A program made the position numbers and the translations under genes. Below the pieces are notes generated by a model that did no database searches, was not told where the DNA came from, and saw only the letters and a list, made by a program, of their open reading frames with translations. A stretch of DNA of 64,000 nt from Rhodoluna lacicola (lineage in GTDB: Bacteria; Actinomycetota; Actinomycetes; Actinomycetales; Microbacteriaceae). Positions 1 to 64,000 of this stretch are shown here, in pieces (position 1 is the stretch's first letter; every line of letters starts with the position of its first letter). Location of the stretch: positions 248,001 through 312,000 of the forward strand of contig NZ_CP007490.1 in assembly GCF_000699505.1 (NCBI RefSeq). The letters run 5' to 3'.

Positions 1-2
1 GG

Positions 3-3000
3 ACAACAAATAGCTACACAACTGCTTCGTTGGTGAGCGCTGATTTGGGTAAGCAATATCGCGTTAAGGTCACCAATACCCTGAGTGGCTTAACGGCTGT
101 CACAAGCTCAACAGCCGCAACGCTGACAATTGGACTTGACAAGATCAACGTCAATTTTGACGAGCTGAACTTTGATTTTTCGAATGTCTTGCACGTTGTT
201 GGAACTAATGGAAAAGCCCAGGGCAATAAAGTCCTGTTCCTAAACGTCACGACCAAGGGTGGTGTCCAGGTTGACGCACTGGTAACAACTGAAACCCTCT
301 CAGGCGCAACAATCACAAACTATGAAACCGGTGCTCGCGCTGGTGGAGCAAACAGTTACTTCCAGACGGACGTAGACTTTACCGCTGCGAATGGTTTTGC
401 ACAGTTCAAGTTTGATTTCTACAAGCACGGCGTAGCTGGTGCTGGAGGTAACCCTTGCACTGTCGCAAACCCGAACTGCACCGGTGCCACCAAGGTTGTA
501 ATTCAAAACGTAAACGTCAGTGCAATTGACATCGACTACTACCAGTGGAACGACTTCACGCTGGCTGAAAGTTACACGCTTGCTGGAAACACAAAGCTTA
601 AAGAGTGCGTGATTCCAAATACTGGAACATGTACGACTCGTTCAGCTCCAGCAAGTTTCCCTGCGGACATGCGCTTCCAAGGATCGCCAGATACAGCAAG
701 AACTAACGATCCAGTTGACATGGCGATTGTGACTTATGCGGATATTGAAACCTTCCGAATTAAGTTTGGTCGCGACCGAGCGGGATCACCTAACTACTAC
801 GGTGTGGCATTCAAGGCTCTGGACTGGGGAGTCACTACGCCGCAGACCACAGGTGGCACGAACTACACAATTAGTTACAACTCAAATTCCCCAACATCTG
901 GATCTCAGTCTGGAACTCACGTTGGTGCCGCTGGTTCAACTTTCACGGTCCTAAGCGCGGGGACTGCGGTAAAGACCGGCTACACCTTTGCGGGTTGGGC
1001 TACCTCAAGTACTGCAACCACAGCTGATTACACTGCATCAAGCAAGGTAACCATGCCGGGAAGCAACCTGACTCTGTATGCAGTTTGGACACCGATTAAG
1101 TACACCCTGACCTATAACGTCAACGGTGGAAGTGGTGCCCCAGCCGCTGGTTCGTATGAGACCGGCACAAATAATGTGACATTGTCCTCAACTGTGCCAA
1201 CTAGAACTGGTTACGTGTTTGGAGGATGGGACACCGTTGTAAACAGCGGGGCCGGCAATGTGAACTACGCATCTGGTGCTACGTACTCGATGCCTGCATC
1301 AAACACCACTCTTTACGCAAAGTGGACCATTGCAAACGGAACCCTTGCCTACAACGGAAATAATGGAACCACCACGCAGGCGAGTGTCACCGCTGCAGGA
1401 AACACCACCACCACCGTGGCAAACGGAAGCAATACCTCGCGCACCGGCTATGACTTTGTGGGTTGGAATTCAAAGGCTGACGGCACCGGCACCTCGTATG
1501 CGGTTGGTTCGACCTTTACTCTGCAGGCAACGGTAACGACAACCATTTATGCGCAGTGGACTCTCAGCAAATACACCCTGGTCTTCAATGTGAATGGTGG
1601 AACGGGTACCCCGCAGTCGCAAAGCTATGTTCAGGGTGCAACCACAACCATGCCGGTGACCAACCCAACTCGTGCGGGTTACACATTTGCTGGATGGAAC
1701 TCTGCTGCAGACGGAACAGGAACCAACTACACCGGTTCGTTCCTAATGCCGGGTAACAACCTCACCCTTTATGCCAAGTGGACACCGATCACCTACATCG
1801 TGACCTACAACAACAACTCGGCAACTTACTCAGGTGCAACCGGTACCGTGAGCGACGCAACAAATTACACCGCGGCGCAAACAGTCACAGTTGCGGCTGG
1901 AACCGGATTGAGCAACACCACTGGTTCGATTACCTACGTATTCACCGGTTGGAACACTAACGCTGATGGAACTGGCACCGACTACATGCCGGGAAGCACT
2001 TTTGCGATGCCGGCAGGCAACCGCACACTCTATGCAATGTGGGTTGATGCAAGTATTGAAATTGCCTACAACGCTAACGGTGGAACCGGTGCACCGGCAA
2101 ATACCAACGCAACTACTGGCCAGTCATTTACCATCAGTGCCACTCAACCAAATCGTTCTGGTTACACATTTGGTGGCTGGAGCCTGCAAGATAACAGCCC
2201 ATCAGGTGGGCCTTACAGCGCCAGCGGAACTTTCACACCAAACAGCAATGAAGTTTTGGTGGCTCAGTGGACTGCCGTCAACTACACCGTCACTTACAAC
2301 TCCGACGGTGGATCAACGGCACCGGCTCAGCTAACCAACAAACACATTGACGACACAATTTCTGTTGATGGTTCGGCTCCAACCAAGACTGGATACACCT
2401 TCTTAGGTTGGAAGGACGGCGCTGGAAACATTTATCCAGCGGGCGGAACTTTCAAGATGCCTGCTGGTGATGTGACCTTGACCGCTCAATGGCAAGGCAA
2501 CGCCTACACACTTACCTATGATGCAAACGGCGGTGCTAGTGCGCCGGCTGCTGAAACCAGAAATTACACCGCAACGGCTAACCTGTCTTCAACAGCACCA
2601 ACACGGACTGGTTACACGTTCCAAGGTTGGAACACCCTGGTGGGTGGAAATGGCACTGCCTACAACGCGCCGAATTCACTATCGTTCACGATGCCAAATT
2701 CAAACACCACATTGTTTGCTCAGTGGACAGTCAACAACTTCTTGCTGACTTACAACACCCAGGGTGGTTCCACAGCGCCTTCCGGTGGAAGCACCAATTA
2801 CAACGTTGAAGTGACCGTAAGCGGCAGCACCCCAACCAAAACCGGTTACAGCTTCGCCGGTTGGAATACCTTGGCTGATGGGTCTGGAACAACCTACTTG
2901 CAAAGCGCCAAGTTCAACATGCCGAACGCGGATGTGACCTTGTATGCCCAGTGGACAAAGACCGCTTACACCCTGTACTACAACACCAACGGTGGTCAAG

Positions 3001-4511
3001 GAGTGTTCTCTTCGCAGCCGGTGAAGTACAGCGAAAGCGTAACCGTTGACAGCACAACTCCTACCAAAACGGGCTACACCTTCAGCGGTTGGAACACTGC
3101 TGCTAATGGGTCAGGCTCTGACTTCAACCCGATGGGTGTGTTCACACTCAACGTTGAATCTAACGTGACTCTTTACGCCAAGTGGACTGCAATTAGTTAC
3201 TCGCTTGCCTACAACGCAAACTCTGGTTCTGGAGCACCTACCGGTGGTTCGCATAACTTTGGGGCCTCAGTGACCACGGCTAACAAGGGTTCGATGAACC
3301 TATCGGGGTACCGCTTTGTTGGCTGGAACACACGCGCAGACGGATCGGGAGCCACATACATCGAGGGCGCAGCATTTAGTATGCCAGCTGAAAACGTGAT
3401 TCTTTACGCACAGTGGATTGATTCACGTTTTGAGATTGCCTACAACGCCAACGGCGGATCAGGTGGCCCAGAAGGCGCTGACATTGACGACGGCACCTTG
3501 TACACGGTTGATTCGATCCAGCCGGTTCGCCCGGGCTACACATTTGATGGCTGGAAGCTTGCAGATGGCACCCCTTCAACCTCAACCTATAAGGCGGGTA
3601 CCGGTACCCAATCTTTCACCATCTCTGGAAACGAAGTTTTGGTTGCTCAGTGGACTGTCAAGACAATCACTGTTACCTATGACTTGAACGGTGGCGGTGG
3701 CACAACTCCAACAGCTGATTCTGGAAACTACAACACCAACATCACATTGGCAAGTTCTTCTGGAGTGAATCGAAACAATTACCAGTTTGTTGGTTGGTCA
3801 ACAACGCCAGACGGTAGCGGCCCAACTTACGTTGATGGCAGCACATTCAAGCTACCGGCCGATGACGTAATTCTTTACGCCAAGTGGGCACCGATTTACT
3901 ACGTCATCGAATACAACCCAGCCGGCGGAAGTGGTGAGCCAGCAGACCAATTCGCCACCCCAAGTTCAACAGTGGCAATTGCGACTCAGGAACCAACCAA
4001 GACCGGCTATGAATTTGATAAGTGGACAGAAGTTTCGCAGGGAACGGAATTCACTCCCGGCAGCAGCTTGACCATGCCAAGTAGCAACGTGGTGCTGGTT
4101 GCCAGTTATACAGTGCGCGCGGCTTCGGTGCCAGGTTCGGGTTCGAATACCGGTGTGGTTGATCCAGGCGGAAAACCAATCATCGCTAAGCCAAAGCAAC
4201 TTGTGCTTTCGGTTTACTTCGCGGGTGACTCATCGGTGTTGACTCCTAGGGCCAAGACTGCATTGAAGAAGTTGGCGGCAAAAGCAAAGGCCTATGGTCG
4301 TGCCAATAACATCACCATCTACGGTCGCGTCAAGGAGACAAACGACAAGAGTTACGACCTGCGCCTGTCAAAGGCCCGCGCCGCAAATGTTGCCGCTTTC
4401 CTAAAGAAGTACGGCGTGACCGGTGTCTACAGGGTCTCGGCAAAGGGAATCTCTCCGGAGAACACCTTTAGATCCAGACGTGTGGACATGACGCTCTGGT
4501 GGGCTAAGTAA
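3..4511 (+). CDS. Giant List_Bact-repeat surface protein with OmpA-like C-terminus (5' partial)
   Basis: The reading frame is open from the first bases of the window, so the true start lies upstream and at least 1502 residues are visible. After an N-terminal all-beta stretch of about 270 residues come 14 tandem repeats of roughly 70 residues (nt about 870-4110). Each has a Y-N-x-N-G-G start, a central GYxFxGW box and ends in LYAxW, the signature of Listeria-Bacteroides (InlB B-type) repeats. The last 105 residues resemble an OmpA/MotB domain (LSKARAANVAAFL, then RRVDM), although the usual GHTD box is replaced by GRVKETND. No LPXTG or C-terminal membrane segment is present. The protein is probably secreted and wall-associated through the OmpA-like domain. 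Adhesion is only a guess. The gene is followed by a terminator. Confidence 0.85.
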   Translation, partial: TTNSYTTASLVSADLGKQYRVKVTNTLSGLTAVTSSTAATLTIGLDKINVNFDELNFDFSNVLHVVGTNGKAQGNKVLFLNVTTKGGVQVDALVTTETLSGATITNYETGARAGGANSYFQTDVDFTAANGFAQFKFDFYKHGVAGAGGNPCTVANPNCTGATKVVIQNVNVSAIDIDYYQWNDFTLAESYTLAGNTKLKECVIPNTGTCTTRSAPASFPADMRFQGSPDTARTNDPVDMAIVTYADIETFRIKFGRDRAGSPNYYGVAFKALDWGVTTPQTTGGTNYTISYNSNSPTSGSQSGTHVGAAGSTFTVLSAGTAVKTGYTFAGWATSSTATTADYTASSKVTMPGSNLTLYAVWTPIKYTLTYNVNGGSGAPAAGSYETGTNNVTLSSTVPTRTGYVFGGWDTVVNSGAGNVNYASGATYSMPASNTTLYAKWTIANGTLAYNGNNGTTTQASVTAAGNTTTTVANGSNTSRTGYDFVGWNSKADGTGTSYAVGSTFTLQATVTTTIYAQWTLSKYTLVFNVNGGTGTPQSQSYVQGATTTMPVTNPTRAGYTFAGWNSAADGTGTNYTGSFLMPGNNLTLYAKWTPITYIVTYNNNSATYSGATGTVSDATNYTAAQTVTVAAGTGLSNTTGSITYVFTGWNTNADGTGTDYMPGSTFAMPAGNRTLYAMWVDASIEIAYNANGGTGAPANTNATTGQSFTISATQPNRSGYTFGGWSLQDNSPSGGPYSASGTFTPNSNEVLVAQWTAVNYTVTYNSDGGSTAPAQLTNKHIDDTISVDGSAPTKTGYTFLGWKDGAGNIYPAGGTFKMPAGDVTLTAQWQGNAYTLTYDANGGASAPAAETRNYTATANLSSTAPTRTGYTFQGWNTLVGGNGTAYNAPNSLSFTMPNSNTTLFAQWTVNNFLLTYNTQGGSTAPSGGSTNYNVEVTVSGSTPTKTGYSFAGWNTLADGSGTTYLQSAKFNMPNADVTLYAQWTKTAYTLYYNTNGGQGVFSSQPVKYSESVTVDSTTPTKTGYTFSGWNTAANGSGSDFNPMGVFTLNVESNVTLYAKWTAISYSLAYNANSGSGAPTGGSHNFGASVTTANKGSMNLSGYRFVGWNTRADGSGATYIEGAAFSMPAENVILYAQWIDSRFEIAYNANGGSGGPEGADIDDGTLYTVDSIQPVRPGYTFDGWKLADGTPSTSTYKAGTGTQSFTISGNEVLVAQWTVKTITVTYDLNGGGGTTPTADSGNYNTNITLASSSGVNRNNYQFVGWSTTPDGSGPTYVDGSTFKLPADDVILYAKWAPIYYVIEYNPAGGSGEPADQFATPSSTVAIATQEPTKTGYEFDKWTEVSQGTEFTPGSSLTMPSSNVVLVASYTVRAASVPGSGSNTGVVDPGGKPIIAKPKQLVLSVYFAGDSSVLTPRAKTALKKLAAKAKAYGRANNITIYGRVKETNDKSYDLRLSKARAANVAAFLKKYGVTGVYRVSAKGISPENTFRSRRVDMTLWWAK

Positions 4512-4521
4512 TTCTGCGAAA

Positions 4522-4545
4522 GGCGGTCCTTAGGGGCCGCCTTTT
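4522..4545 (+). terminator. Rho-independent terminator after the repeat protein
   Basis: GGCGG and CCGCC arms enclose a short interrupted stem and loop, followed by TTTT. It lies 10 bases after the stop codon and ends transcription before the MFS gene. Confidence 0.8.
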
Positions 4546-4561
4546 CATTTAGTCTTGAGGG

Positions 4562-5773
4562 GTGTCCAGCCCTTCAATAAGTCAGCGTGAGCGCTGGAAG
4601 TACATCCTTATCATTGGTGGACTGCAGACACTTCAGCCCTTCTCGCTTGATCCTTACCTTCCTTCTGGCCCAATCATTGCTCGCGGCTTTGATGTTCCGG
4701 AATCACTAATCCAACTAACCCTCAGCGCGCTGACCCTGGGCTTTGCCCTTGGGCAGTTGATTGCTGGGCCGCTGAGTGATTCGATTGGCCGCCGCCGACC
4801 AATGTTGATCGGCTCCGTGCTTTATGTGCTGGCCAGTTTCTTGGTGGCACTGGCCCCAAATATCGAACTGTTTTTTGCATCAAGGTTTATTCAGGGCGTT
4901 GCCGGAGCAGCAGTTCTAGTCGTTGGCAACGCGGTACTGCGCGATCTTTACGATGGCCTGCCACTGCTGAAGATTATGGGGCGGGTGCTATTGATTCAAG
5001 CACTGGCCTGGTTTATTGGTCCCTTCGCCGGATCGCAACTCTTGCAGTTCATGGATTGGCGTGGAGTTAGCGCAATCTTGGCGACCTACGCGATCTTGAT
5101 GTTAATTGCCGCAATTAAGTTCTTGCCAGAAACGCTAAAACATGAGGATCGCCGCGATCAGATATTCGCCGGCATGGCCATGCGATTTGTACATGTGCTG
5201 AAGGATCGAATTTACGTTGGCCTAGTGATCATTTCTATGCTCAACGGCATTTCTCTTTGGGCCTACCTTGTGGTGACGCCATTCGTGCTAACCAATCAGT
5301 ATGGCCTTAGCCCGGCTGAATTTGGTTTGTTGCTCACGATGAATTCTTTTGGCGCATATCTTGGCGTGCAGGTTTCTTCAAAGCTTGCGCAGCGAGTCCC
5401 TGCGCAATGGATTTTGGTTGGGCTACATGTGGTGAGTGTGGTTATCGGCGTTGTGCTTTTGGTGTTGTCAGCCGGCAATCCACCGCTTTGGCTAGTTGCC
5501 GGTTTGGTTTGGTTGTTCGTGTTCTTCTTTGGCATGACCGTGACACCTATTGGTGCACTCTCACTTGCACCGCACGGAAACGAAGCTGGCACCGCCGCCT
5601 CACTGTTGGCCGTGCTGGGATCCCTCGCCACAGCAATTGCCGGACCGTTTTACACAACCCTGTCGAAGCAAAACATGAGTGGAGTTGGACTAACCATCGC
5701 CGCGGCCCACGCTCTTGCACTATTGACGATGGTAACAATTGTTAATCCAAGAAAAGTGCCAACCCTAAAGTAA
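4562..5773 (+). CDS. MFS drug-efflux transporter, Bcr/CflA type
   Basis: This 403-residue protein has about 12 hydrophobic segments. The loop between TM2 and TM3 reads GPLSDSIGRRRPM, the classic major-facilitator motif A, and ASRFIQGVAGAA in TM4 fits the drug:proton antiporter family. Overall length and the LDPYLPSGPIIA start resemble Bcr/CflA multidrug exporters. The GTG start at 4562 is preceded by TTGAGGGG, a usable ribosome site. The substrate cannot be read from sequence. The next gene starts 12 bases downstream, so the two may be cotranscribed. Confidence 0.85.
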   Translation: MSSPSISQRERWKYILIIGGLQTLQPFSLDPYLPSGPIIARGFDVPESLIQLTLSALTLGFALGQLIAGPLSDSIGRRRPMLIGSVLYVLASFLVALAPNIELFFASRFIQGVAGAAVLVVGNAVLRDLYDGLPLLKIMGRVLLIQALAWFIGPFAGSQLLQFMDWRGVSAILATYAILMLIAAIKFLPETLKHEDRRDQIFAGMAMRFVHVLKDRIYVGLVIISMLNGISLWAYLVVTPFVLTNQYGLSPAEFGLLLTMNSFGAYLGVQVSSKLAQRVPAQWILVGLHVVSVVIGVVLLVLSAGNPPLWLVAGLVWLFVFFFGMTVTPIGALSLAPHGNEAGTAASLLAVLGSLATAIAGPFYTTLSKQNMSGVGLTIAAAHALALLTMVTIVNPRKVPTLK

Positions 5774-5785
5774 TAGTCTGTTGTC

Positions 5786-6376
5786 ATGGCTCGCGTATTG
5801 ATAATGCACGGTTGGACAAACCGCAGACAAGAAAACACTTGGCACCGGATTCTCACCGCTGCACTTCGCAAGCAGGGTCACCAGGTGTTGTATCCGCAAT
5901 TTCCAAACACCGATGCCCCTCATCACGATGACTGGCAAGAACTTCTCTTAGCCGAGCTGGCGCTGCTTGAAGAAGCTGGCGAGGGAGAAAAGATTGTGAT
6001 TGGTCACAGCCTTGGTTGTGTGAATTTCATTCGTGCCGCTGTGGATGGAAAAATTAGCAATCCCGTGGATCGTCTGCTTTTAGTAGCTCCCGCCGACCCA
6101 AACTTGCTAGATGAGGTGCCGGGCTTCAAGGTTGACCTAGCCAAATCAGCCACTAAAGCTGCCTTGGCTGCAGCAGTGAAGTCGCTAACCATTGTGGGCA
6201 GCGATGCCGACCCGTGGAGCCCAGATGGTGTTCAAGAAACCTTTGGTAAACACCTGGGAGTTGAGGCAATCATTATCGAAGGCGCACAGCACTTCAGGGC
6301 CGATGAGGGCTGGGGTCAGTGGCAGGGGCTGCTTGATTGGGTCAATGATCCGGCGGCCGACATCACGGTCCGCTAG
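5786..6376 (+). CDS. RBBP9/YdeN-family alpha/beta hydrolase
   Basis: This 196-residue protein begins MARVLIMHGWTNRRQ and has the nucleophile elbow GHSLGC (Ser about residue 75). An aspartate follows in GSDADPWSP and a histidine in GAQHFRADEGWGQWQ. This order and the GWG motif are those of the RBBP9/YdeN serine-hydrolase family. The physiological substrate is unknown. It follows the MFS gene closely and is probably in the same transcript. Confidence 0.85.
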   Translation: MARVLIMHGWTNRRQENTWHRILTAALRKQGHQVLYPQFPNTDAPHHDDWQELLLAELALLEEAGEGEKIVIGHSLGCVNFIRAAVDGKISNPVDRLLLVAPADPNLLDEVPGFKVDLAKSATKAALAAAVKSLTIVGSDADPWSPDGVQETFGKHLGVEAIIIEGAQHFRADEGWGQWQGLLDWVNDPAADITVR

Positions 6377-6482
6377 CTTCCCTAGATTCGGTAGCGAGCA
6401 GCGATTTGCGATAAGCCTAGGTAGGCTAATGGAGTGCTCCCGATTTGCCCCAGGGACAAACTTCTAATTTAGGAATTTAACG

Positions 6483-7769
6483 ATGCGTATTCTGCTCGTT
6501 GGTGCTGGTGGTGTTGGTGACGCAATCGCCAAAATCGCCGCTACTCGCAACTTTTATGAACTATTCGTGGTCTCTGACTACGACCTCTCACGCGCTGAGC
6601 GCACAATCGAATGGATTGCCAATCGACACGGCCGCGATGTTGCTGCCAAGTTCTTGGCAGCCAAGATTGATGCATCCAGTGCTGCAAATGTGACCGAGCT
6701 TTGCAAGGCGCACAAAGTTGATTTTGTGATCAACGCCGTTGAACCAAAATTCTTGCCCACTGTTTTCTCTGGTGCTTTCACTGCTGGGGTCAACTACCTT
6801 GACATGGCCATGAGTCTTTCTGAGCCGCACGAGGCTGATCCATTCCACTTACCGGGTATCAAACTTGGCGATGCGCAGTACGCACTGCACGATCAGTGGG
6901 AACGTGCTGGAAAACTTGCGCTGGTTGGTATGGGTGTTGAGCCGGGACTATCCAACGTTTTTGCGCGCTACGCCCAGGATTACCTATTCAGCGAAATCGA
7001 TGAGTTGAGCATCAAAGACGGTGGCAATCTAACCGTGGTTGATGATCAGGGTAACGAAATTTTTGCGCCGTCATTCTCAATTTGGACCACCATCGAGGAA
7101 TGCCTTAACCCGCCAACTATCTATGAGCGGTCAAAGGGTTGGTACACCACCCGTCCGTTTAGTGAGCCAGAGATTTTTGAATTCCCTGCCGGTATTGGTG
7201 CGGTGGAATGTGTGAACGTTGAACACGAAGAAATTTCAATGTTGCCGCGAAACATCAAGGCCAACCGGGTTACCTTTAAGTACGGTTTGGGCGAGGAGTT
7301 CATCGGTGTTTTGAAGACCCTGCACAAGCTGGGACTAGATGCAACCAAGTTGCAGCGCGTGCGTTCGGCGCAGGGTCCGGTTGATGTTGCGCCACGCGAT
7401 ATGGTGGCGGCGGTATTGCCGGATCCGGCAACCATTGGGCCACGCATGACCGGAAAGACCTGTGCCGGATTGTTGGTGACTGGTAAAGATAAGGACGGCC
7501 GCGACCGGGCGACCTACCTGTATCACGTTGCCGATAACGCCGAGACCATGGCCGACATTGAGGCGCAGTGCGTTGTTGCCCAAACGGCCTTCAACCCGCT
7601 AATTGCGCTTGAACTAATTGCTGAAGGAACCTGGAAGGGCGCCGGAGTTATGGGGCCAGAGGAGTTTGATGCCAAGCCTTTCCTTGATTTGATGAGTTCG
7701 TCTACCGGCTACAACATCAAGTGGGAGGCGCAGGAGCGCCTACCGGCAAGCCCGCTTCGTCACCCGTAG
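6483..7769 (+). CDS. Saccharopine dehydrogenase-like oxidoreductase
   Basis: This 428-residue protein starts with a Rossmann dinucleotide-binding motif (ILLVGAGGVGDAIAKIA). GMGVEPGLSNVFARYA and a C-terminal catalytic half of the saccharopine dehydrogenase / carboxynorspermidine dehydrogenase superfamily follow. Which amine or amino-acid condensation product it handles is not evident; lysine-type or polyamine metabolism is possible. The ATG at 6483 has a weak AGGAAT site upstream. Its stop codon directly abuts the stop of the convergent epimerase gene, with no base between them and no obvious terminator. Confidence 0.8.
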   Translation: MRILLVGAGGVGDAIAKIAATRNFYELFVVSDYDLSRAERTIEWIANRHGRDVAAKFLAAKIDASSAANVTELCKAHKVDFVINAVEPKFLPTVFSGAFTAGVNYLDMAMSLSEPHEADPFHLPGIKLGDAQYALHDQWERAGKLALVGMGVEPGLSNVFARYAQDYLFSEIDELSIKDGGNLTVVDDQGNEIFAPSFSIWTTIEECLNPPTIYERSKGWYTTRPFSEPEIFEFPAGIGAVECVNVEHEEISMLPRNIKANRVTFKYGLGEEFIGVLKTLHKLGLDATKLQRVRSAQGPVDVAPRDMVAAVLPDPATIGPRMTGKTCAGLLVTGKDKDGRDRATYLYHVADNAETMADIEAQCVVAQTAFNPLIALELIAEGTWKGAGVMGPEEFDAKPFLDLMSSSTGYNIKWEAQERLPASPLRHP

Positions 7770-8702
7770 TTATTTTGCCGAGGTGAAGACAACGCCCCAG
7801 CTAGCTTTGAAGACCTGACCTGGTTCAAGCCAGATTAGGTCTTCTTTGGTATTGAAAGCATTTGCCGGTCCGGTCTGTGGCTCAATCGCGATGGCCTTGC
7901 GAAGGGTTGGGTCAGCGTTGTTGTGAAAATTGTCCGGGGTGAAAATAAACGAGTACTTGAATTCCGCTGATTGCCAAATGTCCAGCATTGAACCATCTGG
8001 GCTGCGCAAGAAGTGATGGGCAAGTCCGGAATCATCAAAAACTAGATCACCAAAGCCGTGATCAAAATCACAAGTTGATAGTTTGCGCCACTCGGAAATG
8101 TCGTATTGGGTTCCGGCGGTTGCAATTTTCTTGATTGGTATCTTGCGCTCGTTTACCAGGTTCACTGATCTTGCCGCTGACTTGATTTCAAGTTCTTGGG
8201 TTGGCGTTCCAGAAATTTGAAACAAGGGGTGCGCGCCAATTACAAAAGGTGCCCTTGCAGCACTTTGGTTGACTGCACTTTGAGTCACTGTGATTCCAGT
8301 TTCTGTCAGCTGATAAGAAATCGAGATTGTCAATTCAAATGGATAGCCAGCGCTAGCCGCCAGGCGGTAGCCAAGTTTCAGGTGAGACTCGCTCTGTTCG
8401 TCGATTTCAAAAATGACCTGACTAACCAATCCGTGAATTGCGTTATCTAGTTCGGCATCGGTTATTTCAAGCTGCAAAGCTATGCCATCTAGATTCCACT
8501 TGCCCCGGTCAATGCGATTTGCCCACGGGGCCATGACGATTCCGTCAGCGTATGGGTTTAGGTCGTGACCAGTGGTTGGCGTGATTATTTCAGTGCCAGA
8601 AACCGAGAGATTCTTTAGCGCCGCACCAACATTTGAGACGGTTGCTGTGACTTTGGATTTATCGGTGACTAGTGAAAGTTCAATAAATTTAGGCGCCGAC
8701 AT
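7770..8702 (-). CDS. Aldose 1-epimerase (mutarotase)
   Basis: This 310-residue protein of the GalM-like family interconverts the anomers of free sugars. The expected catalytic His is in VIGAHPLF and the catalytic Glu in IEPQTGPANAF near the C-terminus. MAPWANRIDRGKW near residue 60 is also typical. It is the third gene after xylA and xylB, starting 10 bases after the xylB stop, so it most likely supplies alpha-D-xylose to the isomerase. galM would be the usual symbol, but the xylose context makes a xylose mutarotase role more likely. Confidence 0.85.
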   Translation of the reverse strand: MSAPKFIELSLVTDKSKVTATVSNVGAALKNLSVSGTEIITPTTGHDLNPYADGIVMAPWANRIDRGKWNLDGIALQLEITDAELDNAIHGLVSQVIFEIDEQSESHLKLGYRLAASAGYPFELTISISYQLTETGITVTQSAVNQSAARAPFVIGAHPLFQISGTPTQELEIKSAARSVNLVNERKIPIKKIATAGTQYDISEWRKLSTCDFDHGFGDLVFDDSGLAHHFLRSPDGSMLDIWQSAEFKYSFIFTPDNFHNNADPTLRKAIAIEPQTGPANAFNTKEDLIWLEPGQVFKASWGVVFTSAK

Positions 8703-8712
8703 TTAGTTCAGA

Positions 8713-10119
8713 TCAGGCTAGGTATGCGTTTGCGTATTTTTTGTATTGGGCTAGCGCAGGGCCTTGGCCAGTGGTTGGAATTTGTGCCAGGGTTTCAATT
8801 TTCCAATCGGGCGCTGAGCCAAGCAGGATTGAAGCTGCCTGTCGCGCTGCTCCGTTGGCAACGTATTCACCCGGGGCAGGAACCGTGATGGGCGCTCCAA
8901 ATACCTCGGCAGCAATCTGTTGCACGGCCGGGTTGGCGGCGGCGCCACCAACCAAAATCACACGCTCAGTCTTTACGCCTGCCGCCGCAAGAGCCTCCAG
9001 GCCTGCGGCCAGACCGCAGAGCATGCCTTCGATTGCGGCTCGCGCAATGTTGGCTCTGGTGTTGTTCTTTAGGGTAAGGCCATGCAAGCCCGCTTTTGCA
9101 TCTGGCAGGTTTGGTGTGCGCTCGCCCTCAAAGTAGGGAACCAGCACAACCCCATCGGCTCCAGGTTCTGCCTGCAGGGCAAGTGCGCCAAGTTCGTTGT
9201 GGTCCACGCCAAGCATGCTGCACATGCTGTCTAGCACTCGAGCCGCATTGAGGGTGCAGACTAGCGGTAAGAAATCGCTTGAGACGCTGGCGAAACCAGC
9301 GATGGTTCCGGTGCTGTCATTGGTTGCGGTTTTAGAAACTGCAAACACGGTTCCGCTGGTGCCAAGTGAGACAACTACATCGCCGGCTTTGGCCAGTACT
9401 CCAAAGGCTGCGGCAGCGTTATCGCCGGCACCGGCGCCGATTGCCAGTGCACCTTTGGTGTGGGCTGCTTTATTTGGCTCAATAATTTTTGGCAGAACTG
9501 GCAAATGACCTAGTACGAATTCAAGAACCTCGTTCACGTATTCGCCAGTCTTTGGATTGAAGTATCCGGTGCCGCTGGCATCGGAGGCATCGGTGGTAAG
9601 AGCTGACAGATCAGGCCCCAGCGCGCTTTCGCCAAGCGGCCCGTAGCCCGCTAGTCGCCAGGTAAGCCAATCGTGTGGCAAACATACTGCGGCAACTTTG
9701 GCTGCGTTTTCTGGTTCGTTTTGCTTTAGCCACAGCAACTTGGTTGCGGTAAACGAGGCAACCGGTAGAGAACCGGTGAGATCGGCAATGCCCTGCGCAC
9801 CAAACTTTGCGACGATCTCGTTTGCCTGACCGGCACTTCTGGTGTCATTCCAAAGCAGGGCATCACGAATGACTTTGCCATCGGTGTCTAGGACAACCAT
9901 GCCGTGCTGCTGGCCACCGATGGAAATTGCAGAAACGTCATCGATGCCGCCGGCTTGCTTGATTGCTTCATTCAGAGCATTCCACCACGCCTGCGGGTTT
10001 ACCTCTGTGCCGTTTGGGTGACTTGCTCTGCCCTCGCGCACAAGCGCGCCGGACTCTAGATCGCGAATGACAATCTTGCAGCTTTGGGTAGATGAATCAA
10101 TACCGGCAACTAAAGGCAC
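8713..10119 (-). CDS. xylB: Xylulokinase
   Basis: This 468-residue FGGY-family kinase phosphorylates D-xylulose to xylulose 5-phosphate in the cytoplasm. The N-terminus [14 protein letters not shown] is the phosphate-binding beta hairpin. [14 protein letters not shown] is characteristic of xylulokinases, LLWNDTRS binds sugar, and [12 protein letters not shown] plus [16 protein letters not shown] form the ATP pocket. It starts with GTG, 15 bases after xylA, and precedes the mutarotase in one operon. Confidence 0.93.
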
Positions 10120-10134
10120 TTTGCAGCTTTCTGT

Positions 10135-11325
10135 TTAGCGAGCGCCCATTAGGTGCTCGAGAGCCAACTGGTTCAAGCGTACAAAGTTGAAGCCCTTGGC
10201 GTTGAAGTAAGAATCGGCGTCGAATTCTTCGTAGGCACTGCGGTCTGCCAAAAGATCACTGTAGGTTTCACCTGGGTTCAAGGTTGCCTTGTGAATCTCG
10301 TGCACGCGCGAGGCCTTTAGCGCCTCCTGAACTTCTGGGTCTGCGTTGAATGCCTTGGCACGTTCCTTTAGTAATAGATAGGTTGCCATGTTGGCCTTTG
10401 CAGATTCCCAAACGCCGTTCATGTCTTCTGTGCGGCTTGGCTTGTAGTCAAAGTGGCGCGGGCCGTCATAGGCACGTCCGCCGTTTGGCCCACCGAACTC
10501 CAGCAAACCAACCAGGCTAAATGCGTTGAAGATATCACCGTGACCAAACACAAGGTCCTGGTCAAACTTCACTCCGCGCTGACCGTTAAGGTCAATGTGG
10601 AAGAGCTTGCCGTGCTCAATTGCCTGCGCAATACCCGATGTGAAGTTCAGGCCAGCCATCTGCTCGTGACCGGTTTCTGGGTTTAGGCCAACTAGTTCCG
10701 GGTGTTCCAAAGTGTCAATAAAGGCCATGGCGTGACCAAGAGTTGGCAGCAGAATGTCACCGCGTGGCTCGTTTGGCTTTGGCTCAATGGCAAAGCGAAT
10801 GTCGTAGCCCTGGTCAATAACGTACTGGCAAAGCAGGTTTACACCCTCGCGGTAGCGCTCCATGGCACCGCCAACATCTTTGGCGTGGTCGTACTCGGCA
10901 CCTTCGCGGCCGCCCCACATAACAAATGTCTTGGCACCCATCTCAGCTGCCAGATCTAGGTTGCGCAGAGTCTTGCGAAGAGCAAATCTGCGAACCTCAC
11001 GATCGTTGCTGGTGAATGCGCCGTCCTTAAAGACTGGGTGGCTGAATAGGTTGGTGGTGATCATTGGCACAATGACGCCAGTTTCTTCAAGCGCCTTCTT
11101 GGTGCGGTCAATCTCGTGACGGCGTTCGGCGTCGGTGCTACCAAATGCAAATAGGTCGTCGTCGTGGAAGGTGAGGCCGTAGGCACCAATCTCAGAAAGC
11201 TTGTGAATGGCATCAACGACATCAAGTGGGGCACGAGTTGGGCCACCAAACTGATCCTGCGCGGCCCAGCCGATAGTCCAGAGACCAAAAGAGAACTTGT
11301 CTTCGCGTGTTGGGTTGGGCGCCAT
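10135..11325 (-). CDS. xylA: D-xylose isomerase
   Basis: This 396-residue enzyme converts D-xylose to D-xylulose with two divalent metals. Visible motifs are the catalytic His in [12 protein letters not shown], the substrate/metal segment [12 protein letters not shown], the metal Glu in [12 protein letters not shown], and [18 protein letters not shown]. The length matches actinobacterial xylose isomerases. The ATG at 11325 has an AAGGAT ribosome site. It is first in the xylA-xylB-epimerase operon and diverges from the ROK regulator. A palindromic operator candidate lies 28-48 bases upstream of the start. Confidence 0.95.
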
Positions 11326-11352
11326 GTGTCTAATCCTTCGTCATTGAACGGT

Positions 11353-11398
11353 TTTGTTGCCTGTGACAACATAGTATTCTTCGAACTGCTCTGGGCAA
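11353..11398 (-). promoter_or_regulatory. xylA promoter with overlapping ROK-type operator
   Basis: On the minus strand TTGCCC (11398-11393), a 16-base spacer and TACTAT (11376-11371) form a plausible -35/-10 pair. The operator-like sequence TTTGTTG-N7-CAACATA (plus strand 11353-11373) covers the -10 region. The same half-site layout occurs twice upstream of the sugar ABC importer at 17765 and 17850. Binding by the adjacent ROK protein is inferred. A weaker match, TTTGTAA-N7-GAACCTA, lies at 11460-11480 over the ROK start codon and could serve autoregulation. Confidence 0.6.
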
Positions 11399-11468
11399 AA
11401 TTTTGGGCGCCGATTATTGCTCACAATTTCGTAACCTCGCAAAGATTAGTGAATGTAGATTTGTAAAC

Positions 11469-12692
11469 ATGCTGAACCTAGACAATCAGGCATCTAAGAC
11501 GCTGGGGCAAAACCGCGATGACGTGCGCCAGCACAACCTGTCTGCTTTGTTGAAGATGATTCACCAGTCCCAGACTGTGTCACGCGCTCAGCTAACCACC
11601 AGCTCTGGCCTTAACCGCTCAACAATTTCTGACCTAGTTTCTGAGCTTGAGGGGCTGGGTTTGGTCTATGAGACTGAGGCCTCAGCAAACGGAGTTGGGC
11701 GACCAAGCCTGCAGGTTTCCGCCAGCGATCAGGTGGTGGCCTTTTCAGTCAACACCGATGTCGATGCCGTGACCGTGGCCACGGTGACATTCTCTGGAGC
11801 GGTAATTGCAAAAAAGCGTTTTGTGACCACCAACCTAACTAAGCCAGAGAAGGCTGTATCAATTGCGGCAGAACTGATCGCAGACTTTCGTAAAGATCTC
11901 AAGCCCGGCACGCGCATAGTGGGAATCGGTGTTGCAATTCCCGGTCAAGTCAGAGTCGCCGATGGCGTAATTCGTTTGGCCCCGCACCTGGGTTGGGTTG
12001 AGTTTCCGTTTGGCCCAATGCTGAGACAAATTACGGGTCTTCCGGTTTATGTTGACAACGATGCCTCACTTGGTTGCGTTGCCGAGCGTATCTACGGAAA
12101 TGCAAAAGGTTTCTCTGATGTGGTCTATCTATTCGCCGGTTCCGGAGGTATTGGTGGCGGCGTGGTTGTTGACGGCATTCAGTTGCGCGGCGCGGCAGGT
12201 TATGCGGGTGAGTTGGGACACGTGCGAATATCAACCAGCAACGCCAAAGATTATTCAGGTCTTGAAGGAACGCTGGAGGCACTTGTGCGTCGCGATGATT
12301 TGCTTGAAGTCTTCAAACTTTACGCGGCCACCGATGATGAGCTGCTTTTGGAAATGAGCAGAACCAAAGCGGCTAAGGCCAAGAAGTTAATTGAAACTCA
12401 AATTGATGGCTTGGCAGCGGCGCTTGGAAATTTTGTAAACATATTCAACCCAGAGGTAATCGTGCTGGATGGATTCCTGGGTGGACTTTTTGAGTTTGAC
12501 TCTGAACGTTTGATTAGTGGCATCAAGGCCAATTCACTTGCGGCCGCCAACGAGCGCGTGGTTTTGCGCACCGGTGGCTTAGGTTCTGATTTGCTGATGA
12601 TTGGTGCGGCCCTGCTGCCGTTCAGTGAGTTGACCGCCAGCCCATCTGGCACGCAACTGTACCCGGCTAAAGCCAAGGCAGCGAAGCCGTAA
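11469..12692 (+). CDS. ROK-family transcriptional repressor (XylR-like)
   Basis: This is a 407-residue protein from the ATG at 11469; an upstream in-frame start would run through the promoter and is unlikely. An N-terminal winged helix (RAQLTTSSGLNRSTISDLV) is followed by a ROK sugar-kinase fold with VDNDASLGCVAE and GELGHVRIS. The zinc motif CxCGxxGC that normally follows GELGH is missing; the segment reads TSNAKDYSGLEGT with no cysteines. Divergence from xylA and the shared operator candidates suggest that it represses xylose uptake and catabolism. The GMC gene begins directly at its stop codon. Confidence 0.85.
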   Translation: MLNLDNQASKTLGQNRDDVRQHNLSALLKMIHQSQTVSRAQLTTSSGLNRSTISDLVSELEGLGLVYETEASANGVGRPSLQVSASDQVVAFSVNTDVDAVTVATVTFSGAVIAKKRFVTTNLTKPEKAVSIAAELIADFRKDLKPGTRIVGIGVAIPGQVRVADGVIRLAPHLGWVEFPFGPMLRQITGLPVYVDNDASLGCVAERIYGNAKGFSDVVYLFAGSGGIGGGVVVDGIQLRGAAGYAGELGHVRISTSNAKDYSGLEGTLEALVRRDDLLEVFKLYAATDDELLLEMSRTKAAKAKKLIETQIDGLAAALGNFVNIFNPEVIVLDGFLGGLFEFDSERLISGIKANSLAAANERVVLRTGGLGSDLLMIGAALLPFSELTASPSGTQLYPAKAKAAKP

Positions 12693-14399
12693 ATGACCGT
12701 CGGCTTTGATGTTGCCGTAATTGGCTCCGGCTTTGGTGGCTCTGTTGCTGCGCTGCGACTGACAGAGAAGGGCTACCGAGTACTGGTGATTGAAGCGGGC
12801 GCTCGTTTTGAAGATCACCAGTTTGCCAAAAACTCTTTTGATCTCAAGCGCTTTTTGTTTTTTCCAAAACTTGGCATGCTGGGCATCCAGCGAATTGACT
12901 TTCTAAAAAATGTCTTGGTGATGTCAGGTGCCGGGGTAGGTGGCGGTTCGCTGGTTTACGCCAACACTCTTTACCGTCCACCTAATGATTTTTTCAATAC
13001 CGGTTCGTGGGCGCAGATTGCCGACTGGCAGTCACTGCTGAATCCCTATTACGACATCGCCGAGCGAATGCTTGGTGTGCAGGTGAATCCATTTTTCAGC
13101 CCAGCTGACTTGGTGCTCAAAAAAGTAGCCAAAGATCGCGGCGTTGAAAACACTTTCCAAATGGCACCGCTTGGTATCTACTTTGGTGAAGCGGGTAAAG
13201 AGGTGCGTGACCCATACTTTGACGGTAATGGTCCGCGCAGAACCGGGTGCATCAATTGCGGTGAGTGCATGACCGGTTGTCGGCACGGGGCTAAAAATAC
13301 CCTGGTCAAAAATTATCTTTACCTTGCTGAGAACGCCGGCGCCGAAGTTTGGGATCTGACCACCGTCTCGCACATTCAAAAACTCACCGATGGCGGCTTT
13401 GAACTAAAACTTAGGCGAACATCACTTGCCGGAAAATCTAGGCCACAAAGCATTCACGTGCCACAGGTCATTGTGGCCGCCGGAGCCCTCGGCAGCGCCA
13501 AACTCTTGCAGAAGTCCCGCGACCGCGGCGGCTTACCGGGCATCAGCAAAAAGCTGGGCGAACTCAGTCGCACAAATTCTGAAAGCCTGCTGGGTGTGGT
13601 GGCAAAAAAGAATGACCATGATTTCACTGCGGGCTCGGCAATCACGTCATCGGTGTTTCCTGATGCTCACACCCACATTGAGCCAGTTCGCTACGGCAAG
13701 GGCAGTGGTTTCATGGGGTTGTTGCAATCGGTGCTGGCCTCAGGCGCCAACGGTGAATCACCAAACTTTGGTCGACTAGTGAAAGCAACGTTTAAGAATG
13801 TTTTGCGGTTGCCAAACTTTTACAACCTGCGCACCTGGCCGGAACGCACTTTGATTTTGTTGGTTATGCAGTCGCGCGATAATTCGCTGACCACTTATTT
13901 GAAGCGCAGTAAATTTTTCACAAAAAAGTTAACCTCTCGGCAGGGTTATGGCGAGGTCAATCCAAGTTGGGTTCCCGTGGGTCACGAATTTGCCCGTGAC
14001 ATCGCCGCCGAAATCAACGGAACTCCCGGGGCTGTTGTTGGCGAGCCATTCGGCATTCCACTAACCGCACACTTCTTGGGCGGGGCGGTTATCGGTGCTG
14101 ATGAAAATAGCGGGGTGGTAGACCCTTACCTCAGAGTATTTGGCGTGCCGGGGCTTCACATTTGGGATGGGTCAACACTGTCGGCTAATCCGGGGGTGAA
14201 CCCGTCGCTGAGTATTGCTGCGCAAGCGGAATGGGCCGCAGCACACTGGCCAAACCGGGGTGAGGCCGATGCCCGCACCCCACTTGGTTTCAAGTTTGGT
14301 TTTGTTCGACCAACCCAGGCTAGGTGGCCGGTGTTAAAGCGCGCGCCTCGCGTGCACGGTTCTCGATTCCAAGACCCCAGTAGCACGCAGCCACAATAA
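12693..14399 (+). CDS. GMC-family FAD oxidoreductase (cholesterol-oxidase-like)
   Basis: This 568-residue protein starts with the FAD-binding motif AVIGSGFGGSVAALRL. GAGVGGGSLVYANTLY follows, then a cysteine cluster in GCINCGECMTGCRHGAKNTL, and the C-terminal GMC signature WDGSTLSANPGVNPSLSIA. The cluster resembles the one in actinobacterial ChoD-like proteins. The substrate is unknown; sterol is not implied in this setting, and a sugar or other alcohol is as likely. The ATG immediately follows the ROK stop (TAAATG), so the two are translationally linked. The last 80 bases overlap the convergent EamA gene. Confidence 0.85.
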   Translation: MTVGFDVAVIGSGFGGSVAALRLTEKGYRVLVIEAGARFEDHQFAKNSFDLKRFLFFPKLGMLGIQRIDFLKNVLVMSGAGVGGGSLVYANTLYRPPNDFFNTGSWAQIADWQSLLNPYYDIAERMLGVQVNPFFSPADLVLKKVAKDRGVENTFQMAPLGIYFGEAGKEVRDPYFDGNGPRRTGCINCGECMTGCRHGAKNTLVKNYLYLAENAGAEVWDLTTVSHIQKLTDGGFELKLRRTSLAGKSRPQSIHVPQVIVAAGALGSAKLLQKSRDRGGLPGISKKLGELSRTNSESLLGVVAKKNDHDFTAGSAITSSVFPDAHTHIEPVRYGKGSGFMGLLQSVLASGANGESPNFGRLVKATFKNVLRLPNFYNLRTWPERTLILLVMQSRDNSLTTYLKRSKFFTKKLTSRQGYGEVNPSWVPVGHEFARDIAAEINGTPGAVVGEPFGIPLTAHFLGGAVIGADENSGVVDPYLRVFGVPGLHIWDGSTLSANPGVNPSLSIAAQAEWAAAHWPNRGEADARTPLGFKFGFVRPTQARWPVLKRAPRVHGSRFQDPSSTQPQ

Positions 14400-15246
14400 T
14401 CGCGCCGCCCAGCCAACCAATAGCGTTCATTAGCTCGCCGCCAATAACCACTGCAATCACCACTGCCCAGATTGGCTCGGTGCCCTGAAGCAGAGCAACT
14501 CTGGAAGCGCTAGTTTTTCTGATCGCCCAAAGCATCACTATGAATCCGTAGACGGTGCTAAACAACACCAGCGTGCCCATCAGCATCCACTCGCGAGCGC
14601 CATAGGTCACGGCCGCATCAACGGTTCCGATTGGGTCAAGCACTAAGAAAAACAGACCAGCAAAAATCAACTGCAGAATAGTGACGTTGGTGGTGTCAAC
14701 CGGCTTACCCTTGGTGAATTTGCCGTGGGTGAAGTAGCTCTGTGAAACCGTGTGCACCGCGCGCAAAGCCGCAGCCACAATCATTAGCAGGTCACCAAGA
14801 TTTGGCTCTGTGAAACCATTTCCGCTGATCAAAATCGCCACCCCGATAATCGCGCCGATGGCCGAAACGTAAAACATTCGCGGCATCCAGAATTTAGAAA
14901 CCAGACCTTCGATTATGGGTGTGAAAAGAATCGACAGCGAAATAATCAAGCCAGAGTTAGTTGCCGAGGTCAGATAGATTCCGGTGGTCTCAACAGTCAT
15001 AACTGTGGCCAGAGTTACCGCGATGCCGAGTGAAGAAATCACATCCATCTTGGTGAACTTGACCGGTTTGAATGCTCTAATCAGATACAGGATTACCCCG
15101 GCGAGTACGAAACGTATTGCCATCATGCCCCAGAGGCTGGCGAAGTGAGTTAGCTCTCGAGAGGCAAGGTAGCTGCCGCCCCAAACCAAGGCGGCGCCAA
15201 GAATCGCTATATCTACAGAACTCAGTCCACGTTTTGGCTGGTTCAA
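14320..15246 (-). CDS. EamA/DMT-family transporter 1
   Basis: This 308-residue membrane protein has ten predicted helices in two EamA halves (LGAALVWGGSYLASREL at the N-terminus, LLQGTEPIWAVVIAVVIGGE in the second half). The family exports amino acids or other metabolites; the substrate cannot be read. The start is TTG at 15246, overlapping the TGA of the upstream paralog (TTGA), so the two are translationally coupled. The 3' end overlaps the GMC gene by 80 bases in antisense. Confidence 0.85.
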   Translation of the reverse strand: MNQPKRGLSSVDIAILGAALVWGGSYLASRELTHFASLWGMMAIRFVLAGVILYLIRAFKPVKFTKMDVISSLGIAVTLATVMTVETTGIYLTSATNSGLIISLSILFTPIIEGLVSKFWMPRMFYVSAIGAIIGVAILISGNGFTEPNLGDLLMIVAAALRAVHTVSQSYFTHGKFTKGKPVDTTNVTILQLIFAGLFFLVLDPIGTVDAAVTYGAREWMLMGTLVLFSTVYGFIVMLWAIRKTSASRVALLQGTEPIWAVVIAVVIGGELMNAIGWLGGAIIVAACYWGLGIENRAREARALTPAT

Positions 15247-16163
15247 TTTTTTACATCCCGTTTGAGTTCAATTCGACCCAGTCTTATTCGACCCTGTGCC
15301 ACTGCGGCACCAAACAAAATGACAGCCGCACCAATCGGCTCGTTCCAGGTGATTTGTTCACCCAGCAGCAGCACACCAAGAATTACGCCGACGATTGGAG
15401 ACATGTAGGTCACCGCCGAGCCGATTGCACTGCCAACCTGTGCGAGCAGTCGGTAATACATCACGTAGGCCAAGCCGGTTCCTAAAATGCCAAGTGCCAA
15501 CATTGAAGCCACCGAGCTGAAACCCAACGGTCCAACAAAAAGAGCACCGGTTAGGTAGAAGGGCAACAGGGTGATGGCCGAGGTTAGTACCTGACCAAAA
15601 ACTGCCGCCTCTGGTTTTAGGTTCAGTGGCTCCACATACTTGCGAAGAAACGGGCTGCCAATTCCGTAGCAGGTCACCGCAAGAATCAGTGCGCCGATAG
15701 CCAGCGGTTCGTTTTCGCCAAAGCCATCCCAGATTCCAAGAACTACAAAAACTCCCAGCAAGCCAACCGCTAGGCCAACCAAAACCTCCGGCTTGGGCTT
15801 CTCTGCTCTAAACGCAATCAGAATTGCGATGACCGTAAAAATAGGAGTTGAGGCGTTGAGAATCGCCGCGAGTGCACTGGTTACGTGTTGCTGGGCGTAG
15901 CCAAAAAGCACGGCCGGCATTGCCGACATAAACAGTCCGGCTATCCAGAGCTTTACCCAGGCAGACCAGCCCCTAACTAGTTTGATGCGCAGCACCAGCA
16001 AAACCAGCAGCAGAGTCAGGGCACCGATAGCAGATCGCCAAAAGGCGATTCCGGTTGGGGTCAAGGCATCAAGCCCAAACGAGATAAATAGAAAAGACGA
16101 CCCCCAGATCGTTCCCAAAAGAAGGAACTTGTAGATCCAGGAGGTCGTCTTTGCTTGGCTCAT
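15243..16163 (-). CDS. EamA/DMT-family transporter 2
   Basis: This 306-residue protein has ten hydrophobic helices and two EamA repeats (LLGTIWGSSFLFISFGLDAL; SAVTYMSPIVGVILGVLLLGE). It is a paralog of the following gene and overlaps it by 4 bases, so the pair may form a heterodimeric or sequentially evolved exporter. It lies 21 bases beyond the stop of gnd on the same strand and may be cotranscribed with it. Confidence 0.85.
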   Translation of the reverse strand: MSQAKTTSWIYKFLLLGTIWGSSFLFISFGLDALTPTGIAFWRSAIGALTLLLVLLVLRIKLVRGWSAWVKLWIAGLFMSAMPAVLFGYAQQHVTSALAAILNASTPIFTVIAILIAFRAEKPKPEVLVGLAVGLLGVFVVLGIWDGFGENEPLAIGALILAVTCYGIGSPFLRKYVEPLNLKPEAAVFGQVLTSAITLLPFYLTGALFVGPLGFSSVASMLALGILGTGLAYVMYYRLLAQVGSAIGSAVTYMSPIVGVILGVLLLGEQITWNEPIGAAVILFGAAVAQGRIRLGRIELKRDVKN

Positions 16164-16184
16164 TATTCGAGCCTACATCTTGAT

Positions 16185-17630
16185 TTAGTGGGTAGAAGGA
16201 GCCTGTTCAACCTCTGATCGGTCGCCCGACCAAAGGGTGTGGAAGGTGCCTTCCATGTCTACGCGCTTGTAGGTGTGGGCACCAAAGAAGTCGCGCTGTC
16301 CCTGCACCAAAGCGGCCGATAGGCGCGGTGAACGCAAGCCATCGTAGTAAGAAAGTGACGATGCAAAGGCTGGAACCGGAATTCCGGCGAGCGATGCATT
16401 GGCAACTACTTGGCGCCATGAAGACACCGATGTAGCTACAGCCTGTTTGAAGAATGGGTCAAAGATAAGTGACTCTAGGTTGGCGTTTTTGTCATAGGCG
16501 TCAGCGATTCGGTTTAGGAACTGCGCACGAATGATGCAACCACCACGCCAAATCTTTGAAACGGCACCTAGGTTGATGTTCCAGTTGTATTCCTTGGCGC
16601 CGGCGCGAATCGCATCGAAGCCCTGAGAGTAAGCAACCAACTTTGACGCGTAAAGCGCACGGCGAACGTCTTCAACAAATGCAGCCTTGTCAGAAACTGA
16701 CCACTTGGTTGCATCAGCTGGCAATCCGTCAACGGCTGCGCGCTGTGAAGCCTGAGATGAAAGTGAACGAGCGAATACCGCTTCGGCAATTCCTGATACC
16801 GGGGTACCTAGGTTCAGTGCAGTCTGCACGGTCCAAACACCGGTTCCCTTTGAGCCGGCCTGGTCAAGAATTACATCAACCAGTGGCTTGCCGGTCTTGG
16901 CATCAACCTGCTTTAGAACTTCAGCGGTGATTTCAATTAGGAATGACTCAAGGTCGCCCTTGTTCCACTCTTCAAAGATCTCGGCAATTTCGGCGGGTGA
17001 GTAGCCACCGGCGTGACGAAGAATGTCGTAGGCCTCGGCGATCAACTGCATGTCGGCGTACTCAATACCGTTGTGAATCATCTTCACAAAGTGACCGGCG
17101 CCATCGGTGCCCACGTGAGTTACGCATGGCTCGCCCTCGGCGATTGCCGCGATTGAAGCAAGGATTGGGCCAAGAGTTTTGTAGGCCTCGGCAGAACCGC
17201 CAGGCATGATCGAAGGTCCCTTTAGTGCGCCTTCTTCTCCACCGGAAATTCCTGCGCCTACAAAGTTGATGCCCTTAGCTGAAACTTCTTTTTCGCGACG
17301 AATGGTGTCGGTGAATAGGGCGTTGCCGCCGTCAACAATAATGTCGCCTGGTTCAAATCTTTCGGTCAGCTGTGAGATAACGGCGTCGGTGCCTTTTCCG
17401 GCTTGCACCATGATGATTGCGGTGCGTGGCTTGGCCAAAGATGCAACGAAAGCATCGATGTCGGCGGCGGCGATGAAGCCAGCCTCTGGGTGCTCAGTGA
17501 TTAGAAGTTCGGTGCGCTCGTATGAGCGGTTGTAAACAGCAACTGTGTTGCCTTCTCGGCTGGCCAAGTTGCGAGCCAGGTTCGAGCCCATTACAGCGAG
17601 CCCAACAACACCGATGTTTGCCTTAGTCAT
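16185..17630 (-). CDS. gnd: 6-phosphogluconate dehydrogenase, decarboxylating
   Basis: This 481-residue enzyme of the oxidative pentose phosphate pathway makes ribulose 5-phosphate, CO2 and NADPH. The N-terminus (IGVVGLAVMGSNLARNLASR) is the NADP Rossmann motif. GISGGEEGALKGPSIMPGG and HNGIEYADMQLIAEAYD carry the catalytic Lys/Glu and substrate residues. The length and C-terminal YKRVDMEGTFHTLW fit the long dimeric form. It sits between the xylose catabolic operon and the importer, consistent with pentose metabolism, but it has its own promoter region. Confidence 0.95.
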   Translation of the reverse strand: MTKANIGVVGLAVMGSNLARNLASREGNTVAVYNRSYERTELLITEHPEAGFIAAADIDAFVASLAKPRTAIIMVQAGKGTDAVISQLTERFEPGDIIVDGGNALFTDTIRREKEVSAKGINFVGAGISGGEEGALKGPSIMPGGSAEAYKTLGPILASIAAIAEGEPCVTHVGTDGAGHFVKMIHNGIEYADMQLIAEAYDILRHAGGYSPAEIAEIFEEWNKGDLESFLIEITAEVLKQVDAKTGKPLVDVILDQAGSKGTGVWTVQTALNLGTPVSGIAEAVFARSLSSQASQRAAVDGLPADATKWSVSDKAAFVEDVRRALYASKLVAYSQGFDAIRAGAKEYNWNINLGAVSKIWRGGCIIRAQFLNRIADAYDKNANLESLIFDPFFKQAVATSVSSWRQVVANASLAGIPVPAFASSLSYYDGLRSPRLSAALVQGQRDFFGAHTYKRVDMEGTFHTLWSGDRSEVEQAPSTH

Positions 17631-17956
17631 GATTCATTCCTAGAGATAGGTGAGAGGTTGTTTGGCCGAGGCTTCGTTGCGTGGACCTAGAAACAACAAT
17701 ATCGCATAAAGTTCGAGTGCCTAGACCGGCTGGCTGGCCGAAGGCGGATGCCGTTCGTTACCTATTTGTTGTATTGGCAAACAAATTTATAACGATTAGA
17801 TAGCGTTATCGAAGCGTTAGCGAAAAACCGGCTTTTCAGTTTGCTTGTATTTGTTGTTTTCAGGAACATATACCTAAGCCGCATGTAATCATGGGCTAAC
17901 CGCGGGGGATGACGATGTTCAGCGCGGTAAACCAACCACATTAGAAAGGGTATGAA
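17631..17956 (+). promoter_or_regulatory. Regulatory region of the sugar ABC operon with two operator candidates
   Basis: This 326-base gap between divergent gnd and the importer contains TTTGTTG-N7-AAACAAA (17765-17785) and TTTGTTG-N7-GAACATA (17850-17870), both matching the layout at the xylA promoter. TTGGCA (17774-17779), 17 bases and TAGATA (17797-17802) make a good promoter whose -35 box lies inside the first operator. The second would lie about 40 bases after the start point, in a leader of about 150 bases. A leftward promoter for gnd should also be here but is not clear. Confidence 0.6.
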
Positions 17957-18997
17957 ATGAAGAAATCTTCATTGATCACCATGACCGCTTTTGCAGCGGT
18001 AGCAGTTCTAGGTCTCTCAGGTTGTGCAGCTGAATCAGCACCTGCTGGCTCAACTCGCGCTTGTGTAATTCTTCCAGACGCTGATTCAGGAACTCGCTGG
18101 GAGCCAGGCGACCGTCCAGCTCTTGAGAAGGGCCTTGCAGAAGCAGGTTTCGAAGCTGACATCCAGAACGCTCAGAACGACCCAGCTAAGTACGCAACCA
18201 TTTCAGACGCACAGCTTACAAAGGGCTGTGGAGTTATGTTGTTGGTTGACCTACAGGGTGCAGGTGTAGCAGTTGCTGAAAAGGCAAAGGCTGCTGGCGT
18301 TCCAGTAATCGCATACGACCGTCCAATCGCGGGCGCTGACTACTACGTATCATTCGACAACGAGACCGTTGGTGCTCTACAGGGTCAGATGATCGTTGAT
18401 GGTCTAGCTGCTGCTGGCAAGGACATCAAGACCGCAAGCATCATTTACGGTTCAGGTGACCCAACTGACGGTAACGCAAAGATGTTCCTTGACGGTGCTC
18501 TAGGCGTTCTTGACGCTGCTGGCGCAAAGGCTGCTTTCACCATGGAAGGTACATGGGATGGCGCAAAGGCTGGAACTCTATTCGAGCAGGCATTCACTGC
18601 TGTAAAGGGTAAGGTTGACGCCGTTCTTGCTCCAAACGACAACAACGCAGCATCAATCATCCAGGTTCTAGACAAGAACGGTCTAACCGTTCCTGTATCA
18701 GGCCAGGACGCATCGATTGCAGGTCTACAGAACGTTCTTCTAGGCAAGCAGTACGGTACCGTTTACAAGCCATTCACCCTTGAGGTAGCAAAGGCTCTAG
18801 AAGTTATCAAGGCAATCTTTGCTGGTGAGACATACCCAACCACAAAGAGCAACGATGGCGTACCTTTCGTAACAATCGACCCAATCTCTATCACTGCTGA
18901 CACCGTAAAGGATGTTGTAGCAGCTGGAGACGCGACTGTTGAAGCTCTCTGTACTGCAGAAGTTGCAGCTGCATGTGAGAAGTACGGCGTTAAGTAA
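17957..18997 (+). CDS. Xylose/ribose-type ABC substrate-binding lipoprotein (XylF-like)
   Basis: This 346-residue protein has a lipoprotein signal peptide (MKKSSLITM..., lipobox LSGC, Cys 23). The mature part is a type I periplasmic-binding fold with VPVIAYDRPIAGADYYVSFDN, a sugar-contacting segment typical of D-xylose-binding XylF, and APNDNNAASIIQVL. It captures sugar outside the membrane for the ATPase and permease that follow. Nearly all codons come from a narrow preferred set (GCA, GCT, GTT, CTA, AAG), as expected for a very highly expressed gene. A strong hairpin downstream probably separates its mRNA level from that of the rest of the operon. Confidence 0.9.
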   Translation: MKKSSLITMTAFAAVAVLGLSGCAAESAPAGSTRACVILPDADSGTRWEPGDRPALEKGLAEAGFEADIQNAQNDPAKYATISDAQLTKGCGVMLLVDLQGAGVAVAEKAKAAGVPVIAYDRPIAGADYYVSFDNETVGALQGQMIVDGLAAAGKDIKTASIIYGSGDPTDGNAKMFLDGALGVLDAAGAKAAFTMEGTWDGAKAGTLFEQAFTAVKGKVDAVLAPNDNNAASIIQVLDKNGLTVPVSGQDASIAGLQNVLLGKQYGTVYKPFTLEVAKALEVIKAIFAGETYPTTKSNDGVPFVTIDPISITADTVKDVVAAGDATVEALCTAEVAAACEKYGVK

Positions 18998-19015
18998 AAA
19001 CTAAGTAGTAAGGGT

Positions 19016-19046
19016 TCTGGGCGCCAGTCTTTGGCTGGCGCCCAGA
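19016..19046 (+). promoter_or_regulatory. Intercistronic mRNA-stabilising hairpin
   Basis: A perfect 12-bp stem (TCTGGGCGCCAG / CTGGCGCCCAGA) with a 7-base loop lies between the binding-protein and ATPase genes. It lacks a T-tract, so it is more likely a 3'-end protector or partial attenuator that keeps the binding-protein mRNA abundant than a full terminator. Confidence 0.75.
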
Positions 19047-19084
19047 ATCGTCTAAATTTCAAAAATAAGAATTGGAGTTTGCAA

Positions 19085-19834
19085 GTGAGCAAGCCGTTGA
19101 TTGAACTCTCAGGAGTAAAAAAGAGCTTTGGACCTGTCGACGTCCTAAAAGGCGTTGACCTTAAGGTTTACCCGGGCCGCGTGACCGCCCTAGTTGGTGA
19201 CAACGGTGCTGGTAAGTCAACCCTAATCAAGGGCCTGGCCGGTGTTCAATGGTACGACGAGGGCAGCGTTAAGTTTGAAGGCGAAGAAGTCTCACTAACC
19301 ACCCCACGAATTTCCTCAGCCTTGGGTATTGAGGTTGTTTACCAAGACCTAGCTCTTTGCGAAAACCTAGACATCGTTCAAAACATGTTTCTGGGTCGCG
19401 AGGAACTGCAGCAGTTCACGCTAGATGAATCTGCTATGGAATTTGCCGCAGCAAAGGCGCTGCAATCTCTATCAGTTAGAACTGTAAAGTCAGTTCGCCA
19501 AAAAGTTTCGTCGCTATCTGGTGGTCAGCGACAGACCGTGGCTATTGCACGTTCTGTATTGCGTGACGCCAAGGTGGTAATTCTCGATGAGCCAACAGCA
19601 GCCCTTGGTGTTGCGCAAACAGAGCAGGTATTGAATCTGGTTCGTCGCCTGGCTGACAAGGGAATCGCGGTAATCATGATTAGCCACAACCTGCACGACG
19701 TGTTCCAGGTTGCAGATGACATTGCAGTGCTTTACCTAGGCACCATGGTCGCGCAGTTGGAAACCAAGAAGACCAATCACAACGAGATCATTGGTTACAT
19801 CACCGGACTTAAGACCCAAAAGGAAAAAGCATAA
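19085..19834 (+). CDS. Sugar ABC transporter ATPase, single-domain
   Basis: This 249-residue ATPase has Walker A GDNGAGKSTLIKGL, signature LSGGQRQTVAIARS, Walker B VVILDEPTAALG and the switch His in MISHN. XylG/RbsA/MglA proteins normally carry two fused ATPase domains (about 500 residues). This one has a single domain, like FrcA-type partners, and presumably works as a homodimer. The GTG at 19085 after a GGAG site is preferred over an upstream in-frame codon inside the hairpin region. Its stop overlaps the permease start (TAATG). Confidence 0.88.
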   Translation: MSKPLIELSGVKKSFGPVDVLKGVDLKVYPGRVTALVGDNGAGKSTLIKGLAGVQWYDEGSVKFEGEEVSLTTPRISSALGIEVVYQDLALCENLDIVQNMFLGREELQQFTLDESAMEFAAAKALQSLSVRTVKSVRQKVSSLSGGQRQTVAIARSVLRDAKVVILDEPTAALGVAQTEQVLNLVRRLADKGIAVIMISHNLHDVFQVADDIAVLYLGTMVAQLETKKTNHNEIIGYITGLKTQKEKA

Positions 19835-21072
19835 TGTCTGACAACATCACAATTAATACTGGTCACGAGGGCTCGGCCCTTGATCAGATCAAGGCATATG
19901 GCTCACGACTAAAGAGCGGCGAGATGGGTGCATTGCCCGCTATCGGTGCTTTGATTCTGCTGATGACCTTGTTCGCATCGCTTTCGCCTTACTTCTTGAC
20001 ACCAATCAACTTCGCCAACCTGTTCACTCAGGCTGCGACTCTGATGATGATTGCTGCGGCGCTGGTATTCGTGCTGATGCTGGGTGAGATTGACCTATCA
20101 GCTGGTGTGACTGCCGGTACCGGTATGGCGATTTTTGTGAAGATGCATCTTGAGGGCACACCATGGCTACTTGCTCTGGCGCTGGCATTTGTCTTTGCAC
20201 TTGCCACCGGTTGGGTGCTGGGTTACTTCGTGGCCAAGATTGGTGTTCCATCCTTCGTAATTTCGCTTGCACTGTACCTAGCTTTCCCCGGTGTGATGCT
20301 AATCATCCTTGGCGATGGTGGAATCTTGCGCCTTGAGGTTCCAGAAATTAAAGCGGTCATGAACACTAACCTGCCGCTCTGGGGTGGCTGGGCAATGCTT
20401 GCCATTTGTGTTGGCCTAACCCTTGCCATGGGTCTTTGGGATCGCGGCCGCCGCGTTCGTGCAAACCTACCAACCCGCCCACTTTCACTGCTTTTCATCA
20501 AGGTTGCTGGAATCACCGTTTTGGGTGGAATTGGTGTGGCCATTTTGAACCTGCCACGATCACTGGTCGCAACTAACCGCATCGAGGGTGTGCCTACCGT
20601 TATCCCAATTGCGCTGTTGATTTTGTTCATCGGTACTTTCATGCTGGACCGCACAAAGTTTGGTCGCTACATGTATGCGGTTGGTGGAAACCCTGAGGCT
20701 GCGCGTCGTGCCGGTATCAAGGTTGCCAAGATTCGCATCACCGCGTTCATGATCTGTTCCGTACTTGCAATGGTTTCCGGTGTATTCAACGTCAGCCGAA
20801 TCGGAAATGTTGAGTCTTCAGCAGGTCGTGCCATCGTGCTTTCCGGTGTTGCTGCCGCGGTTGTTGGTGGCGTTAGCCTCTTCGGTGGTCGCGGTCGTTT
20901 GGTTCACGCAGCTATCGGTGCATTTGTAATTGCGATTATCGACAACGGTTTGGGTCTGCTAGGAATGCCAGCGGGTATTGCCTACATCATTACCGGTTCG
21001 GTTCTAACAATTGCTGCTACCGCAGACGCACTTGCTAGAAAGCGCAGTGGTGGTTCGCTAACCAGGACCTAA
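19834..21072 (+). CDS. Sugar ABC transporter permease (XylH-like)
   Basis: This 412-residue membrane protein of the XylH/RbsC family has the typical GGNPEAARRAGIKVAKIRI cytoplasmic loop, VLMLGEIDLSAGVTAGTG and GMPAGIAYIITGSVLTIA. It is longer than RbsC because of an extra cytoplasmic loop (LWDRGRRVRANLPTRP), which is also seen in XylH. Starting within the ATPase stop codon, it completes a three-gene importer for xylose or a related pentose. Confidence 0.9.
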   Translation: MSDNITINTGHEGSALDQIKAYGSRLKSGEMGALPAIGALILLMTLFASLSPYFLTPINFANLFTQAATLMMIAAALVFVLMLGEIDLSAGVTAGTGMAIFVKMHLEGTPWLLALALAFVFALATGWVLGYFVAKIGVPSFVISLALYLAFPGVMLIILGDGGILRLEVPEIKAVMNTNLPLWGGWAMLAICVGLTLAMGLWDRGRRVRANLPTRPLSLLFIKVAGITVLGGIGVAILNLPRSLVATNRIEGVPTVIPIALLILFIGTFMLDRTKFGRYMYAVGGNPEAARRAGIKVAKIRITAFMICSVLAMVSGVFNVSRIGNVESSAGRAIVLSGVAAAVVGGVSLFGGRGRLVHAAIGAFVIAIIDNGLGLLGMPAGIAYIITGSVLTIAATADALARKRSGGSLTRT

Positions 21073-21087
21073 AAATAAGCCATAAGA

Positions 21088-21128
21088 AATCCCCACTCAG
21101 AAACCAATTCCGGGTGGGGATTTTTTTA
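21088..21128 (+). terminator. Terminator of the sugar ABC operon
   Basis: A perfect 9-bp stem, AATCCCCAC / GTGGGGATT, with a 17-base loop runs directly into a T-tract. It follows the permease stop by about 15 bases. Confidence 0.85.
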
Positions 21129-21148
21129 TTGGCTCTAGACCCTAAGAC

Positions 21149-22807
21149 TTAGGCCCTAATCCAGGCTGTGGTGTTGGCAGGCAATTTGCCATCGCTTAGC
21201 GGTTGAGAGCTGGCTAGAACTTCGCCAGCAGGAAGCTTCACCGGCTTGTTGCCAAAGTTTGTGACGCAGTGCCAGCCACCCGGGCGGCTAAAGTGCAGCA
21301 GCTTTGGCGCAAACCAGTTTCTGTGCCAGGTGATTTCTTCGCTGGTTTGCAATTGCTTTCGCAGATTAATTAGCTTGCGGTACAGCTCAAGCGTTGAACC
21401 CTGCACACCATCCTGAGTTTCAACTGAAACCGAGCCGTACCAAGAAGGTTGCGGCAAGTGCGAACCACCGCTACCAAAACCAAACGAGGAACCTGTTTTG
21501 GTCCAAGGCAGTGGCACGCGGCAACCATCGCGACTTAGACCTAGCTCCGGGTTGCGGAAGAACTGTGGATCCTGCATGTCTTCGGCTGGGATATCCAAAA
21601 CCTCTTGCAAGGCAAGTTCTTCACCTTGGTAAATGTAGGTGGAACCAGGCAGGGCAAGTAACAACATCGTCATTGAATTCGCGCGGGCAGTGCCAAGTTC
21701 AATGTCTGGTTTTGCAGTGAAACGATTTGCTTTGTACCAGCCAGCAAAGTCGCTGACCATTGGAAAAGCAAAACGAGTTGCGTGACGAATGATGTCGTGG
21801 TTCGAAAGCACCCAGGTGGTGCTGCTGCCAGATTTCTTGGCAGCGGTTAGGTTGTAGTCGGCAATCTCGCGCACCTTCTTTGGTCGCCAACCGGCGCCCA
21901 ACATATCAAAGTTGAAACTTTGACCCAGCCCCTCAGTGCTGGCATAAGCCGGTCTACGGTTTGCGTGCACCCAGGCTTCTGCAACCGCCATGCGAGGCGG
22001 GTCGTATTCGTTGAACACCTCGCGCCAAGAGGCGTAAATTTCGTGCACCTCGTCGCGGTCGAACAAATCATCGGTGCCATCGTCTTTCATGACCTTGACG
22101 TCAAAAGATTGACGCTCTGGCAGGTGACCATTCTTTAAGTCCTTCACCAATGCGTGTGCCACGTCAACACGGTAGCCATCAACGCCGCGATCGCTCCAGA
22201 ACCTTAGGGTCTTCAGAAAGTCTTCGCGAACCTCTTGGTTGTCCCAGTTCCAGTCCGGCTGCTCCTTGGCAAAAAGGTGCATGTACCACTGACCCGGGGT
22301 GCCGTCTGGTTCTGTGATTCGGGTCCAAGCGGTTGGGCCAAAGTGGCTGGCCAACTCGGATGGGCGAATCTCGCCATTTTCACCCTTGCCATCTCTAAAG
22401 ATGTATCGGTTGCGCTCTGGTGAGCCCGGAGCCGCCTTGAGGGCAGCCTGGAACCATACGTGCTGATCGCCGGAGTGGTTTGGCACCAGGTCTGCAATCA
22501 GCCGAATGCCATTTTTGTGCAGCTCTTCAATCAGTTGGTCAAACTCGGCCAGGGTGCCAATTCTTGGGTCAATGTTGCGGTAGTCGTCAACGTCGTAGCC
22601 GCCGTCGGCCAGTTGCGACGGGTAGAACGGGCTCATCCATACCGCGTCAATACCCAGACTTTTTAGGTAAGGCACTCGGCTGATGATTCCATTTAGGTCG
22701 CCAATCCCGTCACCATTGCCATCGGCAAAGCTCCGTGGGTAGATCTGGTAAATAACGGCCTGACGCCACCAGTTTTGGTCACCCTTGAGAAATGTGTATT
22801 CAGCCAT
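21149..22807 (-). CDS. GH13 alpha-glucosidase / oligo-1,6-glucosidase
   Basis: This 552-residue cytoplasmic glycoside hydrolase of the alpha-amylase clan begins WWRQAVIYQIYPRSFADGNG. The four GH13 regions are present: DLVPNHSGD, DGYRVDVAHAL (nucleophile Asp), VAEAWVHANR (acid/base Glu) and VLSNHDIIRH (third carboxylate). The tyrosine- and proline-rich start is typical of subfamilies acting on alpha-glucosides such as maltose, isomaltose or sucrose. The ATG at 22807 has AGGGG upstream; the extra 11 codons before it are not needed. It is convergent with the ABC operon. Confidence 0.9.
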   Translation of the reverse strand: MAEYTFLKGDQNWWRQAVIYQIYPRSFADGNGDGIGDLNGIISRVPYLKSLGIDAVWMSPFYPSQLADGGYDVDDYRNIDPRIGTLAEFDQLIEELHKNGIRLIADLVPNHSGDQHVWFQAALKAAPGSPERNRYIFRDGKGENGEIRPSELASHFGPTAWTRITEPDGTPGQWYMHLFAKEQPDWNWDNQEVREDFLKTLRFWSDRGVDGYRVDVAHALVKDLKNGHLPERQSFDVKVMKDDGTDDLFDRDEVHEIYASWREVFNEYDPPRMAVAEAWVHANRRPAYASTEGLGQSFNFDMLGAGWRPKKVREIADYNLTAAKKSGSSTTWVLSNHDIIRHATRFAFPMVSDFAGWYKANRFTAKPDIELGTARANSMTMLLLALPGSTYIYQGEELALQEVLDIPAEDMQDPQFFRNPELGLSRDGCRVPLPWTKTGSSFGFGSGGSHLPQPSWYGSVSVETQDGVQGSTLELYRKLINLRKQLQTSEEITWHRNWFAPKLLHFSRPGGWHCVTNFGNKPVKLPAGEVLASSQPLSDGKLPANTTAWIRA

Positions 22808-22931
22808 GCAAAAGCCCCTGCTTCTAAGTAATAGGTACACAATATCGCAGGTTTAGGGATGAAAATTGACCCCGATAGGGTTGTAACTTCTATCGGGTTT
22901 CCCCGCAATTTATGAAAGTTGCTCACTTCAC

Positions 22932-25532
22932 ATGGCCTCACTGCTCTACCGTCTAGGTAATTTTTCTGCCCGTCGCGCCTGGTTTGTTGTTTTGGCCTGG
23001 GTCATCATTTTGGCGGCTGCCGGTGGCGCCGCGTTGACCGCGGGTGGCAAATTCACCTCAAGCATGTCAATCAACGGCGTGCCTTCACAGGTGGTTATCG
23101 AGCAGTTGAAGAAGAGCTTCCCTGAGGCTAGCCGCGGCTCCGGTCAGGTAATTTTTCAGAAGGCTGACGGTTCAAAATTAAACACCGATGACCGTGCGGC
23201 CATCACCGCCGCTCTTGAGGGTGTGCTCACTCTCGACGGCGTTTCCGACATCATCAACCCCTTCACCGTTGAAGAGGAAATCAACTCTCAGCGAGCAGAT
23301 GTTGCAGATGGCTGGAAGAAAATTACCGACGGTGAAAAAGCCATCGCCGACGGCAAGGTTGAGATCGCATCGAACAAAACCAAACTCAGCGACGGAATTA
23401 AGAAACTAGATGCGGCCGAGGCAAAACTAAAGACTCAGTCGGCGCAACTTGAAGCCGGAATTGCGCAGGCTCAAGCTGCCGGCGCACCGCAGGCCCAGGT
23501 TGATGCACTAATCGCACAGCGTGCCCAGATTGCCGGTGGCTTTGCCGAAATCAAAAAGCAACGCGCTGCGATTGTTGCCGGTCAAGGCAAACTGGTTGAG
23601 GCTGAAGCAAAGCTGGTATCTAGTGCCGATGATCTGGTGACCGGCAAGGCCGATCTTGAACTGGCCGATCAACTTTTGAAAGTTAGTAAAAACTTTGGCA
23701 CCGTATCAAATGATGGTTCGGTAGCCCTGGCAACCGTTCAATTCGATAAGCCGGGTGCCGAGCTAGAAGAGCCAACCAAGATGGCCGTGGTGGATTTTCT
23801 CAAAGAGGCAAACATCCCTGGTGTGAACATTGAGTTTTCACAGGATCTACTTCGTTCCGTTGAAGGCATTCTTGGCGTCGGCGAAATAGTTGGCCTGGTA
23901 ATTGCGGCCATTGTGCTTTTCATCATGCTTGGCACTTTTATTGGGGCTGGTCTGCCTCTGATCCTGGCGGTGATTGGTGTGGGTGTGTCCGGTGCGGTTA
24001 CCTTTGCCCTGTCATCGGTGATTGAAATGAGTTCCACCACTCCAGTTCTTGGAGTCATGTTGGGTCTGGCTGTAGGTATTGACTACGCGCTGTTTATTTT
24101 GAACCGTCACCGTCGCCAACTTAAGGCTGGCGTTGAGCTGCGCGAGTCAATCGCGCTTGCCACCGGCACATCTGGTAACGCTGTGCTTTTCGCCGGCATC
24201 ACCGTGATCATTGCTCTAGCTGCGTTGAACCTAACCGGAATTGATTTTGTTGGCTTGATGGGATCGATGGGTTCACTGTCTATTGCCGTATCTGTGGCGA
24301 TTGCAATTACTGGAACACCGGCAATCCTTTCGTTGGTGGGCAACCGCATCCTCTCTAAAAAGGAGCGTTCTGCGGTAGCCGAAGGAACTCATTTCCAAGA
24401 AAACGCCGAGCCAAAGAACGCCGGCAAGCCCGTTTGGGCAAATAAGCACCCTTGGATTGCGTTGCTCACCGTGGTAGCCGTTCTTGGCATTGCAGCGATT
24501 CCGGCATCGTCAATGCGTTTGGGGCTGCCGGATGGTTCCGCCGAAGAACGAGAATCCTCAGCGTTCAAGGCCTACACGATCACTAGTGAAGCATTTGGCC
24601 CTGGCTTCAATGCGCAGATTCCAGCCGTGCTCACGCTAGAAAACGCGGTGAGTGAAGATGACAAACTTGCCCTGCAGGCAAAGGTTGCTACTGAACTTTT
24701 TGAATTAGAAAATGTAGCCGCGGTGGTACCCGCTGCAATCTCTGATGACAAGAAGACGTTGTTGTTCCAGGTTGTGCCATCGGTTGATCCTTCTAGTGAA
24801 GAAACCGAAACATTGGTTTACGACATTCGTGCTCTTGGAGATAAATTTGAGTCAGACCAGGTGGGCGAGCTTGGAGTAACCGGAATCACGGCAACAAACA
24901 TAGACATCTCAAAGAAAATTGCCGATGTTTTGCCACTGTATCTAGGTACCGTGCTGTTGCTATCTATGTTGCTTTTGATTTTGGTTTTCCGTTCCATTTT
25001 GATTCCGTTGATCGCAGCTGGTGGCTTCCTGCTAACAATTTTTGCCACCTTTGGTTCCGTGGTTGCGGTTTATCAATGGGGTTGGATTGCCGATTGGTTT
25101 GGAGTCACAACTCCGGGGCCGGTGCTTAGCTTCTTGCCAATTTTCTTGATTGGAATTTTGTTTGGTCTAGCTATGGACTACCAGCTGTTCCTAGTCTCAG
25201 GAATGCGCGAGGCATATAGCCACGGCAAAGACACAAATGCATCGGTGAATTATGGAATTCGCCTGAGCCGTGCCGTAGTGGTGGCTGCGGCGCTGATCAT
25301 GATCACAGTGTTTGGTGGATTCGCATTTTCACACTTGACCATGATTCGACCAATGGGATTTGGATTGGCTGTTGGCGTGCTAGCCGATGCCTTCCTGGTT
25401 CGCATGCTGCTGGTGCCAGCGGCCATGACGATCTTTGGCAAGGCAACCTGGTGGATTCCAAAGTGGCTAGATCGCATCCTTCCTGACGTTGATGTTGAGG
25501 GAACTAAACTCGAGGGAAAGCAACTGCACTAA
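22932..25532 (+). CDS. MMPL/RND-family transporter
   Basis: This 866-residue membrane protein has two repeats of one plus five helices, with LGLAVGIDYALFILNRHRR and FGLAMDYQLFLVSGMREAY as the paired MMPL signatures. These regions hold the Asp-Tyr proton-relay pairs. Residues about 115-250 form a long periplasmic alanine-rich coiled coil with repeating DGxxKI/LxxGxxKL heptads, as in YhgE/Pip-like and actinobacterial MMPL proteins. It probably exports lipids or hydrophobic compounds; the substrate is unknown. A small DUF3817 gene follows. Confidence 0.9.
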   Translation: MASLLYRLGNFSARRAWFVVLAWVIILAAAGGAALTAGGKFTSSMSINGVPSQVVIEQLKKSFPEASRGSGQVIFQKADGSKLNTDDRAAITAALEGVLTLDGVSDIINPFTVEEEINSQRADVADGWKKITDGEKAIADGKVEIASNKTKLSDGIKKLDAAEAKLKTQSAQLEAGIAQAQAAGAPQAQVDALIAQRAQIAGGFAEIKKQRAAIVAGQGKLVEAEAKLVSSADDLVTGKADLELADQLLKVSKNFGTVSNDGSVALATVQFDKPGAELEEPTKMAVVDFLKEANIPGVNIEFSQDLLRSVEGILGVGEIVGLVIAAIVLFIMLGTFIGAGLPLILAVIGVGVSGAVTFALSSVIEMSSTTPVLGVMLGLAVGIDYALFILNRHRRQLKAGVELRESIALATGTSGNAVLFAGITVIIALAALNLTGIDFVGLMGSMGSLSIAVSVAIAITGTPAILSLVGNRILSKKERSAVAEGTHFQENAEPKNAGKPVWANKHPWIALLTVVAVLGIAAIPASSMRLGLPDGSAEERESSAFKAYTITSEAFGPGFNAQIPAVLTLENAVSEDDKLALQAKVATELFELENVAAVVPAAISDDKKTLLFQVVPSVDPSSEETETLVYDIRALGDKFESDQVGELGVTGITATNIDISKKIADVLPLYLGTVLLLSMLLLILVFRSILIPLIAAGGFLLTIFATFGSVVAVYQWGWIADWFGVTTPGPVLSFLPIFLIGILFGLAMDYQLFLVSGMREAYSHGKDTNASVNYGIRLSRAVVVAAALIMITVFGGFAFSHLTMIRPMGFGLAVGVLADAFLVRMLLVPAAMTIFGKATWWIPKWLDRILPDVDVEGTKLEGKQLH

Positions 25533-25550
25533 AGCTTGAAAGGTTCCAGA

Positions 25551-26024
25551 ATGTTTGCCACACCGCGTTCGCTTTACCGCGCTTTTGCCCTTAGCGAGGG
25601 TGTCACCTGGACCCTGCTTCTGGGGGCGCTTTTGATTCGTGCACTTTTTGGCATCAACCCAATTTTGCTGACCGTAATTGGTGGTCTGCACGGAGCTGTG
25701 TTCTTGGGCTACGGAGTTTCGGCTGCGCTTATCGGGGTAAATAACCGATGGGGTCTTGGCCGCACAGTGCTTGCAATCGCGCTGGCGATTATTCCTTTTG
25801 CAACAGTGCCGTTTGAAATTTCGGCTGAGCGCAAGGGCCGACTGGTGGGCCAGTGGCGACGCACCAAGAGTGATGATGCCCGCGATTCAAATTGGTTTGA
25901 TGGACTTTACCGCTGGTTCATTAATCGGCCAATCCTGTTGGCCTTCGTTTTGCTTGTGGTCATCAGCGCAATCTTTGCCACACTGCTCTACATTGGCCCC
26001 CCGGGTGGCTGGGGCCAAGACTAG
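25551..26024 (+). CDS. DUF3817 membrane protein
   Basis: The first half of this 157-residue protein (RSLYRAFALSEGVTWTLLL; GGLHGAVFLGYG; PFATVPFEI) is the DUF3817 family, a three-helix membrane protein common in actinobacteria with no known function. A fourth hydrophobic segment is at the C-terminus. The ATG at 25551 is chosen because GAAAGG lies 7 bases upstream. It follows the MMPL gene by 18 bases and may be cotranscribed. Confidence 0.8.
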   Translation: MFATPRSLYRAFALSEGVTWTLLLGALLIRALFGINPILLTVIGGLHGAVFLGYGVSAALIGVNNRWGLGRTVLAIALAIIPFATVPFEISAERKGRLVGQWRRTKSDDARDSNWFDGLYRWFINRPILLAFVLLVVISAIFATLLYIGPPGGWGQD

Positions 26025-26041
26025 GCACTTAGCATTGCTAG

Positions 26042-29000
26042 GTGAGCACTCCTGAGTCAACTGCGCTGCAGATAACCTACCCGGTTGATCTGCCAGTAAG
26101 TCAGCGCCGGCAGGAGATCCTTGAGGCCATTCGCGATAACCAAGTTGTCGTGATTGCCGGTGCCACCGGTTCGGGCAAGACCACCCAAATTCCAAAGATG
26201 TGCCTGGAGCTTGGCCGCACCAGCATCGCTCACACCCAACCTCGTCGCATCGCGGCCCGCGCCGTGGCCGAACGAATTGCCGAGGAGCTAAAAGTTGAGC
26301 TTGGCGATTTGGTTGGCTACCAGGTGCGCTTCACCGATAAAGCCGGGGCCAACACCAAGGTAAAGGTAATGACCGACGGCATTTTGCTGAACGCGATGCA
26401 GCGCTACCGAAACCTTGAGCCATACGACACCATCATCATCGATGAGGCACACGAGCGCAGTTTGAACATTGATTTCTTACTTGGCTACCTGAAGCAACTT
26501 TTACCTAAGCGCCCAGACCTCAAGGTCATTGTCACCTCGGCAACTATTGACCCGGAATCTTTCAGCAGACACTTCAACGATGCGCCAATCATTGAAGTTA
26601 GTGGGCGAACTTTTCCGATTGAGATTCGCTATGCCGAGACCGCAAGGGAAGCCGGTGACGACACTGACCCCGATGAAGAAACCACTGCCAGTGATTATTT
26701 GGATGGCATCGTCAAGGCACTAGATGATTTGCAGTACGAGCCCGATGGCGACACTTTAGTTTTTCTCTCCGGTGAATCGGAAATTAGAGATGCTCAGGAA
26801 GCTATCGAGGGGCGGATTAACTCTGGTGCACTGGGTAAGGGTGTGGAGGTGCTACCACTTTACGGACGGCTAAGTGCCGCTGAGCAACACCGAGTTTTCG
26901 AGAGCAGCAAAATGGTAGGGCTCAAGCGAAGAATCATTCTGGCCACCAACGTTGCCGAGACCTCGCTGACGATTCCAAACATTAAGTACGTAATTGATGC
27001 CGGTACCGCGCGTATTTCGCGCTACAGCCCAAGGGCTAAAGTTCAGCGATTGCCAATTGAAGCAATCTCAAAAGCTAGCGCCAATCAGCGTGCCGGTCGT
27101 GCCGGTAGAACCAGCCCGGGCGTCGTGATTCGGCTTTACTCGGAAGATGATTACGAATCCAGACCGGAATTCACCGATCCTGAAATTCTGCGCACCAACC
27201 TTGCCTCGGTAATTCTGCAAGCCGCCCAGTTGGGGCTTGGGGACATCACAGCATTCCCCTTTCTGCAGGCACCTGACGCCAGAGGAGTACAGGACGGCCT
27301 TGGCCTTTTGGGTGAGTTGGGCGCGGTAAAGGACCCTAAGGGAAAGACAGTTGAGCTCACCAAGGTGGGCCGGGAATTGGCCAGATTACCAATTGAGCCG
27401 CGCTTTGGGCGCATGCTTTTGGAGTCAAAGAAGCACGACCTAGTGCGAGAGGTCATGATCATCGTGGCCGGACTTACCATTCAGGATCCGCGTGAGCGCC
27501 CTTTGGCTAAGCGGCCGCAGGCCGATCAGGCGCACGCAAGATTCGCCGACCCAACCAGTGATTTCTTAAGCCTGCTGAATCTTTGGAATTACATAGAAGA
27601 GCAGCAGAAAAAACTTTCATCATCAGCTTTTCGTAGGCTCTGCAAAAACGAGTTCTTGAATTACTTGCGAGTGCGTGAGTGGCAAGACCTAATCAAGCAA
27701 TTGAAGTCGATTGCTAAACCGCTAGACATCCTGCCCGGTAATCCAAAGGTCAACCCTGATGGCATTCACCAGTGCTTGCTGGCCGGTTTGCTCAGTCAAA
27801 TTGGGCTGAAGCAACTGAGTGATAAAAAAGCTGCCGATCAGGTAAAGAAAAATTCAGATAAGCCAGTCAGGGCGTCAAACGAGTATCTGGGTTCAAACGG
27901 TAAAAAGTTTGTTATTTTTCCTGGTTCAACTTTGGCCAAGAAGCCACCCGCGGCAATCATGAGTGCTGAGTTAGTGGAGACCAGTAGATTATTTGCTCGC
28001 ATGAATGCGGCTATAAATCCTGAGTGGGCGGAACCGCTTGCTGGTGACTTAGTAAAGCGCAGTTTCAGCGAGCCACACTGGGAGAAATCGCAGGGCGCAG
28101 TAGTTGCCTACGAGCGCGTCATGCTTTTTGGAGTGCCAATTGTTGTGTCGCGTCGCATGCAGTATTCGCGAATTGACATTCCGCTTTGCCGCGACTTATT
28201 TATTCGTCACGCTCTTGTTCACGGTGAGTGGGATTCCAAGCAGGCTTTTGATCGCGCAAATCAACAACTTCTAAAACAACTTGAGTCTCTTGCAGACAGA
28301 GCTCGTAAACCGCAGTTTGCGCCCGATGATGAAGATGTCTTCCGGTTCTACAACGCTCGAATTCCGCAGGATGTTTTCTCAACTCGCACTTTTGAAGGTT
28401 GGTGGCGCAAGGCCAAGCACGAGACCCCCGAGTTGTTGACCATGACCCGTGACGATCTGCTGCCGCCAGAGGTGCAGGCACCAAGTGACGCAGACAACCC
28501 AAAGATTTGGAATTTTGGGGAGCGTGAACTCAAACTTCGCTATCGCTACGAACCAGGCGCACCTGATGATGGCGTCACGGTTGATGTGCCGGTTTCGCTG
28601 CTTGCCCAGATTAACTCCGATGAGTTCGATTGGCTGGTGCCGAGCATGCGGGTTGACCTGATTGCCGAGCTAATCCGCGGTCTTCCCAAGAACCTGCGCC
28701 GCACCGTGGTGCCGGCGGTGGACTGGGCCAAGAAAGCAATCGCCGCCCTGCCAGAGCACCCAGACGAGGCCCTGTTAGCAACGCTGGCCAAGACTCTGCG
28801 TACCCTCAGTGGCACCCACATGACCGCTGACGACTTTGACTTTGCAGCCCTGCCTACCTCACTTCGAATGACCTACCGAGTGGTTGACGAAAAGGGACGC
28901 ACCCTTGGGTTGGGGCTGGACCTTGCTGCGCTGCAGCAGAAGTTGATTCCGGTAGCAAATGGCGAAGCACCAAAAAAGGTCGTGCCTGATATCGCCAAGA

Positions 29001-29683
29001 AGACTAGTGAACTGGCATCGGCCGTGCGCGAAAAAATCGCATCACCTGCCGATTACGTTGCTGAGCACCTAAGTAAAGAAGAGAAATTATCCTTGGTTGC
29101 GGTTGGCTACAAGAACTCGGCAGCTTTTGTTGACGATGTAATCACCGCGTTGATCAACCAAGAAATTACTGCTCGTGGTCTGGATGCAAACCCAGATGAC
29201 CTTCGCGCGGCAGTGGTCGAGCGAAGCATCGAGCAATGCTTTGATGCGGCCAAGGTGCTTGAGAAAATATCAACTCACTATCGGCAGACTAGTAAAGCTA
29301 TCTCTGAAGTTCAGGACCTTTCAGTACTGCACGTGCTGGCTGCCGAAAAAGCTCACATTGCAGATTTGATGCGCAGCAACATTATTAGTGCCACGGGCAT
29401 TGAACGAATTACAAGAATTCCTATTTATCTGCAGGCTAGCAAAATGAGAATTGAAAAATTGCTGGAAAACCCGGAGCGCGACCGAATAGCCGAGCTAGAA
29501 CTCAATGAGGCGCTAGCGCTGGTTGAAAAAACCCCCGCAGACAAAATGCCTGAAGAAAAACTACAGACAGTTCGTTGGATGATTGAAGAACTACGAGTGA
29601 GTTTATTCGCTCAGGTTCTTGGTGCCGCCGAGACCGTATCGGTGCAGCGCATCAAAAAGGCCTTGAATTCAGCAGTGGGCTAG
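26042..29683 (+). CDS. hrpA: ATP-dependent RNA helicase HrpA
   Basis: This 1213-residue DEAH-box helicase has motif I GATGSGKTTQIPK, DEAH in IIIDEAHERSLN, motif III SATID and motif VI QRAGRAGR. HA2/ratchet, OB and the long C-terminal DUF3418 region typical of bacterial HrpA (about 1300 residues) follow. In E. coli HrpA acts on mRNA processing and stalled ribosomes. The start is GTG at 26042, 17 bases after the DUF3817 gene. The 3' end overlaps the convergent DUF1801 gene by 4 bases. Confidence 0.95.
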   Translation: MSTPESTALQITYPVDLPVSQRRQEILEAIRDNQVVVIAGATGSGKTTQIPKMCLELGRTSIAHTQPRRIAARAVAERIAEELKVELGDLVGYQVRFTDKAGANTKVKVMTDGILLNAMQRYRNLEPYDTIIIDEAHERSLNIDFLLGYLKQLLPKRPDLKVIVTSATIDPESFSRHFNDAPIIEVSGRTFPIEIRYAETAREAGDDTDPDEETTASDYLDGIVKALDDLQYEPDGDTLVFLSGESEIRDAQEAIEGRINSGALGKGVEVLPLYGRLSAAEQHRVFESSKMVGLKRRIILATNVAETSLTIPNIKYVIDAGTARISRYSPRAKVQRLPIEAISKASANQRAGRAGRTSPGVVIRLYSEDDYESRPEFTDPEILRTNLASVILQAAQLGLGDITAFPFLQAPDARGVQDGLGLLGELGAVKDPKGKTVELTKVGRELARLPIEPRFGRMLLESKKHDLVREVMIIVAGLTIQDPRERPLAKRPQADQAHARFADPTSDFLSLLNLWNYIEEQQKKLSSSAFRRLCKNEFLNYLRVREWQDLIKQLKSIAKPLDILPGNPKVNPDGIHQCLLAGLLSQIGLKQLSDKKAADQVKKNSDKPVRASNEYLGSNGKKFVIFPGSTLAKKPPAAIMSAELVETSRLFARMNAAINPEWAEPLAGDLVKRSFSEPHWEKSQGAVVAYERVMLFGVPIVVSRRMQYSRIDIPLCRDLFIRHALVHGEWDSKQAFDRANQQLLKQLESLADRARKPQFAPDDEDVFRFYNARIPQDVFSTRTFEGWWRKAKHETPELLTMTRDDLLPPEVQAPSDADNPKIWNFGERELKLRYRYEPGAPDDGVTVDVPVSLLAQINSDEFDWLVPSMRVDLIAELIRGLPKNLRRTVVPAVDWAKKAIAALPEHPDEALLATLAKTLRTLSGTHMTADDFDFAALPTSLRMTYRVVDEKGRTLGLGLDLAALQQKLIPVANGEAPKKVVPDIAKKTSELASAVREKIASPADYVAEHLSKEEKLSLVAVGYKNSAAFVDDVITALINQEITARGLDANPDDLRAAVVERSIEQCFDAAKVLEKISTHYRQTSKAISEVQDLSVLHVLAAEKAHIADLMRSNIISATGIERITRIPIYLQASKMRIEKLLENPERDRIAELELNEALALVEKTPADKMPEEKLQTVRWMIEELRVSLFAQVLGAAETVSVQRIKKALNSAVG

Positions 29684-30096
29684 CTAATAGCTTTCTTGAT
29701 CAAAGCGGATATCTTTTTTTCAACATCTGCATTCCAGCCAATTACGGCAAACGAGGTGGCCCACATTTGGTCTTTGTCTAGGTTGGCTGCGTCTTGAAAG
29801 CCCAGGGTTGAGTAGCGTGCCTTGAACTTGCCCGCGTCTTGAAAAAACAGGACGGTTTTGCCCTCGTTGTCACAGTAAGCCTGCATGCCATACCAGGTCT
29901 TGGCTTGAAGGCCGGGTGCGATTTTCTTGACCAGCGCATGGATCTTTTTTGCAATTGCCTTGTCGGCCGCAGCCATGGCGTTTATCTTTTCGACCACATC
30001 AGCTTCGTGCTGCTCCGGGGTCATTTTCTTTCGTGCCTTTGCGCGCTCAGCCATGGTCTCTTTTAGGGCTTGCTTCTCAGCATCGGTCATAGCCAT
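29680..30096 (-). CDS. DUF1801 / YdhG-like protein
   Basis: The C-terminal two thirds of this 138-residue protein (KTWYGMQAYC, TVLFFQDAGKFKARYSTLGF, LIKKAIS) fit the DUF1801 (YdhG/YjbR/CyaY-like) fold, whose function is unknown. The N-terminal 50 residues are a charged helix rich in Lys, Ala and Met. The ATG at 30096 has GGAG upstream. A second DUF1801 protein lies at 34064. Confidence 0.75.
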   Translation of the reverse strand: MAMTDAEKQALKETMAERAKARKKMTPEQHEADVVEKINAMAAADKAIAKKIHALVKKIAPGLQAKTWYGMQAYCDNEGKTVLFFQDAGKFKARYSTLGFQDAANLDKDQMWATSFAVIGWNADVEKKISALIKKAIS

Positions 30097-30143
30097 TTGA
30101 ATCTCCTAAAACTTTCAACTGGGTAATAGCGTAATCTCAAAGA

Positions 30144-30590
30144 ATGAGTGATTTGAATGAGGTTGGCGAACGCGATAACTGGATTTGTTGGTTATGCGAT
30201 ACCCCGGTGGATCCAGACGGATCCGTTAATTCAGATCTAGGCCCAAGCACCGATAGCTACGCTGCTGCGAAAGCTAAAAAGGGTGCCGATGTAGTCGAGC
30301 GCCTGGCCCACCGCCAGTGCAACACCATGCGAGGCAAAATTGCTCCGGTAGTGCCGTGGTCGAAGGACTTGTTTGTAGTTGACCCCTCGCCAATTTTTGA
30401 ATCGGTGGAGCGCTTGAAAGCGAAAGGTGGCCGCGAGATTGTTGCTCGCTGCCCAGATGAGAATGACGCTAACCAGGCAGCTGAATGGCTCTTGGACCGC
30501 CTATCTAGGCTGGCCCCGGATTCCAAATTCGCCACTGAGATCAAGCCCGGCGGCGGGCAATTCATGCTGGCCTTGCGTTTAGATCGCTAA
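30144..30590 (+). CDS. HNH-like small protein
   Basis: In this 148-residue protein, WICWLCDTPVDPDG near the N-terminus and VERLAHRQCNTMRGK about 45 residues later form the two CxxC / HxxCN halves of an HNH zinc fold. The usual DH pair between them is degenerate, so nuclease activity is doubtful. The C-terminal half is unassigned. It is divergent from the DUF1801 gene and about 110 bases upstream of katG. Confidence 0.6.
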   Translation: MSDLNEVGERDNWICWLCDTPVDPDGSVNSDLGPSTDSYAAAKAKKGADVVERLAHRQCNTMRGKIAPVVPWSKDLFVVDPSPIFESVERLKAKGGREIVARCPDENDANQAAEWLLDRLSRLAPDSKFATEIKPGGGQFMLALRLDR

Positions 30591-30689
30591 ACCGCACCTT
30601 TTGTATCTTCAGGGGTGCTCGAGGCTGGAATAGCCCAGAAAACTCATCGGTTGTAATGTTGGTGCCCGTTTTTGGCCGACCAGTAATAA

Positions 30690-32858
<2,169 letters not shown>

Positions 32859-32910
32859 CAACTGACAAACTCGGCTCAGGCTTGGCCATTCCTGCGGTAG
32901 AAATGTAGGG

Positions 32911-33561
32911 ATGAAGAAATTATTAGGTACAGGCCTGGCCGAGTTTTTTGGCACTCTGACCCTTGTTTGCGTTGTGGTTGGTTCTGGAATTATGGGAACC
33001 AATCTTTCAAATGACGCTGGTGTTGCACTTCTGATCAATACCGTCTCAACAATTTTTGCGCTCGCGCTTTTGATTTTGATTTTAGGTCCGGTTTCAGGGG
33101 CGCATTTCAATCCGCTGGTAACCCTGGCCATGTTAGCCAGCAAGAGAATTTCGCCCGTCACGGTGTGGGCTTATATTCCGGCTCAAATTCTTGGTGCCAT
33201 AGTCGGCGCGGTTCTAGCCAACCTGATGTTCAACCTTTCCGCGGTGCAGATTTCTGACAACTATCGTGTGAGCACTGGAACGTTTATCGGTGAAGTGCTG
33301 GCCACCGCCGGCTTGTTGATTGTGATTTTGGTGCTTTTGCAGCGAGACCAAGGCGGCTTGATTCCGGTATCAGTTGCAGCCTGGATTGGTTCGGCATATT
33401 TCTTTACATCTTCAACTTCGTTCGCAAACCCAGCGGTCACAGTGGGGCGAATGTTTAGCGACACCTTTGCAGGAATCTCACCAGATTCAGTCTTGCCATT
33501 TATTGGTGCTCAGCTTGTTGGTGCTGCTATTGGTATCCTCGGGGTGAAGGCAATCAAGTAG
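32911..33561 (+). CDS. MIP-family (aquaporin-like) channel with NPL box
   Basis: This 216-residue protein has six helices and two half-helices. The first pore motif reads AHFNPLVTLAM, so the usual NPA is NPL; the second, FANPAVTVGR, is canonical and keeps the selectivity-filter Arg. The substitution widens or alters the pore, so water, glycerol or another small neutral solute is possible. It lies about 50 bases after katG on the same strand; hydrogen peroxide passage is conceivable but only suggested by position. Confidence 0.85.
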   Translation: MKKLLGTGLAEFFGTLTLVCVVVGSGIMGTNLSNDAGVALLINTVSTIFALALLILILGPVSGAHFNPLVTLAMLASKRISPVTVWAYIPAQILGAIVGAVLANLMFNLSAVQISDNYRVSTGTFIGEVLATAGLLIVILVLLQRDQGGLIPVSVAAWIGSAYFFTSSTSFANPAVTVGRMFSDTFAGISPDSVLPFIGAQLVGAAIGILGVKAIK

Positions 33562-33583
33562 CTCAGAGGAGCTGAGGAGACAC

Positions 33584-34054
33584 GTGGCCAAGATAAATAA
33601 GAATCGAATCACATCGGTCGCGGACAAGGATTTTGTCGTATTCCTAATTGGAATGCGAATCAACAATTGGTTTGCAATCCACCATTGGTTGCCGGTTTTC
33701 TTGGCCATGGGCAAAATGCTGCCTGAGCTATATAAAAATCCAGACCTAGGCTTCAAGTCTTATGAAATGGGCTTTGGCCGCACCATTATTTTGATTCAGT
33801 ACTGGGAAAACACCGACAAATTAATCGCCTATGCCAAAGCCAAAGACTCAGAGCACCTGCCAGCTTGGAAGGCCTTCAATAAAGCAGCCATGAAAACCAG
33901 TGCCGTTGGAATCTGGCACGAAACCTATGTGATTGATAAGTCAAAGACTGAGAACATCTATGTGAACATGCCTCCGTTTGGCTTTGGAAAGGTTGGCGAG
34001 ATTCAGCCAGCCCAAGGAAAGCGAAACTCAGCAGCCCAAAGATTAGGCGAGTAA
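33584..34054 (+). CDS. DUF4188-like protein
   Basis: This 156-residue protein contains FVVFLIGMRINNWFAIHHWLP and ILIQYWENTDKLIAYAKAKD, matching the DUF4188 family, a dimeric alpha/beta-barrel of the kind found in small heme-binding or monooxygenase-like proteins. The function is unknown. The start is GTG at 33584 after GAGGAG, 22 bases after the channel gene. Confidence 0.7.
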   Translation: MAKINKNRITSVADKDFVVFLIGMRINNWFAIHHWLPVFLAMGKMLPELYKNPDLGFKSYEMGFGRTIILIQYWENTDKLIAYAKAKDSEHLPAWKAFNKAAMKTSAVGIWHETYVIDKSKTENIYVNMPPFGFGKVGEIQPAQGKRNSAAQRLGE

Positions 34055-34063
34055 GGTTTGGCT

Positions 34064-34462
34064 ATGAAATTGGGTCAAGACATCCTCGATTATCAGAGCA
34101 ACCTGAGTGAAGATGAAGCCGCTATCGGTGCTGCACTGATCAAAATGATTTCCAAGGCTCTTCCCCAAGCTGAGGGCAAAGTTTGGCATGGTCACCCGGT
34201 CTGGTTTATTGACGGCAATCCCGTGGTTGGTTACAGCCTGAAGAAGGCTGGCATCGAGGTTCTGTTTTGGAGTGGTCAGTCATTCAACCTTGAAGGGCTT
34301 CGCGCTATGGGAAAGTTTAAGGCTGCTAGCTTGAGCGTTCCAGCACTGAAGTCGCTTGATAAAACGGCGCTGACAACGTGGCTGGGTGAGGCCAAGGAAA
34401 TCCAATGGGATTATCAAAACCTGCCCAAAAAGAGAGCGCTGGTGAAGCGCACCAAGTTTTAG
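34064..34462 (+). CDS. DUF1801 domain protein
   Basis: In this 132-residue protein, KVWHGHPVWFIDGNPVVGYSL and VLFWSGQSF match the DUF1801 fold. No catalytic role is known. The ATG at 34064 is preferred to an in-frame TTG two codons earlier because of its spacing from AAGG. It ends exactly where the convergent VOC gene ends. Confidence 0.7.
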   Translation: MKLGQDILDYQSNLSEDEAAIGAALIKMISKALPQAEGKVWHGHPVWFIDGNPVVGYSLKKAGIEVLFWSGQSFNLEGLRAMGKFKAASLSVPALKSLDKTALTTWLGEAKEIQWDYQNLPKKRALVKRTKF

Positions 34463-34861
34463 TTACTGTACGTGCTCTGGGTTCATCCAGAAGAGATCCC
34501 AAAGGTGACCATCTAGGTCTTCGAAGCCCCAGCTAAACATAAAGCCGTGGTCCTCAGGTTCATTTAGTTTGCGGGCACCAAGTGAAAGAGCCTTCTGTGT
34601 CATTTCGCGCACCTCGTCGGCAGAACCTAGGCTGAAGGCAAGAATTGCCTCAGTGGTTGACTTGTCAGCAATTGGCTTTGAGATGAAGCCTTGAAACTTT
34701 TTGTGCTCTAACAGCATCACATAAATCGTTTCATTAACGATCATGCAGGTTGACTCATCATCGGTGAATTGAGGATTGAATTTGAAGCCAAGTTCAGTGA
34801 AAAAATCCACTGACTTGGTTAGGCTCTCGACCGGTAGATTCACAAAAATTGAACTAATCAT
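34463..34861 (-). CDS. VOC-family (glyoxalase/bleomycin-resistance fold) protein
   Basis: This 132-residue protein has paired beta-alpha-beta-beta-beta units: SIFVNLPVESLTKSVDFFTELGF at the start and FMFSWGFEDLDGHLWDLFW at the end, the vicinal-oxygen-chelate fold. The closest general type is the lactoylglutathione-lyase-like or antibiotic-binding group. The substrate is unknown. Confidence 0.8.
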   Translation of the reverse strand: MISSIFVNLPVESLTKSVDFFTELGFKFNPQFTDDESTCMIVNETIYVMLLEHKKFQGFISKPIADKSTTEAILAFSLGSADEVREMTQKALSLGARKLNEPEDHGFMFSWGFEDLDGHLWDLFWMNPEHVQ

Positions 34862-34898
34862 GGGTCAAGGTTAGACCACGAATTAGAACGGTCTTTTT

Positions 34899-36593
34899 CT
34901 ATCGGGTAAATCGGCCAAATCCTAGGGCGTAAAGCATTGGTAGGGCAGAAATGCCAAGCAACGTGAACCCCAGGTTCTGATTTTCTGGCAAAGAGAGAAC
35001 CCCAGCAATTACCAGTCCGGTAAAAACCAAACCTGCCGTTGCGCGACGAATGCTGGAATCTAAAACCCTCATTCGGCGCTCGAGCTCTGGGTTTCTAAGC
35101 ACAAGGTCACCGCGTTCAACTCTGCTGACCACACTTTCAATGCGTCCAGGTAGTTGGCTTAGCGTAAGCAGGTTGGCTAATAGATCCTTGCCCAGCCTCT
35201 TTACTGTTCCGGTGCCTGATCCGTTTAGTAGTGATCTTGCGAAAGGGTCAACCGCATCCCAAATGTTGAATTCACGATTTAGTTCGCTGGTGACTCCTGA
35301 GATAAGTGAAAGAGCCCTGATCAAGAATAGAAAGTCATTTGGAAGCTGGAACGGAAGGGTGCGCACGAGTTCACTGAACTCAATACCAAACTCCCTGAGT
35401 TCAGCCGGATCTGTTTGAATCAGCTCGCCCACTCGCACGCCGCCAAAGCGGTCAAATAGTTTGCTGACTGCCTCTTCTAGAAGCAAGGTGTCGGCTGATG
35501 GTAGGAGAACCCCTAAGCGCTCGCAAGCCACGACCCAGGCTCGCGCGTCTCTAGATGCAACAGCAAAAAGGAATCTCTGCAGGTTGGCCTTTAGTTCCTC
35601 GCTTACTTGGCCCATCATTCCAAAGTCAATGTAGGTCAGCGTGAAGTCAACTGCCGCACCTTCCGGGGCCTTGGTAATAAATATGTTGCCCGGGTGTGGG
35701 TCGGCGTGAAAGAAACCGGTGACAAAGAATTGCTCAAAGGTGGCTCTGGCAAGCTCGGCGGCAACGGCATTGGGATTAATTCCGGCTGCTACTAACCCTT
35801 CAACATCAGAAATCTTGATTGCACTGACGTCAGTCAGAGTTAGCACTCGCTTTGCGCTGCGCTCCCAAATTACATTCGGGGTCTGAATTCTGGGATCGTT
35901 TTCAAAAGCCTCTGCAAACCGCTCAAGGTTTTCTGCCTCGTGCAGATAGTTGATTTCTTGAAGAGTAATTTCTGAAAACTCGCGAACCAGAGCGAGGGCA
36001 TCGGTGCGTTTTGAAACTAGTTTGACTTTTGATAACCAGCCACCAACCTTGGTCAATGCTTTCAAGTCCACGTCAACAATGTTTTCTATGCCCGGTCGTA
36101 GAACCTTCACCACCACATCTGTGATACCTAGGTCACCAGCAAGTCCGGGGGAGAGTTTAGCTTTGTAGGCCTGCCCCAAAGATGCGGCGGCAATTGGTTC
36201 GGCAGTGATTTCTGCGAAAGCTACACCCGGTGACATGCCAAGCTCGCTCTCAATTGCATGCAGAATGCTTTCGAAAGACTCAGGGGCAACTTCATCCTGC
36301 AGACCAGATAGTTCCTTGGTTATCTCTTCTGGGAGCACATCCAAGCGAGCAGATAAAAACTGGCCAACTTTAACCATCAAACCGCCTAAATCGGCAGCTA
36401 GGTTGTGAAATTTTCTAGCTAACTTTTGAAAGCGCCTGATTCGGCCACGGGCGGCAATCTTCTTCAAACCAAATTGCGGCAAAACAATCTCAAACCACCA
36501 AGCTTGAGCTAATGCAAGAGCAGCAAACCTAAGAATCCTTTGGTAGCGAGACTTGAGTGCCCTGCTCTGATTTGAAAGATTACTTTTCGGCAA
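34899..36593 (-). CDS. ABC1/UbiB-family atypical kinase
   Basis: This 564-residue protein has the ABC1 kinase motifs: the KxGQ box in VKVGQFLSARLDVLP, the alanine-rich nucleotide loop AAASLGQAYKA, VVKVLRPG, HADPHPGNIF and YIDFGMMG. Two hydrophobic helices at the C-terminus (about residues 515-560) anchor it in the membrane. In other bacteria UbiB supports quinone synthesis; in actinobacteria the role is less clear. The start is TTG, overlapping the PadR-like gene by 14 bases, so coupling is likely. Confidence 0.88.
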   Translation of the reverse strand: MPKSNLSNQSRALKSRYQRILRFAALALAQAWWFEIVLPQFGLKKIAARGRIRRFQKLARKFHNLAADLGGLMVKVGQFLSARLDVLPEEITKELSGLQDEVAPESFESILHAIESELGMSPGVAFAEITAEPIAAASLGQAYKAKLSPGLAGDLGITDVVVKVLRPGIENIVDVDLKALTKVGGWLSKVKLVSKRTDALALVREFSEITLQEINYLHEAENLERFAEAFENDPRIQTPNVIWERSAKRVLTLTDVSAIKISDVEGLVAAGINPNAVAAELARATFEQFFVTGFFHADPHPGNIFITKAPEGAAVDFTLTYIDFGMMGQVSEELKANLQRFLFAVASRDARAWVVACERLGVLLPSADTLLLEEAVSKLFDRFGGVRVGELIQTDPAELREFGIEFSELVRTLPFQLPNDFLFLIRALSLISGVTSELNREFNIWDAVDPFARSLLNGSGTGTVKRLGKDLLANLLTLSQLPGRIESVVSRVERGDLVLRNPELERRMRVLDSSIRRATAGLVFTGLVIAGVLSLPENQNLGFTLLGISALPMLYALGFGRFTR

Positions 36594-37146
36594 GAACTTT
36601 GTGTAGTTCGTGACGAGCTTTGTCTAAAATCTCTGCCGCTCTTGCTTGCTGCTCGCGTGACGCGGTCTGGGCGACATCAAACATAACCGGTGGCAGCTTG
36701 GACGCTGCTTTCAAGAATGTTGGTTCACAGCTCATCCAGTTCAAATTAGAGAAATTCATTGTTGGTGATACTGATGGTGCCTCGGCCATTTTGTCGCGCG
36801 CTGATTCAAGTTCTGCTTCGCCAGTTTTTGTCAGTGAGAACAATTTGCGATCACCTTTAGTCTTTGCGGCTACGAATTCGGCCACAGTGAGTTTGGTAAG
36901 AGCCTTGTTAACCTGACCGTCAGTTGGGGCCCAGGTTCCGCCGGCTACAAGGCTGATGGACTTCACAATTTGAGTCGCTGTTTTGGCACCTGATTCCAAG
37001 GCTGCCAGCACAGCGACCTCTAGCCGGGCTTCATCGGGTTGGGCCTTGATGCCACCCTTGAGGGTGTTCGATGCCATGTCCTTGACATAGCCAAATAGCC
37101 CTTCGATGGCCTGACGTGGGTCAAAACTGTTCGATGTTGTGCTCAC
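36580..37146 (-). CDS. PadR-like transcriptional regulator
   Basis: This 188-residue protein starts from a GTG at 37146 preceded by AAAGGA; the 32 codons before it are not supported. Residues about 35-110 form a winged helix (LEVAVLAALESGAKTATQI; WAPTDGQVNKALTKL; KLFSLTKTGEAELESA) as in PadR regulators, followed by a helical C-terminus. It may control the coupled ABC1 kinase gene or itself. It is divergent from the LON-domain gene. Confidence 0.75.
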   Translation of the reverse strand: MSTTSNSFDPRQAIEGLFGYVKDMASNTLKGGIKAQPDEARLEVAVLAALESGAKTATQIVKSISLVAGGTWAPTDGQVNKALTKLTVAEFVAAKTKGDRKLFSLTKTGEAELESARDKMAEAPSVSPTMNFSNLNWMSCEPTFLKAASKLPPVMFDVAQTASREQQARAAEILDKARHELHKVLAEK

Positions 37147-37263
37147 AAGAGTCCTTTTGGTTATGTTGGGGTACTTATCTACTACAAGGCAATTATCGGG
37201 TTTTTCATTCCTTGATTGACCCGGTTTAGGCTTGTCAAACAAGCTCTAGAGAACGGGGAACAA

Positions 37264-37893
37264 ATGCCAGTTATGCCAATGTTTCCGCTGAGCACTGTCT
37301 TGATGCCTGCGATGCCGCTCTCGTTGAGAATTTTTGAAGAACGCTACCTGAAACTTCTTGGGGACTTAGTCGGCCAGGAAAATCCTGAGTTCGGCGTTGT
37401 GCTGATTGAACGAGGTCAAGAGATTGGCGGCGGTGAGAAGAGGCTTGGAATTGGAACTTTGGCCTCCGTCACCGACATCGGAACCTTGGATGAGTTTTAT
37501 GGGATTGAGTCAATTGGCACACAACGCTTCAGGGTGAATGCATGGTTGCCCGATGATCCGTATCCGATGGCCGACATCGACTTCATCCCAGACTTAATCT
37601 GGGACGACTCTCTGACCATGGCTAAAAACCAACTGGAAACCAAAGTGCGGAACTTATTGTCGTTTGCCAGCGAGTTCGGAGATTTGCAGTACGGCTCAGA
37701 TACAGAGTTCAGCGAGGATCCAATGCAGGCCTGTTGGCAAATTGCCGGGGTACTGCCAGTTGGGCCCCTGGATCATTTAGATCTTCTGCAGTCACTTTCA
37801 GCAGCTGATCTTGTCTTAGAGACGCAAGCCCTGGTGTCAACGCTCGACCAGGCTCTCAAGGCCATGATTGAACAACTGGGGACCAAAGACTGA
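37264..37893 (+). CDS. LON substrate-binding-domain protein
   Basis: This 209-residue protein begins MPVMPMFPLSTVLMPAMPLSLRIFEERY, the start of the Lon N-terminal (PUA-like) domain. It has no ATPase or protease domain, as is usual for the stand-alone actinobacterial LON-domain family. It is probably a protein- or ligand-binding factor. The ATG at 37264, with GGGGAA upstream, is chosen over earlier in-frame codons. Confidence 0.85.
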   Translation: MPVMPMFPLSTVLMPAMPLSLRIFEERYLKLLGDLVGQENPEFGVVLIERGQEIGGGEKRLGIGTLASVTDIGTLDEFYGIESIGTQRFRVNAWLPDDPYPMADIDFIPDLIWDDSLTMAKNQLETKVRNLLSFASEFGDLQYGSDTEFSEDPMQACWQIAGVLPVGPLDHLDLLQSLSAADLVLETQALVSTLDQALKAMIEQLGTKD

Positions 37894-37924
37894 ATCGGAT
37901 TACCCCGGTAAAAAGTCCCGAAAA

Positions 37925-37943
37925 TTTGCGATACTTGCGCAAA
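37925..37943. promoter_or_regulatory. Inverted repeat in promoter of the HDxxH protein
   Basis: TTTGCG-N7-CGCAAA, flanked by A/T-rich arms, sits about 85 bases upstream of the 38028 start. TTGCGA inside it and TATGAT at 37947 could be a -35/-10 pair. An operator is inferred; no regulator is identified. Confidence 0.4.
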
Positions 37944-38027
37944 ATTTATGATAAATCTATTGCTAGACTAGAGAAAATCCGCAAGTATGTTCTTTAATAA
38001 AGAATAAATCCGTAATTGGAGGCAAAG

Positions 38028-40121
38028 ATGCAAAAAATTGCTCGTATTTTGATTGATCAGGCACACAGCCAGGCTTGGGCAGTTAAGTCTGAGATAGCGG
38101 CAACAATGAACCCCGCAAACCCAGCCGACTCCAGTTACGCCAAAATGGCCCAAATCGCCAAGGTCTCAGAGTTTGAAGTTGAGTTACACGAGAGCGGTTT
38201 GTTCACAGCAGATGCCTTAGCCGCAGCGGACATACTCGTGATTCCCCACGCCTCGACCGACGAATGGGAAAAAACTATCGGTGTTGGTTCTCCAAAGCTC
38301 ACCCACGAGGAATTAGAAGTACTAGAGGGTTTTGTTCGCTCGGGCGGCTCGTTGCTTTTGCTGGCAGAAACCGAGCAGCCAAAGTATGGCAACAATTTAG
38401 CCGAACTCGCGGCCAAGTTTGGTGTCGAAGTTAAAAACTCAACTGTTCAGGACCCAAGCCGCTCTTATAAAGATGTGCCAACTTGGATCATCAGCGAATT
38501 TGACCGACTAACCAAATCAGACTTTGCCTTCATGGTTGAACAAGTTTGCCTCTATCGCGCCGGAACCCTTGAAGTTTCGTCAGATGTTGCGGCCGAGGTT
38601 TTCATGCGCACCTCTGAACACGCGGCCCCAGCTTCAGCTCCGCTTGGGGTTGCGGTTCAGCACGGTCTTGGTCGAGTAGTGGTGCTAGCGGACTCTGATC
38701 TTTTTGGTGACGACTCAATTGATGACTGTGATAACAAGCAACTCTGGTTGAATATTGCGGGTTGGCTGGCCAACGCGAAAGTTGCTGCAAAAGCAAACGA
38801 TAAGCGTGAGTCAAGCTGGATGCTAACTGATGCCAATTGGAAAAAACTTGCCGAGGCAATTGAAACTTTGCGCCCTATGCAAGCCAAAGATGGTTCGATT
38901 GATGCCAATGAGTTCTCTCACCAAGAGGCCTCAGCTCTGCTTGATCAAGTTATTTCGGCAATTGATATTCTTGCTCCGAATTTCGAGCACCAGCAGGACT
39001 ATTTCGCTGCGGTCAAAAAGGACTTAGAAGATTGGCGCCAGGGCGGCTTCATAATTCCAGACTTCTACAACTCACTCGAATTATTTAGACCTGATCTAAA
39101 TCGTAAAAATTCAGTGCAGCACCTGGCTGTATTTTCTATGTACACCCAAAACGGAAACCCAAACCGCAATCTTGAAGCGGTAATCATCAACACTTTTTGG
39201 CCCGATTGGTTGGCTGAGAAAGAAAAGAAGTACAACAACCCGGCTTTTGTCCCGATCGAATTTGTTGCCTTTACATCTGGTTACGACACGAATTCAGCCG
39301 TGTTCTTCCCTGAAACCGTTGCTGTCAGGTCAGTGGCTACCTATTACTGGGGTGGAATCTTCTGCGATCGTGAGGCAGCCCGATTCCGTCGTGTAACTCA
39401 GGCGGCCAAGGATCTCTTGTATTTGCCGCTGCCAGCAGACGCGGAACGCCTGGTGAATGACCAGCAGTTAGCTCAGGAGACCTTTGTCCTTTGGGATCTG
39501 ATTCACGACCGCACCCACTCTCGTGGTGACCTACCGTTTGACCCATTCATGATCAAGCAGCGCATGCCTTTCTGGATGTATGCCCTAGAAGAGTTACGCT
39601 GTGACCTGGCTACATTCCGCGAGACCCTAGTTTTAGAAGCTGAGGGGGACCGCCTTGCAAAGTACATTCGCTACGCAATCTTGTTTGATCGAATTTTCCG
39701 TTTCTCCATCACTGGTGGTCGAGTTCGAAACTATGACGGCCTGGGTGGGCAAATTATTTTCGCTCACTTGCACAAGACCGGCGCCTTGCAATGGACCGAT
39801 AACCGTTTAGCTTTTGACTGGGAGAAAGTGACTCAGGAGGTAGTCAACCTTTGTGAGCAGGTAGAAAATCTGTATCACGACGGCATCAATAGATCCCGAA
39901 TGGCACAGTGGATTTCCGCTTACGAATTTGTCGCAGGCCTAGTGCAACCGAATCCAGCCTCCAATTGGGCTAAGGGCGCAGATGCCCTACCTACCGGAGG
40001 CGAGTTGAAGGAAATGGTGAATCTTGTTCTAGACGATGAGTTCCCGCTGAACGTGTTCTTTGAAACGCTGAACCGAAAGCTTGCCGATGTGATTACCTCA
40101 ACCAAGGGCATCACCGCTTAG
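38028..40121 (+). CDS. Large protein of unknown function (DUF6421-like) with HDxxH...EE motif
   Basis: This 697-residue protein starts at the ATG at 38028, preceded by GGAGG. Residues 1-250 look like a GATase/ThuA-type alpha-beta domain (ILVIPHAS, FVRSGGSLLLLAE, GRVVVLADSDLF), which lacks a clear catalytic triad. The C-terminal 400 residues carry WDLIHDRTHSRGDLPFDPF and then, 28 residues after the first His, the segment EELRCDLATF. HDxxH plus EE recalls gluzincin metallopeptidases. I believe this half is the actinobacterial DUF6421 family, but cannot confirm it. There is no signal peptide, so it is cytoplasmic. It lies just upstream of the Lrp and threonine aldolase genes. Confidence 0.65.
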   Translation: MQKIARILIDQAHSQAWAVKSEIAATMNPANPADSSYAKMAQIAKVSEFEVELHESGLFTADALAAADILVIPHASTDEWEKTIGVGSPKLTHEELEVLEGFVRSGGSLLLLAETEQPKYGNNLAELAAKFGVEVKNSTVQDPSRSYKDVPTWIISEFDRLTKSDFAFMVEQVCLYRAGTLEVSSDVAAEVFMRTSEHAAPASAPLGVAVQHGLGRVVVLADSDLFGDDSIDDCDNKQLWLNIAGWLANAKVAAKANDKRESSWMLTDANWKKLAEAIETLRPMQAKDGSIDANEFSHQEASALLDQVISAIDILAPNFEHQQDYFAAVKKDLEDWRQGGFIIPDFYNSLELFRPDLNRKNSVQHLAVFSMYTQNGNPNRNLEAVIINTFWPDWLAEKEKKYNNPAFVPIEFVAFTSGYDTNSAVFFPETVAVRSVATYYWGGIFCDREAARFRRVTQAAKDLLYLPLPADAERLVNDQQLAQETFVLWDLIHDRTHSRGDLPFDPFMIKQRMPFWMYALEELRCDLATFRETLVLEAEGDRLAKYIRYAILFDRIFRFSITGGRVRNYDGLGGQIIFAHLHKTGALQWTDNRLAFDWEKVTQEVVNLCEQVENLYHDGINRSRMAQWISAYEFVAGLVQPNPASNWAKGADALPTGGELKEMVNLVLDDEFPLNVFFETLNRKLADVITSTKGITA

Positions 40122-40149
40122 CCGCAAAGGCAAGTGGCATACTTTCGTT

Positions 40150-40608
40150 ATGGAATCTCTGGACCGGCGTCTGCTTGAATTATTGGCTAATGACTCGAGT
40201 GCATCAATAAGTGAACTGTCGGCATTGCTTGAGGTGCCGACATCTACTTTGCACCAGCGAATCAAACGACTGGAAGCCCGGGGTGTAATCACCGGCTATC
40301 GTGCTCAGATAAATCAGCGCGAAGTTGGATTGACGCTGCATGCGTTGGTCTCGCTCACTCCAATTGACCCTTCTAAGCCAGACGACGTAGTTGAGAAAAT
40401 TAGCCCAATTGCAGAAATCGAAAGTTGCTGGTCGGTGGCAGGAACTGAGTCCTACATTGTCAAAGTTGCAGTCGCTGAGCCGGCCGACTTGGAGGCTCTG
40501 CTGGCAAAGATCCGGGCACATGCAAACGTCTCAACCAGAACCAGCGTTATTCTCTCAACTCCGTTCGAGGGCCGACAGGCTCAAATCCCAAAGGACTCAA
40601 TCCAATGA
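40150..40608 (+). CDS. Lrp/AsnC-family transcriptional regulator
   Basis: In this 152-residue protein an N-terminal helix-turn-helix (LDRRLLELLANDSSASISEL; STLHQRIKRLEARGVITGY) is followed by an RAM ligand-binding domain (IAEIESCWSVAGTESYIVKVA; VSTRTSVILSTPFE). The family senses amino acids. Its stop overlaps the ATG of the threonine aldolase gene (ATGA), which suggests control of or by that enzyme's amino acid. Confidence 0.9.
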   Translation: MESLDRRLLELLANDSSASISELSALLEVPTSTLHQRIKRLEARGVITGYRAQINQREVGLTLHALVSLTPIDPSKPDDVVEKISPIAEIESCWSVAGTESYIVKVAVAEPADLEALLAKIRAHANVSTRTSVILSTPFEGRQAQIPKDSIQ

Positions 40609-41672
40609 CAAAAAACCCTCGCGGATTTGCCAGTGACAACTACGCCGGAATCCACCCGGCCGTTTTAGAGGCTATTTCCCAGGCCAATGTTGGTCACGAA
40701 GTTGCCTACGGCGAAGACTCGGTAACCGCCGAGTTTGATGCTTTGGTTCGTGAACTATTCGGACCTAACGCCCAAGGCTTTCCGGTTTTCAATGGCACCG
40801 GTGCGAACGTAGTGGCTCTTCAAGCTGCCACCAAGCGTTGGGAGGCAGTCATTTGCGTCGAGAGTGCCCACATCAATGTTGATGAAGGCGGCGCGCCAGA
40901 AAAGATGGCGGGACTCAAACTTTGGACAGTCCCAACCAGCGACGGAAAGCTCACCGTTGAACTAGCAGCCAGCCAGATTTTCGATATGGGAGTGGTGCAC
41001 CGTGCTCAGCCAGGAGTGATTAGCATTACGCAAACCACAGAGATGGGCACTCTGTATCAAATCGACGAGATCCGTGCCTTGGCTGACCTGGCTCATGAAA
41101 ACGGACTATTGCTTCACCTTGACGGTGCCCGAATTTCAAATGCCGCCGCTGCCCTAGGAAAATCATTCAAGGAATTCACCACCGATGCCGGTGTTGATTT
41201 AGTTTCTATGGGCGGAACAAAAATCGGTGCCCTGGCTGCCGAAGCGGTGATCGTCACTGACACGAGTTCAGCACGGGGTAAGGCGCTCGCCGAGGCCATG
41301 CCGTTTTTACGCAAAACCTCAATGCAACTATCTTCAAAAATGCGATTCATGTCGGCCCAGCTAATTGCCCTCTTTGAAAATAACGCTGCAGTGGCGATTG
41401 AAAACGCAACTAGGGCCAATTCAATGGCAAAGCTGCTTTACGAGGGTGTAGTCAAAATTGCCGCCGAGAATGCCAGCGTCTCAGTTGAAAACCCAGCTGA
41501 AGCAAATGCTGTTTTCCCAGTGTTGCCTAAAGAAATTACTCAGCGGTTGCAGCAGCAATACCGCTTCTACGTTTGGAATCAAGAGACTGGCCAGGTTCGC
41601 TGGATGTGTTCGTGGGACACCACTGAGGACGATGTTCTTGGAATCTTGGCGGCGCTAAAGGCGGCGCTCTAA
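40605..41672 (+). CDS. Low-specificity L-threonine aldolase
   Basis: This 355-residue PLP enzyme cleaves threonine or allo-threonine to glycine and acetaldehyde. FASDNYAGIHPAVLEAI and HEVAYGEDSVTAEFD form the N-terminal family signature, LLLHLDGARISNAAAAL the PLP-binding Asp/Arg region, and SMGGTKIGALAAEAV holds the PLP lysine. It is translationally coupled to the preceding Lrp regulator. The terminator stem overlaps its last codons. Confidence 0.92.
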   Translation: MTKNPRGFASDNYAGIHPAVLEAISQANVGHEVAYGEDSVTAEFDALVRELFGPNAQGFPVFNGTGANVVALQAATKRWEAVICVESAHINVDEGGAPEKMAGLKLWTVPTSDGKLTVELAASQIFDMGVVHRAQPGVISITQTTEMGTLYQIDEIRALADLAHENGLLLHLDGARISNAAAALGKSFKEFTTDAGVDLVSMGGTKIGALAAEAVIVTDTSSARGKALAEAMPFLRKTSMQLSSKMRFMSAQLIALFENNAAVAIENATRANSMAKLLYEGVVKIAAENASVSVENPAEANAVFPVLPKEITQRLQQQYRFYVWNQETGQVRWMCSWDTTEDDVLGILAALKAAL

Positions 41673-41688
41673 AAACGCCGCCTTTTTT
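41660..41688 (+). terminator. Terminator overlapping the end of the threonine aldolase gene
   Basis: A perfect GGCGGCG / CGCCGCC stem (41660-41666 with 41676-41682) encloses the stop codon and is followed by TTTTTT. Confidence 0.85.
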
Positions 41689-41780
41689 GCGGGGAACACG
41701 AGGAACGCACAAACGCAGAGCAGACCAGCGCTGGAGCGGAGGTGAGTTTGGCGATTCGCTTTCTACGCCAAGTTGACTAG
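41689..41780 (+). repeat. GCGGRGAAYA repeat, copy 1 (possible integration scar)
   Basis: GCGGGGAACACGAGGAACGC begins right at the T-tract of the preceding terminator, and TTTCTACGCCA lies about 70 bases on. The copy at 42528 has the same start and the same TTTCTACGCCA. The first ten bases also resemble the start of the element sites at 42970 and 53685. No ORF is present. The resemblance was judged by eye. Confidence 0.5.
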
Positions 41781-41788
41781 CGTGGCAT

Positions 41789-42454
41789 TCACTTTTGGAA
41801 CAAACGAACCTTTTGAGTTGCCTTTACTTTCCTTGCCCAGATGATGATCAGCGGTGTGATGATGACGGTTGGGGCTAACCAGACAATCACCTTGAATGGG
41901 CTGGACGGATCAAGCCTCGGAACAAGTTGTTGAACCAGCACGGCCGTGACTGTTGCGATGGTTCCCCCAAGCATGTGGGAGAGGTGATTGGAGATTCTGG
42001 TTCCGAAGTCTTCCGCCTTTCCCCATCCTCGTAAATCCTGGACCGCGAACTGAAGCCCTATAGCACCAAACGCAACGAGAACCCACCCCATAGGTGAGCC
42101 CGTGAATACTTGTACGAGCCCGCTAAAAATCATCGCAATGCCGACAACCAACATGGCCCACTCAACATAAGGCTGGCGCGCCATGATGTATCGAGATTTG
42201 CGTCCGAAACGCCAGCCTGCGTATGCCATGTATGAAGAAAAGATGGCAACAAAGAACAACATGAGATTTGGACGAAGAATAGAAACAGGAATGGCTGTCG
42301 CGGCAACGGCCATCATGGACCAAAAGTAGGTTTTTCCTGCCAGGTTATGGTTCTTAGCACCTTTGCGAAATGAAATTGCAAAGATGGCCGAGAGCAATGC
42401 GAGCGAACCAGCAGCCACGTGTAGAAGAAGTAGAAACCTATTCAGTTGTTCCAT
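41789..42454 (-). CDS. DUF2306-like membrane protein
   Basis: This 221-residue protein is taken from the ATG at 42454. FLLLLHVAAGSLALLSAIFAI and KGAKNHNLAGKTYFWSMMA are the heme-protein-like LHVxxG and HxxxGxxYxWSM segments of DUF2306. Six or seven helices span the membrane. The function is unknown. It stands alone between two GCGGRGAAYA repeats, which marks it as possible island cargo. Confidence 0.7.
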   Translation of the reverse strand: MEQLNRFLLLLHVAAGSLALLSAIFAISFRKGAKNHNLAGKTYFWSMMAVAATAIPVSILRPNLMLFFVAIFSSYMAYAGWRFGRKSRYIMARQPYVEWAMLVVGIAMIFSGLVQVFTGSPMGWVLVAFGAIGLQFAVQDLRGWGKAEDFGTRISNHLSHMLGGTIATVTAVLVQQLVPRLDPSSPFKVIVWLAPTVIITPLIIIWARKVKATQKVRLFQK

Positions 42455-42494
42455 GAGGCTAAGCCTATTGATTTCGATAGTCCTGCTCGATGAC

Positions 42495-42523
42495 AAAACC
42501 CTCTGATTGCTCAGAGGGTTTTT
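42495..42523. terminator. Terminator-like hairpin without an upstream plus-strand gene
   Basis: AAAACCCTCTGA / TCAGAGGGTTTTT is a 12-bp stem with a 4-base loop and T- and A-runs on both sides. No plus-strand gene ends before it, and it lies upstream of the leftward DUF2306 gene. It may be what remains of a lost gene or of an island end. Confidence 0.7.
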
Positions 42524-42527
42524 CGCT

Positions 42528-42615
42528 GCGGAGAATAAGAGGAACGCACTACACGCCTACTTCTCAACGCTGACTTCAAAGTAGATTTGGGAAATCCGTT
42601 TCTACGCCATCTTTC
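42528..42615 (+). repeat. GCGGRGAAYA repeat, copy 2 (possible integration scar)
   Basis: GCGGAGAATAAGAGGAACGC follows the hairpin, and TTTCTACGCCAT lies about 70 bases downstream. It aligns with the repeat at 41689. It precedes the GDCCVxC gene. Confidence 0.5.
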
Positions 42616-42695
42616 TACGCCATGCTCAAGTTCGAGCAGATCTGAGGCCCCGGGTGTGATGGCCGTTCCTAAATGTTTAGGGATAAAGTTTTCCT

Positions 42696-42929
42696 ATGAC
42701 TGAAGGCAAAGGTGTCATCGCCGAAAGCACACTCACATGCCCAACCTGCGGTATAGGTGAGACATTGACCATGCCGACCGACTCTTGTATGTGGGCATGG
42801 ACTTGCCCAAGTTGCGAGAACCGTCAGACGCCTCTTGAAGGTGATTGTTGTGTTTTTTGTTCCTACGGAACGGTTCCCTGCCCTTCAATCCAGCAGGCTA
42901 AAACAAGCGGCTCTAAAGACTGTTGCTAG
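42696..42929 (+). CDS. GDCCVxC-domain small protein
   Basis: This 77-residue cysteine-rich protein has CPTCG, CPSCENRQTPLEGDCCVFCS and YGTVPCPSIQ, which match the GDCCVxC family. In some organisms members contain selenocysteine in place of a Cys. Members often occur with mercury or heavy-metal genes; the biochemical role is not settled. The many CxxC pairs suggest a zinc ribbon plus a redox or metal-binding Cys pair. A terminator follows, so it is monocistronic. Confidence 0.85.
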   Translation: MTEGKGVIAESTLTCPTCGIGETLTMPTDSCMWAWTCPSCENRQTPLEGDCCVFCSYGTVPCPSIQQAKTSGSKDCC

Positions 42930-42937
42930 AAGAGAAA

Positions 42938-42963
42938 AGCCCCAGAGAAATCTGGGGCTTTTT
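42938..42963 (+). terminator. Terminator after the GDCCVxC gene
   Basis: AGCCCCAGA / TCTGGGGCT closes a GAAA tetraloop and is followed by a T-tract. It lies 8 bases after the stop codon and directly before the element site at 42970. Confidence 0.9.
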
Positions 42964-43151
42964 CACAGCGGAGAATATGGGATTCGAACTTCTATCCCTG
43001 CTAGAGCATTGGGATGCGTTTCTGGTATTTCAAACGCATTGGGATACAGTTCGGATACTCCAAAGTGCACCGACATGCTTCAGAAAACTTTGATCAGCGT
43101 CGCCGCAAGCACATCAAACGGCACATTTGCTTGGGTAAGACAACGCCAGTT

Positions 43152-43476
43152 GATGAGATCAAGAATCAGAGGGAATTTTCAACAAGCTTTTACCTTGCCA
43201 GGGCGTAAGTTCACACAAGGCATAGTGCTCAAAAGCACAATCAATTTCGACTGCTATATTTTCGAACTCTTCATAGACAGAAATGAGTTTTCAGCCCTAA
43301 GCCTGGTGGATCATCACCAGCTAGCCACAGAGAGCTGGAGAAAATATTTAGTGAGCGAAGAAGTTGTTATTTATAGAAAGGAAGTTCTCAGTGAAAATGG
43401 CATCATCAGATCAGTGAGAAGTATCTCGAGAATTTTTGAACATTTAGGTGTGGATTTTGAGGTTGGCGATAAGTAA
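43152..43476 (+). pseudogene. 5'-truncated copy of the element's 130-aa ORF
   Basis: The last 93 or so codons match the intact protein at 56947-57339, with 15 or so replacements and the same end (FEHLGVDFEVGDK). The deletion removed the first 35 or so codons and the ribosome site. The frame is still open and an ATG at 43152 could in principle be used, but no ribosome site is seen. The longer frame reaching back to 42835 runs through the GDCCVxC gene and its terminator and is not a gene. Confidence 0.7.
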
Positions 43477-43796
43477 AACTAACCCCTAAAGTCATCGCTT
43501 GTTTATGCGACTGTCGTAAGAATATTTACGAGGTTTTTTGTTTTGTTTGTATTTACTCTGGCACTCTCGAAAGAAATTCACATTGCTCTAAAAACAACAA
43601 CAGCCGTGTATCCCAGGTCACGAAGGGGGCGGCCAATGTAGCACGGTACTCGCAAATGACAAGCGGTCTGATGGGGGCAACGAACCCAGAGATATCTCTA
43701 TAAAGCCCTTAACGATATCTACCACGGCATGAATATAGTTCCGTGGGTGATTGGTTAATTAGAAGCCTTCGGCCTTGTACGAGCCATATATGGCTT
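43477..43796 (+). repeat. Non-coding right arm of element copy A
   Basis: No gene is visible. The segment matches 57340-57654 and contains the 12-base palindrome AGAGATATCTCT (43688-43699) and a further GATATCT about 20 bases on. On the minus strand AGCCATATATGGCT next to the hemL stop could help end hemL transcription. Confidence 0.65.
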
Positions 43797-45113
43797 TTAA
43801 GAACGTGTCGCTTCCGCAGCCCGCTTCGCAGCTATGTTTGCTGCGTAGGAGATCTTTGCAAGGTCTTCATCGGTGTGAGCCCCGGATACAAACCACGCTT
43901 CAAATGCAGATGGTGGTAGCGAAACTCCGTTTTCCAACATCGCATGGAAGAAAGCGTTGAACGCCTGTGTGTTTTGTGTCTGGGCTTCGGCAAAGTTAGT
44001 TACTCGCTTATCTGTAAAGAAGAACGAGAACAAGTTGCCACCAAACTGTGCCTGATGAGCTACACCTTCTGTGGTCAGCGCATTTGAAATTATTTCGCCA
44101 ACTTGTTTTGCTCGCTGGTAGAGAGTTGCATAAAGAGCGGCGTCGCATAATTCGAGAGTTGCTAGACCGGCTGCTGTGGCAACTGGGTTTCCGCTCAAGG
44201 TTCCAGCCTGGTACACCGATCCAAGAGGAGCAAGTAGGTCCATGTGCTGGGCTTTTCCGGCTACCGCAGCAACCGGGTACCCGCCACCAATGACTTTCCC
44301 GAAGGTCAAGAGATCTGGAATCCAACCCTCGGTTTGGTTGACCATTGCCCACCAACCACCAGATGACACTCTGAAGCCGGTCATGACTTCATCAAGAATC
44401 ATCAGTGAACCGTGCTTACTTGTCACTTCGCGAATCTTGAGATTGAAATTGTTGATTGGCGGAACAACGCCCATGTTTGCCGGTGTTGGTTCAGTAATTA
44501 CCGCGGCAATTTCGTGACCACGAGATGCAAATAATGCCTCTAGCGCTGCGGCGTCGTTGTAAGGAAGAACGACAGTGTCTTGAGCTTGACCGGGGGTTAC
44601 GCCTGGAGAGTTTGGTAGACCAAGGGTTAGTACGCCTGAACCTGCCTGGACTAGAAGGGCATCACTGTGTCCGTGGTAACAACCAGCAAACTTAACAATC
44701 ACATTCCTGCTTGTTGCTGCTCTCGCTAGGCGGACTGCAGTCATGACCGCCTCGGTGCCCGATGAAACAAAACGCACGCGTTCTGCAATCGAAACCCGTT
44801 TGTTTATTTCTTCAGCCAATAAGACTTCGTTAGGGCTCGGTGCGCCAAATGATGCGGAGAGCGCTGCAGCCTCAGTTACTTTTGCAACTACGTAATCGTG
44901 AGCATGGCCAACAATCATTGGGCCCCATGATCCAACCAGGTCTACGTACTCGTTTCCATCTACATCCCAAATTCGAGAACCCTTGCCTCGAACAAAGTAC
45001 CTAGGGTTTCCACCGACGGCTGAAAATGCACGAACCGGTGAGCTTACTCCGCCAGGAATTACCTTCTGTGCGCGGGTGTGCCAAGTAATCGAATTACTAA
45101 TGTTCTGAGTCAT
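43797..45113 (-). CDS. hemL: Glutamate-1-semialdehyde 2,1-aminomutase
   Basis: This 438-residue PLP enzyme makes 5-aminolevulinate from glutamate 1-semialdehyde. Visible features are [32 protein letters not shown], the PLP Asp in [12 protein letters not shown] and the Schiff-base Lys in [15 protein letters not shown]. It is last in the leftward hemA-hemCD-hemB-hemL operon and its ATG overlaps the hemB stop (TAATG). Its stop codon touches element copy A. Confidence 0.96.
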
Positions 45114-46099
45114 TAAAGCGTCTTTCGTGCATAAAACATTTCAGCGAGCTCGAAAGCCCAGTAGGTGCAGATGACTGATGCGCCGGCACGTCTCACGGAT
45201 GCCACTGCCTCAAGAATTGCTCGCTCGCGATCTATTAACCCTTGCTCTGCGGCAACCTCAATCATGGCCATTTCACCGGAAACGATGTAGGCCGCAACTG
45301 GAACATCTACGCTCTGTGAAGTCTCATGGATAACATCTAGATAAGCGAGCGCGGGCTTAACCATCACGATGTCGGCACCTTGCTCTAGATCAAGACGAAC
45401 TTCGCGGATTGATTCCTTGAAATTGCGCGGGTCCTGCTGGTACGTTCTGCGATCGCCTTGAAGTTCTGACTCAACTGCATCTCTGAAAGGACCATAGAAG
45501 GCGCTGGCATATTTAGCTGAATAGGCCAAAATTGCAACTTCGGTAAAGCCGGCTTTATCCAACTCTGAGCGAACGTAGCCAACCTGACCGTCCATCATTC
45601 CGCTTGCGCCCAACATGTGAGCCCCCGCTTTAGCAAGCTCCACGGCCATTTTTCCGTAAGTAATCAGTGTGGCATCGTTATCTACGTTGCCTTTACCATC
45701 TAGCACGCCACAGTGCCCATGACTTGTGAATTCGTCTAGGCAGAGATCTGCCACAACAACGAGTTTGTCTCCAGCGCGTTTGCGCACAGCTGCAACAGCC
45801 TTGTTCAAAACTCCATCAGGCTTACATGCCGCAGTGCCAAGCTCGTCTCGTTCGGCAGGAATTCCAAAAAGCATGATGCCACCAATGGCCGCATTAATTG
45901 CACGATCCACTTCGGCAAGAAGAGAAGCTTCATTGTTTTGAAAAACACCAGGCAACCCCTTGATGGGTTTCGGCTCGGCGAGGTTTTCCTTGATGAAGGT
46001 TGGGTAAATCAACTGACTTGGAAGGACCACGGTTTCAGCAACAAGGTTTCGCATCGCCTGGCTGGCGCGCAAGCGTCGTGGTCGTTCAGTCAAACTCAT
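45113..46099 (-). CDS. hemB: Porphobilinogen synthase (5-aminolevulinate dehydratase)
   Basis: This 328-residue enzyme condenses two 5-aminolevulinates to porphobilinogen. The metal-binding segment [15 protein letters not shown], first Lys region [16 protein letters not shown], and Schiff-base Lys in [11 protein letters not shown] are all present. It starts with ATG 13 bases after hemCD. Confidence 0.96.
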
Positions 46100-46112
46100 A
46101 AATCTCCAGGGA

Positions 46113-47789
46113 TCAGTTCATGTTTGGGCTGGTTACTGTGGCAACCAGTGAATCGGGGGTGGTTTCGGAGGTCATCGCGACCCGTGGGAACCCAAGTTTC
46201 CTCGTTTGTTCAAGTGTGGCATTACCAGTTACTAAAACCAAGGCGAGCACATCTTTAGGACTGATGAAATTGGCCACTGCCCTTGCGGCGCTAGGCGAGC
46301 GAAGAACTAAAACATCTATCTCGCCTTGTTTTAGAGCTGAAATTGACAAAGGGACATTGGGTACTGTCTCGGTGGTGTACACAACCTCAGTAATAAGTTC
46401 AACACCGGAAGTGACAACGGCATCTTGCAGGGTCTTCATTGCAATATTCGACGCTGGCAAAATAACTTGTTTTGGCATATGTTTCAAAATGGCAGTGCTT
46501 AACGCCCCGGCGTTTGAATCCTCAGCCAACAGTACTTCCTGCACACCAAGTGACTTTATTTCGGCGGCGCTTCGTTCACCAATCGCAGCAAACTTCAAGT
46601 TTGGGTTGGAGATAGCAGCTTTGAAGTTATCAATCCCAATTTGCTCAGCAAAGAACCTCACGGAATTGATTGATGTGATTACTAACCAAGTTCCAGGCTC
46701 TGCACTTCGCAGTGCCTCTAGCATTCTGTCTACGCCCGCTGGATTGTTGAATTTTGAAATCTTTAGATACGGGTCGCAGACAACCTTAAAACCAGCTGAT
46801 TTGAAGGCGGCTTCATCGAGCTCGTTGTCAGTGGCGCGTACCAACAAAACGGATTTCTCTCGCGGTGTACCTATCTTTTGGCCCAGTTCCGTTTGCATTA
46901 ATTGCTCAGCAATTTCCAAACCCAATGCCAATGATTGTGCTTTATTTGAGCTGGCCGCGTCTAGTGAAAGCGAAACACGTTCATGCCAATCAGTTTCGTT
47001 ATCCGAAAGCTCCGCGGTCAGAGTCAGTCTTCCATCGGTTAGCTCAGCGTGAGCCCCGATTGCAGTAGTACACGAGGCCGAGATGCCTCGAAGCACTGCT
47101 CGCTCCGCGGTAACAATTAGCTCAGTTTCAGCATGGTTGACCTTTTGTAGCTCCGCAATTAAATCAAGATCACCGGAACGGCACTCAATTGCAAGTGCAC
47201 CTTGCGCCGGGGCCGGCAACAACTCTGCGTCTGTAAAAAACCACTTATTGACTTCACCTAAACCAATTCGGTTAAGCCCAGCGGCAGCCAAAATGGTTGC
47301 ATCAAAATCACCGTCTTGAACTTTTTTCAGTCGGGTATCAATGTTCCCGCGAATTGGTTTGATCTCTAGGTCTGGCCTTAGGTGCCGGATTCTTGCTGCA
47401 CGTCGGGGAGATGAAGTACCAACTACAGCACCTGTAGCGAGCTCAGACAAAGTTTGATTATCTCGACTAATCAAGATGTCTCGGTGGTCTTCGCGTCTTG
47501 GTATTGCCGCCAGAGTAATGCCAGGCATTGGAGCAGACGGTAAATCTTTAAAAGAATGAACGATGTAATCAACCTCGCCCGCCAGAAGCGCATCACGCAG
47601 AGCAGATACAAATACCCCAGGTCGCTTTGGAGCAAAAAGATTGCTTGATGGATTGTCGCCTTCAGTTTTTATGAAAACTAATTCACTGGCAAGCCCTGTT
47701 GTTGTTTGAATTTGATCGGCGATCATGCCTGATTGTGTCGTGGCAAGCAAGCTGCCGCGAGTGCCGAGTTTGAGAGTGCGACTAGGCAT
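46113..47789 (-). CDS. hemC: Fused hydroxymethylbilane synthase / uroporphyrinogen-III synthase
   Basis: This is a 558-residue fusion. Residues 1-305 or so are porphobilinogen deaminase (LGTRGSLLATTQS, HSFKDLP, GTSSPRRAAR, RGNIDTRL, PAPAQGALAIE), with the dipyrromethane Cys in SASCTTAIG. Residues about 315-558 are a HemD-like domain (VLLVRATDNELDEA, ITSINSVRFFAE, FAAIGERSAAEI, VLPASNIAM-like and LRSPSAARAV). One polypeptide therefore performs both the polymerisation and the ring closure with D-ring inversion. It overlaps hemA by 8 bases. Annotators may call it hemCD. Confidence 0.93.
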   Translation of the reverse strand: MPSRTLKLGTRGSLLATTQSGMIADQIQTTTGLASELVFIKTEGDNPSSNLFAPKRPGVFVSALRDALLAGEVDYIVHSFKDLPSAPMPGITLAAIPRREDHRDILISRDNQTLSELATGAVVGTSSPRRAARIRHLRPDLEIKPIRGNIDTRLKKVQDGDFDATILAAAGLNRIGLGEVNKWFFTDAELLPAPAQGALAIECRSGDLDLIAELQKVNHAETELIVTAERAVLRGISASCTTAIGAHAELTDGRLTLTAELSDNETDWHERVSLSLDAASSNKAQSLALGLEIAEQLMQTELGQKIGTPREKSVLLVRATDNELDEAAFKSAGFKVVCDPYLKISKFNNPAGVDRMLEALRSAEPGTWLVITSINSVRFFAEQIGIDNFKAAISNPNLKFAAIGERSAAEIKSLGVQEVLLAEDSNAGALSTAILKHMPKQVILPASNIAMKTLQDAVVTSGVELITEVVYTTETVPNVPLSISALKQGEIDVLVLRSPSAARAVANFISPKDVLALVLVTGNATLEQTRKLGFPRVAMTSETTPDSLVATVTSPNMN

Positions 47790-49050
47790 CAGCCACGCGG
47801 TTTATTTCGATTCCGAAGATCATTCGCAAAGCATCCATGAACTGCTTTTCGTTACCTTCTTTGGCAGAGGTTTTTGCAGCCAGCGTTGGAACGTGCATGT
47901 ATGTTGATGTCACCCGCTTCAAGCTACGAAGAACTTCCTCGGCCATTTCATCGCCTGATTTATTTCTAACGCGTTGAACTTCCTCTTCAATGAGTTTTGC
48001 GATGTGTTCACGCATAGCGACAACCATTGGGTCTGCTACGCGAGCGATAGCTTCATTTTCGAAGTCACTTACCTGATGACGGACAATTTCTTGAGCACGC
48101 AAGATTGCTTCGCTGTGCTCACTTGGCGTGTTCAGGCGGATAAAGTCCAAATCCATGATGGATACCCCGGTGAGGTCATAGACGGGCGGCGCTACATCTG
48201 CAGAGAGAGCCACATCGATAATGCGCAGTTCCTTGGGTTGAATTTCCAGCACAGCCTTAGCCAATTTGAAATCAATCATGTGACCACTGCCGCCACTGGC
48301 CGTAACAGTAAAGTCACAGGCGGCCATCGTTTGAGTTAGTTCAGATTTACGCACCGGGGTTGCGCCACGGCCTTCGCTGAATTCTTCTGCACGACCACTA
48401 GATGAATAGATGAAAACTTGTTCCACGTTTTCGCGCTGAAGTGCAGCTACAACTACGCGGGCGTAAGCACCGGTTCCCATAACCAAGACCTTGTTTCCTT
48501 GGATAGGGCCAAATTTATCTTTGTGCAGGCTTAGAGCGGCGGTAAATACTGAGCGCCCGGCCTCGCCAAGCCCAGTTTCACTTGAAACCTTTTTGGCTAC
48601 CTGCGCGGCTGATTGAAATAGTTTTTCAATTTCGCTTGAGGTATGGGATTCTGACTGAGCCACCTGAAGTCCGCGCTTTACTTGCCCGGAGATCTCGCCT
48701 TCGCCAACAATCATCGATTCCAGACCGGAAGTTACGGAATACAGGTGTTGCACTGCGGCTGAACCATAGCTCACACGCAGGAGTTTGCTGCAGTAGTCCC
48801 GGTCGAGGCCAGTTATATCTGAAACCACACCGATGACGTTTTCAATTGCACTGTGAAACCGATCGGTGTCTAGATAGACCTCAAAACGATTGCAAGTACC
48901 AATTGCAACACCCCCATTGATGCCACTTTCCTCTTTTGAAAGCGAGAAAAGCTTGTTGCGAATTGAATCGGTGTGACGTTCAAGATTTTCTAGTTCACTC
49001 AACGGGACGTCGTTGTAGTTTGCACCAAGTAATACGAGAGTCACAGTCAT
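47782..49050 (-). CDS. hemA: Glutamyl-tRNA reductase
   Basis: This 422-residue enzyme makes the committed step of the C5 heme pathway, reducing glutamyl-tRNA to glutamate 1-semialdehyde with NADPH. The catalytic Cys is in GTCNRFEVYLD, GEGEISGQVKRGL and VMGTGAYARVVVAAL (NADPH domain) follow, and the C-terminal dimerisation helix is present. It opens the leftward operon and diverges from hemE across 40 bases. Confidence 0.95.
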   Translation of the reverse strand: MTVTLVLLGANYNDVPLSELENLERHTDSIRNKLFSLSKEESGINGGVAIGTCNRFEVYLDTDRFHSAIENVIGVVSDITGLDRDYCSKLLRVSYGSAAVQHLYSVTSGLESMIVGEGEISGQVKRGLQVAQSESHTSSEIEKLFQSAAQVAKKVSSETGLGEAGRSVFTAALSLHKDKFGPIQGNKVLVMGTGAYARVVVAALQRENVEQVFIYSSSGRAEEFSEGRGATPVRKSELTQTMAACDFTVTASGGSGHMIDFKLAKAVLEIQPKELRIIDVALSADVAPPVYDLTGVSIMDLDFIRLNTPSEHSEAILRAQEIVRHQVSDFENEAIARVADPMVVAMREHIAKLIEEEVQRVRNKSGDEMAEEVLRSLKRVTSTYMHVPTLAAKTSAKEGNEKQFMDALRMIFGIEINRVADA

Positions 49051-49090
49051 ATTGTAGGGTTACCCGCCTATGCCATGTAATGATTAAGTT
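49051..49090. promoter_or_regulatory. 40-bp divergent hemA/hemE promoter gap
   Basis: Both heme operons start from this gap, so their promoters must overlap each other or the 5' coding ends. TACAAT on the minus strand next to the hemA ATG and TAATGATTAAG on the plus strand are A/T-rich -10 candidates. No clear repeat operator is seen. Confidence 0.45.
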
Positions 49091-50149
49091 GTGAATCTAC
49101 CAAGCGCCCACCCTTTAGTTACGGGGAAAACCACAAACTCTGCATTGGTGCGCTCCTATCTTGGTGAAAAGACTGAGACGAAGGCAATCTGGCTAATGCG
49201 CCAGGCTGGCAGATCACTACCGGAATATCGCAAGCTTCGCGAAGGCGTAGCCATGTTGGATTCTTGTTTGCGACCTGACCTTGCCGCCGAAATCACTTTG
49301 CAGCCAATCCGACGCCACAAGGTTGACGCAGCCATTTTCTTTAGCGACATCGTTGTCCCTCTTAAGTTGGCCGGTGTGGATGTTGAGATTGCGCCCGGTA
49401 TTGGACCGCTAATCGACAAACCAATTCGTACTCGTGCAGACTTTGCAAGACTTGAAGAGCTTGATCCAAATAGCATGGGACCAATCCGCGAGGCGATTCA
49501 GCTCATAATCGCGGAGCTTGGCGAGACCCCGCTCATTGGTTTTGGCGGAGCCCCATTCACTCTGGCTTCGTACCTTATCGAAGGTGGACCTTCAAAAGAA
49601 TTGCCAGTTAGCCGGGCGATGATGGCCAACGACCCTGATCTTTGGAATGACATTCTTGCCTGGACTGCTCGTGTCACCGCAACGTTTATTCGCGGGCAGG
49701 TCTTAGCGGGTGCAAGCGCCTTGCAGTTATTTGACTCATGGGCGGGAAGACTGGGGCTTGAGGACTACAGGAAGTTTGCCGCTCCACATTCCAAAAACGT
49801 CATGGCTGCCTTGGAAGATCTTCCGGTTTCTCGTGTGCACTTTGGGGTTCATACCCGTGAACTTTTGGTTGATATGTATGGTGTGGGCGCAACCGTAATG
49901 GGCGTTGACTACGAAACTCCACTAGACGAAGCCAACCGCATCCTTGGCGGCACTGTGCCACTTCAAGGAAACATCAATCCAGGTTTCATGTTCAAGCCAT
50001 GGGATGAACTTGAAGCGCACGTAAGAGACGTCCTTGAACGAGGAAAATCAGCACCGGGTCACGTGGTAAACCTTGGCCATGGAGTACCACCTGAGACTGA
50101 CCCAGACGTAATCACCAAGATGGTTGCCCTGGTCCATGGTGAAATTTAG
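49091..50149 (+). CDS. hemE: Uroporphyrinogen decarboxylase
   Basis: This 352-residue enzyme decarboxylates uroporphyrinogen III to coproporphyrinogen III. IWLMRQAGRSLPEYRKLR and ALQLFDSWAGRLG are family signatures; FFSDIVVPLKLAGVDVEI and the late HGVPPETDPD segment complete it. The start is GTG. It is first in hemE-hemY-hemQ-hemH. Confidence 0.96.
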   Translation: MNLPSAHPLVTGKTTNSALVRSYLGEKTETKAIWLMRQAGRSLPEYRKLREGVAMLDSCLRPDLAAEITLQPIRRHKVDAAIFFSDIVVPLKLAGVDVEIAPGIGPLIDKPIRTRADFARLEELDPNSMGPIREAIQLIIAELGETPLIGFGGAPFTLASYLIEGGPSKELPVSRAMMANDPDLWNDILAWTARVTATFIRGQVLAGASALQLFDSWAGRLGLEDYRKFAAPHSKNVMAALEDLPVSRVHFGVHTRELLVDMYGVGATVMGVDYETPLDEANRILGGTVPLQGNINPGFMFKPWDELEAHVRDVLERGKSAPGHVVNLGHGVPPETDPDVITKMVALVHGEI

Positions 50150-50154
50150 ACTCA

Positions 50155-51504
50155 ATGCCTTTGACCGCCTCAGAAATTAATTCTGGCTCTAATTCAAAGA
50201 GTGCCGCCGTAGTTGGCGCAGGCATTGCGGGTTTAGTTGCCGCAAAACGTCTTGTTGATTCAGGCTTTCAAGTGGACGTATTCGAATCAACCGACCGAGT
50301 CGGTGGCCTGATTTCTGCGGCACAGCTTGGTAACTATCTAATCGACATCGGTGCCGAATCGTTTGCGGTTGCAAAAAACACTGTGCCCGAGCTTTGTGCC
50401 GAGTTGGGTATTGAAAATTTAATAGTTCAACCTCAGCGTAGTGATGCTCGCATTTTGGGAGTTCGCGGCGTGCACACAATTCCCCATGGTGTCCTAGGTA
50501 TTCCAAGCGATCTAGATGCACCCGAAGTTGCAGAGGCTGTTGGCATAGAAGCTGTTGCGCTAGCAAAACAATTGGATTCAAAACCATGGGTTGCTGACGC
50601 CGACATAAGCATTGGTGATTTAGTCGAAGTAAGACTAGGTAAAGCATTCGTCGATAACTTTTTGACCCCTGTAATTGCCGGAGTGCATTCGTCGGACCCT
50701 CAAAAACTCGAAGTCGCCACAGTGTCACCTAGTTTGTTAGCAAAGGGCAGTGAGACCGGTTCGTTGGTTGCAGCGGTAAAGGCAATCAGAAGTTCGGCTG
50801 CTCGTCCGGGTGCGGCAGTTGCTTCAATTTCTGGAGGTATGCACAAGTTAGTCACCGAGCTCGAGTCATATCTCATCAATGCTGGAGTCGTTATCCATCT
50901 AAATAAAAAAATCGAATCACTTGCCGACCTTGCGTCTTATGATCGTGTGGTTTTGGCCGCTGGCATTGAAGGCGCAGCCCAAGTTATGGCCGATAATTCC
51001 AACGACCTCGCCAAAGATCTTCAACAGGATTTAGCATCTTTCAAGGGAGTAGATGCTGCCGTGGTTGCTCTTTTAGTGGAATCTGAACAGCTGAATGAAT
51101 TCCCGCGCGGAAGTGGAGTTTTAGTCTCGGCTGAGGTTTCAGATCTGGGTGCGAAGGCTGCAACTCACGTGAACGCTAAGTGGGCCTGGGTGAATAACTT
51201 GCTGCCAAAAAATCAACACATATTGCGATTCTCATTTGGCAGAAATGGGGTCCTCCCGGCTGAAGTGGAGTCTTTGGCCGAACTTGCCACTCGCGACGCA
51301 GCGAGAATTTTTGGAATTTCAGACGTTCGAGTTATTGAAACCTTTACTAAAAAATGGCCCCACGCCTTGATTCAAGCGACACCAGGACACTCGGCTATCG
51401 TTAAGCGTGTCAAGTCGCGCATCGCTGCAGATTCGAGACTGACAATCATCGGTGCTGGGCTCGGGGGAAACGGCATAACTGGAATTCTGAGCGTAGAAAG
51501 ATGA
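50155..51504 (+). CDS. hemY: Coproporphyrinogen III oxidase (HemY/CgoX, FAD)
   Basis: This 449-residue flavoprotein starts with VVGAGIAGLVAAKRLVDSG (FAD site), then DRVGGLISAAQLGNYLIDIGAE. In actinobacteria this family oxidises coproporphyrinogen III to coproporphyrin III rather than protoporphyrinogen, which fits the presence of hemQ. It ends with the FAD-contacting TIIGAGLGGNGITG. It starts 5 bases after hemE and overlaps hemQ by 4 bases. Confidence 0.92.
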   Translation: MPLTASEINSGSNSKSAAVVGAGIAGLVAAKRLVDSGFQVDVFESTDRVGGLISAAQLGNYLIDIGAESFAVAKNTVPELCAELGIENLIVQPQRSDARILGVRGVHTIPHGVLGIPSDLDAPEVAEAVGIEAVALAKQLDSKPWVADADISIGDLVEVRLGKAFVDNFLTPVIAGVHSSDPQKLEVATVSPSLLAKGSETGSLVAAVKAIRSSAARPGAAVASISGGMHKLVTELESYLINAGVVIHLNKKIESLADLASYDRVVLAAGIEGAAQVMADNSNDLAKDLQQDLASFKGVDAAVVALLVESEQLNEFPRGSGVLVSAEVSDLGAKAATHVNAKWAWVNNLLPKNQHILRFSFGRNGVLPAEVESLAELATRDAARIFGISDVRVIETFTKKWPHALIQATPGHSAIVKRVKSRIAADSRLTIIGAGLGGNGITGILSVER

Positions 51505-52217
51505 ATGAAATGACTGAAGTAAGTCAAACTGCGGGTCGCCCTACACCTGCTGAAATCAACGAAACGATTCACTACACAACATTTCTGGCATTCCAGCTAG
51601 ATGACCGGATCGCAAATTCGGCTGCCGCAACTAAAAGCTATAAAGCATGGTTGGTAGAGTGCGCAAGCGCTGGGGTAACGGTTCGAGGCGCATACGACCT
51701 AACCGCCCTGCGAGCTGACTCAGCACTCTTGCTATGGTTGCACGCCGATACAGCTGAACAATTGCAAAAAGCCACGCACGCTTTTTCTCGCACCAAATTT
51801 GGCTCACACTTTTCACCAACCTGGACCGGAATGGGCATTCACCGACCAGCGGAGTTCAACCGTTCACACGTTCCGGCTTTCATGCAGGGTTATGCACCGA
51901 AGACTTGGCTTTGCTTTTACCCGTTTGTGCGCTCACACGAGTGGTACCTATTGCCAGAGGAAGAGCGCTCTGAAATGTTGCGCGAGCATGGCGTTGCTGG
52001 ACACAAATTCAAAGGTGTTCAAAGCAATACGGTTTCATCATTTGCACTTGGTGACTACGAATGGCTACTAGCTCTGGAGTCCGAGGACCTCCACGAAATT
52101 GTAGACATGATGCGCGAACTAAGGAATACCGCAGCACGCCGTCACGTTAGAGAAGAAGTGCCGTTCTTTACCGGCAGCATCATCGACCCAACCCAGATCG
52201 GAGAGACTTTCGCATGA
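51501..52217 (+). CDS. hemQ: Coproheme decarboxylase (HemQ/ChdC)
   Basis: This 238-residue chlorite-dismutase-like enzyme converts Fe-coproporphyrin III to heme b using peroxide. FYPFVRSHEWYLLPEEER carries the region of the catalytic Tyr, and MLREHGVAGHKFKG supplies the proximal His loop; FALGDYEWLLALESEDLHEI is also typical. It overlaps both hemY and hemH by 4 bases (ATGA), so the last three steps are translationally coupled. Confidence 0.93.
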   Translation: MNEMTEVSQTAGRPTPAEINETIHYTTFLAFQLDDRIANSAAATKSYKAWLVECASAGVTVRGAYDLTALRADSALLLWLHADTAEQLQKATHAFSRTKFGSHFSPTWTGMGIHRPAEFNRSHVPAFMQGYAPKTWLCFYPFVRSHEWYLLPEEERSEMLREHGVAGHKFKGVQSNTVSSFALGDYEWLLALESEDLHEIVDMMRELRNTAARRHVREEVPFFTGSIIDPTQIGETFA

Positions 52218-53317
52218 AGTACGACGCAATTCTTCTAACCTCATTCGGTGGCCCTGAGGGTCCAGAAGAAGTAATGCCATATCTTGAACGAGTAACCGCA
52301 GGGCGCGGTGTTCCGCGCGAGCGTCTAGAAGAGGTGTCACACCACTACCTAGCTCTTGGCGGAGTCAGCCCAATCAACGAACAAAATCGTGCACTTTTAG
52401 CTGCCATGCGTAGCCATTTCCCGGAGCGGGGAATCGACATCCCCATTTACTGGGGCAACCGTAATTCAGAACCATTTTTTGCCGATGTACTAAAGCAGAT
52501 GTATGCAGATGGTCACCGAAACGTGTTGGCGTGGGTTACTAGTGCCTACTCGTCTTATTCAGGCTGTCGTCAATACCGTGAAAACTTGGCCGCTGCCCTT
52601 ACCGAGGCTGACCTTGAAGGCAAGATGACAATAGACAAAGTTCGTCATTTTTTTGATCACCCTGGATTCATCACACCGATAGCAGATGACCTGGCTGCAA
52701 AAATTAAATCAATGCAGGATCTTGGTCTGACGTCAAACCAGATTTCCATCATGTTCGCGACCCACTCGATTCCAACTGCTATGGGCGTAAGTTCAGGTCC
52801 TGAAGCCCGTCGTGATGAATTTGCCCAGCTTGCAGGAGAAGGCGGCGCTTATGCTGCTCAACACTTGGCTGCTGCAGAAGTAACCATGAAGAAGGTCGCC
52901 GATAAAATCTCCGGGTCACTGCCCGACTGGTCCCTGGTTTACCAGTCTCGATCAGGATCACCATCCGTGCCGTGGCTTGAGCCAGATGTAAACGACGCAA
53001 TCAACGATGCCGCTGACTCAGGCACTAAGGGCGTCATCATTGTTCCGATTGGTTTTGTGAGCGATCACGTTGAAGTTATTTGGGACCTCGACAACGAAGC
53101 TAAAGATACCGCGGAAGCTCGAAGCCTAGAATTTGCTCGAGTCGTCACTGCTGGTGTTGCACCTGAATTTGTTGACGGAATTGCTGATCTTATTCAAGAG
53201 CGTTTAAGTAACGCAGAGAAAAAAGCTCTCTCGAAACTTGGTCCCTGGGTTGATGCATGTGCCGTCGGTTGTTGCCCAAACCTTCGCAAAGATCTTCCGG
53301 TCGTAGCAGAAGCCTAA
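52214..53317 (+). CDS. hemH: Coproporphyrin ferrochelatase (HemH/CpfC)
   Basis: This 367-residue enzyme inserts iron into coproporphyrin III. LLTSFGGPEGPEEVMPYL is the family start, FATHSIP holds the metal-binding His, and GFVSDHVEVIWDLDNEA the conserved Glu region. Four cysteines match the [2Fe-2S] ligands of actinobacterial ferrochelatases: one in SSYSGCRQYRE and three in the tail CAVGCC. It is last in the rightward heme operon. Confidence 0.95.
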   Translation: MKYDAILLTSFGGPEGPEEVMPYLERVTAGRGVPRERLEEVSHHYLALGGVSPINEQNRALLAAMRSHFPERGIDIPIYWGNRNSEPFFADVLKQMYADGHRNVLAWVTSAYSSYSGCRQYRENLAAALTEADLEGKMTIDKVRHFFDHPGFITPIADDLAAKIKSMQDLGLTSNQISIMFATHSIPTAMGVSSGPEARRDEFAQLAGEGGAYAAQHLAAAEVTMKKVADKISGSLPDWSLVYQSRSGSPSVPWLEPDVNDAINDAADSGTKGVIIVPIGFVSDHVEVIWDLDNEAKDTAEARSLEFARVVTAGVAPEFVDGIADLIQERLSNAEKKALSKLGPWVDACAVGCCPNLRKDLPVVAEA

Positions 53318-53342
53318 GCGTTACTAATTTTTAGATTGATGT

Positions 53343-53576
53343 TCTAAAGAGTGCACGCCACGCACCGGTGTTTTCGAAGACCCGGTTACCGGAAGTCTTA
53401 ATGCGAGCGTGGCACAGTGGTTCGTACGAACCGGGGTTGTTGACGGCAACTACAAGGCGTCACAGGGCGCCAAGCTTGGACGTGCTGGAAAAATTCAAAT
53501 ACCAGTTGATGATTCAGGTTCTGTTTGGGTTGGTGGTGCAGCAATAACCTGCATCAGTGGCCAGATCGAAATTTAA
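53343..53576 (+). pseudogene. PhzF-family C-terminal fragment
   Basis: The frame ending at 53576 reads TGVFEDPVTGSLNASVAQWF, then a segment with SQGAKLGRAGKIQI, and ends VWVGGAAITCISGQIEI, the C-terminal half of PhzF-like isomerases. An in-frame stop lies just upstream, and the N-terminal half is missing. It sits between hemH and element copy B, so it is probably a truncated leftover from an insertion or deletion there. Confidence 0.75.
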
Positions 53577-54036
53577 ATCGCGCCTTCGGCCACTGGAGGT
53601 TTATCTGCGACTGGCGTGGCTTCGGCCAACGTGTCGCTGAAATTCCGATAACTTCGAAATTTCAACGCGTCACGCTCGGGCCTCGCGGAGAATATGGGAT
53701 TCGAACTTCTATCCCTGCTCGATCTTAGGGATACGTTTCTGGTATTTCAAGCACATTGGGATACAGTTCGGACACTCCAAAATGCATAAAGATACCTCAG
53801 AAAACTTTGATCAGCGTCGCCGCAAGCACATCAAACGGCACATTAGCTTGCATGAAGCATCGCCGAGAGATGAGATCAAGAATCCAAGGTTTCAACTTTG
53901 CGTAGTACAACGTCTACGTGATTCCACGTGTTCCAAATAGACCTTTAAATCGGATGGTAAAATTTAACTAAGCAGCAAGCAATTGCTAGCGAAATGACAT
54001 AAACGACACTCCTTGTAACTAACTATGGAAGGCGTT
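53577..54036 (+). other. Gene-free left arm of element copy B and flank
   Basis: This stretch holds about 110 bases of unassigned sequence, the site-like repeat at 53685, and about 350 bases leading to the HTH gene. Bases 53685-53880 match copy A. A short minus-strand frame (NVPFDVLAATLIKVF and stop) is kept in both copies but has no recognisable family. Confidence 0.6.
53685..53719 (-). other. Candidate attachment site (tRNA 3'-end-like), identical to 42970-43004
   Basis: The 35 bases from GCGGAGAATATGGGATTCGA onward are identical in both element copies and mark their sharp left borders. On the minus strand they read TTCGAATCCC...ATTCTCCGC, like a T-loop and acceptor 3' strand of a tRNA, the usual integrase target. 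A complete tRNA is not present. Confidence 0.55.
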
Positions 54037-54342
54037 ATGTCAACGTTAAATAATCATCCCGATTTCGTATCTGTCGAACGGGCCGCCGAGATGCTCTCGG
54101 TATCCACCAAAACAATCCGCAACTGGATTAAGTCTGGTGACCTGCCAGCCTTTGAAGCCGGACCCAAATTGCTTCGAATAAGTGTTTTAGATATCCGAGC
54201 ATTTTGTAAACCGGTAAGCCGGGCCAATTGGAAGCCACGTGTAACGTCTCGCACAGATCTAACGGCAAAGACTCGTGAAAACTATGGTCACGCAAAAATG
54301 CGTGAAGTGCTCGGGCGCGGGCCATTCGATTTTGGTCCGTAA
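54037..54342 (+). CDS. Excisionase-like helix-turn-helix protein
   Basis: The first 60 of these 101 residues (DFVSVERAAEMLSVSTKTIR, NWIKSGDLPAF, LRISVLDIRAF) are the MerR-like winged helix of excisionase-family (HTH_17) DNA-binding proteins. The rest is basic and unassigned. The ATG at 54037 is preferred since GGAAGG lies just before it; an in-frame ATG at 54025 has no ribosome site. It could direct excision or regulate the primase gene, from which a terminator separates it. Confidence 0.8.
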   Translation: MSTLNNHPDFVSVERAAEMLSVSTKTIRNWIKSGDLPAFEAGPKLLRISVLDIRAFCKPVSRANWKPRVTSRTDLTAKTRENYGHAKMREVLGRGPFDFGP

Positions 54343-54383
54343 TTCCCAGAGCTTTGTAAGTTCACGCCCAAGCTTAAAAAAAG
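54107..54383 (+). terminator. Terminator between HTH and primase genes
   Basis: GACCTGG / CCAGGTC with a 6-base loop, followed by CTTTT, occupies 54383-54407 (the end coordinate should be read as 54407). It insulates the HTH gene from the primase gene. Confidence 0.8.
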
Positions 54384-54447
54384 ACCTGGCGATCACCAGG
54401 TCCTTTTAAAAATCTCTAACAACTAACTATTTAAGAAAGAAATCTAC

Positions 54448-56823
54448 ATGTCTAATTTAACACCAAAACCCGACACCGAGTGGAACATCCTCAGCCACTA
54501 CGAACAAGCGGCGTACCTGGCAAATCAAAAGTTGAGCGTGATGCCCGTCCATGGAGTGGTCAATGGGCTGTGTACATGCTCCCAATTTCATTACGACTTG
54601 AAGGATGTAGGCAAGCACCCCGCATCAGCAGGTGGTCAAAAGGACGCCACAACAGATCAAGGACAAGTTGAAAAATGGTGGGGTATGAATCCAGATTGGA
54701 ACCTGGCAATCCACTGTGTTCGATGCGGCCTTGTTGTTTTTGATTTTGACCCGAGAAACGGCTCCGAGGACTCTTACTGGCGTCTGTGGGATGCTACGGA
54801 ATCAATGATTGAAGACACGTGGATCGTGGACACCGGTGTCTATAACGTCAAAGGTAAAACTCTGCGTGGGTTCCACATTTACTTTCGTCTTGAGCAAGAC
54901 GTTGCACTTGTCGGTGACATGAAAAAGCTTGGTTATCCCGGGGTGGATGTGAAGCGCAATGGCTACGTCATGGCGGCTGGTTCTAAGCACGTGTCTGGGG
55001 TCGAGTACTCCTGGCGTAAAGGCCATGCGCCTTGGGAAATCCCGCTAGCCGTAATCCCCCAAGGGCTACTTGAGACGGTGATCAAACGAGGCGGCGGATC
55101 AGGTAGCAGCAGAGTGAATCGCATCACCGATTTAGAGGGTTGGGATGAAAGATGGGAATCAGTTAAGTCGGCTGATGTGAAGGCAACTCCATATGCGCAG
55201 GCCGCATTGAAGCGATGTGTCGCTGAGCTAAAAGGTATGCGCCGCGGAGATAGCCGCAACAATGCAATGAATGCAATGGCATTTTCATTAGGTCACTTGA
55301 TTGGCGGGGGTCAAATCTCGCTATCAAAATGTAGAGACGAGCTGATGGCTGCCGCTGCCGAAAGTTATGGCGGCGATTGGACAATGAAAAAAAGCAATAC
55401 CGAGTCGGTGCTGCGTGAGTATGGCGGTGGATTTGAAGAAGGGGCGCTTAGCCCCCTATACCCTCGTCAACTCACCGAGGATGCAGTAGAAGAAATCAAA
55501 GCGGCGGTTATTCCTTTTGCAGAAGCGGACAACGATCGCCTCTTGGAGCTTGTTCAGACAGGCTTTCTAAAGAGTTCCCGTCTTCTTTCGGAATCTCTAC
55601 TCGAAGCCGTTAAGTTGCTTGGCCCTATCAAGGTAGGACCTGGTAAAGAGCTGCTCTATTACAAGGATGGCTACTGGCAGACCGAAGCTGAAGACGAAAT
55701 CACTAGAAGGGTCTCGCTCTTGATGGGTGAAGACTTTTTGACTCGATACGTTTCTGAGGTTTCCAAGCTGCTCAAGGTTCGGAGTCAAAAGATCGTGAAA
55801 ATGGGCCCAAAGGAATTTTTGAACCTTGAAAATGGCATGCTGAATTGGAGGACCGGTCTCTTTTCACCGCATGATCCAAAATTCAATTCCACGGTAAGAA
55901 TAAATTGTGCCTGGGACCCATACGCTACTTGCCCGAATGTGGATGCCTGGATGAGCGACATGATTTATGACGATCTCATAGACCTAATTTGGGAGATCAT
56001 CGGCGTCTGTCTTTACACGGGTATGGGATTTCAGCGAGCAATCTTTTTTGACGGCTCTGGTCGTAATGGTAAGGGCACGCTCATCCGTCTTATTTCTAAG
56101 TTGATCCCGGAACTTTTCATGGCAAATGTTGAGTTCCAGCGTTTCGGAAGCGACAAATTTGCAACATCCCAGCTATTTCGAAAGATCCTCAATGTTGTCG
56201 GTGACCTTTCGGCGAGTGCTATGAAAGACAGTTCAACTTTCAAGATGCTTACCGGCGAGGACTCTATCCAAGCCGAGAGAAAATATGGGCAGCCATTCAA
56301 CTTTCAAAATGAAGCGACACTCCTATTTTCTGCAAATAAGATGCCAATAGGTTCAGATGAAACGCGTGGATATGCATCACGTTTCTTGATCGTCCCGTTC
56401 ACCAAAAAGACTCTGCGGGACGATGAGATCGATGCAGCGTTGGAAGACCGCCTATTCGCAGAACTCCCAGGTGTACTAGTCAAAGCAGTCGCAGGTCTTA
56501 AGCGAGCAATGGAGCGAAAAGGTTTTGCCGATGTCGAACGCTGCCGTATTGCCCACCAGAAGTACATGGGCCGCATCGATCATTTTCAAAACTGGGCAGA
56601 TGAAAGCTGCGAATTCACAGGGCTTCGAGCCGACGTGGTCCCTAAAACGGGGATGTGGTCCAGCTACCAATTCTTCTGCATCACAAATGAGATTGATGGC
56701 CTAAAGCGTCTCGAATTTTACGAGGAATATGATCGCCGATTCGGTCGAATTAGCCAGCAAGTTGAACACGAAACAATGATGTTTAACCAGGTTCGCCTAA
56801 AGCCTTCTTTGATGAATTTCTAA
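54448..56823 (+). CDS. Prim-Pol / SF3 primase-helicase (phage/plasmid P4 type)
   Basis: In this 791-residue protein, residues about 20-220 form a bifunctional primase/polymerase domain (KHPASAGGQKDATTD, catalytic DFDPRNG, RGFHIYFR). A linker and D5_N-type region follow, then an SF3 helicase with Walker A DGSGRNGKGTLIRLI, Walker B NVVGDLS and sensor LLFSANKMP. Such proteins start replication of plasmids, P4-like satellites and integrated elements. The gene marks copy B as a replicating element. It is entirely deleted from copy A. Confidence 0.9.
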   Translation: MSNLTPKPDTEWNILSHYEQAAYLANQKLSVMPVHGVVNGLCTCSQFHYDLKDVGKHPASAGGQKDATTDQGQVEKWWGMNPDWNLAIHCVRCGLVVFDFDPRNGSEDSYWRLWDATESMIEDTWIVDTGVYNVKGKTLRGFHIYFRLEQDVALVGDMKKLGYPGVDVKRNGYVMAAGSKHVSGVEYSWRKGHAPWEIPLAVIPQGLLETVIKRGGGSGSSRVNRITDLEGWDERWESVKSADVKATPYAQAALKRCVAELKGMRRGDSRNNAMNAMAFSLGHLIGGGQISLSKCRDELMAAAAESYGGDWTMKKSNTESVLREYGGGFEEGALSPLYPRQLTEDAVEEIKAAVIPFAEADNDRLLELVQTGFLKSSRLLSESLLEAVKLLGPIKVGPGKELLYYKDGYWQTEAEDEITRRVSLLMGEDFLTRYVSEVSKLLKVRSQKIVKMGPKEFLNLENGMLNWRTGLFSPHDPKFNSTVRINCAWDPYATCPNVDAWMSDMIYDDLIDLIWEIIGVCLYTGMGFQRAIFFDGSGRNGKGTLIRLISKLIPELFMANVEFQRFGSDKFATSQLFRKILNVVGDLSASAMKDSSTFKMLTGEDSIQAERKYGQPFNFQNEATLLFSANKMPIGSDETRGYASRFLIVPFTKKTLRDDEIDAALEDRLFAELPGVLVKAVAGLKRAMERKGFADVERCRIAHQKYMGRIDHFQNWADESCEFTGLRADVVPKTGMWSSYQFFCITNEIDGLKRLEFYEEYDRRFGRISQQVEHETMMFNQVRLKPSLMNF

Positions 56824-56946
56824 CCGTGGAACCGTTACTTTTTTCTAAAAAGTTTTATCAAGTGATACATCGATATTTATTTTTTTATTAATAAATAGAG
56901 TTTTCCCAAAAAACATCGGATTTACGGTGAATAGTTAGGAGTTTTA
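56824..56946 (+). other. Very A/T-rich gap, possible replication or promoter region
   Basis: This 123-base gap is strongly A/T-rich, with T and A runs around 56877-56900. It ends with TTAGGAG before the next ATG. An origin unwinding region for the adjacent primase-helicase is possible, but no iterons are seen here. Confidence 0.35.
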
Positions 56947-57339
56947 ATGGACCATCACATTGAAAGTTCATTTATCGGATCGGTAGATGCTATCAGAGCT
57001 CTCGCGGAAGTGATTCAGGATCAAGCAATTAGAGGGAATTTGCAACTCGCCTTTACCTTGCCAGGGCATAAATTCACACAAGGCTTAGTGCTCAAAAGCA
57101 CAATCAATTTTGACTGCTATATTTTCGAGATCTTTATCTCTAGGAGTGAGTTTTCAGTCCTAAGGCTGCCGGATCACCATCAGCTTGCCTCCGAGCACTG
57201 GAGAAAATACTCAGTTAACGGAGATGTTGTTATTTATAGAAAGGAGGTGCTAAGTGAAAATGGCATTCTCAGATCAGTGAGAAGCATCTCTAGAATTTTT
57301 GAACATTTAGGTGTGGATTTTGAAGTTGGCGATAAGTAA
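56947..57339 (+). CDS. Element-encoded 130-aa protein of unknown function
   Basis: The start ATG is at 56947 after TTAGGAG. The protein is soluble, with an N-terminal helix (VDAIRALAEVIQDQ) and a beta-rich core (TLPGHKFTQGLVLKSTINFD; GDVVIYRKEVLSENG) ending in IFEHLGVDFEVGDK. I do not recognise the family. Its C-terminal 93 residues are repeated in copy A with about 84% identity, and the ends are identical, so the core seems constrained. A regulator or packaging/immunity role is possible but unsupported. Confidence 0.75.
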   Translation: MDHHIESSFIGSVDAIRALAEVIQDQAIRGNLQLAFTLPGHKFTQGLVLKSTINFDCYIFEIFISRSEFSVLRLPDHHQLASEHWRKYSVNGDVVIYRKEVLSENGILRSVRSISRIFEHLGVDFEVGDK

Positions 57340-57654
57340 GACTAATCCTCAAAGTCATGGCTTGTTTATGCGACTGGCGCAAGAATATTTACGAAGTTTT
57401 TGTTTTGTATGTATTTACTCTGGCGCTCTCGAAACAAATTCACATAAATCTAAAAACATCAACAGCAGTGTATCCCGGATCATGCACTGGGTAGCCAATG
57501 TAGCATGGTATTCACTAATAACAAGCGCTCTGGGGGAGCAATGAACCCAGAGATATCTCTATAAAGCCTTTAATGATATCTACAACGGCATCAATAGAGC
57601 GCCGAGGGTGATTGGTTAATTAGAAACCTAAGGCCCTCTAGGGACCTTCTATGG
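57340..57654 (+). repeat. Conserved non-coding right arm of element copy B
   Basis: This segment has no credible gene. It aligns with 43477-43796 and keeps AGAGATATCTCT (57549-57560) followed by ATAAAGCC and a second GATATCT. Similarity ends near TATGGCT. The conservation suggests a protein-binding or end-recognition site. On the minus strand an imperfect stem (AAGGTCCCT / AGGGCCTT) is near the right border. Confidence 0.6.
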
Positions 57655-57778
57655 CTATTGGGGCTCAAAGCGCGTTAGGCAGTAAACAGAAAACTTGTAG
57701 TCGTTTGATTATCGCCCTATCGATACCCGACCAGGGATCAAAAATGCAGATTCTAGGCAGGCCAAGTCTGCTCTTATC

Positions 57779-58312
57779 ATGTTAATCGTGACTGCAAATT
57801 GGTATGTGCTAACAGGTGGACCTAGCTCCGGTAAAACTACGACTGTGAATTTGCTTGCGTCTAGAGGGTACAAAACAACGATCGAACATGCTCGTCACTA
57901 CCTCGACACGACCGCGATTAACGGGCGCACCGTCGAAGAAGTCAGGTCAAATCAGAAAGAGTTTCAACACGGTATTGCAAGAATGCAAATTGATCAGGAG
58001 CGTGCTCTTGACCCACGTGACACAGTTTTTTTAGATCGGGCTTTGCCTGACTCAATCGCCTATTGCAGATTTCTTGGTATCGATCCAGACTCAGAGTTGC
58101 TGGACGCGGTCAAAAAAGCAACTTACAAAAAAGTATTTCTTTTGGATTTGCTTCCACTTCACGCTGACTATGCAAGAATTGAGGATTCTGCTGCGCAGTT
58201 GAAGATTCACTCTCTGCTAGCGAATGCCTATGAAGAACTAAATTTTCAGATTGTTCGTGTTCCTGTTTTGCCACCAGAACAGCGAGTGGACTACATACTT
58301 AGAAATCTGTAA
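57779..58312 (+). CDS. AAA_28-like ATPase
   Basis: This 177-residue P-loop protein has Walker A GGPSSGKTTTVNLL, FLDRALPDSIAY and EHARHYLDT. It matches AAA_28, NadR-kinase-like predicted ATPases of unknown substrate. The ATG at 57779 lacks a clear ribosome site, and a GTG three codons later is possible. It lies about 125 bases after the element's right border and before the copper cluster. Its role there is unclear. Confidence 0.75.
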   Translation: MLIVTANWYVLTGGPSSGKTTTVNLLASRGYKTTIEHARHYLDTTAINGRTVEEVRSNQKEFQHGIARMQIDQERALDPRDTVFLDRALPDSIAYCRFLGIDPDSELLDAVKKATYKKVFLLDLLPLHADYARIEDSAAQLKIHSLLANAYEELNFQIVRVPVLPPEQRVDYILRNL

Positions 58313-58349
58313 AGCAGGATCATTTTTTATCCAGCGCAGACCTGGAGTA

Positions 58350-58862
58350 CTACTCGGAGGCAGCAAACTTAGATGTGACGGCAGACAGCATTTGCCGAAC
58401 GCACCACTTTGCATAAAGTTTTCCGCCAAGAAAACTCAGTATTGGGTGGGTAGCGCTGTTTTCATAATCAATTTGAACGGTGACTCTAGTGCCATTCTTC
58501 TCAGCGGCTAGGAGAAAACCAAGTCGATAATGACCGATTACAACAATCTCTGATCTCAAAGTTTCCCAAGACTTTCTTACGCTCACCTGACACTCCGAAA
58601 CAATTTCGTCGATAAAAAGTTTGAACCCAAAGGCGCTGCCTGTCATAACTATGTGGGCACCCACCTTCTTGCCCCTTTGCCCATCGAGCTTCAGTGTCAT
58701 CCCACCCATACCCAACATGGCAGATTTGCCGCCAGACATGTGTGCACCCAGGTTTCGATGGTCGTCTAGAAAAGAAAACAGAGATTCGGGAGTCGCTTGC
58801 AGAATTACAGAGTCCTCTAGGTGGTGGGGATATTCGCGCATCCAATCTTTAGGAGAATCCAT
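58350..58862 (-). CDS. SRPBCC-family protein
   Basis: This 170-residue protein has a START/Bet v1-like fold: SVILQATPESLFSFLDDHRNLGAHMS at the start, a middle beta sheet and C-terminal helix (LYAKWCVRQMLSAV). Such proteins bind hydrophobic ligands. Homologs with this start are often next to copper ATPase genes, and here it shares the CsoR-like operator region with copB. A copper function is inferred only from position. Confidence 0.7.
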   Translation of the reverse strand: MDSPKDWMREYPHHLEDSVILQATPESLFSFLDDHRNLGAHMSGGKSAMLGMGGMTLKLDGQRGKKVGAHIVMTGSAFGFKLFIDEIVSECQVSVRKSWETLRSEIVVIGHYRLGFLLAAEKNGTRVTVQIDYENSATHPILSFLGGKLYAKWCVRQMLSAVTSKFAASE

Positions 58863-58895
58863 TCACCATCTCCTTTTCTTTCATTATTGCTAATA

Positions 58896-58912
58896 ATACC
58901 CCAGGGGGGTAT
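58896..58912. promoter_or_regulatory. CsoR-type copper operator
   Basis: ATACCCC-AGG-GGGGTAT is a perfect 7+3+7 palindrome of the kind bound by actinobacterial CsoR. It lies between the SRPBCC and ATPase genes and ends 4 bases before the ATPase ATG. TAATAAT just upstream may be the -10 box, and the G-run of the operator could also serve as ribosome site. Regulation by the csoR gene at 61306 is expected. Confidence 0.8.
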
Positions 58913-58916
58913 ATTC

Positions 58917-61304
58917 ATGGCAGGATCACAGGTTAGGAAAATCATGGAAAATCACGACCACGAAATGCACCACGATCGCCGTTCGGGTGCTGAGCCAACT
59001 GGCACTGGAGCCAATGCGCATGAATGCAAGTGCGCCTCTGATCCAGCTGCTCGTTGTGATTGCCCCCCAAATGAATGCCAATGTCACTCAGGCTCAGCAA
59101 ACGCTCACATGACTCATGATCACCATGACCATGCCGCACATGGCCACTCCACGCATGCACACTCAGGGCACGACCACGAGGCCATGACGACGGGGCACGA
59201 AAGCCATGAAAAAGTCGAGCATGGTGTAGCCAGTACTCAGGTTGGGCATACCACGCATGCAACGCACGATGGACACGCCACTCATTCAGGTCACGGAGGG
59301 CATGCAGGTCATGGCGGCCATGCGGGGCACGTAGAAAAGTTCCGAAAATTATTTTGGATCATGCTCGGTGTTGCGATTCCTGTGATCGGTTTTTCTAGCA
59401 TGTTCGCCATGCTTATCGGTTACGACCTACCAAGCGGCCCATGGGTGAACTTTGTTTCACCAATTCTTGGAACGGTTATGTTTGTCTGGGGTGGCTCACC
59501 GTTCCTGACGGGAGCCTGGCAAGAAATTAAACAACGTAAGCCTGGCATGATGCTACTGATAAGTCTCGCGATTTCCGTGGCCTACATAGTTTCAGTAGGA
59601 GCCAGTCTAGGAATTACCGACCACGAACTTGATTTCTGGTGGGAACTTGCACTTCTAATCGTGATTATGCTTTTGGGTCACTGGGTAGAGATGCGCTCAT
59701 TGGCCCAAACTAACTCGGCACTTGATTCACTTGCCGCATTATTGCCAGATGAAGCTGAAGTTATTAATGGCGATGTGACTCTAAAAGTCAGCCCGTCAGA
59801 ATTGAAAGTGGGGGACATAGTCATCGTTCGTCCTGGAGGTCGTGTACCAGCTGACGGAGAAATCATTTCTGGATCCGCCAGCATGGATGAATCTATGATC
59901 ACAGGTGAGTCCAAGACAGTGCAGCGAACAGTTGGTGAACCAGTTGTAGCAGGAACAATCGCCACGGATTCATCAATTCGCATCCGAGTAGCAGCTGTTG
60001 GTGCCGATACGGCACTCGCAGGGATTCAAAAATTGGTTTTAGAAGCCCAGAACTCATCCTCTAAGGCCCAACGAATCGCTGATCAGGCAGCCGCGCTTTT
60101 GTTCTGGTTTGCTCTTGGTGCAGCGGCAATAACCATGGCTATTTGGTCATCCCTTGGAAATTTCGATCAAGGAGTGATTAGAACAATCACGGTGCTTGTC
60201 ATTGCCTGCCCGCATGCACTTGGCTTGGCAATCCCGCTAGTTGTTGCAATTGCTACTGAGCGAGCTGCTAAAGGTGGCGTCTTGATCAAGGATCGATTGG
60301 CTTTGGAAAGCATGCGCACGGTCGACACAATTCTTTTTGACAAGACTGGGACTCTAACCAAAGGTGAACCTGTCCTTACAGGTATCGAGACGAACCCAGG
60401 CATCGATGAGGCGGAAATTATTGCGCTGGCTGCAGCAGCAGAAGGTGACTCGGAGCACCCCTTGGCTAAGGCAATTGTTCAGGCTGCGATCACAAGGAAA
60501 CTTAAGCCTCTGAGCGCAGTGGATTTCTTGTCATCTCCTGCGGTGGGGGTTAGCGCAGTTGTTGATGGAAAGAAAGTTCAAGTTGGCGGGCCAAACCTGC
60601 TCTTGAGTTTGGGCCAGGCTGAACTTTCTGTAGCTAGTGCTTGGAAGAGCGAGGGTGCAATCATCTTGCATGTCGCCGTTGAAGGGCAAGTTGTTGCTGC
60701 GCTGCGTCTTTCGGACGCGATTCGAGAAGAATCAAGGCAAGCCGTCGAAGCCCTTCACAAGTTGGGCCGCAAAATCGTAATGATCACTGGCGATGCTGAA
60801 GCGGTGGCCCAGTCAGTTGCAAAAGAGCTCGGTATTGATCGAGTGTTCGCAGGAGTTCGCCCAGAGGATAAGTCTGCAAAAGTACGGGAACTGCAAAAAG
60901 AAGGTTTGCACGTTGCCATGGTTGGGGATGGCGTGAATGACGCTCCAGCCCTAGCTCAGGCAGACGTAGGCATAGCGATTGGTGCGGGAACCGATGTGGC
61001 TATTGCCTCGGCTGGGGTCATCCTGGCAAGTTCCGACCCTAGGTCAGTACTTTCTGTGATTCAACTTTCCAATAAGTCTTACCGAAAGATGAAGCAAAAC
61101 CTTTGGTGGGCTGCTGGATACAACATGCTCGCAGTGCCACTCGCAGCAGGTGTACTGGCCCCGTTTGGTCTTATTCTGCCGATGTCTGTAGGTGCTGTAC
61201 TTATGTCGCTCTCAACCATCGTTGTTGCACTAAACGCACAGCTTCTTCGAAAACTAGATTTGAGCCCCGAGGCAAGTGCTAGCCAAATTCTAGGCAGGTC
61301 TTAA
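58917..61304 (+). CDS. copB: CopB-type copper P1B-ATPase with His/Cys-rich N-terminus
   Basis: The 795-residue exporter has the transport motif IACPHALGLAIP (CPH, the P1B-3 class), TGES in the actuator, DKTGTLTKGEP (phosphorylated Asp), SEHPLAKAI and GDGVNDAPALAQADVGIA. The first 140 residues contain over 30 histidines and a cysteine block, ECKC...RCDC...ECQCHS, like a small metallothionein. The start ATG at 58917 directly follows the CsoR operator; an upstream frame extension is not used. It moves Cu (or Ag) out of the cytoplasm. csoR follows. Confidence 0.92.
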   Translation: MAGSQVRKIMENHDHEMHHDRRSGAEPTGTGANAHECKCASDPAARCDCPPNECQCHSGSANAHMTHDHHDHAAHGHSTHAHSGHDHEAMTTGHESHEKVEHGVASTQVGHTTHATHDGHATHSGHGGHAGHGGHAGHVEKFRKLFWIMLGVAIPVIGFSSMFAMLIGYDLPSGPWVNFVSPILGTVMFVWGGSPFLTGAWQEIKQRKPGMMLLISLAISVAYIVSVGASLGITDHELDFWWELALLIVIMLLGHWVEMRSLAQTNSALDSLAALLPDEAEVINGDVTLKVSPSELKVGDIVIVRPGGRVPADGEIISGSASMDESMITGESKTVQRTVGEPVVAGTIATDSSIRIRVAAVGADTALAGIQKLVLEAQNSSSKAQRIADQAAALLFWFALGAAAITMAIWSSLGNFDQGVIRTITVLVIACPHALGLAIPLVVAIATERAAKGGVLIKDRLALESMRTVDTILFDKTGTLTKGEPVLTGIETNPGIDEAEIIALAAAAEGDSEHPLAKAIVQAAITRKLKPLSAVDFLSSPAVGVSAVVDGKKVQVGGPNLLLSLGQAELSVASAWKSEGAIILHVAVEGQVVAALRLSDAIREESRQAVEALHKLGRKIVMITGDAEAVAQSVAKELGIDRVFAGVRPEDKSAKVRELQKEGLHVAMVGDGVNDAPALAQADVGIAIGAGTDVAIASAGVILASSDPRSVLSVIQLSNKSYRKMKQNLWWAAGYNMLAVPLAAGVLAPFGLILPMSVGAVLMSLSTIVVALNAQLLRKLDLSPEASASQILGRS

Positions 61305-61305
61305 A

Positions 61306-61596
61306 TTGCACGAACCTGGTCACGGGTACATTTCTGATAAATCTAAATATCAATCACGTTTACGCCGCATTGAAGGTCAGGTGCGGGGTGTACAGCGGAT
61401 GGTTGAAGAAGAAAACTATTGCATCGACGTATTAACGCAAATTTCTGCAATCAGGAGTTCGTTGCAAGGGGTGGCGCTGGCGCTGTTAGACGACCACCTA
61501 AATCACTGTGTTCGTAATGCCGTTGATTCAGATGGAAACGAATTAGAAGAGAAACTCGCAGAAGTAAGTGAAGCTATTTCACGCTTGGTTAGATAG
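61306..61596 (+). CDS. csoR: Copper-sensing repressor CsoR
   Basis: This 96-residue four-helix protein has RLRRIEGQVRGVQRMVEEENYC and HLNHCVRNAV. The Cys-His-Cys copper ligands of CsoR (C in NYCID, H and C in LNHCV) are all present. It starts with TTG one base after the ATPase stop, so it is cotranscribed with copB and should repress from the operator at 58896. Confidence 0.92.
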   Translation: MHEPGHGYISDKSKYQSRLRRIEGQVRGVQRMVEEENYCIDVLTQISAIRSSLQGVALALLDDHLNHCVRNAVDSDGNELEEKLAEVSEAISRLVR

Positions 61597-61624
61597 TGAA
61601 CTGAGCTTCGGGTGCAGGTCCTAT

Positions 61625-63577
61625 TTAGGAGCGATTCAGTTCGAGTGAAAAAGACGGAAGTTTAATTTCGCGGTGAGTGAAGATTCGCCCCGATCTAACT
61701 CCATTTAGAATGACCAAAATTTCAGCCAAGTTATGAACCAAAACTACAGTAGCCAAGCCTACAAATCCGAATAACGACAGTGGAATTAGAATTCCAATAA
61801 GAGCAAGTGAAAGTACAAGGTTTTGGAGCATGATTACTCTTGTTCTGCGGGCATGATCTAACACTTCAGGCAAATAGTTTAGGTTTTCTCCCATGAGTGC
61901 AACGTCTGCGGTCTCAATTGCAACGTCAGTACCCATGGCGCCTATAGCAATCCCAATATCGGCGGTAGCCAAGGCAGGGGCGTCGTTAACACCATCGCCA
62001 ATCATGGCAGTAATGCCCCTTTTTTTAGCTTCCCTAATAATGTCAGCCTTATTCTCAGGGCGAAGATCGGCGTAAACCTCTGAAATTCCGGCCGCCAGCC
62101 CGATAGCTTTTGCAGTGGCCCAGTTATCTCCGGTAAGCATCATCGTTTTATATCCATCGGAATTCAGATGCGAAATAACTTCATTCGCCTCTGGGCGTAA
62201 TTCATCCCTCACAGCGATTGCACCGATGACTTCACCGCCAAGTTCGACTAACACCGCTGTGGCACCAATTGTTTGCATGGCCAATATTTTTTCGTCAAGT
62301 CCTGCAGAAGTTATCCATCCTGGTCTTCCAAGGCGGACAACTAAATTGTTGAATTTTCCTTCAATCCCAGCACCTGGAATACTTTGCACATCCGTCACGG
62401 CCGCTGGATTAGGGCACGCTTCTAAAATTGCCTTAGCAAGAGGATGCTCGCTTCTGGCTTCTAAACCTGCCGCCAGTGACAAAACCTGCTCTTTTGTGGC
62501 TTTAGCGGCACAAGCAACTTCGATTACGACAGGCCTATTGCGAGTCAGTGTTCCCGTCTTATCCAGTGCAACATTGCGGACCTTGCCCATAATTTCAAGT
62601 GCACCGCCACCCTTGATTAGAACTCCGATTTTTGTCGCAGCCCCGACGGCAGTGACTACAGTGACTGGCACTGAGATGGCCAGAGCACACGGTGAAGAAG
62701 CCACTAAAACAACAAGTGCTCGCTCAAACCAAATGGTTGGTTCACCAATTACAAAACCATAAATTACAATCAAGACACCCATGATGAGGATTCCGGGGAC
62801 TAATTTAGAAGCGATCGAATCCGCTAGGCGCTGACTTTGGCCTTTACGTGACTGCTCTCGTTCTACAATTTGAACGATTTTTGCAAGTGAGTTATTTTCA
62901 GCGCTCGAGGTAACTTCAGCTTCGACTGGTCCAGGGCCATTTATGGTGCCTGCGTAAACAACATCGTTGGGTCCAGCCTCAACTGGCACTGACTCACCTG
63001 TAAGTGCTGAAGCGTCTAGATTGGTGCGTCCATTTAAGATTCGGCAGTCAGCGGAGAATCGCTCCCCAGGCCGTACGACTAAAATATCGCCCGGCTTAAG
63101 GTCGTCAGGAGAAACCTTAACCTCCGCATGATTCTGCAGTACTGTGGCTTCCTTGGGTACAAGGTCAAGCAATGCGCGAAGGCCATGACGGGTGCTAATT
63201 AGTGAATATTCCTCTAGCCCCTCCGAAATGGAGTATAAAAACGTCAGTAAAGCCGCTTCCTCTAGTTGCCCAAGAGCCAGAGCACCGATTGCGGCAATCG
63301 TCATCAAAGTGCCAACTCCAACTTTGCCCTTGCTCAGCTTTCGAAGGGTTGATGGCGCAAAGGTCCACGAAGATATAGCTAAGGCACCTAGGTTTAGGGA
63401 TGTCGTGACGAGTTCTGGAACTTCACCAAACCCTAGAATCCATGAAAGCAGAAGAAGAATTCCTGAAGCGCTAGCTAACCGAATTTCGCGCACTTGCCAA
63501 AGTCCATGTCCAAGCGAAGTGCTTATTTTTTCCGCCTTTTTCGATGATGCAATCGGCTCAAAACAGATATCACCCAT
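61625..63577 (-). CDS. Heavy-metal P1B-type ATPase (SPC motif)
   Basis: This 650-residue transporter lacks an N-terminal metal-binding domain. The metal-site helix reads LVASSPCALAISVP (SPC, the P1B-4-like class), followed by DKTGTLTRNRPV, SEHPLAKAIL and GDGVNDAPALATADIGIA. The last helices have HNLAEILVILNGVR in place of the usual HEGGT. P1B-4 pumps export Co, Fe or Zn; the metal here is uncertain. It converges with csoR and lies downstream of the multicopper oxidase on the same strand. Confidence 0.88.
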   Translation of the reverse strand: MGDICFEPIASSKKAEKISTSLGHGLWQVREIRLASASGILLLLSWILGFGEVPELVTTSLNLGALAISSWTFAPSTLRKLSKGKVGVGTLMTIAAIGALALGQLEEAALLTFLYSISEGLEEYSLISTRHGLRALLDLVPKEATVLQNHAEVKVSPDDLKPGDILVVRPGERFSADCRILNGRTNLDASALTGESVPVEAGPNDVVYAGTINGPGPVEAEVTSSAENNSLAKIVQIVEREQSRKGQSQRLADSIASKLVPGILIMGVLIVIYGFVIGEPTIWFERALVVLVASSPCALAISVPVTVVTAVGAATKIGVLIKGGGALEIMGKVRNVALDKTGTLTRNRPVVIEVACAAKATKEQVLSLAAGLEARSEHPLAKAILEACPNPAAVTDVQSIPGAGIEGKFNNLVVRLGRPGWITSAGLDEKILAMQTIGATAVLVELGGEVIGAIAVRDELRPEANEVISHLNSDGYKTMMLTGDNWATAKAIGLAAGISEVYADLRPENKADIIREAKKRGITAMIGDGVNDAPALATADIGIAIGAMGTDVAIETADVALMGENLNYLPEVLDHARRTRVIMLQNLVLSLALIGILIPLSLFGFVGLATVVLVHNLAEILVILNGVRSGRIFTHREIKLPSFSLELNRS

Positions 63578-63632
63578 GGTTAATTACTCCCTAATCGGAC
63601 GCCCCTCACAGCCTAGGCTGCTCGGGTAGTTT

Positions 63633-64000
63633 TTAGATTACGTTAATGATGCCCATCATGCCCAGGTCCTCGTGGTCAAGAATGTGACAGTGGTAAACGG
63701 TCATTCCTGCGAAGTCACTGAACTGCACGCGCACAACAACTTTTGATTTGGCAGGAACGTTCACGACATCCTGATACTCAACTTCTTGAATTAGCCGATT
63801 CGGAACCGAAACAAGTTGTTGATCCCAAACGTGTAGGTGGAAGGGGTGGTCCATCGTCGATTCGTTTACGAGAGTCCACTCTTCAACTGAATTTGCCGCA
63901 GACGAGGTATCGATTCGTGTGCCATCAAACGGTTTTCCATTAATAATGAACTGGCCCTCAAGCCCCGTCGACATCATGTCCATCATGTTATTCATGCTGG
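63633..64000 (-). CDS. Multicopper oxidase, C-terminal part (cut by window end)
   Basis: The 122 or so residues seen end the protein. HPFHLHVW and VYHCHILDHEDLGMM are the type 1/2/3 copper ligands of the third cupredoxin domain, with Met as axial ligand. SSNMMDMM-like methionine-rich sequence near the window edge recalls CueO/CopA-type cuprous oxidases. The protein would oxidise Cu(I) outside the membrane. The 5' end lies beyond 64000. The heavy-metal ATPase follows after 55 bases. Confidence 0.9.
   Translation of the reverse strand, partial: SMNNMMDMMSTGLEGQFIINGKPFDGTRIDTSSAANSVEEWTLVNESTMDHPFHLHVWDQQLVSVPNRLIQEVEYQDVVNVPAKSKVVVRVQFSDFAGMTVYHCHILDHEDLGMMGIINVI

Follow-up and report, generated by a model that had tools for sequence, protein, structure and literature searches.

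Heme synthesis genes of Rhodoluna lacicola as probable cargo of a decayed island beside tRNA-Ser(GGA)

Known tRNA-targeted elements and heme dependence

Islands that tyrosine recombinases direct to tRNA genes duplicate the tRNA 3′ end as a direct repeat, keep an integrase beside the tRNA, occur as several islands per site and carry variable cargo with lower GC3. The R. lacicola region described here shares with them direct repeats of a tRNA 3′ end, an integrase remnant beside the tRNA, several islands, variable cargo and a lower GC3; it differs in that it carries an entire core cofactor pathway, in that the integrase is truncated or absent, and in that the same heme cargo recurs in two genera and beside three different tRNAs. 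Actinomycete integrative and conjugative elements (AICEs) combine a tRNA site with an excisionase-like protein, a Prim-Pol replication module and an FtsK/TraB-type transfer gene. Copy B, one of two element copies (A and B) in the region, likewise has a tRNA site, an excisionase-like protein and a Prim-Pol replication protein, whereas there is no FtsK/TraB-type gene among the scanned ORFs of its island and the integrase is reduced to its C-terminal part. P4-like or PICI-like phage satellites encode a P4-family primase-helicase and a small excisionase-like HTH protein, as copy B does, but capsid or packaging genes were unrecognised in the scanned B-island ORFs. Pfam recognised no phage-interference or packaging genes among the ORFs scanned; PHROGs was run on the three ORFs of B and the ORF over copy A.

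Most aerobic cells need heme, and making it is usually considered a core function. Heme auxotrophy is reported from aquatic Actinobacteria (Kim et al. 2021). Islands at tRNA genes are known; in the literature searched we did not find a complete heme pathway as their recurrent cargo. Heme auxotrophy of Rhodoluna and several other freshwater bacteria is described in the available part of PMC12381374, which concerns missing heme synthesis in the same genus and, in that part, discusses no mobile cassette or tRNA site.

The heme cluster, element copies A and B and the tRNA-Ser(GGA) hotspot

The window is a 64,000-nucleotide stretch of the R. lacicola chromosome. All eight of its heme enzymes (HemA, HemL, HemB, a HemC-HemD fusion, HemE, a member of the protoporphyrinogen-oxidase family, HemQ and HemH) match NCBIfam or Pfam families, and are encoded as follows:

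43797-45113, minus strand: hemL
45113-46099, minus strand: hemB
46113-47789, minus strand: hemC-hemD fusion
47782-49050, minus strand: hemA
49091-50149, plus strand: hemE
50155-51504, plus strand: hemG/hemY, protoporphyrinogen oxidase family
51501-52217, plus strand: hemQ
52214-53317, plus strand: hemH

Because HemQ is present, the hemG/hemY product is presumably the coproporphyrinogen oxidase CgoX. GC3 of the hem genes is 0.457; that of the 58 flanking genes is 0.532 (p 1e-5), and the hem genes also differ from 106 background genes (p 4e-4). The cluster lies among these features:

41789-42496, minus strand: gene D, DUF2306-like membrane protein, left boundary of the hotspot (DUF2306 match below the Pfam cut-off)
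42528-42549, minus strand: possible, weak degenerate fourth copy of the tRNA-Ser 3′ end (of its 22 bases the first 10 match exactly, and 16 overall, counted by eye)
42696-42929, plus strand: Cys-rich ORF of 77 residues, by its translation, which we take to be GDCCVxC-like
42968-42989, minus strand: att_A, the last 22 bp of tRNA-Ser(GGA), forming the left end of copy A
42968-43798, plus strand: element copy A, an internally deleted relic with a p130 remnant at about 43164-43476
53373-53576, plus strand: C-terminal fragment of a phzF-like gene, between hemH and att_B
53599-53690, no strand: flank F, 92 bp of native sequence downstream of tRNA-Ser, sharing 90% identity with the flank that follows the intact gene in the relative G169
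53685-53706, minus strand: att_B, the last 22 bp of tRNA-Ser(GGA), forming the left end of copy B
53685-57659, plus strand: element copy B, opening an island that runs to the intact tRNA-Ser at genome position 316408
54025-54342, plus strand: HTH_17 excisionase-like protein (xis), in copy B
54448-56823, plus strand: Prim-Pol/D5_N/DUF5906 P4-family primase-helicase (TIGR01613 above cut-off)
56947-57339, plus strand: p130, an orphan protein with no Pfam, PHROG or PADLOC match
58821-61304, plus strand: heavy-metal P-type ATPase, B-island cargo
61306-61596 (L009:5306-5593), plus strand: metal-sensitive transcriptional repressor
61625-63577 (L009:5625-7577), minus strand: second P-type ATPase, B island

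An earlier note had proposed that two same-orientation copies of one integrative element flank a complete heme pathway, and the direct repeats together with the eight family matches bear out this arrangement. The left arms (42968-43172/53685-53889, 86% identity, spacing 10,717) and right arms (43164-43463/57027-57326, 86% identity, spacing 13,863) are repeated in one orientation, with additional blocks of 83–84% identity up to 43798/57659, so that the arms are 83–86% identical overall; the longest exact runs are 48 and 35 bp in the left arms and 32 bp in the right. With copy A as query, a whole-genome search returned A and the two arms of B only. The hemL stop codon occupies 43797-43799, and A thus ends on it, while B begins 368 bases past the end of hemH at 53317; the note had placed these ends at the hemL stop and about 370 bases after hemH. 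The note's description needs three corrections: A is a relic, the three ORFs of B include no integrase, and the left ends of both copies derive from a tRNA gene. In A a 205-bp left arm is fused to the right arm, and its p130 lacks the first 24 residues. As A joins both element arms it represents an internal deletion, and a solo long-terminal-repeat-like copy is rejected; so is a local neutral duplication of B, since the differences between the two p130 sequences are mostly synonymous (dN/dS 0.19 by NG86, 0.29 by YN00).

The left ends of both copies are the identical 22-bp 3′ end of tRNA-Ser(GGA), whose intact gene, with the same 22 bp, lies at genome positions 316408-316495, 4.4 kb past the window end. 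Allowing up to two mismatches, this sequence occurs in three places in the 1.43-Mb genome, two of them the left ends of A and B (control pattern, none). The tRNA-Ser end at both left ends and the intact gene beyond the window therefore identify the region as a tRNA integration hotspot. Gene D and tRNA-Ser are about 140 bp apart in G169, the nearest relative, and 6 kb apart in G092, and the genes adjoining this tRNA vary among relatives: a full-length phzF in G153, and integrases of 473 and 501 residues in G092 and G196. In R. lacicola it is adjoined by a truncated integrase of the B island, covering positions 89-170 of the 172-position Phage_integrase profile; the B island has no intact integrase of its own, only this C-terminal piece. 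Its contents include the primase, copper genes and the truncated integrase, with a multicopper oxidase gene spanning the window end after the second P-type ATPase and a DUF305 gene farther out.

Copy B is a clean insertion, and for its island G169 offers a matching empty site, where the sequence is 90% identical to the 92 bp of flank F. The match is less clean for the heme segment, which sits across F from the B island. Since flank F and the phzF fragment lie between hemH and att_B, the heme genes lie outside the cleanly inserted B, and the order does not follow from simple tandem accretion.

Among 150 family genomes searched, three of them of this genus, p130 is present in one, R. lacicola itself; its predicted fold is uninformative (mean pLDDT 39.8). 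In 271 fetched loci of other genomes (3.5 Mb, partly overlapping), searches rerun with the window as control found neither xis nor primase nor p130 at E 1e-3; the left arm gave 18 matches, each of them no more than the 22-bp tRNA end. Viral contigs matched neither primase, p130, HemH nor the att-arm pattern, IMG/VR held no close primase relative, and the best phage and plasmid matches of the primase have less than 60% identity and cover less than 80% of the protein.

Heme loci of relatives

HemH is found in four of the 67 Rhodoluna genomes, and in four of the 22 that are at least 90% complete and at most 5% contaminated. A HemA search of the genome-contig collection gave no match. In G169 the site is almost empty and the heme block absent; HemL and HemH had no match anywhere in that genome, and the site holds no element arm or recombinant junction, so that G169 as a product of A × B recombination is rejected. 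The other three HemH-bearing genomes of the genus (G010, G092 and G153) carry the cluster elsewhere in the chromosome; across the four genomes it has three positions and two origins. The G010/G092 and G153 clusters occupy different spots in one shared variable region beyond a tRNA-Ser/tRNA-Arg group, and the positions are therefore not fully independent. In the comparison across relatives that the earlier note had called for, none was seen with heme genes at the R. lacicola locus without element copies. Four of the 67 genomes are single-contig assemblies, exactly the four with HemH. Rhodoluna sp. KACHI23 (AP026911), a further member of the genus, has 97.3% ANI to R. lacicola MWH-Ta8 and a genome 21.5 kb smaller.

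Of the 23 heme loci scanned, eight have the cassette bracketed by a repeat of a tRNA 3′ end, the tRNA being Ser-GGA, Arg-ACG or Phe-GAA; two further loci are tRNA-adjacent without a repeat, and all ten cassettes lie on the 3′ side of the tRNA. In G153 the cassette has tRNA-Arg(ACG) on one side and a 41-bp repeat of that gene's 3′ end on the other. In six Aurantimicrobium genomes it is enclosed by tRNA-Phe(GAA) and a repeat of the 3′ end of that tRNA, 43–45 bp long in five and 21–23 bp in one; these six cases are probably one event. The brackets in relatives thus occur at other tRNAs and without the A/B element, and no intact integrase was seen in bracketed cassettes. Control loci without heme genes, mostly from around the tRNA-Ser hotspot, contained two tRNA fragments in 718 kb. 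The three scans drew on 38, 35 and 14 distinct 3′ ends, all from the seven or eight tRNA types that the fetched loci contained, and would therefore miss copies of other tRNAs; beyond the genus, heme loci were selected among the top matches to HemA or HemH, and just five came from large genomes. Fifteen of the 23 loci are unbracketed, including those of the nearest heme relatives, G010 and G092, around whose hem genes no tRNA bracket was found. An old family-wide tRNA linkage is rejected, as tRNAs are absent from the scanned stretches of nine heme loci (G030, G095, G269, G135, G063, G034, G283, G361 and G013); at the G331 locus the sole tRNA is a tRNA-Gln, 8.5 kb off and on the wrong side.

The hem genes of R. 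lacicola (G000), G010 and G092 form one clade. In G153, by contrast, hemL, B, A, E, G and Q fall among the Aurantimicrobium genes, and the AU test rejects a tree that places them in one clade with those of the other three Rhodoluna (p 1e-18; hemC was absent from the AU-tested tree and included in another hem tree). G153 hemH, unlike its other hem genes, groups with Rhodoluna (support 92), and this cassette is therefore a hybrid. Relative to Aurantimicrobium, the G000-G010 divergence has a median ratio of 0.30 for hem and 0.29 for core genes (p 1.0; seven and five genes, with hemC dropped by a length filter and one core gene having an unusually distant Aurantimicrobium match). Four-fold site differences between the two are higher in hem (0.657) than in core genes (0.553). 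Together these values give no sign of recent transfer, and recent hem transfer between the G000 and G010 lineages is rejected; they are compatible with old vertical descent plus relocation.

Origin of the R. lacicola locus and its meaning for heme dependence

We consider it probable that the R. lacicola heme cluster is cargo of an older, decayed island in the hotspot 3′ of tRNA-Ser(GGA), and an instance of something more widespread among aquatic Microbacteriaceae. First, a tyrosine-recombinase element of the A/B family would have integrated at the tRNA-Ser 3′ end, leaving att_A, and the heme genes would have been, or become, its cargo. This first element may then have lost its replication genes and its integrase end, the latter being replaced by the phzF-flank piece, perhaps via natural transformation. 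A second copy, B, with copper cargo, would later have made a clean insertion at this tRNA and left att_B. More widely, a cassette of about 10 kb (hemH-Q-Y-E/A-CD-B-L, often with a TetR-like gene) would have been placed repeatedly 3′ of tRNA genes between tRNA-end repeats, so that lineages would acquire or shed heme synthesis in one piece; the presence of this gene set beside other tRNA genes in related lake bacteria suggests as much. The sequences show the att repeats, the clean insertion of B, the near-empty site in G169, the patchy distribution, the differing chromosomal places, the two origins and the brackets at three tRNAs; from these we infer the order of events in R. lacicola, the acting recombinase and any ongoing movement of the cassette.

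A possible, if less probable, account is that natural transformation, with recombination in the core genes flanking tRNA-Ser, swaps the content of the hotspot while the heme block itself is neither excised nor integrated, the tRNA-end copies being left by other past elements. R. lacicola is naturally transformable according to the accessible part of PMC11577799, native flank F lies between hemH and att_B, and tRNA-adjacent genes differ among relatives, all of which would fit; such exchange alone would not account for the tight brackets at tRNA-Arg and tRNA-Phe. It partly overlaps the decayed-island reading, and the probabilities we attach to the two are non-exclusive.

Unlikely, in our view, is vertical descent of a type I heme cluster ancestral to the clade of R. 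lacicola and G010/G092, lost in G169, G166, G168, G170, G205 and G206 and relocated beside tRNA-Ser in R. lacicola, with A adjacent by chance. The equal hem and core divergence ratios, saturated synonymous sites, single clade of G000, G010 and G092 hem genes and lack of HemH in most of the genus agree with it, whereas the chromosomal position differs from that in G010/G092, hem GC3 is lower than in neighbouring genes, att repeats flank the heme block on both sides, and tRNA brackets recur at other tRNAs. One-step gain or loss of the locus by homologous recombination of A with B, as the earlier note proposed, is very improbable: although the copies are direct, share exact runs of 48, 35 and 32 bp, and exchange in either arm would delete all heme genes, the arms are about 15% diverged, G169 (the single near-empty relative examined base by base) shows no scar, and searches of the other fetched loci did not find the element. 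What stands of that proposal is mobility of the heme locus, supported through tRNA-site islands by the variable island region, the missing block in G169, the patchy HemH distribution and the other chromosomal positions.

Beyond the decayed island in R. lacicola, we tentatively suggest, at slightly less than even confidence, that in planktonic Microbacteriaceae the complete heme pathway may be a nomadic cassette of about 10 kb without its own recombinase, repeatedly captured by tRNA-targeting elements, moving within and between genera (e.g. from an Aurantimicrobium-like donor to Rhodoluna at tRNA-Arg) and switching heme dependence and independence in single steps. The cassette may also bear on culturing, given the coincidence of single-contig genomes with HemH. 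A bracketed, transferable cassette would offer a concrete one-step route to heme dependence and back, and makes the origin and reversal of this dependence testable by comparison of strains.

Element copies flanking the heme locus

As claimed in an earlier note, the heme locus of R. lacicola lies between two same-orientation copies of one element, A (window positions 42968–43798, a relic abutting hemL) and B (53685–57659), and the pathway is complete from glutamyl-tRNA reductase to ferrochelatase (HemA, HemL, HemB, a HemC-HemD fusion, HemE, a protoporphyrinogen-oxidase-family enzyme, HemQ and HemH). Three proteins are encoded in copy B: an excisionase-like protein of the HTH_17 family, a primase-helicase of the Prim-Pol/P4 family, and an orphan of 130 residues (window 56947–57339) that has no family match and gave an unusable single-sequence fold. 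Copy A retains 205 bp of left arm fused to the right arm, plus part of the orphan gene. Differences between the two versions of this gene are mostly synonymous (NG86: dN 0.089, dS 0.466), suggesting that A and B seem to have diverged while working elements and that the decay of A came later.

The tRNA-Ser(GGA) site and the B island

The left ends of A and B are both a 22-bp tRNA-Ser(GGA) 3′ end (att_A and att_B). With up to two mismatches allowed, this pattern has three matches genome-wide (1,430,433 bp in a single contig), at A, at B and at the intact gene, while a control pattern gave none in the same search. The stretch from B to the intact tRNA, the B island, holds copper-related genes, including two P-type ATPases.

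Genome 316408–316495: intact tRNA-Ser(GGA) gene, 4.4 kb past the window end
Genome 309306–315229: copper or heavy-metal gene set carried by the B island (metal-sensitive repressor, P-type ATPase, multicopper oxidase, DUF305)

Of the Phage_integrase profile, the ORF adjoining the tRNA within the island matches no more than the C-terminal part; in the relatives G092 and G196 a longer integrase adjoins the same tRNA, with different genes behind it. The G196 hotspot (C27 6035–10431) also carries an MmeI-type restriction-modification enzyme with an integrase. Among 13 relatives listed, the nearest gene on this side of the tRNA differs in nearly every one; other relatives have genes there that are absent from near the site in R. 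lacicola, and some sites (e.g. those of G169, G166 and G205) look empty, with conserved chromosomal genes close by. This variety leads us to read the tRNA-Ser(GGA) 3′ side as an integration hotspot. In G169 its left boundary, a DUF2306-like membrane protein gene (D), adjoins tRNA-Ser with ∼140 bp between, and a 92-bp stretch to the left of the tRNA and reaching into it is 90% identical to the stretch of equal length that ends in att_B (F, the native tRNA downstream flank, 53599–53690), which makes the B island (genome 301685–316410) a clean insertion.

The heme segment is placed between D and F, on the opposite side of the native flank from the B island, and the interval from hemH to F contains a C-terminal piece of phzF, a gene whose full-length version adjoins the same tRNA in G153. 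Because F and the phzF piece separate the heme genes from att_B, we do not call the heme segment of R. lacicola a clean tandem island. Elsewhere in this genome, a 26-bp copy of the tRNA-Ser(TGA) 3′ end (C1:71345–71370) lies 145 bp from the intact gene, a possible remnant of another integration.

Heme cassettes bracketed by tRNA fragments

Scanning 23 heme loci for tRNA 3′-end fragments, we found eight bracketed and two tRNA-adjacent without a repeat, all 10 on the tRNA 3′ side. The cassette of G153 (C1:1340177–1350686), which includes a TetR-like gene (named from sequence alone), has intact tRNA-Arg(ACG) on one side and, 10.4 kb away, a copy of the 3′ end of that gene (41 bp, 40/41) on the other. 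Six genomes inferred to be Aurantimicrobium (G128, G395, G059, G291, G244 and G366), probably one case, carry it between intact tRNA-Phe(GAA) and a 3′-end copy of 43–45 bp, or 21–23 bp at 95% in G395, the bracketed span being 10.3 kb (11.4 kb in G395). The R. lacicola bracket consists of two tRNA-Ser fragments, att_A and att_B, with the intact gene past the B island. The unrepeated cases are G313, from a different genus, with its cluster 1.3 kb from tRNA-Ser(GGA) beside dnaX, and MWH-Ta3, with its cluster 56 bp from tRNA-Phe. The remaining 13 loci are neither bracketed nor tRNA-adjacent (G010, G092, G331, G013, G030, G095, G269, G135, G063, G034, G283, G361 and MAG_YR3; only 6 or 7 of 8 heme genes were seen in G063, G034 and G283). 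In 718 kb of control loci lacking heme genes, mostly taken near the hotspot, a bias expected to raise fragment numbers, there were two fragments, one in the tRNA-Ser hotspot of G193 and the other that near tRNA-Ser(TGA) in R. lacicola.

Toward the tRNA, hemH comes first in R. lacicola and Aurantimicrobium and hemL first in G153 and G313, and from these differing orientations the two Ser cases (R. lacicola and G313), the Arg and the Phe cases look like separate placements. The earlier model, in which A–B recombination would delete or gain the whole heme locus in one step, does not extend to a general mechanism, since the element was found neither in 271 other loci nor, by pattern search, in viral contigs.

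Distribution and origins of the heme genes

Heme auxotrophy is reported for Rhodoluna (PMC12381374). Among 67 genus genomes, HemL matches (E 1e-60) occur in eight, one of which (G203, 35% identity) is probably another aminotransferase, and HemH matches (E 1e-30) in four (R. lacicola, G010, G092 and G153), which are the four single-contig genomes of the 67; this is 4 of the 22 with completeness of 90% or more and contamination of 5% or less. G166, G168 and G205 have hemA-CD-B-L in conserved order near tRNA-Phe (tRNA-Phe/Asp/Glu) without a HemH match, possibly supplying uroporphyrinogen for something other than heme. A FastTree phylogeny of eight core proteins places G169 (96% complete, neither HemL nor HemH found) as sister of R. 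lacicola and G166 next (support 1.0 each), and pairs G010 with G092 (1.0), G168 joining them at 0.71 only.

The dnaX gene, which lies on the other side of tRNA-Ser, was found in 53 of the 67; the heme cluster is far from dnaX on the same contig in G010, G092 and G153, and the partial cluster is on a different contig in G166, G168 and G205. The G010/G092 and G153 clusters occupy different spots in one variable region beyond a tRNA-Ser/tRNA-Arg group, and the matching region of R. lacicola holds no heme genes. In G010, two tRNA-Arg(ACG) 3′-end fragments (C1:71452–71495 and 73940–73959) lie downstream of the intact gene (57244–57317) and probably make up an island array; 12 kb further on is the heme cluster.

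Heme proteins of R. lacicola, G010 and G092 form one clade and those of G153 group with Aurantimicrobium minutum. In a concatenated tree (hemL, B, A, E, G, Q; 18 rows, 2185 columns, quick IQ-TREE) G153 falls within the Aurantimicrobium group (SH-aLRT 99 and 100), and the AU test rejects a constraint joining it to the other three Rhodoluna (p 1.2e-18). The hemH of G153, taken by itself, falls with Rhodoluna (92), which makes the cassette a hybrid. A test for recent hem transfer between R. lacicola and G010 was negative (median distance ratio, relative to Aurantimicrobium, 0.30 for seven hem proteins vs 0.29 for five core proteins), and four-fold site differences between them are 0.657 for hem and 0.553 for core genes. 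GC3 of the eight R. lacicola hem genes (0.457) is below that of 58 flanking genes (0.532, p 1e-5) and of 106 background genes (p 4e-4); that of G153 is also below its surroundings (p 0.007), and G010 and G092 show no difference (p 0.79 and 0.20).

Among the matches listed for the open-access papers searched (in part the best 20 of 91, 10 of 171, 15 of 37 and 12 of 17), no title or abstract beginning places heme cassettes of these bacteria at tRNA sites. These heme units contain no intact integrase, so the cassette either does not move at present or depends on recombinases acting in trans. Natural transformation, which R. lacicola has been shown to undergo (PMC11577799), is a good candidate to account for part of the traffic. 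The heme cluster is cargo of tRNA-site islands in G153 and Aurantimicrobium at least, and most likely also in R. lacicola, where later rearrangement has blurred the order.
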